DNA of 64,000 bases, from contig OX424562.1 of the NCBI GenBank assembly GCA_949152475.1, forward strand, positions 36,352,657-36,416,656, given 5' to 3'. Below, piece after piece: positions 1 through 64,000 of this stretch. This DNA is from Terebella lapidaria. Taxonomy: Eukaryota > Annelida > Polychaeta > Terebellida > Terebellidae. The position numbers and the translations under genes were made by a program. Under the pieces are notes generated by a model. That model did no database searches, had not been told where the DNA came from, and saw only the letters and a program-made list of their open reading frames with translations. How positions within the stretch are numbered: the stretch's first letter is position 1; each line of letters begins with the position of its first letter.

Positions 1-1300
1 AAAAACCTGATATTCGTGGTCCTGGTGAAAGGCGTTTTACAATAGCGAAATCGGGAAATTCCGTTTCAGTGTGATATTTTTTTCATGAACATAGCAACAC
101 ACAATCATGTATTCTCGCATTAAAACATTCAAATTTTCGAATATTTTTTTTTTGGGGGGGGGGGAGGGGGGTGAATCTCTGGAAGTATACCCATGAAAGT
201 ACGGAAGGGAGACGTCAAGTGCACACCCTTTGTTCACATCCTTCTACCATTCAATTCGACCTGTTCAGAAACCGTAGGCGGAGTAAATCATTTGTTAATG
301 AATGCAGAATACATGACGTCATGACGCTTGTGCATGCATGCTGTGTCACATTATCACTTCTGGCAGTAGACGACAACTGATAATAAAACAGTCATAGCTT
401 CCTGGAAATTCTTCTGCATGTTATATGCACTAATTGACTGTTCATGAATATCCTACGAATACAGGTGGTTTGATGTTCACAGAGCTTAGCAAGCTCACTC
501 CTTGCTACTGTATGAACTACTATGACAACTGATGAACTGCGGAAAAGACAGAGAGATTCCGAAAATTCCTTATGCAAGGCATATACAATAATTGAGTGCT
601 GATTGTGTGTTAATGAGTGTTAACGTATTGGCTAAGATTGGTTGTTCCTTCGTGGAAAGATTCTGACGTAATCGAGGATTCGAACAAAGATCTGAGGTTT
701 TATGATTTTATATGATAAAACAACTGATATGATAGCTGCGCAACACTGGAGTTTCGATTTTTCTTTCCATTCTGTGTTGTTTTGATTGTGGATCTTGCTT
801 TCTTTATAGAAGAATCGCAAACGATTTTCGATGTTAATACCCATATTTCCACGTTTTTCTGGAAGTCAGTTATAAAGTCCTAGACCCATTTATATTGCTG
901 TCTATCAATGCAAGATGATTTCACAACCTGGAACAAAAAAAACATTTTATGTAGAGCATTTTATGTAGAGTTCAACAAAATTGCACTGTGGGTCGTTAGT
1001 ATCCCCAAGGTGCTTTAGTGATTGTAAATGCATTTCATAATCCCGTGTCTGTGTCAAAGCAAAACAGTAAACAGTTTTGTCTGGATTGTTATATTATCAC
1101 GGTGGAAACCCATATTTTTCTTGTCACGGGGCACAATGGGTGATGTCAATCTTAATTTGTTCGTGGACAATCATGTTGCGCGAGTCCCTTTCTTGAGACT
1201 AGTTCAACATTCTGCATCGGTCTTTAGAATTGATTTACTGTCGTACACTGTAAGTACATAATTGTAATGTATAGCAAACCTGGGATTATAGTTAAATGGT
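1..1300. other. No gene recognised
   Basis: AT-rich sequence with only short open frames, none of which shows a domain, a plausible splice partner or a recognisable family. A G-rich run interrupted by single bases lies near 151-171. I see nothing else here that I can support. Confidence 0.6.
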
Positions 1301-1346
1301 CAGTGGCGGATCCAGGGTTTTCATGGGGGGGGGGGGGGGGGGGGGG
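1301..1346 (+). repeat. hAT-like terminus followed by a 22-G run
   Basis: The stretch begins CAGTGGCGGATCCAGG, which resembles the ends of many animal hAT elements (CAG-x-GGCGGAT). It is followed at 1325-1346 by 22 consecutive G residues. A matching inverted end was not found nearby, so this is a lone end, a solo fragment or a chance match. The G run could form a quadruplex and is a likely site of sequencing or assembly error. Confidence 0.4.
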
Positions 1347-3688
1347 AGCCTGTTGTGGATGTGATCGTTCCCATGAATCAACTATATAAGCAGCATGGCG
1401 GCACTAATCAGCTTATCGGGGTAAGGTCCAAACGGAAATATCTGTGTATTCATATATAATAATTTTGATCATGAATAAGGAAACGGATGCCTTGTATTGT
1501 AGTGAAAAGTGACTCTGCATCCGGTGCGTGCTCCGTTATTGTTTGATAACAAAAGACGTGAACAGACCCTCCAAGGGTCAACACGAGTTTGGTCAGTGTT
1601 GCAAGTCAGAAGTTGCCAATATAGCGTAGCATCAGAAGAGGATATCGTTTCCCATAAATACTTATATATTGAGCTGTAGTCTATGTATGTATTAACCTAT
1701 TACCGATTTTGATGCCAATAAACAAGAGGCCTCTCAGTCTTGGATGTTCGGCTGCAAAAGTTCAAATATCGCTAGTAGTAGTGATGTTGAAATTCCATAT
1801 TTGATCCAAATGTTTGACATAAAGTGGCCGTTTCAAACTGTTAAGGTCATCAAAAGTCAAATTTAAGGTCACCACACAAATCATCATATGTGACGTCCCA
1901 TTTGAAAGTGGCAATATCTAAGCTCTATCTCCAAGCCTTCTATGCGTACAGTTGTGGCAGTTCCCATTATGAAGGAAAAAAGTGTCAACATTTTTGCAAA
2001 GGAGAAAGAAAGTTTTTTGGGCTGGAAACGGCTTAAAACGAATACTGACTTGAAAAAAATGAAAAAATCAAAATGGTCGCCACACGGAGACCGACGACTC
2101 AAGGCCAACAAAGTTTATATACGTTACAAGGGGAATCTTTTGAAACAAAAATATCCAAACTGATCAGACAGTTTTTGAGAAATTGGCCGTTTTTCGTCTA
2201 AAAATTTTTTGGAAAAAAGGCGAAAAAAACATTCATGTTGAAATATTTTTAGGCATTTTTGTGCACAAAATTCAGAAAAATTGGACGGACGGACGCCGTA
2301 CAACACGGTATCGCTAAAGCTCTGGTGCCATTCGGCATAGCGGAATTAAATAGCTAACATCGAAAACTTTCTGAATAGAATCAAACATTTATATCTGAAA
2401 CAATGGCGTCATCAGGAGCGGACAGTGTGTAATTATAGTTGTTTCTTCCCAACAACCTATCAGAATAATTTAGGAATCCGCAACAAACCCCGTGAAATAG
2501 GTGTATGACAAGTACATAAGTACCCTATCACAAAACAAAAAGGCTACGGAGTTGATGTCAAGATCTATCCTCCAAGATCGGACGAAGTCATGGCACAAAT
2601 GGATCCCTTGCAAAGTCAGATGGCTCTTACCTTTTTGTTGCTGGCGTAACAACCGTCGTTCGGTTGACACGTGGCGAATCTCTCACGTATGTAGCAAAGT
2701 TAATTACTGCTACAAAAAGCCCATTGTCTTTGGCGTTGTCGCCTTAATTCATTCCCAAGCTACTACAAAGCCACCCCTTCCCCCCTCCCCCCTAACTACA
2801 CGCCTCTCTCCTTCCGCAGTCAGCCCACGAGCGGACCAAAGACGTGTGCATACAATAGCAGGTCAGGAAGTAATTACCGAAAGACTCCCAGTCGAATATT
2901 ATCCATAATGCAAAAGAACACAAACCATGTGTGTGAGAGGTAACTAGACAGCTGGCCCGGGTACAATATTGATAGGTTATACAGTTGTAATTGTGTCTTG
3001 GATGTCACTGAAGCCCATGGTTGACCAAACTACCACCTCAAGACGATATCACAGTCTAGGTATAGTTAAGGCGATCCGGTTAATCCGTCACCTGACAGGC
3101 CATTACAGTCCGCCGAAGGCGCCAATACATTCCCAAGCCAATTGATATATACATATAAGTGTGTCCATCTCATTCAGTTTTCACCCAGTTCCACAAACAT
3201 ACGGGTAGAATCCCTATACCTGGGTGGAAACTTATGTGAATGTATCATTGCTACACGATGAAAACTCGCATGATATTCGACAATTATACCACCAGGGTAT
3301 GTATAGGTTTGAATCATATATTTGTATTTGGGTGTATACAGTCACAACCGAATTTGTTGGTTTACATCTTGGAACTAACATTTTCACCTGAATATGGGAG
3401 TTCACCCTGGGATGAAAAGTTCTGCACCTTGGACTATATCTGTTAACTAATGCTTGCTACAAAATGTAATAATTTACATCACTCATGCGGGGCAGGAGAT
3501 GCTCACTCTTCCGGAGCACCTGATCTCACACTTAGCTGGCTGGGTGTCTGTGATGTTCACATGGCTTTGTCTTTGATAAATGTACTTCAGTATCACTCCG
3601 ATTTGACTACCCACACTGATTTTGTAAAATGCGTCCATGGATTCGGTCTTGGAATACGAATTTGTCTGTTTGTCGGTATTCATTTCTA
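1347..3688. other. No gene recognised
   Basis: Apart from the dispersed repeat at about 1820-2215 I find no gene. The longest open frame, on the plus strand near 2501-2908, encodes a Pro-rich, low-complexity tail from a CT-rich run (about 2775-2795). It has no domain or splice support. Around 2400-2440 a short piece resembles 32400-32435 ('CGTCATCAGG..C.GACAGTGTGT'). Confidence 0.5.
1820..2215 (+). repeat. Dispersed repeat shared with 22.60-22.96 kb
   Basis: This stretch matches about 22600-22960 in the same orientation. Shared pieces include the 'AAGCTCTATCT' region, 'CCCATTATGAAG', 'AAAACGAATA.TGACTT', the 'CAAAATGG/ACC.CCAC' stretch and 'AACTGATCAG..AGTTTTTGAGAAA'. A third, more diverged copy lies near 21.95-22.19 kb. 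No protein is evident. The frames open across it on both strands are not conserved between copies, so I treat it as a non-coding interspersed repeat of unknown class. Confidence 0.55.
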
Positions 3689-4260
3689 CAGTGCCATCCA
3701 TTAATTTGGAGCCACTTCAGTGAGGTCTTGATTACCACAATTTGGTTGTGCAGTCACATGATTATGAGTGTTTATTTTCAATAAACCCAGTGACAAAACT
3801 TACAGGCTACATTTGGGTTACAATGAATCTTTTTGATAACCGTAACGATTTGACTGGATCTTCTACTTGCTCTGGATCATATATCACATAATCTCCTGGG
3901 AACATACGTCCGTTGAATCCCTTTCTTTGGGAATATATTAATTTTCAAAACAATTACTGCTCAGAATCTTTCAAGGTGGATGAGGATATTGAATAAAAAA
4001 CATTCATGAAAAGAATTTGAGGTCCGTGCTCGCCCACAGATCAGGAATAAAAGTCCTAGATCCAGATGCGCAAATCCGGATCACCTGTATGGTCATATGG
4101 CACTTCAGAATTTATATTATGTAATTAATTGGAAATCTAGAAGCTCAGAATGTGGAAAAAATAAGAAACAAGTATATCATACTTCATTATCCCATTGACT
4201 GCACAACAGTTTGAAATGTGTCACTACTTTTTGGTGGCTCCGAATTAATGGATGGCACTG
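3689..4260. mobile_element. Tc1/mariner-like MITE with TA target duplication
   Basis: The ends are inverted copies of each other. The left end reads CAGTGCCATCCATTAATTTG, and the right end, read in reverse complement, starts CAGTGCCATCCATTAATTCG. Similarity continues inward through 'GGAGCCAC' and 'TTGTGCAGTCA'. TA dinucleotides flank it at 3687-3688 and 4261-4262, the target duplication typical of Tc1/mariner. At 572 bp with no long open frame it is non-autonomous and would need a transposase from elsewhere. The family name rests on the CAGTG-type terminus and the TA target. Confidence 0.8.
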
Positions 4261-7200
4261 TATCATTACGTTGTCTCATGTAGCTTCCTTGTTTTGCGAA
4301 GGACGATGCGAAGTGAAGTGAAACTGTTATTTTTTTATAAATGGTTGCTTTTTCACAATTTTAGTCGATATGATATTATGGTGATTTGATTTGATCGAAG
4401 TAATAATTGTGATTTGGAAATTCTCAGAAGCAGATATATAAGGTTGATGCGTTTACTACAATTTCACTTTTTAATTTTTCAGGCTGGATAAATTCAAATT
4501 AGTGATAAATGTACTAATCAACACAATCTGATTTTGATGATGATAGTGACAAACCCAAAATACAACATTCTGGAAAGACTGGAATAAAAATAAAACCTGA
4601 CCAAATATTTTATCCAAAGACACACATAGGCGCTTTCCGTGCTATGCGATGTGTCTTGTGCGGATGTTGACGAAAATCGTCCGATTTACTGAAAAGGAGA
4701 ATCGTAACTGATGACACGCTGGCCGACGTGATTTGTACAGTCAGTAGTCAGTATATCACTCCCGAAGGCAGCGAGTAGGGTCTGAACTCACGAACGATGT
4801 GGCATTCGGTCCTAGTCCGTTTGATCAAATTGCTCTGAATCACACGACGTGATGTCATTGCACAAACGGTTATATCTTTCGACAGAAGACTTTCGGAGAA
4901 TATATACATTATCCCCGGTATAATTAATACAAGATGTGCATTTTAATTGTTTTGGACTATGCAATGTGAATACTGATTTCGGAGGTTTTTTTTAGAAAAA
5001 CACTTGAATGGAGGAAAACATGTTTCTATTTATACGTAGATATGGTGAAGTAAACGCGAGGGTACAGCGCGTTTTACACGATCAGAATTGGCAGAGTAGA
5101 CTTAGTTCGTCTTCTATTACTACTTGGACCGTATTGCTTTGTTACCAGAGAAACAAAAGTTGCACAGCTTGCTGTTGGTGTGCGAACAAGAATGATCAGG
5201 CATTATGCAACAGAACGGCTGTCCATAGCGATTGTGTCGCTTGAAACGCTATGATTATGGTGTCTACCTTTGATAGCAGTCCGTACGGTGTCTCTCCACT
5301 ATCTGATAAACCTACAACGTACACAGTCGGGGATATATATCTACACTGTATATTTGATATACTGTAGCATCAAATATACCAGAACGTGGCCAAAGATGAT
5401 ATCACATAATGACAGAGTTTCGGATAATATAAATGAACAGTCACCATGCAGGAAATGGAACAGACTAACATTTACGTCAGGTTTAATATCACTTGTGCCA
5501 ATTTGATCCTACTGATGACAGATCCTACTCATCAAATTCAGGAATCTACTTGCCTCAACGTAATAGAAAGCACCAGGATATATATATGTATATACGCCAC
5601 CCCCCCCCCCCCCAGGTACTCGATATATATCACTGGTTTTCCATGGTGGTAAAAATGGTCTCATGTTAGGTGGTTTCGTGATATTTTGTATTTCCCACAT
5701 TTTGTCACAAAATTACTGTGTTTGTAACGTGAACGCGATACCCTTTTGGAGTTGGTGAAGTGTTGCAGGACGTGTCTATTTGGAGTGCTCTTCAAAACAA
5801 ATTCTCTCCAAACTCGAACTGCTGTTTCTCTGTGCTTTGAAGAATACGAAGAATTTTGTTTATTTTTCATGTTTTGTTCTTCTATGAATCTTATTTTGCC
5901 ATACTATTCATATCTTGATGCATGCGATATGTGAAAACGGTAATGCATATACTGGCAGATTACCAATATTATAACAAGTTAGTGAATGAATAGAAAACCA
6001 AATTGTATATCTATTGAGAATTAAACCTAAAACAGATTCCAAGTTGATGTGACTATTGCTGATAATGATATGTTGTGTAATATTGATGTTTGTGTAAAAC
6101 GTGCAAATTTGCTTGTTGTGTATGTATTAACTGATATCTCATCTTGAACCTCGAAAGATATCTGTTTTTGAAATATGGCGTTCAGTCCGAACAGTTTATT
6201 CGCAGATGAGTTCATAATAATTATATCGGGATATCCGCGGCCACAGCAAGCACGAAATAATGAAATATGTGAAAATCTGCGGTTTGGCCGGACAGGAAGA
6301 AGGAAATGGTCTGGGAGGATCCGGTCCATTATCTCCCAGCTATTAATTATACTTTATCACCGGACATGGGGGAAAGATAGAACCCAACGGGGAGTCATTG
6401 CAGTATCAGACCCTTCGATTGAGTTGCGGAGTCACTGCTAGAAGCCCGGGGAAAGGTGGCCAGTTCGAGGCAACGATGGTACGTTTCACTGTCGTAAACA
6501 CATTATTTGGTACACAGATTTGCCGCCAGCTTTTGGTGTTGATAGGTTGATACATACAATATTTTGTGACATGAGCGATACAAGTTATTGTAATATATTT
6601 GTTTCTATCAATAGCATATTTGTGCCCGCGTCAGTCTATCGCGTCGAGTGATATTTGCAGCTCATTTCGTTGCGACAAGTCGTCTAGAACTACGGATTAA
6701 ATTTACAGGCTATTTCATCATAGATCGATAATTCGCAAATAACGCATTTGTTTGATCAGCCCGAGTTGACACGACAGATTTGCATACCAGTACAGTACAT
6801 TAGTGTTGTGAAGGACCAAACGAGCAGTGGATATGTGGGTTTTTGGTCGTTGTTGGTCCAGGGTGCAACGTTTGAAAGAACTGCCTGGGTGGAGATGACA
6901 ATTTCCCGTCGTTAATTGATGAGTTATCAGTTCCTCCTCAGACGAGCAAACAAGGAGCATTTGGCAAATATTTCGCCAGTAGGCGGTGTACCACAATGAC
7001 ATTTAAAGAAATTAGACAAATAATAATTTCCACGAGTGGTTTATACATACAGAGGAGTTGCTTCCAAAGTGGAGAGAACATTATAATTACCATCTTGGCA
7101 GCGTTTGCAAGTCTAGTCTCACGTGATTCGTGTGCGTGACTTGTGTCATTAGGCCTTGCTGGTTTGTTACACTGCAAAGGGAAATAATCAAACACACGAA

Positions 7201-8739
7201 GTCTATCATGCATAACGATGCAGCAACTATGCATTATCAACGCAACATTATGGTAAATATAAACCATTACACCATTCCCCGTGAACTGTTGCTTGGAATT
7301 CATATTTCGGTTTTTTGGTTTGTTTATATTGGCAATCCAAACATAAAACATAAGATGCATATAAAATCACCAGTGTTTGCACAAAAAAGTAATTGAATAC
7401 TTATTCCCATTGTGGTCCCTATATCTGACTTTTATGATCCAGAAATCGATAAGGGCATCTTTTCTCCCGAAACAGGAGAATGGTTCGAATCATTAAGTTA
7501 CCTAATTACAAGCAAAGCAATGTAAAGTAGTCTGGTCCAATATAGGCGTGAAATAATGTTTTCCGGATTGAAGTATGTTGCTGTTTTCGAAGCTGATCAA
7601 ACCCTTCGACTTCTTGTGTAAATACGCCGGTGAAAAATCAATTACCGAAAAGTCAACCGTTCTAACTGAAGCTTTGTGTTAATTGCTTAGATTGATTTCT
7701 CGCTTAGTGAGTTATCGAAGTTCTGAGATCCGGCATCAGGGAAGACCAACCGATGTCAATCCACTCGTCTGCCGCCCAGACGGATTGAAGAGCAAGGACA
7801 GTGAATCCATTCGTATCTGACAGCAACCCACACTGAGATTGACATTCTCCCGGACTTGATTTATGAAGCGTCCATGATCGATCTGACAGTTCTAGACCGG
7901 CACCGGTAGGATCATATGAAATTAATATACATGTGCTTCTACGAGTACATAGGTACGGCTGTGCAGGGAGAAAATCAATCCAATATCTGAATTCGTAGGC
8001 GTTCCCAGACCAATTCAAGTATGTTCAAAAGTAACCAATGTAAAAACGAGCAAAAGTAGCATTTCTGCTAAGTCTCGTATTTCTCCGCTAACACCAAGAC
8101 ACACCTGGGCATTCTTCATTGGATACGATATCAAAATACCATGCACATTCTCTACACAACAGTGAGCCGAGTAAGCAACAGATAGTTCTTGATTGCTGAA
8201 TCGAGGCCAATCAAAGTGTAGATGCGTTGAAAGATGAATGATGGTTTTAATCTTATTTCATAATTGACATTTTGGTGCATTTCGCCATTATGCGTATTTT
8301 CTTGCCTCGAGCATAGTGAAACTAATTTGGCGATGAATCTGCGTTTGGAACATTGAACAAACCTTACAGCTGTCTCTACATATTTTCTCGTTCCTGTAAT
8401 CGCATTCATGTAATCGGAAGTTCGTTGCGTTCATTCGTTTTCAAAATATCATCGACCGACTCCAGATGCATGAGTAGTTAGATGAATGAAACGAACCACT
8501 CTGATAGTACATTCATTCGCAATTCTCGAAAAAGAAAGACCTCGGCAGTTGAATAGACAAGACATTGGGCTTACTTATTGAAACTTACCCACTTCCTATA
8601 ATTTGCTAGTTCCGCTAAGCTAGGAGCTAATTATTGCATTAAGCGAAACAAAAAACAATGGTAATTTTGTTGGAATAATTGAATAACACTCTCTAACAGG
8701 AGATATTACCATCCACCACAAAAGTAGACAGCAGCAGAG
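4261..8739. other. No gene recognised
   Basis: Long non-coding stretch. At about 4535-4640 it holds an inverted copy of a dispersed piece also found near 14.60 kb, 27.90 kb and (inverted) 32.33 kb, with common words such as 'AAAATACAACATT' and 'GACCAAATA.TTTAT'. A 15-C run follows 'CGCCA' near 5599-5613. Open frames here are short, overlap on opposite strands and show no domain. Confidence 0.5.
4740..4865 (-). repeat. Possible tRNA-derived SINE remnant (minus strand)
   Basis: In reverse complement this resembles a tRNA-like SINE head. The plus-strand text near 4779-4797 ('GGGTCTGAACTCACGAAC') mirrors a B-box region, and the following stretch to 4850 ('GTCCTAGTCCGTTTGATCA', 'TGCTCTGAATCA') mirrors the anticodon-arm to A-box part. 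Several positions deviate, so this is an old fragment or a chance match. Confidence 0.35.
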
Positions 8740-9003
8740 AAAAAACCTGTTGTCTGGCATTAAGAATTCAGCGAGTGTGTTGAATCGATTGCAATTTACG
8801 GGGAGGAAGGAGTCCACCACTGAGGTGCCGGCTTGGAGGGCACAGACAGACCGACCGACAGACGGACGGACGACCGGACTCCACAGACTGCTATGCTTGC
8901 CGGGTAATGAAGCACTCCCGGGTCCCGGCCGGGGCAATGCTTGTCACTACTTAAAGATGGACAGCCACACCCGCGGACTGACTCCGCCGGAGTACCGAGT
9001 TCT
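8740..9003 (+). promoter_or_regulatory. GC-rich, CpG-containing patch; possible promoter or 5' UTR exon of the downstream GPCR gene
   Basis: This patch is clearly richer in GC and CpG than its surroundings, with repeated 'GACCGACCGACAGACGGACG'-type words near 8850-8875 and 'CCCGGGTCCCGGCCGGGGC' near 8916-8934. It sits about 0.9 kb upstream of the GPCR coding exon and on the right side to be its 5' region. No start codon in a convincing coding frame is present, so a non-coding first exon or promoter is the most economical reading. This is inference from composition and position only. Confidence 0.3.
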
Positions 9004-9882
9004 CTAGCTCTGATTTATGCACCGAAGTGTCAGAATATATTCATACGCCACGGGACGCATTCGGAATGATGTGGTATCGTCTTTGGAAGTAAAACATATC
9101 CGGTATGTGAACGCTGTTGCATAATCGAAACGTATTATTAACAGTGAGCGCAATTATATTACGGGGTGCATCGTTTATTCTCAATTATATTTGAAACGTG
9201 ACATTCTCCTGTTATAATTAAATAAAGATCTTCGATGAAAGGAAATCTATTCCAAATCACCTTACAATCGCAGTATTTATCAACATGTTTACCACACATT
9301 TTCGTTATTAGTAAGCAAGCTATTATACCATTTCAAGGAATAATCAATAAATTCAAACTGAAATGACTGTAATATTTACCAATATCATGTAAAAACTTAG
9401 GCATCAATGTTATTTTCGGTCTGAATTCCAGTTAGCGACGTATCGTGTGACTGAATACTTGTATTATGTCAGAAAAATCAAATATCTTTTTACTGGTTCA
9501 ATTCATCATTTTGATGTATATGACATCAATATATACCTTCTAATATTATTGATAATTTACTGATCATGCACGACCCAAACATCTTCACTTAGAGACCAAC
9601 ATTGAAATATACATATACACCTGTTTCACAGCTTCGATAATCGAAATTTTGAAATTGGGTGTCTGGTCGTGCTAATTGGATGACACATGGTCCTGTAATA
9701 AAAAACAATAATCATTATTATGGTATCGTCTCGTTATCTTCGATTATATTTAAATTGCATACACTGTTGTCACCAGCTAAATCGATCATTACTCGTTTCT
9801 ACAATAAATCATTTACAGGTGCCGCGCTCCGGAGATTGCTGAACAGCTCCTGCTCCCAGGTGATAAAAAACAGACTAGAAAT

Positions 9883-11991
9883 ATGGATGGCAATATCAGC
9901 ACGGACAATACAATGCTGGAAAGTGTCACTCTGTGGTTGAACACAAACACGTCGCCAATGGACAACGGGACTTTCTGGCCCACCACGGTCGTAGATCAGC
10001 CGGTAGCCGCCGTCTGTGAAGGCAACACGACGGCAAAATACATGTTCTTGCAGTCTTTACGACGCCTCCAGTCCGGAATTCTCGGCTCGTATCTCATAAC
10101 CATGATAGTGGGACTCGTCGGGAATATGCTCGTGATTTACGTCATAGGTAGGAATGCCCAGATACGAAATAAATCCGTGGCCAACTACTACATATGCAAT
10201 TTGGCCTTTGCCGACCTTTTCTTCGTGTTGACGATGCCCCTGTTCTGTTACGCTACGTTTTCTAACGACTGGCCCTTTGGTACGTCCATGTGCAAGTTAT
10301 CCAAAGTTTTCTTCGAAACTAACCGATACGCGAGCATGTTCACGTTGGTAGCGCTGTCGGCTGATAGATACCTGGCCAGTTTTTACAACATGGGACACCT
10401 GCGGACAGTCAAAGCGGGGATCATTGTATGTTGCGTTATATGGATTCTCTGTGGTACTGTCTCGATACCGTATTGGATACACGCGACGGTCAAGAACCGC
10501 CAGTGTATCACGACTTTCTCCACAGAGTTCATGACGATATGGATCTTCGTACAGCTAACACTGGCCCTTCTACTGCCTTTCACACTGATCTGCGTGTCGT
10601 ACATTCTCCTAGCGGTCCGCCTCCAGATGATCCTGAAGGCTACGGCCGCCCGATCCGTACAGAAACCCAGCAAGAAGATGATCCGGACCGTCCTAGTCGT
10701 CATCATCGTGTTCGTTGTGTGCCAGGTGCCATGGCACGGGCATGAAATTCTCTCCTGGAAGATCCACATGGAGTACGCAGGCGGGATGTGCTTGCCATCA
10801 CTGCAGGAACTCAAACTCGCCATGTACTTGAACACGGTGTCCACGATACTCGGCTTCATCTCCAGCTGTGTCAACCCCATCATCTACGGCATACTCAATG
10901 ATAATTATCGTAAGTATGACGAAAATATCTAATAGAATATCGAACTTGAATTCAGAGCTGATTATGCTTATGGTCGTTTTCACGATGATTTATATGACTT
11001 CAGTGTACTTAATATTGGTTTGATTTCAAAGATACTGAAACTATATTGAATATCGACAAAATATTTTAGTTCTTTAGAAGATTTTTTCAAATCAACGTCA
11101 TGATCAATTGGCCAACTAATATTCGCTTGTTTGAAGTGTGTGAATTCTCAAAAACATATGCTCCCGAGGACTTCGTAGGCATTCTGGGATATCTCAAGTC
11201 ATCATTGTCCTTATGGAAATTTCCATAGTTCTTTCGTATATATGTAACGGAAAGAAAATGTATCGGCTTATTTACGCCTATTTCAAGTACTTCCTAGAAG
11301 GTTTCGTGCGCCACTTTGCATAAACTCGAACATTTGGTGTCCCATTTTCAAAATATGTGGTTTGAAGTGAAAGTTTTATTTGTCCAACTCACCTACAGTT
11401 CACTATTGATCAGTGGCTTACAAAAACCGGGAACATGTAACTGCACTTTAATAGCTCTAAACAAGTACATGAATGGTTCATATACCAGCTATTTATGGGG
11501 TCGTTAAACGAGACATTTTTTTAAAAGAATCAGTGCCAAATGCCAAAAGCGGTTCTTGTCTTCACCTTACACGGTGTCTTAACAGCATCAAAACTTTTCC
11601 ATGTAGCATCATCAACAGATAATCGTGTTGTACGTTTTTACCAGGCAAACAGTACCAGGCGGTGGTGTGCTGCTGTTGTATCGGAGCTGGTGGTCGTCGT
11701 CTCGCCCTGGACAAGGACAGTCAGTCCATGAGCGTGAGGGCCACGGCGGCCGGTACCCAGACTCACCTCTCCTCGGCCTCCTGCCGGTTTAGGATGCCAT
11801 TCACTCCGCCGTGTTTGGGACAGGAGAACGGACACCACCGCTCGAACCGACACCGCCAGCTCTCCACGGCATCCTCCCAGGACTGCTCACTACTGCACAC
11901 TGCCGCCACCGAGCACATCGAGATGGTTATTGACGAAGAAGACGAGGATGTGAAGAAAGCGCCTTTTGGAGAAATGCAGGGTGATTGCTGA
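9883..11991 (+). CDS. Rhodopsin-class neuropeptide GPCR, somatostatin/allatostatin-C/opioid-receptor type (two exons)
   Basis: Exon 1 is 9883-10909 and exon 2 is 11645-11991, giving 457 aa. The extracellular N-terminus (about residues 1-65) has four N-glycosylation sequons (N4, N22, N28, N48). Seven membrane segments follow. Visible landmarks are GN in TM1, LAFAD in TM2, WPFG with the conserved Cys before TM3, DRY after TM3, an ECL2 Cys, CQVPW in TM6 (W of CWxP replaced by Q) and NPIIY in TM7. The 'LKA...K..R' run before TM6 and 'ILGFISSCVNPIIYG' resemble somatostatin/opioid receptors. Splicing at GTAAGT (10910) to an AG at 11643-11644 restores helix 8 (NDNYRKQYQAV) followed by CCCC, a likely palmitoylation site. 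The tail is Ser/Thr-rich and then acidic. It should couple to G proteins at the plasma membrane; the ligand is unknown. The frame is open upstream of this ATG to an acceptor-like site at 9818, so an extra 5' coding exon is possible. Confidence 0.9.
10910..11644 (+). other. Intron of the GPCR gene with a dispersed-repeat fragment
   Basis: A 735-bp phase-1 intron with a GTAAGT donor and a pyrimidine-rich TTTTTACCAG acceptor. At about 11462-11515 it contains a piece ('TACATGAATGGTTCATATAC' onward, then 'TATTTATGGGGTCGTT') that also occurs near 38.77, 38.89 and 42.51 kb. Material of the downstream repeat array therefore also occurs inside the receptor gene. Confidence 0.7.
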
Positions 11992-12399
11992 GGTGCACTA
12001 CGATAGATCACCCCCATGACAGTACTACTTAACACACCCATGATGACTTATTGGCTTGGCGTAACGTTTGTCGTCGTCCGTTATCTACATGTTCATCTTT
12101 AAAGTCAGGGTTAAATCTTCCTGGAAATTAGATAAAATACCTTTAAAATTTGATATAGGTGTGTCGACAAAAATGCACAATTTTGAAGTACTCAAAATGT
12201 GATGGATCCTTCGAGCCACATGGGAGATTATGGCATTGTCCCCAGAAACTGATTTATCCAGAATCATTTAATGCCACCTATTTATAATGAGAGAAATTCC
12301 AAATGTCTTTTCATGAACATTCTTATTATTTCATTTTTTGATTTTTTACATTATCATCGACAAATTGGTTTTATTATGATAGGAAGTGAATATTATTTA

Positions 12400-14720
12400 G
12401 GTACCATTTGCCTTTAAAGGACCACGAGTGCTCAATCTCAAGAATGTGCCCACCGCGAATGTATAAAGTGCTCTTTGAAAGCAAAACGCGATAGGGTTCG
12501 ATTTGTATCATGAATATAGAGGAAGCCATATATGAAGCATCTTTCGATGACCTCGACTGTGACCTAAGTTGACCTTGAGTTCTCAAATCCGTGGTGATAT
12601 CCGGCAAAAATGTTCCGGCAAAATTGTATTTGGAGACAATACTCTTTCTATTACGAACATCTAGAAATCATAATATATGATAGAATATTTGGTGCTCTCG
12701 AACTTACCCTACATTGACCTCGCGTGAACATAATAAAAGTTAAATAATGGACTTAAATGATTACTCGTATATTGCAAGTCATATATGAAGCATTCGGTGT
12801 ACTTAACGCGTACGATGATCCTCATGATTTTACTCAAACTCAACATGCATGTTCACGGCAACATGTAGTGTTTGGGTGTAAACTCTTGAAGACAGAGACT
12901 ATGTATTATTATTATGAACATGCAGATATACATAATTCTATATCATACATCAAAATGTTTGAAATTATATCTTATAAAGATGTGTTTTTTCTCTGCAACA
13001 TGAATTACTTACATGTAATGAAAATGTGTATTGGCAACAGGCCGGTGGGCTACAGGACCCTTGAATTCTTGTTTGGTCTCAACACTGACATTTCCTCGGA
13101 ACCATTTTAGCCTCGGGTTTGTTTTCGTTTGGGGCGAGACACTTGTTCAGTTGTTGATTAGAGAAAGTGTATGTGGTTTCCGTAGATTGACTCGGTTTTC
13201 CCTAACGATGTGTTCATTCCGGAAAAAAAACACTTACTAATGTTAGAATATTTGAAATTAGATATACATGGATCGACAGAAGCTGGTGTCTCGAAGTTAT
13301 CAATAATTATATGACGGTGGCCTAATTATCACTCTGTCCGATATTGATTATATGTGCTATTGCCGTCGAAATAAATATTTGTGATATTCACATTTCAATC
13401 TCACAGACACTGACATAATGGGCTGTTCCGAATTGTGTTATTTGTTCTGTATATTGATAATAATCAATTGTATTATAGTAGACTGTTTGTAGTAGATTAT
13501 TGTACAGAAACACATATTGCTAGGTAATAAACTTGCCAAACGACCATAAACAAATTGTTTAGGATATTACGAAACGATCATAATATTGATCCTTAAATTC
13601 AATGCAAGCATATATGTTAATCCATGCAGTAAAAAAGTCAAAATCATGTATATTTGTGTTTATAATGCTGAATCTTCTTCACAAATGAGTCTTATAGGAG
13701 GTAGTGTATGACGATAACACATGTAGACCTAATCATTCGCATGAGAAAAATCAAGTTTTCATTTCGTTGACATTTCAATTTCAACAGAGTCTACACCATG
13801 CTTATTCGAACAACATATAAATCACATACTTCTGTTAGTTCAGTAAGAGCAGATAATGCATTTCTCTCACAAAACTGCCACTTGTGTTTACTTCAGTTTT
13901 TGAAAACTCCAGCCAACCGAGTTGTGGTTATTTCTGAAGAATAGTCGACTTCAGAATCCAGGGGTCATTAGGTGTAATTCAAAATCAGGCCCATGAATCT
14001 TTTATTCAAGAGGAAAAATAGTGTGTTGACGTGAGTTTATTCTGAGTGAATATGCACCATGTGGTACGTCCAATGAAAGCTCATAAAGGTAGTTCTGAAA
14101 GGGTGGTAGACTGTTCTGGGTTTAATGAAGAATGAACAAATTATGACATTTTCTTAAAAATTTTTTTACGCAAAACGTGTTTTTTGGGGGGTTTTTTAAT
14201 TTCGAAAAACCTACAATATTTTGAAAAGGGAAATTTGTAATGGTATTTCATTTTTATTGTTTTATTTATTTATTTTTTTTAACAATTTCATTGTTTATTT
14301 TCTCAGTGAGTTTTGTATTAATTTTTTTTAAAAAGTCATTCACGTTCTATAGCCTGATTGATTGCAGATACAGTTAAAGTGTTGATGATGAAGAGATAGC
14401 AATTCCCATGATTATAAGCTTCTACCATAAATAAACTCAGTAGACTGTCATCTTGTGATTGGATACTTACCTACCTGTCGTACATATATTTTGTTGAATG
14501 ACCTGGTTTCAGGTTTTCTCAAACTTGCTTTGAAGTTGTTGCACAACAACCACATGTCACACATTGTCCCCGATGTCACACATAGCCCCTGACGATGCCA
14601 GCGTATCTTTGGGTTTGTGTTCTAAAATGTTGTATTTTAAGTTTGTTATAGAAAAAATCAAAATCTGTTTTCATTCTGGGAAATATTTTGATACTTTTCA
14701 TTGGTGATTTTGAATTCGAC
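12400..14720. repeat. Large repeat array, copy 1 (most diverged head copy)
   Basis: This is the first recognisable copy of the array unit. Its parts line up in order with copies 2 and 3: about 12420-12600 with 14870-15060 ('GAGTGCTC', 'TG.CCACC'), 13080-13130 with 15150-15200 ('CTGACATTTC.TCGGAACC'), 13300-13640 with 15345-15600, and 13800-14110 with 15735-16030 ('GTCGACTTCAGAATC', 'GTGTGTTGAC', 'AGTGAATATGCA'). Similarity is patchy, so this copy is older than the pair that follows. A block at 14440-14700 recurs near 27710-27970. Confidence 0.6.
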
Positions 14721-17700
14721 ATTGAGTGACCTTGAGTAGTAAATATGAAAAGAAACGTAAAGATTGAAAAGCACGAACTCGCTTCTGGCTCATGGCTCGG
14801 GTTTATTATGAATACATATATATATCGAATATCATACTGATCTTTCAGTGAACTTTAATTTGACATATGATGATTGTGAGTGCTCGAAGTCAATATCATG
14901 TCCACCAAAAATAGGGTATTTGTAAGTAACCTCTCGTAGATAAAGTTCATATTTATATGATGGGCATACAGCATATGATTCAATAATATACGTCACCATG
15001 TCTGAATTGGTCTTTCGAGACAATATTATATGAGGTGTGGAATTTTCCTGAAACATGATGATATGACTTTTTGTAATCAAGATTCAACCAGATGTTCTGC
15101 TTGCTTTTTGACACTCTGTCCTATGTTTGGACATTGTGGCTCAAAACTGACATTTCTTCGGAACCTTTTTGGTCTTTGTCCTCATTGTTTTGGCTATTTA
15201 TCAATGTGAAAAGTTCCGAGGACTTGATTCTGAGGAGTGATGTTTGATTTAGTCCACATTAGATGTACAAGTATTGACAGAAACTGGTGTCTTGAAGTTA
15301 TTCAATGTTTAGCCAACAGTTGCTTATTTAGTATTATTTTTTATATTGATTATATCCGTCGACATAAATAGTTGTGGTATTCACGTTCCAATATGCCAGA
15401 CACACATTTGATAGTAACCAATTGTAATATAGTGTAGTTGTTTGTGGTACATTACAATACAAAAACTTGCTACATAATAAACCTGCCCTGAACAATTGGC
15501 CGGTGACATTATGAAAAGAACATTTTGAGTTTGAGATAATTGCATGCCATAAGTATAGATAACTATATGTTAAATACATACAATACAATTATGAAACATT
15601 GGTTTTCGTCACCAATGTGTCTGATAAATGTACAATGTAATAATCTCATGAGTAATTACTCGCACATGCACACTTCAAAATTATGTTGAAATTGCAACCC
15701 AACAGGTGTACTCCATTTTTAAATAAACACATATATATTACTGTACTTCTGGCTGTTCACTGTAAGCAGATAATGCCTTTCTCTCACAAACCGTCACTTT
15801 ATTCCCTTTAGGTGTTGAAGGATTCAGCCCTCCATCTTCTGGCTATCCCCGAAGATTAGTCGACTTCAGAATCAAGAGGTCATTGCGTGCAGCTCATAAT
15901 TCGGTACATGAATATTTCATTTTGGCGGAATGAAATAATAGTGTGTTGACACCATGAGTTTAGTCAGAGTGAATATGCAGCATGTAGCACGGCCAGTGAT
16001 AGCCTTATCGTGGTTCGGGACCAGTAGTAGGCATTTTGGGGTACATCAAATTATGGCATATTCTCAGGATTTTTATCTGAATAAGTTGCCATCATTAATG
16101 AGGACAACCATCAATTATCACATTTCACCCACCTCAATGTGTGAAGGCATACACATAAAACAGAGGAAGTGTGCTCGTTCAACTCAGATGTAACAGAAGA
16201 TATAGATTAGTTGTTGTTACCAGAGTGTATAATTGTTTTGGTCATGGAGAACTGAAAGTCGCCATTATCAGGGTATTAAATATTCATCAAACTGTAAATC
16301 TAGGCCGATAACGGAACGGTTAAATGAGAACAAGGTTTCGATAAAATTTTTCAATCCACGTCGACCCTTGTCAGCTCAGGATGATGGAGATTGAGATTGC
16401 ACCAAAGTTGAAAAAATATTGAATTATACTAGAAATGCAAATGGTATTTTTATTTAGATGTTTTGACACACATTTGATATGATTGCATTAACTACAATGT
16501 ATCCAGTCTTGACTGGTGAAGACAAACAGCTGTGTTGCCTGCGCATCTATGATAACATGGGCCGCTTTAATATCGGAATATCTATCTATTTTTGCTCTGA
16601 TCTTAAATGCCATAGGATTCAGACATTCGAACTATTAGGGACGCAACATGTAGAATAAGTTTATAAAACAGGGTATTTATACTAATACAATATTTCCCAG
16701 TATCTTATCAGAGGCTGATAAGATATAGCTTGCAGATAAAGAATGCCTCTGGGTTTCTGAGATTCGGTTACACGAAAGCGATAGGAAATCAACTGTAACT
16801 CGCAGTGCTGAATGCATCTAGCCTTTGAGGTATCTTACAACGTATCAGCAAACTTTTTAGTGTGAACTACACGTGTAATTCGATGCACTTTGGTCGATCA
16901 AACGTTACGATGTACTTCAGTAAGTTTTTTGCGTTTTGATTCCGTTGAGCTCACATAACAAGGATACAAAATACTGTACTCAATGCTAAAAATACTATGA
17001 AATAGTGCCATTTTAAATGATTCTGTTTGACAGTAGTGAACTAAACTGAGAATGCCAGAGATTATATATTGCTCTTTCGAGTTTCCTCTAAATAAAATAA
17101 TCACACGAAATTCCACGCTGTACTTTTTACGATTCCCACATATATTGTTGTGGAAACCAAAAATACGGAATGAGTACTTGTTCATTGCAAGTGATATCTA
17201 GGACAGTCAAATCACTTCTCAAGTATACTTTCGACAGTTGATATGTACAGATAATTTATTCACTATATAATTGAACTGGCAAAATTAATCATCACATCAC
17301 AAAAAGATACCGAGTAGAATACCTAGATTTATCAACTCCTCATGGACACTTTTCATATTACTTGTTGCTCAGCTTTGATCCAGCCAATAAATATGAATGA
17401 AAGACATGAGAGAAAAAGAGAAAAAAGAGACAAAGAGAGAACTGAAAGTCTCCATTTATCGGGGCAGTAAACATTTACCAAACTATGATGGATCCTGATG
17501 ATAATGCAAGCATATAATGGAATGGTTAATGTGAATATTGTGGTAGACAAAACGTTACGATGTACTTTGTAAAGTCGTTTTGCCTTTCAATCCCATTGAC
17601 TCCACGGGACAAAAATACAAAATAAATGTACAATTACTACACCTGATGGTGTCCCGAGCATGGAATAGTGCATTTCTATGCTGAATGATTTTGTTTCACC

Positions 17701-18710
17701 TGATATTCGCAAACCAGACATAGAACATTGGAAAATTGTATACTGTTCCTTGATCTACGCCCCACGCCGCACAGAGGCCATGTTCTTCATTATCCCAAAA
17801 TAAAGATACATTTCACATAATGCAAGGAGAAGCATGTACGTACATTTCCGAACATCATCACAAGATCGTGTATTTATAAAGGTATCTATCGAAGTGAACA
17901 TACATGTATGAATCGCTAGTTGCAAACTGTAATTTTTCCCCGTTGATCCATGGACCTGCACATATACTGTTATTATTCTCACGATTATTGATGTGGAAAT
18001 GTGTAAAATCGAAATGAGTATTTGTTCATTGTAAATGTTACCTACGAGAGTCGATTCACTTCTCTAGTAGAACCTTTACTCTCGATATGTACAGATAATT
18101 TATCTACTGTCAAATTGAACTGCCATAATTGATCATCATATCAGTAATAGATACACGGTAGAATACTAACCAAATACTGCATTGTACTGGGATTTATTTC
18201 GCACGGGTCCTCTCACTGAGCACGAGTTTACGAGAGCTCCGTGGGAGGACCAAGTGAAAAATAAATTCCAGTACAATGTAGTATTTGGTTTATTATATGT
18301 TTACAATAGCGTTTTCGAGCACAAAAGAGACAATGAGTGACGTCATGGCAACGAGTTCTGGCCAGTGCAGTAAAACAACAATGCAATATGGGTGTTTATT
18401 GCACTCGCCAAATTACAATGAATAAGATAGGAACGCACTGATGAGACATATAATAACAAGTTTTATCATCAACAGTGGCTGGTTTAGACATATCACAGCT
18501 GTGGGGCCTCGCATCTCTTTCTACTTCTACTCTAATCATAAATGTTATATTGATTTTGAAGCTTGATGTATTAGATACCCGTCTTGTGGAATAACAAGTT
18601 CATAAACCGGGTAATTATTATAAGAATATTTCCAAGTATCGTAATTCAGTCAGATAGAATATAGCTTGCTAATAAAGAATGTTGCTGCCTGAGACTGTTA
18701 TGGTGAGATT
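14721..18710. repeat. Large repeat array, copy 2
   Basis: About 4 kb, closely matching copy 3 at an offset near +4.0 kb; long stretches (for example 14805-14925 against 18808-18928) look almost identical. The head part (14.72-16.45 kb) is shared only with copies 1 and 3. The tail part (16.5-18.7 kb) holds two versions of the tail block that recurs through the rest of the array, each with the landmarks 'AAAACGTTACGATGTAC' (16899, 17549) and 'GATATGTACAGATAATTTAT' (17240, 18085). No conserved long open frame is present. It carries a foldback insertion at about 18166-18450. Confidence 0.75.
18166..18450. mobile_element. Small foldback insertion in copy 2 of the array
   Basis: The stretch 18168-18290 is an inverted repeat around a short centre: it starts AACCAAATACTGCATTGTAC and its reverse complement starts AACCAAATACTACATTGTAC. 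A second inverted pair ('TTATTATATGT' near 18290 and 'ACATATAATAA' near 18445) closes the rest. Another array copy reads straight from 'CGGTAGAATTCC' to 'AAGTTTTATCAT' at 24435-24460, so about 285 bp was inserted here. Family unassigned. Confidence 0.6.
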
Positions 18711-21360
18711 CTGAATTCGACATTGGTTGATCTTGAGTAATAAATATAAAAGGAAACGTTAAGATGCACACGAATTAGCTTCTGGCTTATGGCTCTGGTT
18801 TATTATGAATACATATATATATCGAATATCATACTGATCTTTCAGTGAACTTTAATTTGACATATGATGATTGTGAGTGCTCGAAGTCAATATCATGTCC
18901 ACCAAAAATAGGGTATTTGTAGGCAAGCTCTCGTAGATAAAATTCATATTTATATGATGAGCATACAGCATATGATTCAATAATATACGTCACAGTCTGA
19001 ATTGGTCGTTCGAGAAATATTATATGAGGTGTGGATTTTTTCTGAAACATGATGATATGACTTTTGTAATCAAGATTTAACCAGGTGTTCTGCTTGCCTC
19101 TTGACACTTTGTCCTATGTTTGGACATTGTGGCTCAAAAGTGACATTTCTTCGGAACCTTTTTGGTCTTTGTCCTAATTGTTTTGGCTATTTATCAATGT
19201 AAAAAAGTTCCGAGGACTTGGTTCCGAGGAATGATGTTTGATTTAGTCCACATTAGATGTACAAGTTTTGACAGAAACTGGTGTCTTGAAGTTATTCAAT
19301 ATTTAGCCAACAGTTGCTTAATTAGTACTATGTTTGATATTGATCATCTCCGTCGACATAAATAGTTGTGGTATTCACGTTCCAATATGCCAGACACACA
19401 TTTGATAGTAACCAATTGTAATATAGTGTAATTGTTTGTGGTACCTTACAATACAAAAACTCGCTACGTAATAAACCTGGCCTGAACGATTGGCTGGTGA
19501 CATTATCAAAGAACATTTTGAGCTTTGAGATAATTGCATTCCATAATTATAGATAAATATATGTTAAATACATGCAATACAATTATGAATGTTTAAGGTG
19601 CTGAGTCTTCATCACCAATGTGTCTGATAAATGTACAAGCGTAATTAATCTCATAATTGATTACTCGCACCTGCACACTTCAAAATTATGGTGAAATTGC
19701 AACCCAACAGGTGTACTCCATTTTCAAAAACAAACACATATACATTACATACCTCTGGCTGTTCACTGTAAGTAGGTAATGCCTTTCTCTCACGAAACCG
19801 TCACTTGTATTCCCTTTCGGTGTTGAAGGATTCAGCCCTCCATCTTCTGGCTATCCCCGAAGAATAGTCGACTTCAGAATCAAGAGGTCATTGCGTGCAG
19901 CTCATAATTCGGTACATGAATATTTCATTTTGGCGGAATGAAATAATAGTTTGTTGACACCATGAGTTTAGTCAGAGTGAATATGCAGCATGTAGCACGG
20001 CCAGTGATAGCCCTTATCGTGGTTCGGGACCAGTAATAGGCATTTTGGCGTATATAAAGTTATGACTTATTCTCAGGATTTTTATCTGAATAAGTTGCAA
20101 TCGTTTATGAGGACAACCATCAATTATCACATTTCACCCACCTCAATGTGTGAAGGCATACACACAACACAGAGGAGGTGTGCTCGTTCAACTCAGATAT
20201 AACACAAAATATAAATTAGTTGTTGTTGCCAGACTGCATATTTGTTTTGGTCTGGGAGAACTGAAAGTCGCCATTATCGGGGCATTAAATATTCACCAAA
20301 CTGTGATGGATCTAGATCAAAATCTAAGCAGGTAATGGAACGGTTAAATGAGAACAAGATCTCGATGAACTTTCTTCATTCCGCGTCGACCCTTGTCAGC
20401 TCAGGCTAATAGCGATTGCACCAAAATTGACCAAAATCCATAAATATTAGAAACGTTATCAGAAATGCAAATGGTATTTTCAATTAGATGATTTGACACA
20501 CATTTGATATGATTGCTTTAACTACAATGTATTCACTCTTGGCTGGTGAAGACAAATCACAGCTGTGGGGCCTGCGCATCTATGATAACATGGGCCGCTT
20601 TAATATTGGTATATATATCTAGTTTTACTCTGGTCCTAAATGCCATAGGATTCAGACATTCGAAGTATTAGGGACGCGACATGTAGAATAATAAGTTCAT
20701 AAAACACGGTATTTATACCAATATCATATTTCCCAGTATCTTATCAGAGCCGGATAACATATAGCTTGCTGATAAAGAATGTTGCTGCCTCTGCACTGTC
20801 CGGAATCCGTTTCGGCAGAGGATATTGGGAAACGATATTTTTCGGTTGGGAAACGATATGTTCGATTGGGAAACGCCAAGCTTCAAGGGGGTATGTGTTG
20901 TTTTCCTCAATAAAGTATGGAAAAATAGGTGTAATTTTTAATCAGAAGAAAGACAAACATGCGCTAATGTTGTATAAAGTCTTCAGTGTCGACCAAACCT
21001 GCTATACTTGATGTAATATCGTTTTTGTGACGTGAAATGCAATGAAAATCACACCGTTTTGAACAAATGAACACTGATGAATAAATATGTGTCTGATGCA
21101 CACAAAAAGTAACAGGAGTCAAGAGAATGGTGTATTACATGATCCCCACCGAAAAGAAACATTTTACATCGTCTCATTAATAAATGTTTGCTGATTTTTG
21201 GAACCATTGATGTTTCGGTGGGTAAACGATACTGTTCCGATTGGACAACAGTTCTGATATGGGTGTCTCGATTAGTAAACGATATTTTATTGGAAATGTA
21301 TGGCCCGTTAAGGCTCGTTTTCGGCTATTATTCATTCATACTTATTATTTCTTCCAACAG

Positions 21361-21537
21361 ATGACGTCTCGCGGCTTCAACGCCAGGTGTTATAACTGTC
21401 ATTGCAAGTTTGAAGACCCTAACCACATTGTGAAGCAAGAAAAAACATCTTCAATACCGAGACCCGCTGTGGATGAGGATTCAGGGGAAAATAGCCCAAA
21501 GGCTAAGAAATGTTACCGGAGAAATGGACAGTGTTAA
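21361..21537 (+). CDS. Small exon-like open frame inside the 2.95-kb element
   Basis: An ATG follows directly after a good splice-acceptor context ('TATTTCTTCCAACAG'). It opens a 58-codon frame rich in Cys at its start (CYNCHCKF, about residues 10-17), then charged and Ser/Pro-rich to a stop. I do not recognise a family. It could be a transposon exon, a captured host exon, or chance; composition is a little richer in GC than the flanks. No partner exon was identified. Confidence 0.25.
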   Translation: MTSRGFNARCYNCHCKFEDPNHIVKQEKTSSIPRPAVDEDSGENSPKAKKCYRRNGQC

Positions 21538-21649
21538 GGTCTCAAAGTCTGCAATGGTAATTTTTCAACAATGTCTGCCCAAGGGGAACATTGTTTTCTA
21601 TATGTTTAAAATTTATTCCTAAGTTGGAAAGTCGATAATGAGCGAGATA

Positions 21650-22960
21650 TTAGCCATTTCTTGTTCTGACCTTGAGAATAAGGTCAAAGGTCAACTTCGA
21701 ACTTATGAGAATATTCGGCATATATCATTTCCTATATGTCCACAATTGATTCCCAAGACATAAAGTCGATAAGGAGCGAGATATTAGCCATTTTGTCCTG
21801 TGAACTTGAAAATTCGGTCGAATGTGAAATCCAAGGTTATGAGAATATTCAGCACATATCATTTCCTTTATGTCCACAATTGATTCCTAATCTCTAATCT
21901 CAATTATAAGTGAGATATTAGCAATAATATGTCCCATCATAAAGCATAAGCTAGTTTAACATGGGCCAAGTCTGGGCCAAAATGGCCCACTTTGAGCGAT
22001 TTAAGGACAAAGAAACTTAGACATGTCGCAAAGGTACAAAAGGGTGATCTTTTTAAACGATAATCTGATAACCGTCTGAACAGTTTTTGGGAAAATGTCC
22101 AAAATTGACTGTTTTTCTGACAAAAAAGGTGTCTCAAGGTCATTGAAGGTCAAATTCAAGATGAATGCTTAATTGTAAAACAGCATCACACTAAATTGTA
22201 TTTGTAGATATTCTCCACACAAATAACTCCTTAAACTTCCAATAAGTCCTACCTGTTTCATGTTCACTATGTCATCTGTTTTTTCATTCTGTCATTTACT
22301 TGCTTGACAAGCCTTAGTTTAACGAAGATTTTTTTTGTTATGATATTTTATATTCCATGCATAGTATATATGTACAAACGTTCGAATAGTTTCTCTAAAT
22401 GATTGTTCTCATATATGAATTTACGTCTGCTTAAGCCTATATCATTACAACAACTATTATCGTCTGTATATAGTTGTATATATATGTTAATTACTGTCCA
22501 TTTCTGTTGCTAATGCACTTGTACATAATACAGCGGCCTTGATATAGGGCTTAGCCCTGCTGGCCAATGTTCACTTATTTAATAAATATATTTTAAACGA
22601 AATTCAAGATCACCACCGAAACCACAATATATGAATTCCTATTTGAATGTGCCAATATTTAAGCTCTATCTTGAAGTGTTCTAGGAGTTTACTCCATACC
22701 GCTCCCATTATGAAGAAAAAATTGCGTGAAATCCCAAAATGTTTTCAAAGGGGGAAATATTTTTTGCTTGAATATCACTCAAAACGAATAGTGACTTCAT
22801 TTGGGACGAAAAGGTTTTTTTCACCAACCTGTCGAAAATTCAAAATGACCACCACATGCAGACCGGCGATTCAAGGGCAAAGAAACTTATACACTTCAGA
22901 AAGGTACATAAGAGGAATTTTTTAAAACCAAAATCTCAAAACTGATCAGTTTTTGAGAAA
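21650..22960 (+). repeat. Internal tandem and dispersed repeats of the 2.95-kb element
   Basis: Two near-copies lie at about 21705-21795 and 21840-21920 ('TATGAGAATATTC.GCA.ATAT', 'ATTGATTCC.AA', 'GAGATATTAGC'), with a further partial copy of the same phrase just before them. The stretches at 21950-22190 and 22600-22960 are related to each other and to 1820-2215. A distant relative of the first set lies near 52.66-52.72 kb. These are old repeats carried in the element's interior, not part of its ends. Confidence 0.5.
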
Positions 22961-24740
22961 ACAGCTAAAAACTGAAATTTGGGCCTTTTCAGCCTAAATA
23001 TTGGGCCTATCGATCGTCAAGGCACTCCATCTTTATACACAATGTCAAGGACCCAAATTAGCTCGTTTTGAAACAAAAATCTCAAAACTTTTTCTATTAT
23101 GTCGAGCCCGGGCACATGATTCACCTTATTTCACCCCCAAAATGTTGTGCATACATTCATATAATTAACTCGAAGTAACCTTTCATTAAAGACCACACAG
23201 TATTGCTCGTGTATAACAGTTGATATCGTATTTCATATATACAAAATTTTCCGTTTCCCAATCGAAACAGCATGGATTACCAACCGGCGCCTTCACTATA
23301 CGTATCGTTTACCCACCGAAACATCAATGGTTCAGAAAATCAGCAAACATTCATTAATGACACGACGTAAAATGTTTCTTTTTGGTGGGGATCATGTAAT
23401 ACACCTTTCTCTTAACTCGTGTTACTTTTCGTGTGCATCAGACACATATTTAATCATCAGTGTTCATTTGTTCAAAACGGTGTGATTTTCATCGCATTTC
23501 ACGTCACAAAAACGATATTACATCAAGTATAGCGGGTTTGGTCGACACTGAAGACTTTATACAACATTAGCGCATACTTGTCTTTCTTCTGATTAAAAAT
23601 TACACCTATTTTTTCATACTTTATTGAGGAAAACAACACATACCCCCTTGCAGCTTGGCGTTTCCCAATCGAACATATCGTTTCCCAACCGAAAAATATC
23701 GTTTCCCAATATCCTCTGCCGAAACGGATTCCGGACAGTGCTCTGGGTTTCAGAGGTTCGGTTACACATACGGAAGGGGTAGGAAATCAACTGTAACTCG
23801 CACTGCTGAATGCATCTAGCCTTTGAGGTATCTTACAACGTAAACAGCAAACTTTTTAGTGTGAACGTGTAATTCGATGTACTTTGGCTGATAAAACGTT
23901 ACGATGTTCTTTAGCAAATTATTTTGTGTTTTTTTATTCCATTAAGCTCACATAAAAAGGATACAAAATACTGTTCTGCTAAAGATACTATGAAATAGTG
24001 CCTTTTTAAATTATTCTGTTTGACAGTTGTGAACTAAATAGAGAATGCCAGAGATTATATACTGCTCTTTCAGGTTTCCTCTAATAAAATAATCACACGA
24101 AATTCCACGCTGAACATTTTACAATTCCCACAAATATTGTTGTGGAAACGAAAAATACGGAATCAGTACTTGTTCATTGCAAGTGACATCTAGGGCAGTC
24201 AAGTCACTTCTTAAGTATACTCTTGACTCAAATTGAACTAGCATAATTAATCATCACTATTATTGATGTGGAAATGAGTAAAACCGAAATGAGTACAGTT
24301 TTTGGTCATTTTGAGTGATATCAACGAGGTCAAGTCACTTCTCAAGTAGACACTTTACTGTCGATATGTACAGATAATTTATCTACTGTCAAATTGAACT
24401 AGCATAATTGATCATCATATCAGAAATAGGTACACGGTAGAATTCCAAGTTTTATCATATCGAGTTCCAAGAGACACTCGATAAGTTTACCATAACTACA
24501 CTATATCAACTGTTGGCTGGTTTAGACATATCACAGCTGTGGGGCCTGTGCATCTCTATCTACTTCTACTCTGATCATAAATGTTATATTGTTTTTGACG
24601 TTTGATGTATTAAAGACCTGTCTTGTGGAATAACAAGTTCATAATCAGGGTATTTATTGCAAGAATATTTCTTGCATCTCAAGTATCTTAACCGTGTCAG
24701 ATAGAATATAGCTCGCTAATAAAGAATGTTGCTGCCTGAG

Positions 24741-27700
24741 ACAGTTATTGTGAGGTTCAACATACGACGGTGAATTGGAATGCCATAAAAACAGTTGTAT
24801 CTGTTCACACTGCTGAAAGCACCCAGTTTTCATTGATGCATCTTGCACTGTCACTGTAGGCTCTGTTTACAGTGGACGTGTAACTCGATGCACTGTGGTC
24901 GATAAAACGTTAAAGTACTAGTAAAGTGAAAACATGATGTCTTGTTATATGAAAGATCTCATTGAACTGAGCAAAATGGTCTTTACGGTATATCAATATC
25001 TGTATCCGTTCAAAAGTTACAGGCATTTGAAACTGCCATTCCGGCACTACATTACAGAAGCCACTTGAAAAGTTTTAGCAACTCATTAATATGCAAATTA
25101 GATGCTAATGAGAATTCATGACGTCACGAGGGGAACAAATTGTAATTAGGATATTTCAAGCCATGATATAATGATTCTTATTGAAGGTTCTGACGATCTG
25201 ACTAGTGCATATTATTATGTACCTTACATAGTCAATATCCACACAAACTGTACTGTTGCTATGGTTACCAGTCGTTCCCTATAGCCGTAGTTACCCATGG
25301 TTGTCATGGCCATTAAATGCCAAGTCAGTCTATCCACAGACTTTCTGTCGATTATTTATGAAAAAATTATTATAGAGCTCAAGTTGGCACCATTTTTATT
25401 TGTGCATACCCTGTTCTAAGTGGGTTTCTGGCCCTAGCAACCATGGTTGCTATGGGCCATACCAGGTCACTGGTTACCTTGACAACGACAGAAAAAGTGA
25501 AAACACTGATTATTCATATTAACATCTGTATAGAATAAGTTTTGATGAATAATCATAACATTAAATGAATGAACAATACATATCAAAGTACCTAATTAAA
25601 ACAGCTTCCCCTGATGACGTCATGAATATCTCATTTGCATACTAATTAGCTAAATTGTTTTGAAAAAGTAAATTTGCCGATTTCCATCTTTAAAGTGCTA
25701 TAACTTTTGAACGGATTGTGATATTTACATGCCGTAAAAACCATTTTGCTCAGATCAATGAGATCTTTCATATAAGTTCACATCATATTTTCACTATACT
25801 AGTACTTTAAGGTGTACTTCGTAAAGTAGCTTTGCCCTACAGTTCCATTCACATTACGGGACTAAGATACAAGATAAATGTACAAGATACCTCACCAAAG
25901 ACTATCCCGAGCTTGATATAATGCGCTTTTATGCTGAATAAATTCGTCTTACCTGATATTCGCAAAAAAAGAATGTTGGAAATTGTATACTGCTCTTTGA
26001 ATTATATACTGTTCTCTCCTACATGGCATATACGTTCCTCGTTGATCCACGGACCTGCACATATACTGTATATACAAATACCACTATTCGCACGATGATG
26101 TGGAAATGAGTGAAACCGAAATGAGTAAGTATTTATTGTAAGTGAGTCACTTCTCAAGTAGACCCTTCGCTGTCGCTATGCACAGATAATTTATCTACCA
26201 TCAAATTGAACTCGCACAATTGATAATCATACCAGAAATTTATACAGCGTAGATTACCGAGATTTATCAAATCCATGTGGACAGTTTTCCTATCCTTTTT
26301 ACTAAGCTTTCATTTTTAAAACACGCAGTGATATGAAAATGTCCATGTGACCAAGCGGATCATAAACTTCCAAAACAGAAGCATTTGATTGTTACTGATA
26401 ATTTGTAATTTGTGTTGGGTTGATCTCCACTCTGTCGTATCTTTACTGGACCAGTGATTGATCCTGATGGGAAGTAGATGATGTAGGCGAACAAGGTTTC
26501 GAAAAAAATCTATTCAATCCGATTCGATTCTCATGGCGCAGAAAAATAAAAGATGCACAGAAAGATACAAGATTACACTGAGAACGTCCACAACTTTACT
26601 GTATGTCTGCACATGGTATTTTTACCTCCGGGTTCCGACGCACACTCGAATACTGTAACTACAACGTATAGACTGTACACTGGCTAGTGAAGACAAACCA
26701 CGGCTGTGCTGCCTGTATATCTATGATAACACCGTAATATGTTTCAATATTAGCATATCTATCTAGCTATACTCTGATATTAAAAGCCATATGGATTCTG
26801 ACAGTTGGTGTAATTAAGGACGTGATTTGATCATCGCCATCATAGAATATCAAGTTCATACAACAGGGTATTTTATACAAACATAATATTTCCAAGTATC
26901 TCACCAGAGGCTGATAAAATATAACTTGCTCATAAAGATTGTTGCTGCCTCTGTTTTTGTGAAGTGGGTTGGAATATCATTGTGAACCATAATAATGAAT
27001 GAATCTGATCTTTGAGGCATCTTGCAACGGAATTGCAAAGTTTTTATTGTGGACGTGTAACTCGATGCACTATGGTCGATAAAACGTTACTATACATACT
27101 TTCCAATTTATGTTATGTAATTTATGTTTTTTTTCCATAGCAGGACAAGCATACAAAATAAATGTACACGATACTGCACTCAATGCTAAAAATGCTATGG
27201 ACTAGTGCCTTTTTAAATGATTCTGTTTACCTGAGAATCGCAAACCAAATAAAAAATGCTAGATATTATATATTGCTCGTAAGGGTTTCCTCTATTAGAA
27301 TTAATCACACGGACTTGCACGCTTAACTTATACAAATCTCAAGTACTTATACAAATTGCAAGTATTCTCTACAAGAGTCGAGTATCTTCTCAAGTAGATC
27401 CTTCACATTCGATATTTTCAGATAATTCATTTACTGTCAAACTGAACTGGCATAATTAATCACAACATTAGGAATAGTAGATGAAACAGGATAGAGTACC
27501 GGGTTTTATCATAAACACATGGGAACATTTTATGCAACATTTTGCCACGCTTACATTTATCGAACGTGCAGTTATAAAATGTCCATAACCAGCCGTTCAT
27601 GGAACTCATGAGTTCCAGTCAGTATGACCAATAGTATTTTATCATAAAGTATTTTATCAAAACGAGGCAAACTGTGTAGGTTTAATCATGTATCCCGAGG

Positions 27701-30700
27701 ATACCATCAACTCAGTAGCCTTTTGGCTTGTGATTGGGTACTTATGTACTTGTCATATATCTATTCCATGAGGTTTATTTCGGATTTCTAAATCATTTTC
27801 ATAAGTTGTTGGGCAGTTGTATACTAATTCAGGTGTACAGTAGAAACAGCTACATTTACCACACTGTCTGCCCCTGATGATGTCAGTGAGTCTTTTGATA
27901 AAGTATTTGGTCAGGCTTTGTTTCTATTGCAAAATGTTGTATTTTACGTTTGTTATTGGAATCATCAAAATTTGGCTGTATCGGTGGTAATAGATTGATA
28001 CTTACATCTAAAGTTCTGGAAACCAATCATTGTATTTCTAAATCTTGTCTTGACACTTCATTTGTAAGTAGGTTCTCATGGTGGATATAAACCAGATGCT
28101 AAAATGTGAAAGAAAGACACGAACACTCATGAAAAACATGAGTGCTGTCCTCAGAACTCCCAGATTGGTCGACTCGAAAACCTATCCAAACTTTGTTCTC
28201 AGATGTCTACGATAGCATTAGCTTATGCAATATATCCAAATTTCAAATCCCCAATCAGCATTTTATAGTTTTGCATTTTATTCTGTCGGCACAGAATGAT
28301 GAAAATGTCGCCAAAAAAATGATATAAATCCATGAACAGTTAGATACCTTATTGGAAATTAAAATATGAAATTTCACAGCTATACTGAACATAGCTGCAC
28401 AAGGGTCATGCTATTTTAACCCAAGTTTCATAGACACACTCGATATTATCACAATAACTACAATAATCACATATTGGTTGTTTAGACATGTCACAGGTGT
28501 GATGCCTCTGCATCTGTCATAACTTTCGAATCCATGATAACATGTTTCAATATCAGCATACTTATCAACTTCTACTCTAATCTGGAATGCCATATTGAAT
28601 AAACAAGCTCAGAAACGGTATATTTTATACAAGTATATATAAGTATCTTTATATAAGTATCTTTACCGAGTCAGATAGAAAATAGAATGCTAATAAATAA
28701 TGTTGCTGCATGAGACTGTTATTGTGAGGTTCCACATACGACGGTGCATTGGAATGCCATAAAAAAACAGTTGTATCTGTTCATTGTTAAATGCACCCAG
28801 TTTTCATTGAGGCATCTTGCACGATGAATCTAGACTCTCTTTACAGTGGACGTGTAACTCGATGCACTGTGGTCGATAAAACGTTACGATGTACATGTAC
28901 TTTGTAAAGTTGTCTTGCCCTACAATTCCATTCACATCACGGGACAAAGATACAAGATAAATGTACAAGATACTGCATCTAAAACTATCCCGAGCAGGGA
29001 ATAATGCGTTTTTATGCTGAATGATTTCGTCTCACCTGATATTCGCAAAAAAGAATGCTGGCAATTTTACTCTGCTCTTTGAACTACACCCTGTGGAAGC
29101 CATGTTCTTCCCTACATGGCATGTACGTACACTTTAGAACATCCTCACAAGACCGTGTATTTGTAAAGGTATGCATCGAAGTTAACATACATGTATGAAT
29201 CGCTAGTTGCGAAGTGGAAATGTTCCCCGTGGATCCAAGGATCTGCACATATACATGTACTGTAAATACATATATCACTGTTCTCACGAGGATTGATGTG
29301 GCAACGAGTAAAACCGAAATGAATATTTGTTCATTGTAAGACTGTCAGTCGAGTCACTTTTGAAGTAGACCCTTCGGTGTCGATATGTACAGATAATTTA
29401 TCCACTATCAAATTGAACTGGCACAATTGATCATCATACTATAAATATATACGGCGTAGAATACTGAGATTTATCAAATCCATATGGACAGTTTCCCTCT
29501 CCTTGTCACTAAGCTTTCATTTATCAAACACGCAGTAATATGAAAACGTCTATGTGAACAAGCGGATCATAAAACTTCCAATCAGTATAACAGAAGCATT
29601 TGATTGTTACTGATCCAGCACAACTTGAAATTTGTGTTGGGTTGATCTACTCAATCCGATTCGATCCTCCGTCAAAGTAGAATGATGAAAAAATGCACCA
29701 AAGAGTGATAACAGTAAGTCAACTTTACTGTATGCCTGCACATGGTAGTTTTACCTCCGGGTTCCGACGCACACTCGAATACTGTAACTACAATGTTTCG
29801 ACTGTACACTGGCTAGTGAAGACTGATGTTAAATTCCATAGGATTCTGAGTGTAATTAAGGACGTGACTCATATGATATGATATTTATCATCGGTCAATC
29901 ACATATAGAATGACATGTAAGCAAAGAGGCTTATGCACGATGCGATCCTCGTCATCCTAGAACATCAGGTTCATCAAACAGGGTATTTTATACAAACATA
30001 ATATTTCCAAGTATCTCACCAGAGGATGATTAAATATAACTTGCTTATAAAGAATGTTGATGCGTCTGTTGTCGTGAAGGGGGTTGGGATATCATTGTAA
30101 GCCGTAATGCTTAAAGTTAGAATCACTTTTAGAATTGACAAAATTTATTCATTCTGCGGTAGCTTTATTTTGTCTATAGAATAAGATATCGTACAAATTT
30201 GGGTCTGAAAATGTGTATTACGGGCCTAAATAGAGTTGCCAAATCAAGATTCAAATCATTTTTTTTCCTCAAAGCGGCCCGCCTTGCAAGCGATTTCTAC
30301 ACACAGTCTCGTGACGTCATTGGTATTTGTGTAGATACTGTAGCAACCGACAATGTATAGGCAGGCCGATCATTATCTGTCCACTGTTTTCATGCACGAA
30401 AAACGGCAATTTTCTGAGTATATGTTGTCGAACTGTGCATATTTTCTTTATATTCCTGACTCTCTCGAGATGTAGTTTCAAGTTTGCGTGACAAACAAGA
30501 ATGCTAAATTTGGCTGATTTTAAAATTGATTCCAACTTTAAAACGCCTAGTCTTTGAGGCATCTTACAAGGTAACTGAAAACTTTTTATTGCGGACGTGT
30601 AACTCGATGCACTATGGTCGATAAAACGTTCCTATACATATATACCAATTTATGTTAAGTAATTTTTATTCTTTCTATCCCATTGCCATCACAGGACAAG

Positions 30701-32430
30701 AATACAAAATAAATGTACATGATACTAAACTCAAGGCTAAAAACACTATGGAATAGTGTCTTTTCAAATGATTCTGCATACCTGACAGTCGCAAACCAAA
30801 CAGAAAATTTTAGAGATCGTATATTGTTCGTTAAGGTTTCCTCTGTTAGAATTAATCACACGGACCTGCACTGTACTTATACAAATCTCACAATTACTCG
30901 CTAAATGCAAGTATTCCCTACAAGAGTCAAGTAACTTCTCAAGTAGAATCTTCACAGTCGATATGTTCAGATAATTTATTACCGTCAAAATGAACTAGCA
31001 TAATTAATCACGACATTAGGAATAGATGAGACAGGATAGAGTACCGGGTTTTATCATACCCATATGCGAACATTTAATGCAACCTTTTGCCAAGCTCACA
31101 TTTATCGAACGCGCAGTTACGAAATGTCAATAACCAGCCGGTCATAAAACTCCTGAGTTCCAGTCAGTAAAACCAATTTTAAAATGTTTTATCAAAACGA
31201 GGCAGACTGTATAGCTTTAAGGTTCTACCAACTGGAAACCAATCATTGTATTTGTAAATCTTGTCTTGACACTTCATTTGTAAGTAGGTTCTCGTGGTTG
31301 ATATAAACAGGATGCTAAAATGTGAATGAAAGACATGAACACAATGCTCTCCTGAGAACTCACCGATTGGTCTACTCGTAAACGTATCCAACCTTTGTTC
31401 TCGGATGTCTACGATAACAATAGCTTATGCAATATATCCAAATTCCAAATCCCCACTCAGCATTTTATAGTGATGGATTAACAGTGAATTAGAGAGGCTT
31501 CAGCCCTAGCACATACAAACTGGGTAAGTGATACCTCGTATACATACTGTTGCATAATTACCCATAATTTCATGCTGAAAAGAATATTTGATCCCAATTG
31601 TCTGTTTTCAAATGTACAATGTCATATTAATGTTGGTCTAAAAGTCTGGAAACCATGAAATGAATTTCAAATGTCAGCCTATTTGACAGGGTCCAAACAT
31701 CCTTCAGTGAAAAAACTTCGGGGCATTAAACATTTACAAATTGTGATAGATCCTGATAAGAACGTGAGTAGATAATGGAACATTTAAATGCTAACAAGGA
31801 TTCGAAAAAAAATCTCTTAATTTGATTCGACCGTTGACAGCTCACAATGATGAAGGTTTCACCAAAGAGTGAAAAAATGTATAAACAGTAAGAACTTTAT
31901 TATGAATTATAATGTGAAATTGACAACATTTCTCTTGTCTACACACGGTTTTTTAACCAGATGTTTTGATACACACTCGGTACGATTACTTCAACTACAA
32001 TGTATCCTCTCTTGACTGGTGAAGACAAAAAGTTGTGCTGCCTGCGCATCTATGATAACAAGATATGTTTCCATATTAGCAATTCTATCTAGTCCAACTC
32101 TGGACGGTAATGTCATACGGATGCTGACAGTCGATGTATTAAGGTAGCGCTAAATATGACTGTACTGTTCCTACGCCGTGCTTCTGGAAGGAACAGTCAT
32201 AAAGCCTTCGTGCCCTGTGACTTCTGGTGAATATTTGTGCAGTCAAACTATCTGGATAAAACTTGAATATGCACCTGATGTAAGTATCACTCTATTACCA
32301 CCAATACAGTCAGATTTTGACAATACCAATAACAAACGTAAAATACAACATTTTGTAATAGAAAAAAGCCCGACCAAATACTTTATACGAAGACACACAT
32401 ACGTCATCAGGGACAGACAGTGTGTAGTTG
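24741..32430. repeat. Array continuation: successive tail-block copies
   Basis: A run of 1- to 2-kb tail blocks without the head part. Landmarks recur in the same order. 'AATAAAGAATGTTGCTGC'-like words are near 24718, 26931, 28690 and 30049. 'GGTCGATAAAACGTT' is near 24895, 27071, 28870 and 30614. 'GATATGTACAGATAATTTAT'-like words are near 26175, 27411, 29382 and 30959. A further block ('GAACTCACCGATTGGTCTAC', then 'TGTCTACGATA.CA') is near 28165 and 31365. A block shared with 14440-14700 lies at 27710-27970 and, inverted, at about 32260-32430. Nothing here reads as a gene. Confidence 0.7.
24914..25806. mobile_element. Foldback MITE in a tail block, flanked by TTAA or TA
   Basis: About 893 bp. 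The left end reads AGTACTAGTAAAGTGAAAAC and the right end in reverse complement reads AGTACTAGTATAGTGAAAAT. The inverted similarity runs inward for roughly 240 bp ('GAAAGATCTCATTGA.CTGAG', 'TTAATATGCAAAT', 'GACGTCA'). It is bounded by TTAA at 24910-24913 and 25807-25810. Other array copies show the uninterrupted site 'AAAACGTTACGATGTAC'. TTAA would fit piggyBac-type integration, and TA alone would fit Tc1/mariner. No coding frame of any length, so non-autonomous. Confidence 0.8.
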
Positions 32431-32446
32431 TTTCTACTGTACACCG

Positions 32447-33204
32447 CAGGGGCGGATTAAATGACAGAAGGGACTGAGGCTGGAAAATATAAATGGGCCT
32501 GAAGCTATCCGGTATTTTGTGGGCTGAGCAGTTCGGCGTGTATCTGAGGAAGAATTTATCCGATATGTGGACATTCAATTCGGATTCGAATTTTGAACGT
32601 TTTTTTCCACTAAAGAGTGAAAGGACTGAAAAAGTAATTTGGCCTAGATCTAATATTGTAAATCCAGTACATTTCAAATTTTGTGAATTTATCGAGGATT
32701 CCGAATAGTTATTGAAGTTGACCCCCTGGAAAATCAGTGATTTTTTTTTTCAGAATAAAAAATCTAACATATTGTGGTATATGCAGTTGTTTATTATAAA
32801 CAAATTTGCGATGTGATCAATATTTATTTTATGATCATACATATGTACTTTTCGGCCTTTTTGTGTGCAATTCTGTCGATGGCAGGTGTAGGCCTATCAT
32901 GGAGACCTTCTGTAGGCCTAAACCATTTGTGTGAGAAGGAGACACACTAGCACCCGCAGAAAAATATAGGTCCACAAGTTTAAAAAAAACCCACGGTTTC
33001 AATCTGCGGCCTATAATAGGCCTATGAATGAGAAAAAGGGACGAATAAGCACTCGCAAAAATACGACCAATGTTTGAAAAAAAAAACTGTGCAGTTAAAA
33101 ATAGGCCCCGTAGTTGAGAAAAAACTGTGCATTGTTTTTGTGAGAATTGGGGTCTATGTTTTTCTTGCTGCCGGCCCAATAGCCCCTACGTTAATCTGGC
33201 CCTG
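32447..33204. mobile_element. Non-autonomous hAT-type element with perfect 8-bp target duplication
   Basis: Termini are CAGGGGCGGATTAA on the left and, in reverse complement on the right, CAGGGCCAGATTAA. Both are flanked by GTACACCG, at 32439-32446 and 33205-33212. An 8-bp duplication with CAGGG-type ends is the hAT hallmark. The 758-bp interior holds repeated 'TAGGCCTA' words and A-runs but no transposase; the frames opening on either strand near 32243-32708 cross the element boundary or lack domains. It sits in the array block that recurs elsewhere. Confidence 0.85.
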
Positions 33205-33212
33205 GTACACCG

Positions 33213-34215
33213 GATGGAATTAGTATACATATACATATTGTATAGGTAATACTCTTCTAACATTGAACCTCGAAATTCAAGTACACTGCTGCATATCATA
33301 TACTTAATTTTGATACATTCAAATGGGTTGTTTATATTATCGTGTCGTATTGGCCGATGGTTCCTTCGGTTTCAGGGAATATGTGAACTGCGGATTTTGA
33401 CAACATGGCACTTCTATCATCATAACGTGAATTTTTGATGTAATATATTTGATATTATATTGCATATCAAGTATAACAATATGCAATCATTGTATTTAAT
33501 GTCAATGAACAAATATTTCCATGGCAACCTGTTGTTTATATGTAAATAAGGGAATAAATAAACTCTATATGCATGTATTCTATGAGTTGTGTTCATTGCT
33601 GATGGAATTTGATTTTGATGAAGCGTTGATATCAACATTAATTAATAACAAATTTGTGAAAGAAATGAAGGATGAACAAAAGCGATGTATAGTCATGCAT
33701 TGCAATAAAAATTTATTACTTTAAATAATAAAGTCACGGCAGGGCATGTACATTATATCAAAAATTTGGGGAAGACGCTTCACTACATAAATATTTTACT
33801 AGCGGGAAACAGTAGCGTCAAATTAGGTATATATCTCCATAAAATATTTTTTTATCGAATTACAGCTATCACGGATGGTGGATATCAAGTTTTGTTGACG
33901 ACACCAGAACTGCACTGTCTAGGATAGGTCAACATTATATCAGAAGTTATTGACACCATATCCATGCTAACTCTCGATGAAATGCAAATATGATACAGTG
34001 GTTAGTGTTCTTCAATTATATATTATAATTGGTTAATAATTAACACATTTCATATCATGATATTACATATTTAATTTCGCAAGTCTAGGTAACACTTCAT
34101 TTTTAAATGGGATAAAATAAAAATAAGGTAATCTTTATGTTAAAAAAATTAGTGGAATTAATACATACATTACATGTATGTCATTGTAAAGTAATAGATG
34201 AAGAAATATTAATGT
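33213..34215. other. No gene recognised
   Basis: Very AT-rich stretch with microsatellite-like ATAT runs and no supported coding frame. It separates the hAT element from the helicase relic that follows. Confidence 0.55.
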
Positions 34216-34219
34216 TTTC

Positions 34220-35225
34220 ACTTTCAGGGGAGACACATTCAGACCTGATTACCCCGATGTGTAGATAGTTCGAGGGGCCTCCAGACAGACACACCTGTCT
34301 GCTTATTAATTGCGACAGTCACCCAAATGATGGAGAACATTCTGAAATTGTTGGCAATCGACCCTGAAGAAATGGAACATGTTTCCCTCATTCCAGACAG
34401 GCACGTTATGGCAACTTTATCATCAAAACAACATTATGAATAAATTTCCGTATGGGGTTTGATCATGAAAGAAAATAGTTTAATGACACATAAGGGATGA
34501 AAAAGGGATATACACATCTTAATCTTTATTTCATCAGAACCAACATCTACCTGATAGTCGATAGAAACCATGTTGATGATAAAGATACACTTGACTCGTT
34601 GATAGAAGAAATCGAAACTGAGCTCGCAAACACTCCTAAAACTATATTATTTGTAAGGTAAGAAACCTCTAGAAGAAAATGGGATGAGGCGATTAATCTC
34701 AAATTAGGAGATGTTGTTAATATGAAAGTGTAGGTGATTACATACAACTAAGTTATATGTGGTTTCATTGATACCGATCACAGATCATTCGACACGGGTG
34801 CAAATTCGATGGCTCATTTTTTTGGGTCGACCATGTGGACAGGGAAAGAGATTCCAGAAAATAGACTGGTGGACTTTTATTACGCACAGGTCGACAGTAA
34901 ACCAGAAGGCCGTATTCTACCTTCGTTCTGTAAGATAGAGACCAACCTCCGCTGTTTGATAACCACTATAGCCTTCGGTGTTGGGGTCAGAATCTCCCAT
35001 GTCAGGCGAGTGATTCACTGAGGTCCACCACCAGACCTGTTGTCATACTGGCAAGACGTAGGCACGGCTATTGTCTACACTCCCCCTTTTTTGGTGAACA
35101 AGACGAAACAAGATGACGGGATGAAAAAAAAATCATATCCAACAAAGCATGTCTCAGATTGCAAGTGTTGCAGTACCTGAAATTGAAAGAGCAATCAGAT
35201 GATGGTATTGAGAATGTAAAAAACA
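34220..35225 (+). pseudogene. RecQ-like ATP-dependent DNA helicase relic (helicase C-terminal part)
   Basis: Three collinear pieces read like RecQ-family proteins of invertebrates. Piece 1 (about 34310-34403) gives MMENILKLLAIDPEEMEHVS then LIPDR. Piece 2 (about 34541-34654), after an AG, gives NIYLIVDRNH, then a linker and NTPKTILFVR before a GTAAG donor. Piece 3 (34809-35060) gives ENRLVDFYYAQVDSKPEGRI, LPSFCK, NLRCLITTIAFGVGV and VRRVIH, then a TGA where RecQ proteins have Trp, followed by GPPPDLLSYWQDVG. The expected arginine-finger segment (GRAGR) after that point is not preserved. A possible tail (LQVLQYLKLKEQSDDGI) is near 35158-35208. The N-terminal ATPase lobe (Walker A, DEAH) is absent. 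The pieces look like exons of a decayed or truncated copy. RecQ enzymes unwind DNA in repair; this copy should not. Confidence 0.75.
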
Positions 35226-35849
35226 AGGCTGCCGTTATAATTGTACGGAGTAAATGGGCAAGAAAGGAGATCACCAAGAGTTCATGGTTTTGTGGGATAA
35301 GAGTATACCGATTTGCGAAAATCACTTTGTATTTATTTTTTTTAAGTCTCACTTCAGGAATAAGGTTGATTTTTTTCGCTGAATAGTCCTTGAGCTTCGC
35401 ATTGTACTTGTATAGTGTAGCTAATATTATTTTGATTTGGACTCTTATTTAAAGCGAAAAATAGTACTTCCAGAGGTGAATGTAACACTACACGTAAGTA
35501 TTACCATTATCATTAAAACGATTTTCATATATTTTCAATATGTTTAATGTCAAAAAAATATTAACGCATTTGAATCAGTCGACATTTATTTCAATACATG
35601 TATGTTATCAATACAGCAAAAACGGGAAAAAAGTAGGCATGTACCTCGTCGTCATGCACATATTCCATAGATTTTCCTGCAATTGGCATAGAAGATACAA
35701 TTTGTATAAACACCCATTCTTTGTGTACGCTATGTGTATCTACCTGTAGGTTATGAATCAATCATATATCATGCTTCTAGATTTGTGAAACTCCAAAAGC
35801 TTTATTCTCTATATAAAACCGATATATCACATGTATGTAGGTACCGTTA

Positions 35850-35985
35850 CCACCTGTGTGGCCGAGTGGATAAGACTGGTGGCTCTGGAAGTAACGAAGC
35901 TCACAGTGCGGGAGGTCTGGGGTTCACAAATCGGGCCGGAACTTAGTAAGTTGGGTTTTTCATCCTGATAAATTATGATTAAGGT
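35850..35985 (+). repeat. tRNA-derived SINE (Ser/Leu-like head)
   Basis: A pol III A-box (TGGCCGAGTGG, 35859-35869) and a B-box-like word (GGTTCACAAATC, 35921-35932) are correctly ordered and about 60 bp apart, as in a tRNA with a long variable arm such as Ser or Leu. The acceptor ends do not pair convincingly and the B-box has an extra base, so this is a SINE head rather than a working tRNA gene. A non-tRNA body seems to follow through about 36040. Confidence 0.6.
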
Positions 35986-36013
35986 TTTCCATACTAAACG
36001 GTGCTTACTAAAT

Positions 36014-36838
36014 TTAGAATTTGTCACCCAACGTGAAGCTGTAAATTACAAGCCTCTGGCATCCCACAACACACGCGAGTGGTGGTTGCCCACGTTGTAA
36101 ACTAGGTAGGTCGTTACCTAGTTTGATATGATTATTGATAGTGTTGTCTTTGCGCTTCCAATCGATGCCTGTATATTTTCTACCTGGTGTGAATGAGAAC
36201 AACTCGGCATTGTTGTACCTGTCAACCGATGTATACGGATGTCTTTGAAGTACTTCGGAGTCTGGTGACCAGATGATCTGCACTTATCGTCCTGACCCAA
36301 TCCTGTTTTGAGAAGAATTCGCATCCCCTGTCTAGCTCCCTGACATCCGAGTACAGCGCTGGATTTGTTCCGATGTGTATCGTCCATTACTGTGTTTGAC
36401 AATTTCTGAAATATTTTCCACGTTCTAATTATTCCATTTTGTTTTACAATTGTTTCAGTATAGAGTGTATAAAGTGTAAACTATACAAAATATTTATTTC
36501 AGCAATTGTCCTGTGAACAAACGTTTGAAGTCGTTGTTCATCATTTCATTTGCCAGGTTCAGTCCTATGTTTTGTCCAGGTCCACCCTTCATATTAGCCT
36601 CACGATTCCAAGCGAAATCGAAACTAATTTCTTTTGACAAAAATCCATCAGTGTCTGAAATAATTTTTAATACAATGTGAAGACTCAGTACACACAAAAA
36701 AAAATTATAAAAATTTCTGTATTTAAAAATTATTTTCGGAATAGACGCACATGTCAAGAGTCGATGACCAAGCCTCAGGTATCTTGGATGTCTGTTGTTG
36801 TGGAAGTCTAACATATCTAGCTTCCATGATCTGAGCAT
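36014..36838 (-). pseudogene. DUF6589-like gene fragment
   Basis: On the minus strand, 36838-36750 reads SWKLDMLDFHNNRHPRYLRL then GHRLL. After a likely intron, 36660-36494 reads DFAWNREANMKGGPGQNIGL then NLANEMMNNDFKRL to a stop. The pattern W-x-R-x-x-N-x-x-G-x-x-G-x-N-I-x-L-x-x-x-x-E-x-x-N-x-x-F-K matches the C-terminal region of DUF6589 proteins, a large multi-copy family of unknown function in cnidarians, molluscs and fungi. Further downstream on this strand (36283-36118) a frame with 'AELFSFTPGRKYTGIDWKRK' may be its tail. Only this end of the protein is present, and the family call is from memory of the motif, not a search. Confidence 0.5.
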
Positions 36839-37046
36839 TCTAGATCCATCTCCTTAATTAGACCGTTCACAGTCTGGACTGACATATTGGACTGACATAA
36901 TTGATCACCACATTAGGAATAGATATACAATAGAGTACCGTGATTTAGCACACCCACGTGGGCAATCTTTACGCAACATCTAGCTTAGCGTACAGTTAAC
37001 AAACTTGCAGTCATAACGTCCATAACCAGCCGATCATAAAACTCCA

Positions 37047-38037
37047 GGGGCCTAGTGCACCAAACCGTCGTAAGACAAGTGTCGGTTGAATGTCGGTAGA
37101 ACCTACGTCCGTCGCAGAAACGTCCGTCGTGAAATCACCGCCCGTGTGGTGTGCACCAAAAAGTCGCAAATTGGTCGTTGGTCCGACGCGTCGGGGTGCC
37201 TACCGACGGATCGGTGCATACTTATTCGAGTCTTGGTTATCAAGATTATCAGTTTTAATAGTCCAAATGCATAGTATATGGATGGCTGGTGTAGGAAATA
37301 CACGTACAGTATGATTCTGGAAAGGTATGGTGTGGGCATTAAATTATACGAAAATTTACTGTAACAACTCCTGTATGCACTGTAGCCGCAAGTATGAACC
37401 TATTGAAGCCTGAAATAAGTCTAGGGACAATTAATGTTCATTTTACTCTGTGCGATTTTAATATTGTATTTTATGTATTGTATTTTAGCATTGGTTAACA
37501 CATGATGCAAATAATTGCAAATGACCAGCCATAACATGCATATTGGTGCATAATGAGCAGTATTATCTTCCCTTGTCGTAATATAATCTCTCGTGTACAT
37601 TGAGTTTGTGTATCAACATATCGGAGCATTTGGGGAAAAATATAAAACAAATGATATAATACAGTTTCATAATTTGAGTTTTCTCCGCGCTCAATGCAAC
37701 CATCAAAACAGCACAGGTGTTAGCATAATTATACTAATACTCTGCAATCATTAAAATTTTGATAACAGTTCGTTCCCAACGCTATCAGAGTGTTATGTGA
37801 ACATATCGCGCAAATAAAAAATATTTTACTCCACATATCTTGTATGGTTCACGATTTCAAAACTTGTACGACCCATATACGACTGCTCAGTAGGAGTCGC
37901 AGGTTTTACGTTCAGTGGACGTTAGATTTCAACGACCGACAGCTTTGTGCACACAAACTTTCACGCAGACGCCGACGTAGAATTCACGACGGACGTTGTC
38001 ACCGACGCTCCACCGACGGTTTGGTGCACTAGGCCCC
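37047..38037. mobile_element. PIF/Harbinger-type MITE
   Basis: Termini are GGGGCCTAGTGCACCAAACC at the left and the same word inverted at the right, followed by a patchy inverted region of about 150 bp rich in 'CGTCGG', 'GTCCGTCG' and 'GTGCAC' words. The flanks read 'ACTCCAG' and 'CCGAGTTCC'. Uninterrupted array copies read 'ACTCCTGAGTTCC' (31149) or 'ACTCATGAGTTCC' (27601), consistent with a 3-bp CNG target duplication of the PIF/Harbinger type with one changed base. The 0.99-kb interior is AT-rich and non-coding. Confidence 0.65.
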
Positions 38038-41000
38038 CGAGTTCCAATGAGTATAACTGATAGTAATTTATCCGGAACTGATACAGCAAAATCATGCAAC
38101 AAAATGAGGCAAACTTTTTAGATAGCGTTCTACCCACTCAAGACCCATCATTGCCTTTGTAAATCTTATGGTGGCACTTCATGCGTGACTATCTCCTCTT
38201 AGGGGATATAAACTGGATGGTAAAATGTGTATAAAAACTTGAAATACAATTCTCTCGTGAGAACTCACCGATTGGTCTACCCATAAACGTCTCCAACGTT
38301 CGGCCTCAGATGTCGACGATCGCAGTACCTTACGTAATATATTCAAGTTCTAATGCCTCACTCAGCATAATTAAAGTAATGGATTAATATCATTGAATTT
38401 TATAGACTGGGAGTGTTGTTAGTCGTTTTTCCATTATACTGAATGCACACACAGGTTACAGTAGAATACAACCCAAACTGAACAAGTTATGATGCTGAAA
38501 ACCAGAAACTGTAGCTCACGCCAGTACACTGCAATACTGTTCTGCATAGAATAATCACCACAGTAAATTGTACCTTTGTATAGATTCCTTAAAGAATATT
38601 GAATGTACTTGCATATTTTTAAAACCATTTAATACAAATTCAATTCACAATTTTATTACCACCACCATAAACGTCAATGCTGCCTCCTAAATATTCATAC
38701 TTATGGAACCGTGTCATGCAGCAAAAATGGGAGATATCATTGCAATTTAGACGGTTAGTATACATGTACATGAATGGTTCGTATACCAGTTATTTATTTG
38801 GTCGTTCAACGAAACCAAACGAGACTATTAATCAGTTGCTCACGAAAACAGGAAACTGATTATGGCAATTGGTATGGTAAATATACATGAATGGTTGGTA
38901 TACCAGTTATTTATGTGGCTGTGAATGAAACCATCTAAAACTAATGAACAACTTCTAATATGGATCAGTTATTGTTTCAACCATCACTGGTTCCACTCAT
39001 TTGGATGGATGAACTGATGAATTATCTACAGCTATAAAAGTGAAAGGAACTAACAAAGAGAATGTTACAGCTCATGGTTCCCAGTCGAGCGAGAATTGTT
39101 GTAACCAGAAACATTCTGTCAATTATCAACAACGCAGTGAACAAAAAATAATACTGATGTTTTATCGTTGGACAGCAAACTATCGCTTATATTTTGTATT
39201 TTTAGGACATGTTTTTCAATTTGTGGTAAGTAGTGAGTGCAAATTGTCGATGCATATAACAAGTTTAGAGTGTGTTTTTGACTTTATTCTTTGGCACTAC
39301 CCTTTCATACTTATTCACAACCTCACAACAACCCTGCCCATAAAAGTTAGTGGCTTTTTCATACCGATTCGATGTGTATTCTACAGAATATGGGTATTAT
39401 GCTTATTCATAAATAGGTGGTTTAACACAATATATGCCAGAACACTTATAGTCCATATACCATCTCAGATGAAGGTGAAAAGTAGACAGCTTTCAATGAT
39501 GAAATTGAGATAAATTGATGAAAGTCTCCATCACTGCTGCATTAAACATCCATCACTTTGTAATAGATATTGATCAGAATTTAATTAGGTAATGAACCAA
39601 CTAAATGCAAACAACTTTTTAAGAACATAATCCCAATGTTACCTTGTCAACTCAGAAGTATAACACTTACACCAAAGACTGATAAAAATCCATGACAAAT
39701 AGTAGAAACATTACTACAACTAAATTTGATAGTTTACGTTTATCTGTGTACACACAGTAAAGGACCGACACGCACTCCACATGGGGACAATAACCAAAGC
39801 TGTGCTACCTACGCATGTATGGATACATGCTATGTATGAATATTATCCTACCTACTTCTACCATAATCCCAAATAGCATACATAATCTGACATAAAACGT
39901 ATTATTTTGAAGTATATATTACATATTGAAGTACGTGTACCTCACCCAAGTCAAAATATATCTTACTAATAAAGAACTGAGGTTCGTTTTACACGAAAAG
40001 AGAAATGGAAAAACAACATAAAACATTGGTAATCCACACTGCTGATTTTCCACAGTCTTCCTGTAACTCGATGCAATATGGTCGATAAAACGTTGAGATG
40101 TACACGGAATTGCCCCTTTTTATTCCATTGACATCACAGGACAAAGATACAAGGTGATTGTAAAAGATACCGCACCCAAGGCTATTGAAACAATGCGTTT
40201 AGGTACTGTGTGATTCTGCTTACCTGATACTTATAAACCGATTAGAAAATGTGCTATACATTGTATATAGCATGTGTGGTTATATAATAATGCATATATT
40301 TACTACTTAAAATTTGATGCTTGTGATCCCATTTTTACTAAATGCATTCCAAAGTTCTCTGAAGTGGACCCTGCTGCTCAATTGTTGCCTCTTTGAATCA
40401 TGGATAAAAATCAGGAAAACTGATTGAATATGTTCATTTTCAATGGTGGCGTATAAAGTTATCTTGTAAATATTATCGCACATGATGAAGTTGGTTAATA
40501 ACGTGCATAAATACATATATATTTCACTAAATTCACCTATCTTTAAACGATATTTGCCCTTCTAGAACTCTGCTGCCATCGGCATTTTTCTGCTGCCATC
40601 GGCATAAGTCAACTTATTCATATCGATGACATCTCACTGCCAAATAATGTCTAAATATGCCAGGTCAGATAAATCGGGGCACTGTGTTTCATCCATGATG
40701 CGGGAGATATTCAAGCCTGGAACAAAGATAGAAAGATGATCAGATGCCAAGTGTGACTATGTGCCACTAGACCACTATTTCCGTCCAATTGATTTAAGAA
40801 ATGTCGAGGGCATTGCTTTAGTCTTCCTTAAAGGGGGTATGGTTGCCTCGATATACCCTGAGGTCCTGGATGGAATCCCAAAAAAACAATTCTGGGTCCT
40901 CGCACAATGGATGGCTACCCGATAGATACTTGTAGTGGATTGGCTGAGTTGGTTGCGTGATATGGCCGTTGGAGTTTGAAAGTACGAGAGCTAGACTGCT

Positions 41001-42938
41001 GCTGTCCAACAATATGTTTACTCACTCTACTGAGTAAAATGTCAACTATATGGTCAGTACATAAGGAATTTCAAAGTCATCCTTCAACGTTTGAATTACT
41101 CCTTTGTATCTGTTCTGTTTGGTGGACATGTGTTTGAGGGGTGGTCACAATTGGGCGCATACCTGATTTCATCCAAATACTGGTTAGGAAATTGACATCA
41201 TTCATGTAGCTGTTATTGAATCTGTTCAGTTCCTATGTGCTAGACATAGGATCCGGTCAACATGTTCGTTGAACAATACAAAGCTCATAATCATTCTGCT
41301 ATTACAGACTCTCTTTAGTCACAAGTCAAGTTCCACAACGCAACTTGGAACTAAAAGTGGCGATAATACATGGAATCTCAACAACAGTTACCACTTTTCT
41401 TTTGTTATTTTTCCTAGACTTCATTTTTTTGCAGTCAAAAGTACAAAAGTAACATCCACACTCTAGACTGAATCAACTGTTCCTAGATTTAAAAAAGTAA
41501 CATATGTCATTATTCACAAATTTAGCTAAGTTATACTCAAACGAAAAAAATATTTCAATTTTTATTGATATCAAAATTACTGATCACTGTTCAAGTAACT
41601 GTTTGAGAAAATATGCATTTTTGTTGTCAAAAATAAATTTGAGTTCAATGCATTTAAATTAAAGAAAACAAAACATGTGCACAATGATTACTCTCCGCCC
41701 GAGTCGTATTTCCATCTGTTTAAAGGCACATCCAATTTCGTATATAAACAAAGTGCATCCATCAACCCAAGTGCCCAAACAACAGCCCAAATCTAGTGTT
41801 AACTGAAATGTGAATGGAAGACTTGAAATGCAATGCTCTCGTGAAACCTCACGATTTGTTCACCCATAAATGCCTTCGAACTTTGTCCTCAGATGTCTAC
41901 GGCAGCAATAGCTTATGGAATATAGTTCAGTTCCAATGCCTCACTCAGCATATTATAGTGATGGATAACAATATAAATTCGATTTACCGGTAGTTATCCT
42001 AGTAGTCTATTTACACATTCCATTTTCAATGCATGCACAGGTTACAGTGGGAATACTGCACAAACCGCACGATTTATAATACAGAAAACAATAAATTGCA
42101 ATAAACTCTGGTATTCGGCATTGCATATACATGTATAGCATGGCATAATCACCACAATACCAGCAGAAACTTTGTTAATGCTGTATAGGAAAATGAAAAC
42201 TTGTATAATTCCCCAAATGACAAGCGAATTTATTCTCATATTCCATTCTTCATATAAAACAAATTTAATTTACAATTTTATCACCACCACCATGAGCATC
42301 AATGATGAATACTGTAAGGTGTCTTGGGTAGAGGGTTCTCCTATTCAAGCTTTTCAGCTGATTGCATGCCATGACAGAACCAGTACTAAAAGTCACACGC
42401 TACATCCTGAATATATTCTACCTTATAGAATATGATTCTACCTTATGTGTCATGCAGCACTTTTCAAAACTGGGAATTTATTATTGCAATTCGAATGGTT
42501 AGTATACATGAATGGTTCGTATACCAGTTAATTAAGTGGTCGGTGAATGGAACCAAACGAAACTATTGATCAGTTGCTCACAGCAACAAATCAGGGAAAT
42601 GATTATCGCAATTTGAATGGTTAATGAATGGTTCGTGTACCAGTTTTTCAAGGGGCACCAAGTCTTAACATCATCCAAATTTGATCCAGCACAAAACGGC
42701 CCACATTGAGATGTAGAATACTACCCACTAACGACTCATCACGGTTGATGATCTTGCGATAACACTTCATTTGTGACTACATCCTGATAGTGAATGTAGA
42801 TGGGTAGTAAAATGTTAATGGAAGACTTGCAACACAATGCTTTCGTGAGAACTCATCGGCTGGTTTCCTCGTAAGTCTTCAACCTTTGTCCTCAAACGTC
42901 GCCAATACCAATAGCCTGCATGGTATATACAATAAATT

Positions 42939-42967
42939 CTTGTCTTGTCTTGTCTCTTGTCTTGTCT
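42939..42967 (+). repeat. CTTGT microsatellite
   Basis: About six imperfect units of CTTGT in a row, interrupted once by an extra CT. Confidence 0.85.
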
Positions 42968-45900
42968 ATACACATTCAAATGCTAGACCAGCATATCATA
43001 TCCATTTACTATCAGCAACTTCAATTTCGTTGTAATTTAATATGTAAAGGACATTATAGTTCCATGACATACAGAAGTTACAGCTGAATGCTGCACAAAC
43101 TGTCGCGCTATGATATAAGAAAGCAATAAATTGTGTACCCAAAACGCAAAGTTTTACTTGTATAATCACCTTATTAATAGTCGGATTTCTTCTCTCATTC
43201 AATTATCCATGCTAAAGAAAGTTTATGTTGCAATTTATCCCCTCGCGAACCCGCAAAATAATCATGGAGCCTAAATCCATTTTCCTTTGTATCAGGTGCA
43301 AATTCCAAAGCTGCGAACGGATGTTTTTATCTCTCATAAAACTGCTAGTAGTATTTCATTTAGGTTTTAGAATCTTCAACCAGCCTTCTCACCTCCAACC
43401 TTCTCACCTCACATAATCTATTTGGGAATAACTTAAATTTCGGTCCATGAATAATACATTTCGGAGACATGGAATAACAAGACATTCAGATATTGCAAAC
43501 CCTCGCCCCTTAGATTTTGTTACTAAAATTACAACTGATGACCTTCACATTTTCTACCTTGGCCGATAAATAGGAGATTTTGGTCGTAAGACCATCTTTC
43601 ATTTATCAAATGAATTCGCCATAGAAACATTTAAAAGCAATAATTATTAGAACAAAAGTAGAGTTATTATTATATTTCGATTTTGACCTTATTCTCGATC
43701 ATGACCTGAGATTTGGACACTGACTTTCCAAATTTAGCAAGCTTTCTCAGAGCTATGCTTGATAGAGTATTTCAATATATGTTTTTATATCATCAGTGGT
43801 TTTGAAATTACAAATAATCGAAATTTTCACAAGTCGGTGATTTCAGTGGATGACCTTTACATCTTCGACCTTGGGAAATGGTGGGGAATCGGCCATAGAA
43901 AAACAATATGGAAGGTTAATCATGGATATAAGCTGATTTATCATTTATGTGACTTTTACCTTGTATTTTGACATTGAGCTGTAAAATTACACATTATTGT
44001 TTCCATGGTCAAGGTACAACTCTTGAGCGAAAACAATTAAACAAGATTGAAAACTGGCTTCACAATATGGTAATGGGTCTCGGATTACCTGAAAATTGTA
44101 AAATCGAGACCTATACCCCCCATGCCCCTGTCAATCCCCCCCCCCCCCCAACCCCCTATTTACGAATTCAGCCGATAACCGCCTGATGAAGTCCAGTCCA
44201 TGATACTTCATACAAGTGTTATGTGTGCATACGGGTAGGTCACTTGAAGGCAGTTAGTGCGTATGTTATTGTCTGATACTTTATTACGTGTGTCTATTTG
44301 TGCACACGGGCAGGTAACTTGCAAGCAGTTAGCGTGTATGCTCATTGTGTGATTGTTCCCAGCGTTTGGCTACACATTATGTGAGTGTTCCCAGTGTTTA
44401 TGCACACGGTACGGTATGTACACGCACTCCATATGATTGTAGTAAATACAGTGTATCAACAAACGCGTTAGTGATATGTTATTAGATTTTGCCTGACATT
44501 GGACTCAGACTCCGTGTTATTAGCTCGGAATACTTTATATTAGGGTATTGGTTCCATGTTTTGGTCTGTTTCATTGTTGGCCTATCTGCTTCTGGTGTGT
44601 CTCAAATAGCATATAGAATCTAACATAAAACAAAATATGTTGAATTACATCTTCCCCGAGTCAAAATACTAATATGACATACTGAAGTAGAATGGTGCTT
44701 GTGAGGTTCGATTTACTCACACCAAAGGAGAAATGAAAAGCAACATAAAACACTTGTAACCCACACTGCTGATTTGTACCCAGTCTTCCTTGAGGCATCT
44801 TGCAACGTGGCTGTTTATTGTGGACGTGTAATTCGATACATTATGGTCGATAAAACTGCTTTGGTGAGTTGTTTTGCCTTCCAATTTCATTGACTTCATA
44901 AGCTCGTCGTGAACCAAACATAGAATTCTGGAAATTCTATACTGCTCTTTACACTTTGGGGCCGTCGACAAATTTCCAATTTAACAGTCAGCTTCGTTCA
45001 TCTTATTGACACTGACAAATACTCATCAACATATATCAACATTTATTGTGTCACTACCTACCCCGTGTCAAGACAGAGGTGCAAGACCTGGACAACGATG
45101 GACAAAGTTAAATCATAGGTCAAATGTGTCTTTGGCAGAAACGACAATATGACTTTGTTTCACTTGACATCATCAATGGTACAGCTGACTTAAGGAACGT
45201 CAAGGGCATCGATTTCATCTTGGAGTATTTCACTCGTCGAGTAGAGACCCGGAGGTCCCGGCTGGGAATCCATGGCATCATTCCAATTGTTCGAACAAAT
45301 GGTCTTCCTCCACGAGCAAGACTGTACTCAGGTTGTTCCCAATAACTGTGGTTATACTAACTGAATTTGGTCCATGTGGTGGTGATGGGATCCAGCATGA
45401 TGGTTATGGATAGTGCATCTGTAGGGAATGCTGCCAGGATGGGCACGTACCTCATTTGACACATCGACACCCAGGCCGCTGTCAGGATTGGGTGCGTAGC
45501 AACTTCTGTATTTCACGAAGCATTGCAAGTAATTCGTTATCAAAACCTGTTGTCAAGTTCTGCACAACAACTTGTTGAGCGTTTGGAAATTAACAGTTCG
45601 TGAAATAGGTGTATGGAAAATACACTACATGATTACCCAATCACGAGCGGAAAGGTTAGAGATTTGGACATTTAGCGGGAATATGAAATGCATGTATTTA
45701 ACACCCAGAGAATTACATGAATACGCTTGCTCTGCTCCTCCCCGAAAAGCGTCACAAACCATCAATAATGCAGTCTTTGTAAATGACTTTCTGCATTTAG
45801 AAGGCTAATTTCGTGACGGCATACATAACACGTGCAAATTAGAACTGAAAGTAACAAAAATACATATTTTTTTGCCAATCGATTTCTTGTTCAGTTTTAT

Positions 45901-47706
45901 TGTCAAAGTGGATCATGAAATGTAAGCTCCCGCCTGAAGAGCTGTTGTTTAATTTTAAATGCAATATTTGTCACAGTTTTAGAACATCATTACTCAAATC
46001 AAATCGAGCTGGGCACATTATCATCAATTATTGATATCTAACAATGAAGTGGCGACTAAATATGTTATTCCGTCTCACCGATGGTTTCTCTGATTTCGAT
46101 GAAAGAAACAGGTCCATTCATCACTGATATTTGACCTTGAGGTAGGAGCATAAATATATGAATCGCTGGAATCTTTAAGCGTTGATTCAACTCGTGATTC
46201 AACATTTTTGAGGTGCAGAGATAACCATATTAAGCTTACTGAAACAATAACCACATAAACGGGGGTCCGATTTGTAATATTACTTTTATTATAACACTGG
46301 TTATAGTCGGCATACAAATGGTATCTTACTTGTTTTGGTAAATCTGTCATATTCCCGATAATATCCATGAGCAAATGAGAAAAAAAAAACAATATGAATA
46401 TTTGCTCATCACATGTGATATCTACGGGAATCGCGTCAATTCTTAAGTGGACCCTTCGCAGTCGGTATGTACAGATAATCTATCTACTATCAAATTGAAC
46501 TGGCATAATTAATTAAAATATCAAAAATAGATGAATAATTGAGTATCGAGATTTATCAAATTCATTCTGGTACTTCTCACCTCACTTGTCTATAAGCTTA
46601 CAGTTTTGAACATGCATTTTTACGAGAATGTCCCTATGAATGAAATATTTTCCAATAAAAATAATCAATAGTATTTCATTGTATACTTGACCCAGAACAA
46701 GGACGAACACTCTGTACATGTAGAATTCCACCCACGTTCTATATCCATCATTACTTTTTGTAAATTTTGTGGTGGCACTTTATTTCCACAAAGAGGATAT
46801 AAACCGGATAGTAAAATGTTAATGGAACTTGAAACACAATGCACCCGTGAGAATTCACCGATTGGTCTACCCATAAACGACTTCGACCTTTGTTCCCAAT
46901 GGCTGTGATATCAATAGCTGGTAATAAATTCCAATCAAGACACAATTGCAACGAATGTGCTACAGTTAGAATTATATTCTTGGATTAGTGTTGATAAATT
47001 TGGTTCTTTTGAAGGATATCAATACCTAGATGATTTAGGTAATGCTTAGTGGGCAAACTGGCCTCAATATTCAGGCTTTCGAAAGTATGGTAAATTTTGC
47101 AGTGTTCGTGCTATTTAAGGAAATTCATCACGTCTCTATATATTTTACGCAAGAATAACTGCGTAATCTTCGAAGTAAGGTACAAATTTGGAAGATGCAC
47201 GATCAGCTATATTCAAAGTTTTAATAAACGATTACCTGGTAAACTAGACCGGTGGAGAGACCTTTCCCTCCATAGAAAGGTCAACAAAGACATGGAAAGG
47301 ATGGGTCATTATCGGATTCATTAATTTTCTTTTGTCAGGTTCTGTCAAATCAGTTCTCCATGGAATGGTTTAATTGCATGATATGATGAAGTACAAAATA
47401 ATTCATAAACAGCCATACACGCTCATACAGACATATTTTCAGCGCCGTGGTTAAATTTGATTCAGATCCTTGGTGGTAGCCATTCAGGATTGATATTATT
47501 AGTAGTGTCTCGAACAATGTACCGAACTACAAATCGATGTGAACGCTCGTTGACATATTGGATATCATAAATTGCCGGATTACATATTGATTTCAGAATC
47601 AGTTAATCGAAAGCCAAGATTCAACAACGTCTTGAATGATTTCTTGGGTGCACAATACTGAACTATTTTTAACACATGGGGAAAGTGTGCTATTGGTATA
47701 TCGCAA

Positions 47707-47882
47707 GTGTTAATATCAGAGAAATATGTGATAGACAAACAAGCAAGTGTCTTCAAAGGAGAATGAACTGCGTGTCATTAATTAAGATGTCAGAGTGTTA
47801 ATATCAGAGAAATATTTGATAGACAAACAAGCAAGTGTCTTCAAAGGAGAATGAACTGCGTGTCATTAATTAAGATGTCAGA
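47707..47882 (+). repeat. 88-bp tandem duplication
   Basis: Two head-to-tail copies, 47707-47794 and 47795-47882, differ at a single visible base ('AAATATGTGA' against 'AAATATTTGA'). The near-identity indicates a recent event or a sequence-assembly stutter. No coding content. Confidence 0.95.
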
Positions 47883-48826
47883 GTCTTGAGACAAATATAA
47901 TGGGTAACCTTGACAACCTATGAAATGTCATTGATTTCTCATTGGAACATCGTAAACAAACGATGTTCCAAGCGTGAACTGTGCCTCAGTAATCGCTAAA
48001 TAATAGACTTGTTAGTTATACCATATTGATACTCTGATAATCTACCGCATGAGGGTGATTCAGGGCTGTGTGATCATCCAAAGAATTACACAAATGATTT
48101 TATTAATTAATATTGGTCAATGTTCCTTATTCTTCGTTATTGTTGTTTGTATGGTGTTTAAGTAATGTATAGTGCAATGTTTCACTGATATTTTCATATT
48201 ACAGTTTGTACATATTCGGAGTCACTCCGTGCGTCCCATGTGTGTATTAGCAATGAAATATCATTGATATATATCGCATCCAATGGAATCATTGTTTTAA
48301 GGAAAGGAAGGAAAAATCATGAAAGTTCAACATTGATGTGTATTGATCAAAATTTCACATGGGAACACAATATCACACATTGCTACAAAAATGTCTCGAA
48401 TGGCGTATATGCTATAAATATGTGTCAAAAATATTTTATCCAAAGACAATCTGAAAGTGCTTTATTAAAGTCTTGTTCAATCTTATGTCTATACATGTCT
48501 ATAATGATGTCTATTTATATTGGCCAGACTGAAAGGAACAAACGATATGTTATTTCAAACGATATGTTGTTTGTAGTATATATGTATGGTGTGACGTGAC
48601 TGGTTTTAATCACAGCCCTCGTGTTACAAGTTATGTTCTTGTGAATACCTGGGATGTGTCTTATTGTCAATGATTATGTTGTATGCATATGGCACATCTC
48701 GAATACAATGCAATACAATAACCTGTCGGTCCTAACGCTCTGTAACTCAAAATAAGGCGATAACCAATGAATCAAAACAAAATTTCCTAAGTGTGATATC
48801 TGAAAGCTATGTGTCATATTTAAGGA

Positions 48827-48971
48827 ATAATGTATAGATTTGGAGTAATTGTCGCACAATAAACTTCGAGGGCAAGGTGATATGGTCCCGAGACGCCGAA
48901 GGCGTCGAAGGCTATATCACTTGTCCCGAGAAGTTTATTTTGCGGACAATTACGACAAATCTATACATTAT
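48827..48971. mobile_element. Hairpin-type MITE
   Basis: The 145-bp stretch is a near-perfect inverted repeat: it begins AATAATGTATAGATTTGG and its reverse complement begins AATAATGTATAGATTTGT. Both arms contain 'GTAATTGTC' and 'AATAAACTTC', and the centre has 'CGCCGAAGGCG'. No clear target duplication was found; family unknown. Confidence 0.6.
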
Positions 48972-50875
48972 TTCTATTCTAACATGGTAAATGATTCTGA
49001 GCAAACAAACATTACCATGGCTACATGTGTTTGTTGCGGTCGTGACGTTTTTGTAGGCCGTTGCTCCTGAAAACGTAAATCTGATATAGGCCCTAGGGCC
49101 GTGTATCAACTGATATAACACCTTTTGAAATGTCTGAAATGCCAAGAGCGCTGTGACGTCACCATGTTAGAATATACGATGAATAACCCATAAGTTGCTA
49201 CATTATGAGACCAAACAGAGCACAATTTTCAATGTTCTAAGTGGCACATAATGGTCCAGTCGTACGTGCCTGAAATCTACCGTGTCGTGTTCTAGAGGTT
49301 CATTGACCGTGCTGTGTTTTGTTGACACTAGAGAGCTTTAGTTGCCGACGTTTAACTTAGAACTTCAACTTCGGCGGGCGTTGAAGTTCCAAGTTGAAAC
49401 GAAGCGAGAGGTTTAGTTGGAGGTTGTACAGCAACATACAACCTGGTACTAGTATTAATAAATACATTTTCTAGTTTATTCAGTCTGAACTTTCATGTTA
49501 AGCTGTATGTTTGATGTATTTCTGGTTGTACTATTTTTCGGTATATGTGGGAGAATATTACCAACAATTTGAAGGAATTTTGAAGAAGTGCAGACATACT
49601 CCATTGTCTAATTCAATAAATATACCAGATAAAGCAAAACGTATGGCAATATTCACCGTTCTATTCATCACAGAATCACACGAGATATCCACATATATTT
49701 CAGTGATTGTAACCAGTAAAAAATATATTACCAAAGTTGAATGCTTTGAAACATTATTTATTCACATGTGAAACGAAGTGAGAACGCTAACAAATAGATT
49801 TTCTTGTATTTTATTTTCAATAGAACATGTATCAATATTCAAACATCCCATTTGGAAACAACGAGAAATCATAGGACAATCAATACAAAATGACAATAAT
49901 TTCAAATATCAGTATCCATAAACATCTGACGGCTGTTTGATAACCAAATTACGGATAGGTCATATATTCTGGAATGTGAGGCACGCACGAATATGCCACG
50001 TCAAATAGCATACATTCGTCTAATGAAACCTGAGTTTCCAAAGACAACTTACTAGTATTACGTAACACATAACTACGTTGGTTTATTTCAGCCACTTTTA
50101 TGCTAATCATGTTGAAAACAATTCAAACATATTACACACTAAGCAAATAGGTTGTTACTTGTAACAAACGTTTCATTCACGGAGCAAATAAATGTGGCAG
50201 AATTAAAATATTGTTGTGACGTCACACCATTGTCTGAACAGTGGATTCGTCCGCACGAATCCACCGTTTGCCCCATACGAATTCATTGGTTCACTGATGC
50301 ATGTAATGTCATGTTGCACAAGTTCATAATCAGTAATCTCAAGATCATCTATTGTTGAATTTCCAACATCGTTCAGAATGTTTGCAGTATTAAATGCGAC
50401 CATACTATCCACGATTTCATTTAAAAATGTGTCCAAATTATCTGCCATGTTGAAAGTTAATGTCAACAAGTCGATGTCCAGTAACAGAATGCGAGAATGT
50501 GTGTGGTATAGGTCACTGGTTCGCTGTGTTTTGAGTACAATATATTAAAACTCACCATCATCCAATGGAGATGTCCATTGGAACACGTTCCACGCATCAA
50601 ACCCTGCTCCTTAATACTACTCGCTCACTGAATGAATGCATTTAACCCGTGTGCCACCTTTTTAATCCCTATTGAATACATAGAAGAATGCGCGAGATAT
50701 AGTACTTGGGCCATGTTGAGTTGAGCAATCTAAATTCACTGGGTTGCCGGTTATTTATGAATACATCTTTGTCATGCTTGACTTGCAATAGATCTAACAG
50801 AAACAATATACATGTGTTCATGTGTACAAGTAATCTGTTGGTCGCATTGTGATTGTAAGAGCAATATTTTAAGTC

Positions 50876-50974
50876 GGATAAAACACTCGAAACAATGAAT
50901 TCGTTCACGGATTCACTCGCGCGTTGCGCTCGTGAATTCGTAGGCACGAATTCACTGTTTCTCGTGCTTTATCC
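50876..50974. mobile_element. Hairpin-type MITE
   Basis: A 99-bp inverted repeat starting GGATAAAACACTCGAAACA, with its reverse complement starting GGATAAAGCACGAGAAACA, around a 'GCGCGTTGCGC' centre. The arms carry repeated 'GAATTCGT' words. A shorter relative lies at about 50240-50270. Family unassigned. Confidence 0.6.
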
Positions 50975-51088
50975 ATGACATAAATCAGCGTATTAATCAA
51001 CAATTGGATTTTTCTACAAGTCCATCCATTACGTTATAGGAGAGTGCAATTTGAGTACTGCACCAATACACCATCGAGTACATTCTGG

Positions 51089-52132
51089 TCATGCCAAGTA
51101 GGTATCCAGCGATGGAGCACCTAGCCCAAAGTATGTGCCCGTTTGTGACCCATGAAGACACGTGTGGCAGTTTGTAAGTAATGCCCCCACTATATAATAT
51201 TTAGCAACTGGCTGAAGCAAGATCTTTAGATTTTTCCTGAAATCCAGGAATGCGAATTGTGACACTATTTTGCCGAATCCCCACTCAACACATTCTCTGA
51301 CTGATGACATACTTCTGTTAAATTCTCTCTGTTCTTCTGTCAATGCCGCACCACGAAATGGGCACAATAATTCTGCCCTGAAAGGGTACGCAGCGTCTCC
51401 ATACAACGCATAACGATTCCCTGTAGGAGACAGTGGAAGGGTTTCTAAATACTGTAAAACTCCAGATTCTCTGAGCATGAATGCATCGTGGCGTCTGCCC
51501 TCAATTGGTCCAAAGATGTTGCCAACCAACCCATTCGGAAACACTGTCGACTGAAATTTTAGGCCATGAACTCGTTTGTGACCAGAGAAATATTCCTTTT
51601 GGTTCTCACAAGGCCTGCATACAGGCATAAGAGTACCATCTATAAATCCGACAACGTTTTGTAGAGGATACAAAGATCCAATGGCTTCAGAATATAACTG
51701 CAAGTAAGGTTCATGGAGGAAGGGAAGATCGGGGTCACGAATAAGGTGTCCAAATCTGTCATATACATGATTCAGGGCATAACCTATCAGCACACTTAGT
51801 TCAGTCTCTGAACGCCCGAATATTTGTTGCAAGTCAGTCAAGCGGTTCGGGTAAGCAAGACGTCTAAGCAACATTGCTAAAGCAATAACTCCACTTGTGC
51901 AACTGTTGTTGGCACCGACAACTTTATCTGGAAAATGTAGCAAATCACATAACCGATATAGATCAGCTTTATGGAAACGAAATAACTTCTTACAGTCCTC
52001 ATCTGAATAGCTATCCAGACAAAATTTGACATCACGCCATCCGTCGTTGTTTTCTGAGCCATCAGCAGCCATCCACAGCAAGGCATCATCGTCAGAACAA
52101 TTGGCTAACAATAGGAGTACATCTAAATCCAT
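51089..52132 (-). CDS. HARBI1-like PIF/Harbinger DDE transposase (347 aa, intact)
   Basis: A single open frame of usual family length. Residue numbers use the start at 52132 (MDLDV), 12 codons inside the longest frame, because the upstream codons are low-complexity and a possible acceptor (TTTTTCTTAAAAG) lies just before it. Visible parts are an N-terminal region, a helix-turn-helix-like segment (TDLQQIFGRSETELSVLIG, about 99-117) and the DDE_4 nuclease domain with D165 (VGFIDGTLMPV), D246 (YALYGDAAYPF) and E283 (ECVEWGFGK). The D2-E spacing of 37 is as expected. The RHD before 'AFMLRESG' is also typical. The enzyme cuts and joins DNA at element ends, usually with 3-bp targets. The frame has no break, so it is either a young copy or a domesticated HARBI1-type gene. 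The Myb-like gene lies 0.85 kb upstream on the same strand. Confidence 0.92.
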   Translation of the reverse strand: MDLDVLLLLANCSDDDALLWMAADGSENNDGWRDVKFCLDSYSDEDCKKLFRFHKADLYRLCDLLHFPDKVVGANNSCTSGVIALAMLLRRLAYPNRLTDLQQIFGRSETELSVLIGYALNHVYDRFGHLIRDPDLPFLHEPYLQLYSEAIGSLYPLQNVVGFIDGTLMPVCRPCENQKEYFSGHKRVHGLKFQSTVFPNGLVGNIFGPIEGRRHDAFMLRESGVLQYLETLPLSPTGNRYALYGDAAYPFRAELLCPFRGAALTEEQREFNRSMSSVRECVEWGFGKIVSQFAFLDFRKNLKILLQPVAKYYIVGALLTNCHTCLHGSQTGTYFGLGAPSLDTYLA

Positions 52133-52982
52133 ACCTTTTAAGAAAAATATATCTATATATATATACACAGGTAAGGCGTCTAATTATATCTAACAGTTTA
52201 TCGCAAAAGATGTATCATCTAAAAATAAACGTATCCTGTTGGAAAATGCTCCAATATTTCTGGATATATTTTATGCTATGGCAAAATACAACACTTGTAG
52301 TGCCCAGAGTACCCTAGATACTGGTTCTGGATACGAATCACAAGTGAAAAAAACACTGAGATGTCTCAATGTACTCATAATGTTACCAGTTTAGTATTAT
52401 AACTGCTGAAACATGAATATTTTTGGAAAGGATTGCAATAATTCATTGACTTCACTTTTCATGTACTACAGTAGTACTAGTAGTTTGACCATTTGATGAC
52501 ATGTTAGCAAGCAACAAAAGTACACGCTTTCCGGTCGCCAACGACCGCGAGGTTTATCCCCCTGATGCCCCAACATCCATGTTGCCCGAAATACATATGT
52601 TCATAAGGACAAAATATCAATGTCGATAAGTGCTTTTCAGGTTAAAATCAAGGTCATCAAAATATTTGGCATACATCATTCCCTATTCGTGCATGAGTGA
52701 TTCCCAAGTTGTAACCTTTTAATATTAGAATTGGTAGAGATCTGCAACTTGTAGAGTTGTTGTATATAATAATAACATCTCTAATCTGGCAGAAACGAGG
52801 CGACACGTTGTACACAAAATCATACTGCAATTTCGACAATAATGCAATCTATATCACTGTATCATATGACATCATATCTGTATTACATGAAATAAACCCA
52901 TATCAATATAGGAAATACTTTTCATTACACTGAACAATAATTTTTCAGCTGTGAAGTGTCAAACATATACACAGATGAACAA

Positions 52983-55228
52983 TTAAGTATGCTTGGCACT
53001 AAGTTGAACCAGCAGCTGCATCAGTGCGTCTCGCTCTTTCGTCTGTCCTTCCACTTTCTGTCTTTCCAGCGCAAGCTCTTCACGCCTGAGATCAATCTCA
53101 CGCTCGCGTACTTCAATCTCTCGATGATGCTTCTCCTGCATAAACGTCAGAACACTGGCCTTCGAAACCCTTTTGGATGGTCCATCAACCTTTGTGAAAA
53201 TTGATGTTACAGTTCTTTGAAATTAAGGTGTGAATTTCTCAAAAAACACACCAAGTGTGCATGCTATTTTAAACTGAAAACCAGACCTTCCAGCAACTTA
53301 TTATAGTAAGAGGTACTATGGTAACCATAAATGTACGTCTGTGTAAGTAGTCAGTATGCTACAACAGGAACATGATAAAACTAGACGTCAAGGCCTAAAG
53401 ATGCCTTGTGGCATTTCGACTGAAATCAGGCCAAGGTCAAAGTTCATACCCTAAGACATATTTGTCTGGGGCACTGAGTTCGAAAATAGCGTTCGTTTCT
53501 CTCTACGACGTACCGGTTCCGAGATATCGACGAAAACGAATATTTAGCCAACTCAAAAATTAAGGTCAAAGTTCAATCATAGACGTGGAATCAATACCCA
53601 GTATTAAGTATTCCGAGCAAACAAAACAAGGTCCGTTATCCAATCTCATAGTCCGGGGACAGAAAGTCATATCAGGCATACGAAGTGAGAGAAAACAAAA
53701 ATGACAGGGAAACTCATGAACCCCCGTAAATGGCCATCAGGAGGTGAAATCAGGTGTTCCGGAAAGAGTGAGCATTTCCTGAAAATGAAATAAAACTCCA
53801 TAGACATGTTTTTCTACCGTGGCTAGTCAAAAAATAACGTCCGTTTCGCAATACGACACTGTTTCTGAGATATCGCCAAAAACGAAACATGCTGACTCAA
53901 CAACAAAAATTGAGATCAAGGTCAAAGTTCATCCATAATACCCTTAGACATGTTTGTTTAGGGCTACGAGTCCGAAAATAACGTCTGTTTCGCTCTGCGA
54001 CGCACCGTTTCCGAGATATGCCCGAAAAAGAAACATGCCGACTCGGCAAAAATTTTGAGGTCAAGGTCTAAGTTAATCCATAATACCCCTTAGACGTGTT
54101 TGTCCAGTCCCACGAGTCAGAAAATAATGTCCATTTTGCTCTACGACACACCGTTTCCGATATGGCCGAAAATGAAAAATGACGACTCTGCAGGAATGCC
54201 TAGTGCAACGAGTAAGAAAGTAACGTCCGTTTCGCTCTACGACGCACCGTTTCCAATATATGGCCAAAAGTGGAAAATGCCGACTCAGCAGAAAAAAAAT
54301 TTGCCCCATAGCCAAGGTCAACTGATATACTCCTAATACATGTTTGTCTAGTCCCACGACATTTTCCAAAATGAGATCAGATATAATGAAGGGCCTGTAT
54401 TCATATGTACCATCAGTCTTTTCTTGGATTCCGAAAGGGTCTCCATAGCAACAGATCTAATGTCGCGATCCTTGGGGTGGCTTTCATCAGAGTCAGTGCC
54501 GTCATCTGGATCTACACCCAACTGCTGGAGTTCGGTTGCCTCAGCGGCCAATTGTTTTACCTCGTCATATATTTCGTCATCATTTCCGGATCTAAAAATG
54601 AAAGAAACATTTTCAAAAATGCATACACGGTGCAATGATAAAGCAATATTAAACATTAGTTGTCTTCTGGTTTCATTCGATCCTACTAAGTTTGAACACC
54701 AGGACCTAATCTTGAGGATTTAAAGTAAAAACATAAGGCTCATCCCAATACGCTCTCATCCCTCCTTGTAAATTTGAGTCTAATAATTTCTGGCATCTGC
54801 TACTGTTTTACCGCGCTTTTAAAAATCAAATTTCACATATGTAACAGAGTTGGCTATCTTTGTGAAGCTAATCAATCAACTATGACATTTTGGTAATGAT
54901 TCATGACTGCAAAAATGTCATCAAAAGAAGTGGGCGATATCGTACAATCACAGACACTGCATGTTTATATTTACCTTTTGAATGCCCGTACATCCTGTTT
55001 TTTCCATTGCTTCAGGATAAGCTTCGTGTGGTCTTGGCACGCTCTTGATGTAACATTTTTTTCCATGAACTCAGGGAGTTGTTTCAGTTGACTGCAGATT
55101 TTCTCCCATGGTTTTTTTTCATTATCCAGTCTCAGGAGTTTTTTCCTGCTGTAGGAGTATGGGTTAGTGCTGACAACCTCTCTAAGCAGCAGCAAGTTCA
55201 TCTTCCCGGTGAACTTGATTGCAGTCAT
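52983..55228 (-). CDS. Myb/SANT-MADF-like protein, the PIF/Harbinger partner (three exons, 213 aa)
   Basis: Exons are 55228-54975, 54591-54411 and 53189-52983. Phases agree at both joins (2, then 0), and the first join makes an Arg codon at KRSGNDDE. Exon 1 encodes a basic Trp-containing fold (about residues 5-85; PWEKICSQLKQL, LILKQWKK) of the Myb/SANT-like or MADF kind. Exon 2 is acidic (DPDDGTDSDES). Exon 3 is a charged coiled coil (REIEVREREIDLRREELALE), ending LLVQLSAKHT. This layout is that of the DNA-binding second protein of Harbinger transposons, which binds the transposase and carries it to the nucleus and the element ends; NAIF1 is the vertebrate host relative. The donor of exon 1 (GTAAAT) is good, and that of exon 2 (GTACAT) is weak. 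No break is seen. Confidence 0.82.
53400..54340 (+). repeat. Degenerate tandem repeat in intron 2 of the Myb-like gene
   Basis: Five copies of a phrase around 'AACGTCCGTTTCGCTCTACG' then 'ACGCACCGTTTCC' and 'GCCGAAAA' lie near 53487, 53831, 53980, 54125 and 54219. Most are separated by 'AAGGTCAAAGTT.ATCCATAA' and 'TTAGACATGTTTGT' words. Spacing is about 145-150 bp in the middle copies and irregular at the ends. It has no coding sense. The 'GAGATAT' and 'AAGGTCAAAG' words recall repeats at 21.65-21.90 kb. Confidence 0.75.
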
Positions 55229-55814
55229 CTGTAATGCCTAATGGCAAAACATAATTTTGTTAACTACTGGTAGTCATCTACTCAGTCAAATTGAACAGAC
55301 ATTTTGAAACTAAAGCCAGTCACAAAGGGAGATGAATCGTTTGCTTTATATCCATTAAATGAACACCCAGGCCCCCTGAGTCCCCCAATGAGTATCACCA
55401 TGAAACTGCCACCAAGCTCTCAGTCTCAGGTTTATCCCATTTGGGTATACATGAAGTACACCCATTTGGTGACATATATATATACCATTTTGGTATATAT
55501 GCCACCAAATGGGATTCTTCCCAACTGCTCATTGATTTTTTTATCATCTTCATTTCTATTTACTTTTTTATATATATAAATCTACAGATCTATCCAATAT
55601 TCGCATTTTCTTTCATTTTTAATGATTTTTTTTTTTTGGGGGGGGGGTACCTTGTGTATCCAGCAGGTGGAAATACTCCGAGGGTTGCTCAAACTTGCTC
55701 CAAGTCCAACTTACCAGTAGAGTTACTGAAAGTTGAAAAAACAAATTAGACCCCCTGTTGATCTACAAAAATTAAAAAAAATTAGTGCTGGAATCTACAT
55801 ATAGCCTTTATAGG

Positions 55815-56424
55815 CCTAGACCTACTCATGATATAGAACTATAACTCTGATTTTTTTTAACTCGTTTACACCGATTTTTGATGATATCTTTGCGATGCTG
55901 AAAGGTATCGTTCTAGAACTTGGCATACTTCACCTTATACACAAACGGCATTTTTCTATCAAATTCCAGACTTCTATCGCAATAATTGAAGAAGTTGGCA
56001 ATCTACCCCAATGTTAAATTTCAGCCAAAAACGGGATATCGAGAATCTGAGCTTATTCGAGGATTTGATCCTGTTTACATCCATCAGGATTCGGAAGTAT
56101 TGTTGTAATTTTAAACTAGAAGACACATTGGGGTGTATTCTATACAAACATGTTGATTTTGAAAGATTGCACCACTCCAAAATCTAGCAAATGCACAAAA
56201 TTGTGTGCGGACCCAGAAATTAAATGACAGGTGTAAATTTAACATTGGGGTAGATTGCCAACTTTTTCAACTTCCATGATAGAAGTCTGAAATTCGGTAA
56301 ATAATTGCCGTTTGACTCCTGGGTGAAGTATGTCAAGTTATAGAACGATAGCATTTAGCATCGCAAAAATATCAGCGAAAAATTGTGTAAACGGGTTAGA
56401 AAAATCAGAGTATAGAGGTCTAGG
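55815..56424. mobile_element. Palindromic MITE with ~200-bp inverted arms
   Basis: The left arm (from CCTAGACCT at 55815) and right arm (ending AGGTCTAGG at 56424) are inverted copies over roughly 200 bp. Shared words include 'CTCTGATTTTT', 'CGTTTACAC', 'TTGCGATGCT', 'TATCGTTCTA', 'CATACTTCACC', 'CAGACTTCTATC' and 'GTTGGCAATCTACCCCAATG'. The centre (about 56040-56220) is unique and non-coding. A target duplication is not clear. By arm divergence it is older than the 2.95-kb element. Confidence 0.8.
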
Positions 56425-58920
56425 TCAAATTTGTTACTAGATTAAAACTATAAATGATCACTTTTTGTCATTGATTTTCGGGTGTGGTCGTTTACCCACC
56501 GTGTTTCAATCATAACGTTACCAACCATTTTTTTTTCGAAAATCACATTTTAAAACACACTGGCAAAAAAAGATCTAAGATTCCATATTCGCCCTGCAAA
56601 GCAATGCTGAACTAAGGACTGTTTCGATCACGATTCAATCTAAGCCCAAGGTCATGACCCCTGCCTGTCAAGACTCGGAGGACAAGTCACAAGGACACAC
56701 GCCGTGCGAGGCGGCAACTTTGTCGGCTCATTTTCGCCGCTCAAAACTACCCCATTCAACTGTACAGTTCTAATCTAGTGACAAAAAGGCTTCTAGAACG
56801 TTATTGAATGAATTTTATAGCTTGCTAAGATCAGTGTGCATGATAAATGAACCATACGTTCGACCAAATTTCCCGTTTTACCTTTCACGTCTTGCTGTGC
56901 CTTTTGCCGTTCCAACTTTGAAGTAGCACGCGCAAAAAATCACGTTACCACAATAATCTGTGACGTAGTACACGGTGGACAATCAGGTTTCAAGTGCAAC
57001 GCGATTAACCAAAGGTCTCTATTGTGTTTTGTTTTGTTGACATAAATCATGCTCCATAGCTATCTATACCTAGTCATATCGTATCACAGGTATTTTTTCT
57101 TGAAATTTCCATCGTTTTGTGTGAACATTGAAGATTAAAATAAAAGGGGTGGTAGTAGTCCAGACAAGTCCATTCAAGGCATAGTATATTTCGAGAACAC
57201 AGCAATTTTACTTGCATACTTTGCCATGGAAACACGCATATAATAATACACATGTGACTGTTATGGCCCACAAAGTGCGAGCTCAATCGATCAACAATAT
57301 TGCAAAAACCAACCCAAGGAAAGCCGTGAAAATTCATCCTGGAAGATTTGAGACAGAGAAGCAACTGACGGCTGAAAATCACTTCCCGCTAAATGCCAGT
57401 GTCCAACCTGTAATATGGCTGAACAGCACCAGAGAGATTCATAGATTCCCCAGTGATATTAAATCTTGGGAAATTACCTCCGGAAAAAAAAATAGTGATT
57501 GATCACAAATTCAAAAACATTACTGGGTGATTGATCACAAAATCAATGTTTTGGATCAGTATAATTAGGTACAAGATATAAACGATATTACACAGGGTAA
57601 CTGCTTTACGCTGCTTAATTTTTATTCCACCAGTTCTGGCGCTTTTTTCATTCACTTCATAAAATCTACATGCGTCGATATCCACAATTGTGATTGGAGT
57701 CATCCATTGTATTTGTTTGGCCAAATATTACACGAATATCTTTCCAAGTTTTATTCCAGTTGAAAGTCGTAATATATCTTCATATCTACTGACCAAGAAA
57801 TAGAAGACTAGCAGTTTTACCTGATGGCTTTTGACACATTCATTCTATTACCGGATAACCACACAGATTGGTGGCCGCTGATTGGATATGTAGCTTCCAC
57901 GAATCACAAGAAATCCTCTCTTGATTGCTCCAAGTCATGCTGTGGCTATATGTCCACTAGCACTGTTGGATATAGCCTAAACTCATATCATGTATATGAC
58001 ATACGTATTATCAAAATGTATGCCATTATCACGTTCCATACCGATAAAAAGTTCAACTGCATCATCAATCAAACATCCTAGTGTTGTCAACAAAATCTTG
58101 TATATGCGGTAAAAATATATTATCCAATGGGTAGGCACTTGCATGAGAATTTCAAACTCCACCAATTATATGGAAACTTTGTTATCAGATAGCCCTAAAT
58201 GTTTGAAATACAACACTTTTGGAATTAATTTTGTGAATATCTATAGTAGTTTTCGAGATATTGGAATTGTATTGTTCGGAAATCGGTATATTTCGCTCCA
58301 TACAAATAAATATGAGAAGAAGTCGAAAATCGTGCAAAATCGCCGTTTTTTCCGAAAAATTTAAAGATTTTCATTCATAAATAAATTTTCGTGAAAGAAA
58401 AACCATACAAACTATATATGTACGGAATCAGTGGAACAAGGCCCATCATAATATCACAAGATAAAGCTGTTTACATAATAAAGGTGTCTATCCTATGACA
58501 AGGACTACTTGGTATACAGTACCCTAAAAAAATCTGAGTTCACCCATTTCTTGTGACATTTGTTCCGTACATGTATGTTACTAGAAACTAGACATTTACA
58601 AGAAACTAGACCTTCTACAATATATTACAAGCTACAAGTTACAAGCAAACATAGAGAAAAAAATCATATTGAACATACTTTGCACTGGTTGGTAAACCAA
58701 TATTCGTGGTTTTAGAAATGTTTAGATCTTTTGCCAGGGCTGCAGTCAATATCTGACACAATATTCTATTCTGACATGAACATTATTATTGTTAGATGCA
58801 TCTGTACATTTCACAGAACCGGAGCAAGATCACCATACAGTGAATCAACAATAAGGTTACATCTGGTAACATTTTCATCCACTGCCTCATCAGGGCCTTC
58901 ATTTACAGTGTAGTATGACA
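56425..58920. other. No gene recognised; GC-richer patch near 56.65-56.77 kb
   Basis: Intergenic. The patch at about 56650-56770 has more CpG than its surroundings ('GCCGTGCGAGGCGGCAAC') and could be a promoter for the minus-strand Myb-like gene 1.4 kb away, but nothing proves it. The plus-strand frame 57212-57502 is not matched to any family. Confidence 0.4.
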
Positions 58921-61900
58921 CTACATAGGTACACTTCTTGTTTTTTTTAGTTTAATGGCAGCACCGTGATGAACAACATCAGAACCAACGTCCTCCAAAT
59001 ACCAATTGTGGAGAAAGTTTCTATTGACGAACTCTGCTGGCCTGTTAAATAAAGTTAAAATCAAACTCTCTGATTCCTGTGGGATATCCTTGAAGAAAGA
59101 CTTGACTTGATCCAGAGTGACATTCGTGGTCCCTTCCAAGTCCTTTACACACTTCTCGATCTTGCGCCTCTCCGAGTCATCTTTCTTCCGCGACTTTTGT
59201 GTCAGCCTGATTAAAATGATACAAACTTCGTGTAATGACAACCTTCTTCATGGTACTTCCTAGACTCAATATATTGATACAAATATCAACAATGAATGAT
59301 ATGCTGACAATACCTCTTCATGAGTTCTGCTTCCATTTCTTTTTGTCGGCTTTTCTTCAGACCTGTCACTTTTGATGCTTCCTTTGCTGCATGCTGGATG
59401 GTCCTCTTCTGCTCTTCGCTTGTCTGCTTCCCCAACCAGCCTAGTGTGTCGTTAGCTTTCGCCTTCACTTTTGCTTCTGCAAGACCCAATAGAATCAGTG
59501 TATGAAATTGAGCAAGAGACGAATGAAATATTTTCTCACATTGTAAGCATTGTTCTCAGAAAATATTGACCAATTTGACTTCACTATTTGATGCTTGTTA
59601 TCTGGTGATCGATGTTTGTTGTTGTTTTATATTTATTGCTGTTATTGTTGTTACTTATGACCTTGTTATGTCATCATTTAAGGAGGTGTTGTTGTTAATT
59701 TGATTGTTACATTGACACACATATTTACATATTCATCAAAAACATTGAATCATGAACTTTTGAAACATTGAAACATTGAATCATGTATTTGTTCCAAATG
59801 TATCTTACCAATGAAATCAAGACAAGCATTCGGTGCTCTATGCATCTGGGAGTCGGTCATCGCCATAATTCTCTCGCTTTACATATTGTGTGTTGGGGCT
59901 AGTCTGGCATCTTCCTTCTGTTGAGGAGTGAATGCATCTGCGAGGTAGTTTTTTAGTTGTCGGCTGCAAACTTCCAGGAAGGCTGTGCAGAGACCTTCCA
60001 CAGTTGTGAGATCCAAACTGTCAACATCGCGTAGGGATGATAGAACGGGGTCTGCCAAATCTAGTGACCGACCAAACACATCTCCAGTTCTTGTCAATAG
60101 ACTGCCTGGCTCCTTTTGGGGCTCTTCTAATGCTGATACACACTTCTTTAGGTATGGTACCATATCTAAGTTGCAGCCTTGCTCCGTGTAGAAAATGTTC
60201 ATCCATGGGCCCGTCAGAATCTTCCCAAAGAGTCCTAGAATTCGGAGTTGCATCAGTATCTGGGGGCTTTGCAGGTCTTTTGCCAGTGCTGCCGTCAAAC
60301 CACCTCTGGGTGAACAGAACTTGGTCAGGAACACCAGCATTTGCTCGCGACGATGAACGTGCACTCCTGCTAAGTGAAAGAGTATGTGTAGGCGGTTGCC
60401 CACATACCGTGGGAAAAGTTTCAACGGAATACACCGATCTCTACAGAAGGTTTTGAAGCTGGAAGGATCTCCTTTTCCTGCTTTGTACCTCATTTTGGAC
60501 ATGCCTTGCACAAAGTTAACAGCAGCACTTTCTTTTCCAAAACAAGAACCAGTGACGCCGGTGGCCTTCAACACGGATCTAGATTTGATAGCCAGTGAAT
60601 CCAATGGATGCAGATTGCAATGGAGTTCGACTAGGTTCGGTGAGAGCTCATCTTTCAATTTTTCAGCGATTAACTGCTACCCTGTCTGATATGCAGCTTG
60701 TTATGTTTGCTTTGATTTTAGAAAGTACTGCTGATGGTTGGTCTTCAGACCATCCAGCGTATGCCTGAGCAGCATCTTTGAGAGCAACTCCAATACTAGT
60801 ATGTTTGGTGTAGTCATCCGTTTTTCCCCCAGCTAGCTGTGCCACACCAAGGCTTACGTAGTCACGTGCATTAGTACCAGTGTCAGATGTAGCAACATGT
60901 ACCTCATTAATATGACGACCGTCAACCTCCGTGGCATCCCAAGATATGTTACATTTGGAACTACTTGCGAGGGCTTCACCAGCTTGGATGTCCGATAAAA
61001 AACCCATTTCGCGTGCCATTCTTGTCACTGTCGTTGAATGTGGAAGTGCCTCGAAACGTTTTCCTGTGAATTGCTCCACCACATACCCAACAAGTCCAGC
61101 TGCGTGATCCACAGGCCACTGACATGCCAAGGCGCGATAGATACATTTTCTGACCGTTGCGCTATACATGACACCCTCCTTTGTTGGAATTGTCGTTTCT
61201 TGGCATACTGTGCACACTGAACTGTTCATCTGACACTGCGAAAGTTCATCTCCCAAGTAAGACACTCTTTCTCTCAAAGCTCCTAACTTCGCTTCACATG
61301 CTTCATGGCGAGTGTCACTGATTTCTTTCTTCCATGCCTGACCTAACTGTTTTCGATAATAGTGCCGTTGCGAGGCAATGATAGATTTAAGTTTGTCAAT
61401 TTCTTTCCGGAGATCCTCGTCAGTGAGCAGCTTCTGTTTTGAGCGGAGTTGTCTCCTGACGTCCTGGTACTTGCGTTTCCACAATTCTACTCGCCGACAT
61501 TGTCTGTTCAATTCTCGACTAGGTCTATCTGTCGTTTTCGCGCTTGTTTCCACTCTAGCGTTGAATTCGAGTTCCCGTTTCAGTATGGTATTCTCTTCTT
61601 GCAGTCGAGAACAATCAGACAGAAGTGAATCATGCATCCTCTTGTAGACTCCTGCAGCGTCATTGTTGTCAGTTTCCTGAACCAAGGAAGAATCTACCGA
61701 ATTTCTTGGTCTTCTTTGAGATGGAGGGGTGCTCGGTGGTGATAACAGAGAAGGAAGTAATGGGAATTGTTGGGAAAGGTAAGTGGCAAGGGCTCGATGA
61801 TCTCGTCGGTTCTTCATCAATTTCTGTCTTTTTTCTTTCACATCTGTAGCAAAGAATATACATACCTATAATCATAACAATGTCATCCATGTTATGAAGT

Positions 61901-63105
61901 CAAGGTTTGTATTATTGAATCACAAATTCTTAATATGTGTAAATTAACTTTTTTCTCTCGAGTATATTCTTTACAGGAATATGAAATCATATATGTGCGC
62001 AATAAGGTTCCTACTGGACATTGTATGTTCAATAGGATGATACAGTAATGTTTCATTATTATTACCGTATTGTGAATCATGCATCCTCTTGTAGACTCCT
62101 GCAGCGTCATTGTTGTCAGTTTCCTGAACCAAGGAAGAATCTACCGAATTTCTTGGTCTTCTTTGAGATGGAGGGGTGCTCGGTGGTGATAACAGAGAAG
62201 GAAGTAATGGGAATTGTTGGGAAAGGTAAGTGGCAAGGGCTCGATGATCTCGTCGGTTCTTCATCAATTTCTGTCTTTTTTCTTTCACATCTGTAGCAAA
62301 GAATATACATACCTATAATCATAACAATGTCATCCATGTTATGAAGTCAAGGTTTGTATTATTGAATCACAAATTCTTAATATGTGTAAATTAACTTTTT
62401 TCTCTCGAGTATATTCTTTACAGGAATATGAAATCATATATGTGCGCAATAAGGTTCCTACTGGACATTGTATGTTCAATAGGATGATACAGTAATGTTT
62501 CATTATTATTACCGTATTGGTCCTGATAGTAGCATGTTCCCCCAATAGTAGCACGTCCCTCTTTCCCCCAAAAATGTTCACTTTACATATTGATCCTTGT
62601 ATTTCACTTCATGTTTCTAATAAAATCTTGTGAGTGTTTCAATTCACATACTTATCATTTGAATCAAAATAAATGGAATGTAAGGCTACAGCCTACAGGT
62701 ATGTTATTCAGTATGTTTCCTAAATTTGACCTCAAGTTCCAAAGATACTATTAGGACCAATAAGGTACTAGCAATATATCTGTGGTATATCAGTCATTTA
62801 CATGTCCCCTATTGGATTCATGACTGTCATCCTTACTGGACTCATATTGTTATGCGATTGCCTCTTTTTTGGACTGCTTTATTTTTTACATGTATAATAA
62901 CCTGATTTACAAATGATTGTATTATGTCAAGATGCATGCAGGAGTGTATTCTTACTCCTAAGTTAATTTCAGCATTCAAGATCACCATAAAATTGCTATT
63001 ACAAGGAGGAATATACCTGATTTGTTGTTGATGTTGTATTAAAAACTTACATTTACATGCTGCAGCAAGCCGCGCAGCATTTAATGGGGTACCTGCTGAT
63101 GCCAT
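58921..63105 (-). pseudogene. Multi-exon transposase-like gene (RNase H-fold, hAT-like motifs), interrupted
   Basis: Proposed exons are 63105-63051, 61843-59809, 59476-59314 and 59206-58921, with matching phases (1, 1, 2) and GT/AG ends. The large exon encodes a basic start (KEKRQKLMKNRRDHR), a coiled coil (EENTILKRELEF), a CxxC pair (SVCTVCQE), then ISWDATEVDGRHINEV, SCISDRVAVN and LHCNLHPLDSLA. The two Asp motifs followed by Cys/His recall hAT-type transposases. The tail has QMHRAPNACLDF, a lysine-rich helical region (KKSRQKEMEAELMKR) and 'FNRPAEFVNRNFLHNWYLED'. Two breaks are seen: a single-base frame change near 60660-60675, just after 'ISDRVAVN', and an in-frame TAA at 59881-59879. Either could be a sequence error, a sign of decay, or both. 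I do not recognise a named family. No terminal repeats were found. Confidence 0.6.
61625..62518. repeat. Perfect 447-bp tandem duplication covering exon 2 start and intron of the transposase-like gene
   Basis: Units 61625-62071 and 62072-62518 appear identical throughout. Each holds the acceptor and first ~73 codons of the large exon plus about 230 bp of upstream intron. The proximal copy of the exon (62290 down to 62072) is followed by 'CAATACG|GTAATA', which could serve as a donor. Its phase (1) would allow splicing in frame onto the second copy at 61843. Identity over introns as well as exon points to a very recent event or an assembly duplication. Confidence 0.95.
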
Positions 63106-64000
63106 GTGCTTTTGGGGCTCTGAAACAGTCTATTATGCCTGAAAAGTACAAAACACGTCATGTCTATTGTCTGCATTATGCAAAAACAAACATAACAACA
63201 TTTTAATGCTACTTTATTACGTTTTTGTATTATATGGCACAATAGACTGTTTCTATGGTTTATCTATACCTGAATTACATGGTGGCGATCCTGGTGGCAA
63301 ACAGGAACCTCATTGGCAGTGAAGAACGTCAGATATGTGTGCTGCTGCTGCCGCCCAGCCACTACCAGAAGCCGACACTGTGGTGAAGAGTTTGTATGCA
63401 ACTGCATTCGAGAAGTTTCCCACCATAGACATATAACCCATGGACCGCCAACTTTGAATTTCGCGGGGTTAGCTTGCGGCGCGCATGCGCGAGGGGGAAG
63501 AGGTATCGCTAACTTCCGCTTGTTTTGACAGTTTGTCAACGGACACAACACAGTGTAGTGTACAGAGATTTCTTCAGTTTAAACGATAGAAGATCCTGGT
63601 AAGTAGTGAATAACAAATTCTAAAATAGTCTAGCGTATATTCGAAAACTTCTTCATACACTAGTAACCTTTTTTTTTTAAAAATCAATTCAACTCGCCCG
63701 ACTAGATCATCGTGTGGTCTAGACTCATGGTAAGTACTCGCAGTGTCGCACGGTCGTACCTCAGTGGCACGGCATTTCACATTGGCTCTATATATTAAAT
63801 GTATGAGCAGCTGATGACCTTAGATTCATGATTATTGTCAATTCAGGCTCACATGCTTGAATAAAAGATAAATATCAGCCCAAGGGTTGCCCCTAAATTG
63901 GTTATGGATCTTGAGCATGGTTTGGGCTGACACTTGATGTTGAACCATTTGTCCCTATTTATTAAGGGTTAATATCGTGATGAGTGTGTAATGTATAAAA
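63106..64000. promoter_or_regulatory. Probable 5' region of the minus-strand transposase-like gene
   Basis: A CpG-containing, GC-richer patch lies at about 63420-63545 ('GCGGCGCGCATGCGCGAGG', then an AACGGACACAACACAG stretch), upstream of the first proposed coding exon. An acceptor-like CTGTTTCAG near 63128-63120 precedes the ATG at 63105, so a non-coding first exon further up is plausible; a GTATAG donor candidate sits near 63271. An inverted pair, 'AAACAGTCTATTATGCC' at 63122 and its partner near 63250, brackets the intron between them. Beyond 63.6 kb I see nothing. Confidence 0.35.

Follow-up and report, generated by a model that had tools for sequence, protein, structure and literature searches.

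An intact Harbinger-type gene pair without clear transposon ends in a 64-kb stretch of Terebella lapidaria DNA

A stretch of 64,000 nucleotides from Terebella lapidaria (here called the window) contains a Harbinger-type protein pair, which consists of a DDE transposase gene and an adjacent partner gene on the same strand, both with intact reading frames. The pair is probably an ordinary copy of a PIF/Harbinger DNA transposon that carries a two-gene module and whose ends are cryptic or were recently lost (probability about 0.6; this figure, like the weights that are put into words for the other explanations below, is a judgement and was not computed). A less likely possibility is that the host has adopted the pair as genes of its own. 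The gene pair spans positions 55228..51089 on the minus strand in the order partner to transposase and measures 4140 bp from the ATG of the partner gene to the stop of the transposase gene (Table 1). The assignment to the PIF/Harbinger (PHIS) kind applies to the protein pair and is made via the transposase; as an element, the locus did not display the end features that were searched for.

Table 1. Coordinates of the gene pair and of the repeats within and around it, given as positions of the window.
Feature	Position	Strand	Description
DDE transposase, PIF/Harbinger (PHIS) type	51089..52132	-	intronless, 347 aa and a stop codon; D165, D246, E283
Partner gene, exon 1	54975..55228	-	ATG; helical N-terminal region predicted; Myb/SANT-like by eye only
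Partner gene, exon 2	54411..54591	-	part of the in-frame join
Partner gene, exon 3	52983..53189	-	stop; C-terminus charged and heptad-like, read by eye as a coiled coil
Diverged repeat units of about 146 bp, intron 2	53405..54348	+	six matches, five of them aligned
71-bp stretch between the genes	52638..52708	+	related (E 2e-6) to a tandem unit of 134 bp at 21628-21887 of the window
Foldback repeat 5' of the partner gene	55834..56422		two arms, each about 188 nt long, with 78-81% complementarity; does not frame the gene pair

The preliminary description of this DNA had claimed a full-length DDE transposase with all three catalytic acids, and this claim was borne out. The transposase ORF is uninterrupted and intronless, and the Pfam family DDE_Tnp_4 (PF13359) matches residues 164-321 of the protein over profile positions 1-158 of 158, thus over the full model, with an E value of 5.6e-26. 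A second Pfam match, to DDE_Tnp_1 (E 2.6e-4), lies under the cut-off of that family. The spacings within the catalytic triad are 80 and 36 residues, and D165, D246, and E283 are shared without change by the transposase and the two Deinococcus transposases with which it was aligned. The latter derive from Deinococcus plasmids, for which all three matching records showed 33-36% identity over 33-40% of the transposase; two of these three records were used, solely to place the catalytic residues. In NCBIfam, one IS5 model was matched with 26.8 of 140 bits, which is far under its cut-off (E 3.1e-6), and IS982 appeared at E 0.18, while two transposase families were found in PHROGs at E 0.024 and 0.39. 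A PDB sequence search with the transposase yielded no match, and its structure model, which was predicted without an alignment, reached a pLDDT of 35 and was left out of the fold search.

The search for relatives was extended to prokaryote and viral contigs. Among the prokaryote contigs, 20 and 137 pattern stretches were examined, none of which was a relative. No usable relative was obtained from 6 and 180 stretches of viral contigs, where the lone match listed (L001) covers 44 residues with 36% identity (E 1e-4); the ORFs of this viral contig look phage-like and unrelated, and the match was taken as chance. One phage record matched with 30% identity (E 2e-5); like the bacterial transposases, it is distant. 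For the partner protein, six stretches of viral contigs revealed no relative. Among the mollusc and bivalve papers listed there was no clear match, which does not prove absence. Within the window the transposase is present in one copy and all other tblastn matches had E values of 4.6 or worse, whereby 64 kb is too small for copy counting.

With regard to the upstream gene, which had been described as a three-exon gene for a Myb/SANT-MADF-like protein, the exon structure held, whereas the domain label did not find a counterpart among the listed Pfam matches. The three exons lie on the same strand as the transposase gene and join in frame to a protein of 213 aa, with GT-AG introns. Judged by eye, the borders of intron 1 are good and the donor of intron 2 (ATG|GTACAT) is weak. 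An acceptor-like CAG is located immediately 5' of the partner ATG and an in-frame stop starts 12 nt upstream, which suggests that a non-coding upstream exon may exist. Neither the whole partner protein (E up to 1) nor exon 1 alone (E limit 10) matched Pfam, and the first 110 residues gave one unrelated family at E 0.12 with a limit of 10; the list of weak Pfam matches is incomplete, as program filters remove most matches above about 0.1. The PDB sequence search with the partner protein was without a match at E values up to 5, and PHROGs returned one unknown family for exon 1 (E 0.27). A structure model of exon 1 predicted without an alignment (mean pLDDT 50, i.e., low confidence) places helices at residues 8-21, 28-35, 40-48, 52-55, and 61-78, and its best Foldseek match had an E value of 7.3. 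The C-terminal coiled coil is a reading of the sequence by eye. An identity of the partner as a Myb/SANT or MADF protein is therefore unproved, with the label being based on the content of helices, the position of the gene, and its charged C-terminus. However, Harbinger partner proteins are described as strongly diverging and hard to detect by similarity (PMC9179366; PMC9710019), so that the missing Myb/SANT match is weak counter-evidence. The two-protein PIF/Harbinger system that had been proposed for this locus is supported by the DDE_Tnp_4 family membership of the transposase and by the two-gene layout.

Terminal inverted repeats were searched for in five scans with shuffled controls, which included each class of target site in the Harbinger-like (PHIS) superfamily, and in two further scans without controls. 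Apart from one weak candidate, largely no terminal inverted repeats with a target duplication were found that stood clearly above chance, and the earlier statement that neither is visible thus stands within the power of the scans. Target sites are listed in PMC4482050 for five PHIS groups and for Spy, and each of these site classes was tested with 3-kb flanks and 20 shuffles. The TWA duplication of 3 bp (PIF/Harbinger) yielded 5 candidate pairs against a shuffle mean of 6.65, the ANT duplication (Pangu) 10 against 11.0, the CWG duplication (NuwaI) none against 0.95, and the TNA duplication (NuwaII, with the outer C and G of its target left out) 11 against 12.25. Counts somewhat above the shuffle mean were obtained for the AT duplication (ISL2EU; 59 against 51.1, top score 12 with shuffle tops of 9 to 13) and for Spy-type AAA/TTT sites (8 against 5.1, top score 8 with shuffle tops of 7 to 12), but in no target class did the top score beat the highest shuffle. 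When any 3-bp duplication was allowed, the best pair was matched by 28, 45, 42, and 83% of 60 shuffles with flanks of 0.5, 1, 2, and 3 kb, respectively. For a gapped alignment of the flanks that required no duplication, the share of shuffles that matched the score was 100% at 0.6 kb, 93% at 1.2 kb, 93% at 2.5 kb, and 29% at 4 kb, each out of 100. Around the transposase gene alone, the best scores were matched by 67.5% of 40 shuffles for 2-bp and likewise by 67.5% for 3-bp duplications; around the partner gene alone, these values were 12.5 and 100% of 40 shuffles, and for the pair with flanks of 7-8 kb they were 13 and 13% of 15 shuffles. When positions 48000-60000 were compared with themselves by blastn, no left-to-right inverted match appeared. 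An inverted-repeat listing without controls comprised the best 25 (longest) of 235 inverted pairs.

The weak candidate consists of the positions 48175/56385, where 18 of 20 bases match and the duplication is TG. Its score of 15.0 compares with a top score of 14.5 in 20 shuffles with flanks of 5-6 kb, and a version shifted by four bases has an AT duplication and a score of 12. The score was matched by 2 of 15 shuffles in the wider scan and by 29 of 100 in the gapped scan. As the right end falls within the foldback repeat, these positions are unlikely to be the ends. The foldback itself was rejected as a transposon end, its arms pairing only with each other. Also rejected was the pair 51044/55296 (10 of 11 bases matching, duplication AGA), whose score was matched by 28% of 60 shuffles; the length of 4253 bp that it delimits would fit the PIF/Harbinger family.

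The power of the scans was simulated and amounted to 1.0 for perfect repeats of at least 15 bp with an exact duplication. With 5% divergence per arm it was 0.14-0.70 for repeats of 15-30 bp, varying with length and span, and repeats of 12 bp were never detected. Since the scans are blind to 12-bp repeats and lose power fast with divergence, it is plausible that ends were missed. Neutral decay of the two genes was simulated in 800 runs with an assumed indel/substitution ratio of 0.1, whereby only the reading frames were considered and splice sites were left out. With indels, both genes were intact in 35% of the runs at 0.5% divergence, in 11% at 1%, in 1.5% at 2%, and in 0 of 800 at 5%; at least one gene was broken in 89% at 1% and in 98.5% at 2%. 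Without indels, both genes were intact in 65, 45, 20, and 2.4% of the runs at 0.5, 1, 2, and 5%, respectively, and at least one was broken in 55% at 1% and in 80% at 2%. Because neutral decay so soon breaks at least one gene in these simulations, we consider it probable that the locus either is young and has ends that are short, imperfect, or recently lost, or is old and maintained by selection.

Some indication of age might come from the repeats. The five aligned of the six intron-2 units, with the fragment 53417-53465 left out, share 68-82% mutual identity and thus differ by 18-32%. With nhmmer, the remainder of the window gave no further occurrence of the unit of about 146 bp, although two short stretches between the units match elsewhere in blastn (53744-53781 with 3529-3493 and 53583-53627 with 44559-44514). 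If the intron-2 repeat and the intergenic 71-bp stretch formed at this site, the locus would be older than neutral genes would last, which would favour domestication; if they were carried along by a mobile ancestor, they would be uninformative on the age of the locus. RNA families were not detected in the window at gathering score. A neighbouring pair of ORFs at 59.9-61.9 kb appears to carry a frameshift and a partial duplication.

According to the preliminary description, either the element is young and its ends were overlooked or both genes were domesticated jointly, and both readings survive the present analysis. An ordinary transposon is favoured by the full-model DDE_Tnp_4 match together with the DDE triad and by the 4140-bp two-gene layout, which fits published elements (PMC4482050), and the intact ORFs, given the simulated neutral decay, favour a young one. 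In the division of roles described for the family (PMC9710019), the partner binds DNA near the transposon ends and mediates nuclear entry of the DDE transposase, which cuts and rejoins DNA at the ends; the same would then apply here. The ends may be short or imperfect, or they may have been lost recently, leaving a copy that is young and immobile. For this locus, we infer that the two proteins interact and that the partner binds DNA, as well as what state the ends are in. It counts against an ordinary transposon that an intact, recently mobile element should usually show its ends and that a perfect repeat of at least 15 bp with its duplication was detectable, as well as that the window holds a single copy, although 64 kb does not suffice for counting copies. 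Against youth speaks the divergence of the intron-2 units, by which this repeat is old, unless it was already carried while the element was mobile. A possible, though unlikely, alternative is co-domestication, in which the host would have kept both genes of one old insertion whose ends were lost, and the two proteins would now bind DNA in the nucleus as a complex, in the manner suggested for HARBI1 with NAIF1, ALP1 with ALP2, and DPLG7 with DPM7. Intact genes and the lack of clear inverted ends or a target duplication are two criteria given for such cases in PMC9710019, and both were observed here, as far as the scans could detect ends and apart from 48175/56385. The rapid breakage in the decay simulation with indels points in the same direction, and so do the diverged repeats in intron 2 and between the genes, provided that they arose in place and did not come with a mobile ancestor. 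Co-domestication of PIF pairs is moreover reported as recurrent in insects (PMC9710019). On the other hand, the three catalytic residues are all retained, although domestication does not need them. It is conceivable, though unlikely, that an independent co-domestication in an invertebrate lineage kept all three catalytic acids and produced a host-owned, possibly still DNA-cutting complex without a transposon to serve.

It is improbable that the locus is an older dead copy in which both genes are still open by chance. The missing clear ends would agree with this, and the ORF pair at 59.9-61.9 kb hints that decaying sequence may exist near the gene pair; however, the survival of both genes at 2 and 5% divergence was rare in the simulations with indels and less rare in those without them. 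Very improbable is an accidental neighbourhood of two genes that do not belong to one element. Here it could be argued that the partner has no known domain family, so that it is identified as the second Harbinger protein from its position and appearance. Against this stand the common strand, the span of 4.1 kb, the helical N-terminus, and the charged C-terminus, which together correspond to the layout of the superfamily (PMC4482050), and the end scans around either gene singly gave nothing clear. If the pair is an ordinary transposon copy, which we favour, it represents a further member of a widespread superfamily. If it has been domesticated, it would add one more lineage with joint capture of both Harbinger proteins to the vertebrates, plants, and insects for which such capture is known and in which this reading already has published parallels (PMC9710019), and it would strengthen the view that transposase and partner tend to be recruited together.

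Among the known systems, the IS5-type bacterial transposases of the Deinococcus plasmids share the catalytic domain family with the transposase but are distant; they are bacterial, and no such partner gene is annotated beside the two loci examined. Spy elements are distinguished by a single long ORF and by insertion at AAA/TTT without duplication as class criteria, and the five tested elements in PMC11304231 each contain a single ORF of about 700 aa, whereas two ORFs and a transposase of 347 aa are present here. In the case of ISL2EU, neither protein of the pair has a THAP or YqaJ Pfam match, and no AT duplication with inverted ends stood out from the shuffles. The Pangu and Nuwa candidates in PMC4482050 mostly have two ORFs, and Pangu and NuwaI are each reported there from one mollusc, among other animals. 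Pangu resembles the present pair in that its second ORF is given without a detected known motif (PMC4482050), as is the case for the partner, but here no ANT, CWG, or TNA duplication with inverted ends rose above the shuffles. Transposase and partner have been retained together in HARBI1/NAIF1, ALP1/ALP2, DPLG7/DPM7 (Drosophila), APLG/APM (Anopheles), and LPLG2/LPM2 (Lepidoptera) (PMC9710019). The Anopheles pairs rest on single copy, synteny, phylogeny, dN/dS, and expression (PMC9710019); APLG/APM are like the pair described here in being adjacent intact genes that are reported without inverted ends or a target duplication (PMC9710019). From the PIF/Harbinger elements, such as zebrafish Harbinger3_DR and the rice elements, the pair differs by having no clear terminal inverted repeats or TWA duplication and by the unconfirmed Myb/SANT domain of its second protein, and its proteins, with 347 and 213 aa, fall short of the lengths given in PMC9710019, about 400-500 aa for the transposases and 300-400 aa for the partners. 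It agrees with them in the DDE_Tnp_4 domain with its triad, in the small second gene adjoining the transposase gene, and in the span of about 4 kb, autonomous PIF/Harbinger elements averaging about 4124 bp (PMC4482050).

Besides the two Harbinger genes, that is, the DDE transposase gene and its three-exon partner gene upstream on the same strand, the window contains the repeats and further ORFs listed in the table. The diverged units in intron 2 of the partner gene are confined to this intron within the window. Two other, short stretches of intron 2 have matches elsewhere in the window, namely 53744-53781 with 3493-3529 (89% over 38 bp) and 53583-53627 with 44514-44559 (83% over 46 bp), and these are probably dispersed host repeats. 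The region between the two Harbinger genes contains a relative of the 134-bp tandem unit (52638-52708; E 2e-6), to which 12507-12588 is also weakly related (E 0.011).

Upstream of the partner gene, at a distance of about 600 bp, lies the foldback repeat. All four CpG hairpins are located downstream of the transposase gene; judged by eye, they are alike in style but differ in sequence.

The two long ORFs look like a single gene with a frameshift near 60670, and the 5' part of the pair overlaps an exact tandem duplication of 447 bp (61625-62519). The Pfam search with this ORF pair yielded no family at or above its own cut-off; by eye, it may be another transposon-type gene.

Repeats and ORFs in the window
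Feature	Position	Strand	Details
Rhodopsin-family G-protein-coupled receptor ORF	9808-10932	plus	uninterrupted; 7tm_1, E 1e-47
Tandem unit	21628-21887		134 bp
CpG-containing palindromic hairpin	48823-48975		10 CpG
CpG-containing palindromic hairpin	49349-49401		5 CpG
CpG-containing palindromic hairpin	50237-50268		4 CpG
CpG-containing palindromic hairpin	50868-50984		12 CpG
Diverged repeat units	53405-54348		~146 bp; intron 2 of partner gene
Foldback repeat	55834-56422		arms ~188 nt, 78-81% complementary
Long ORF	61865..60663	minus	frame differs from next ORF
Long ORF	60676..59879	minus	frame differs from previous ORF
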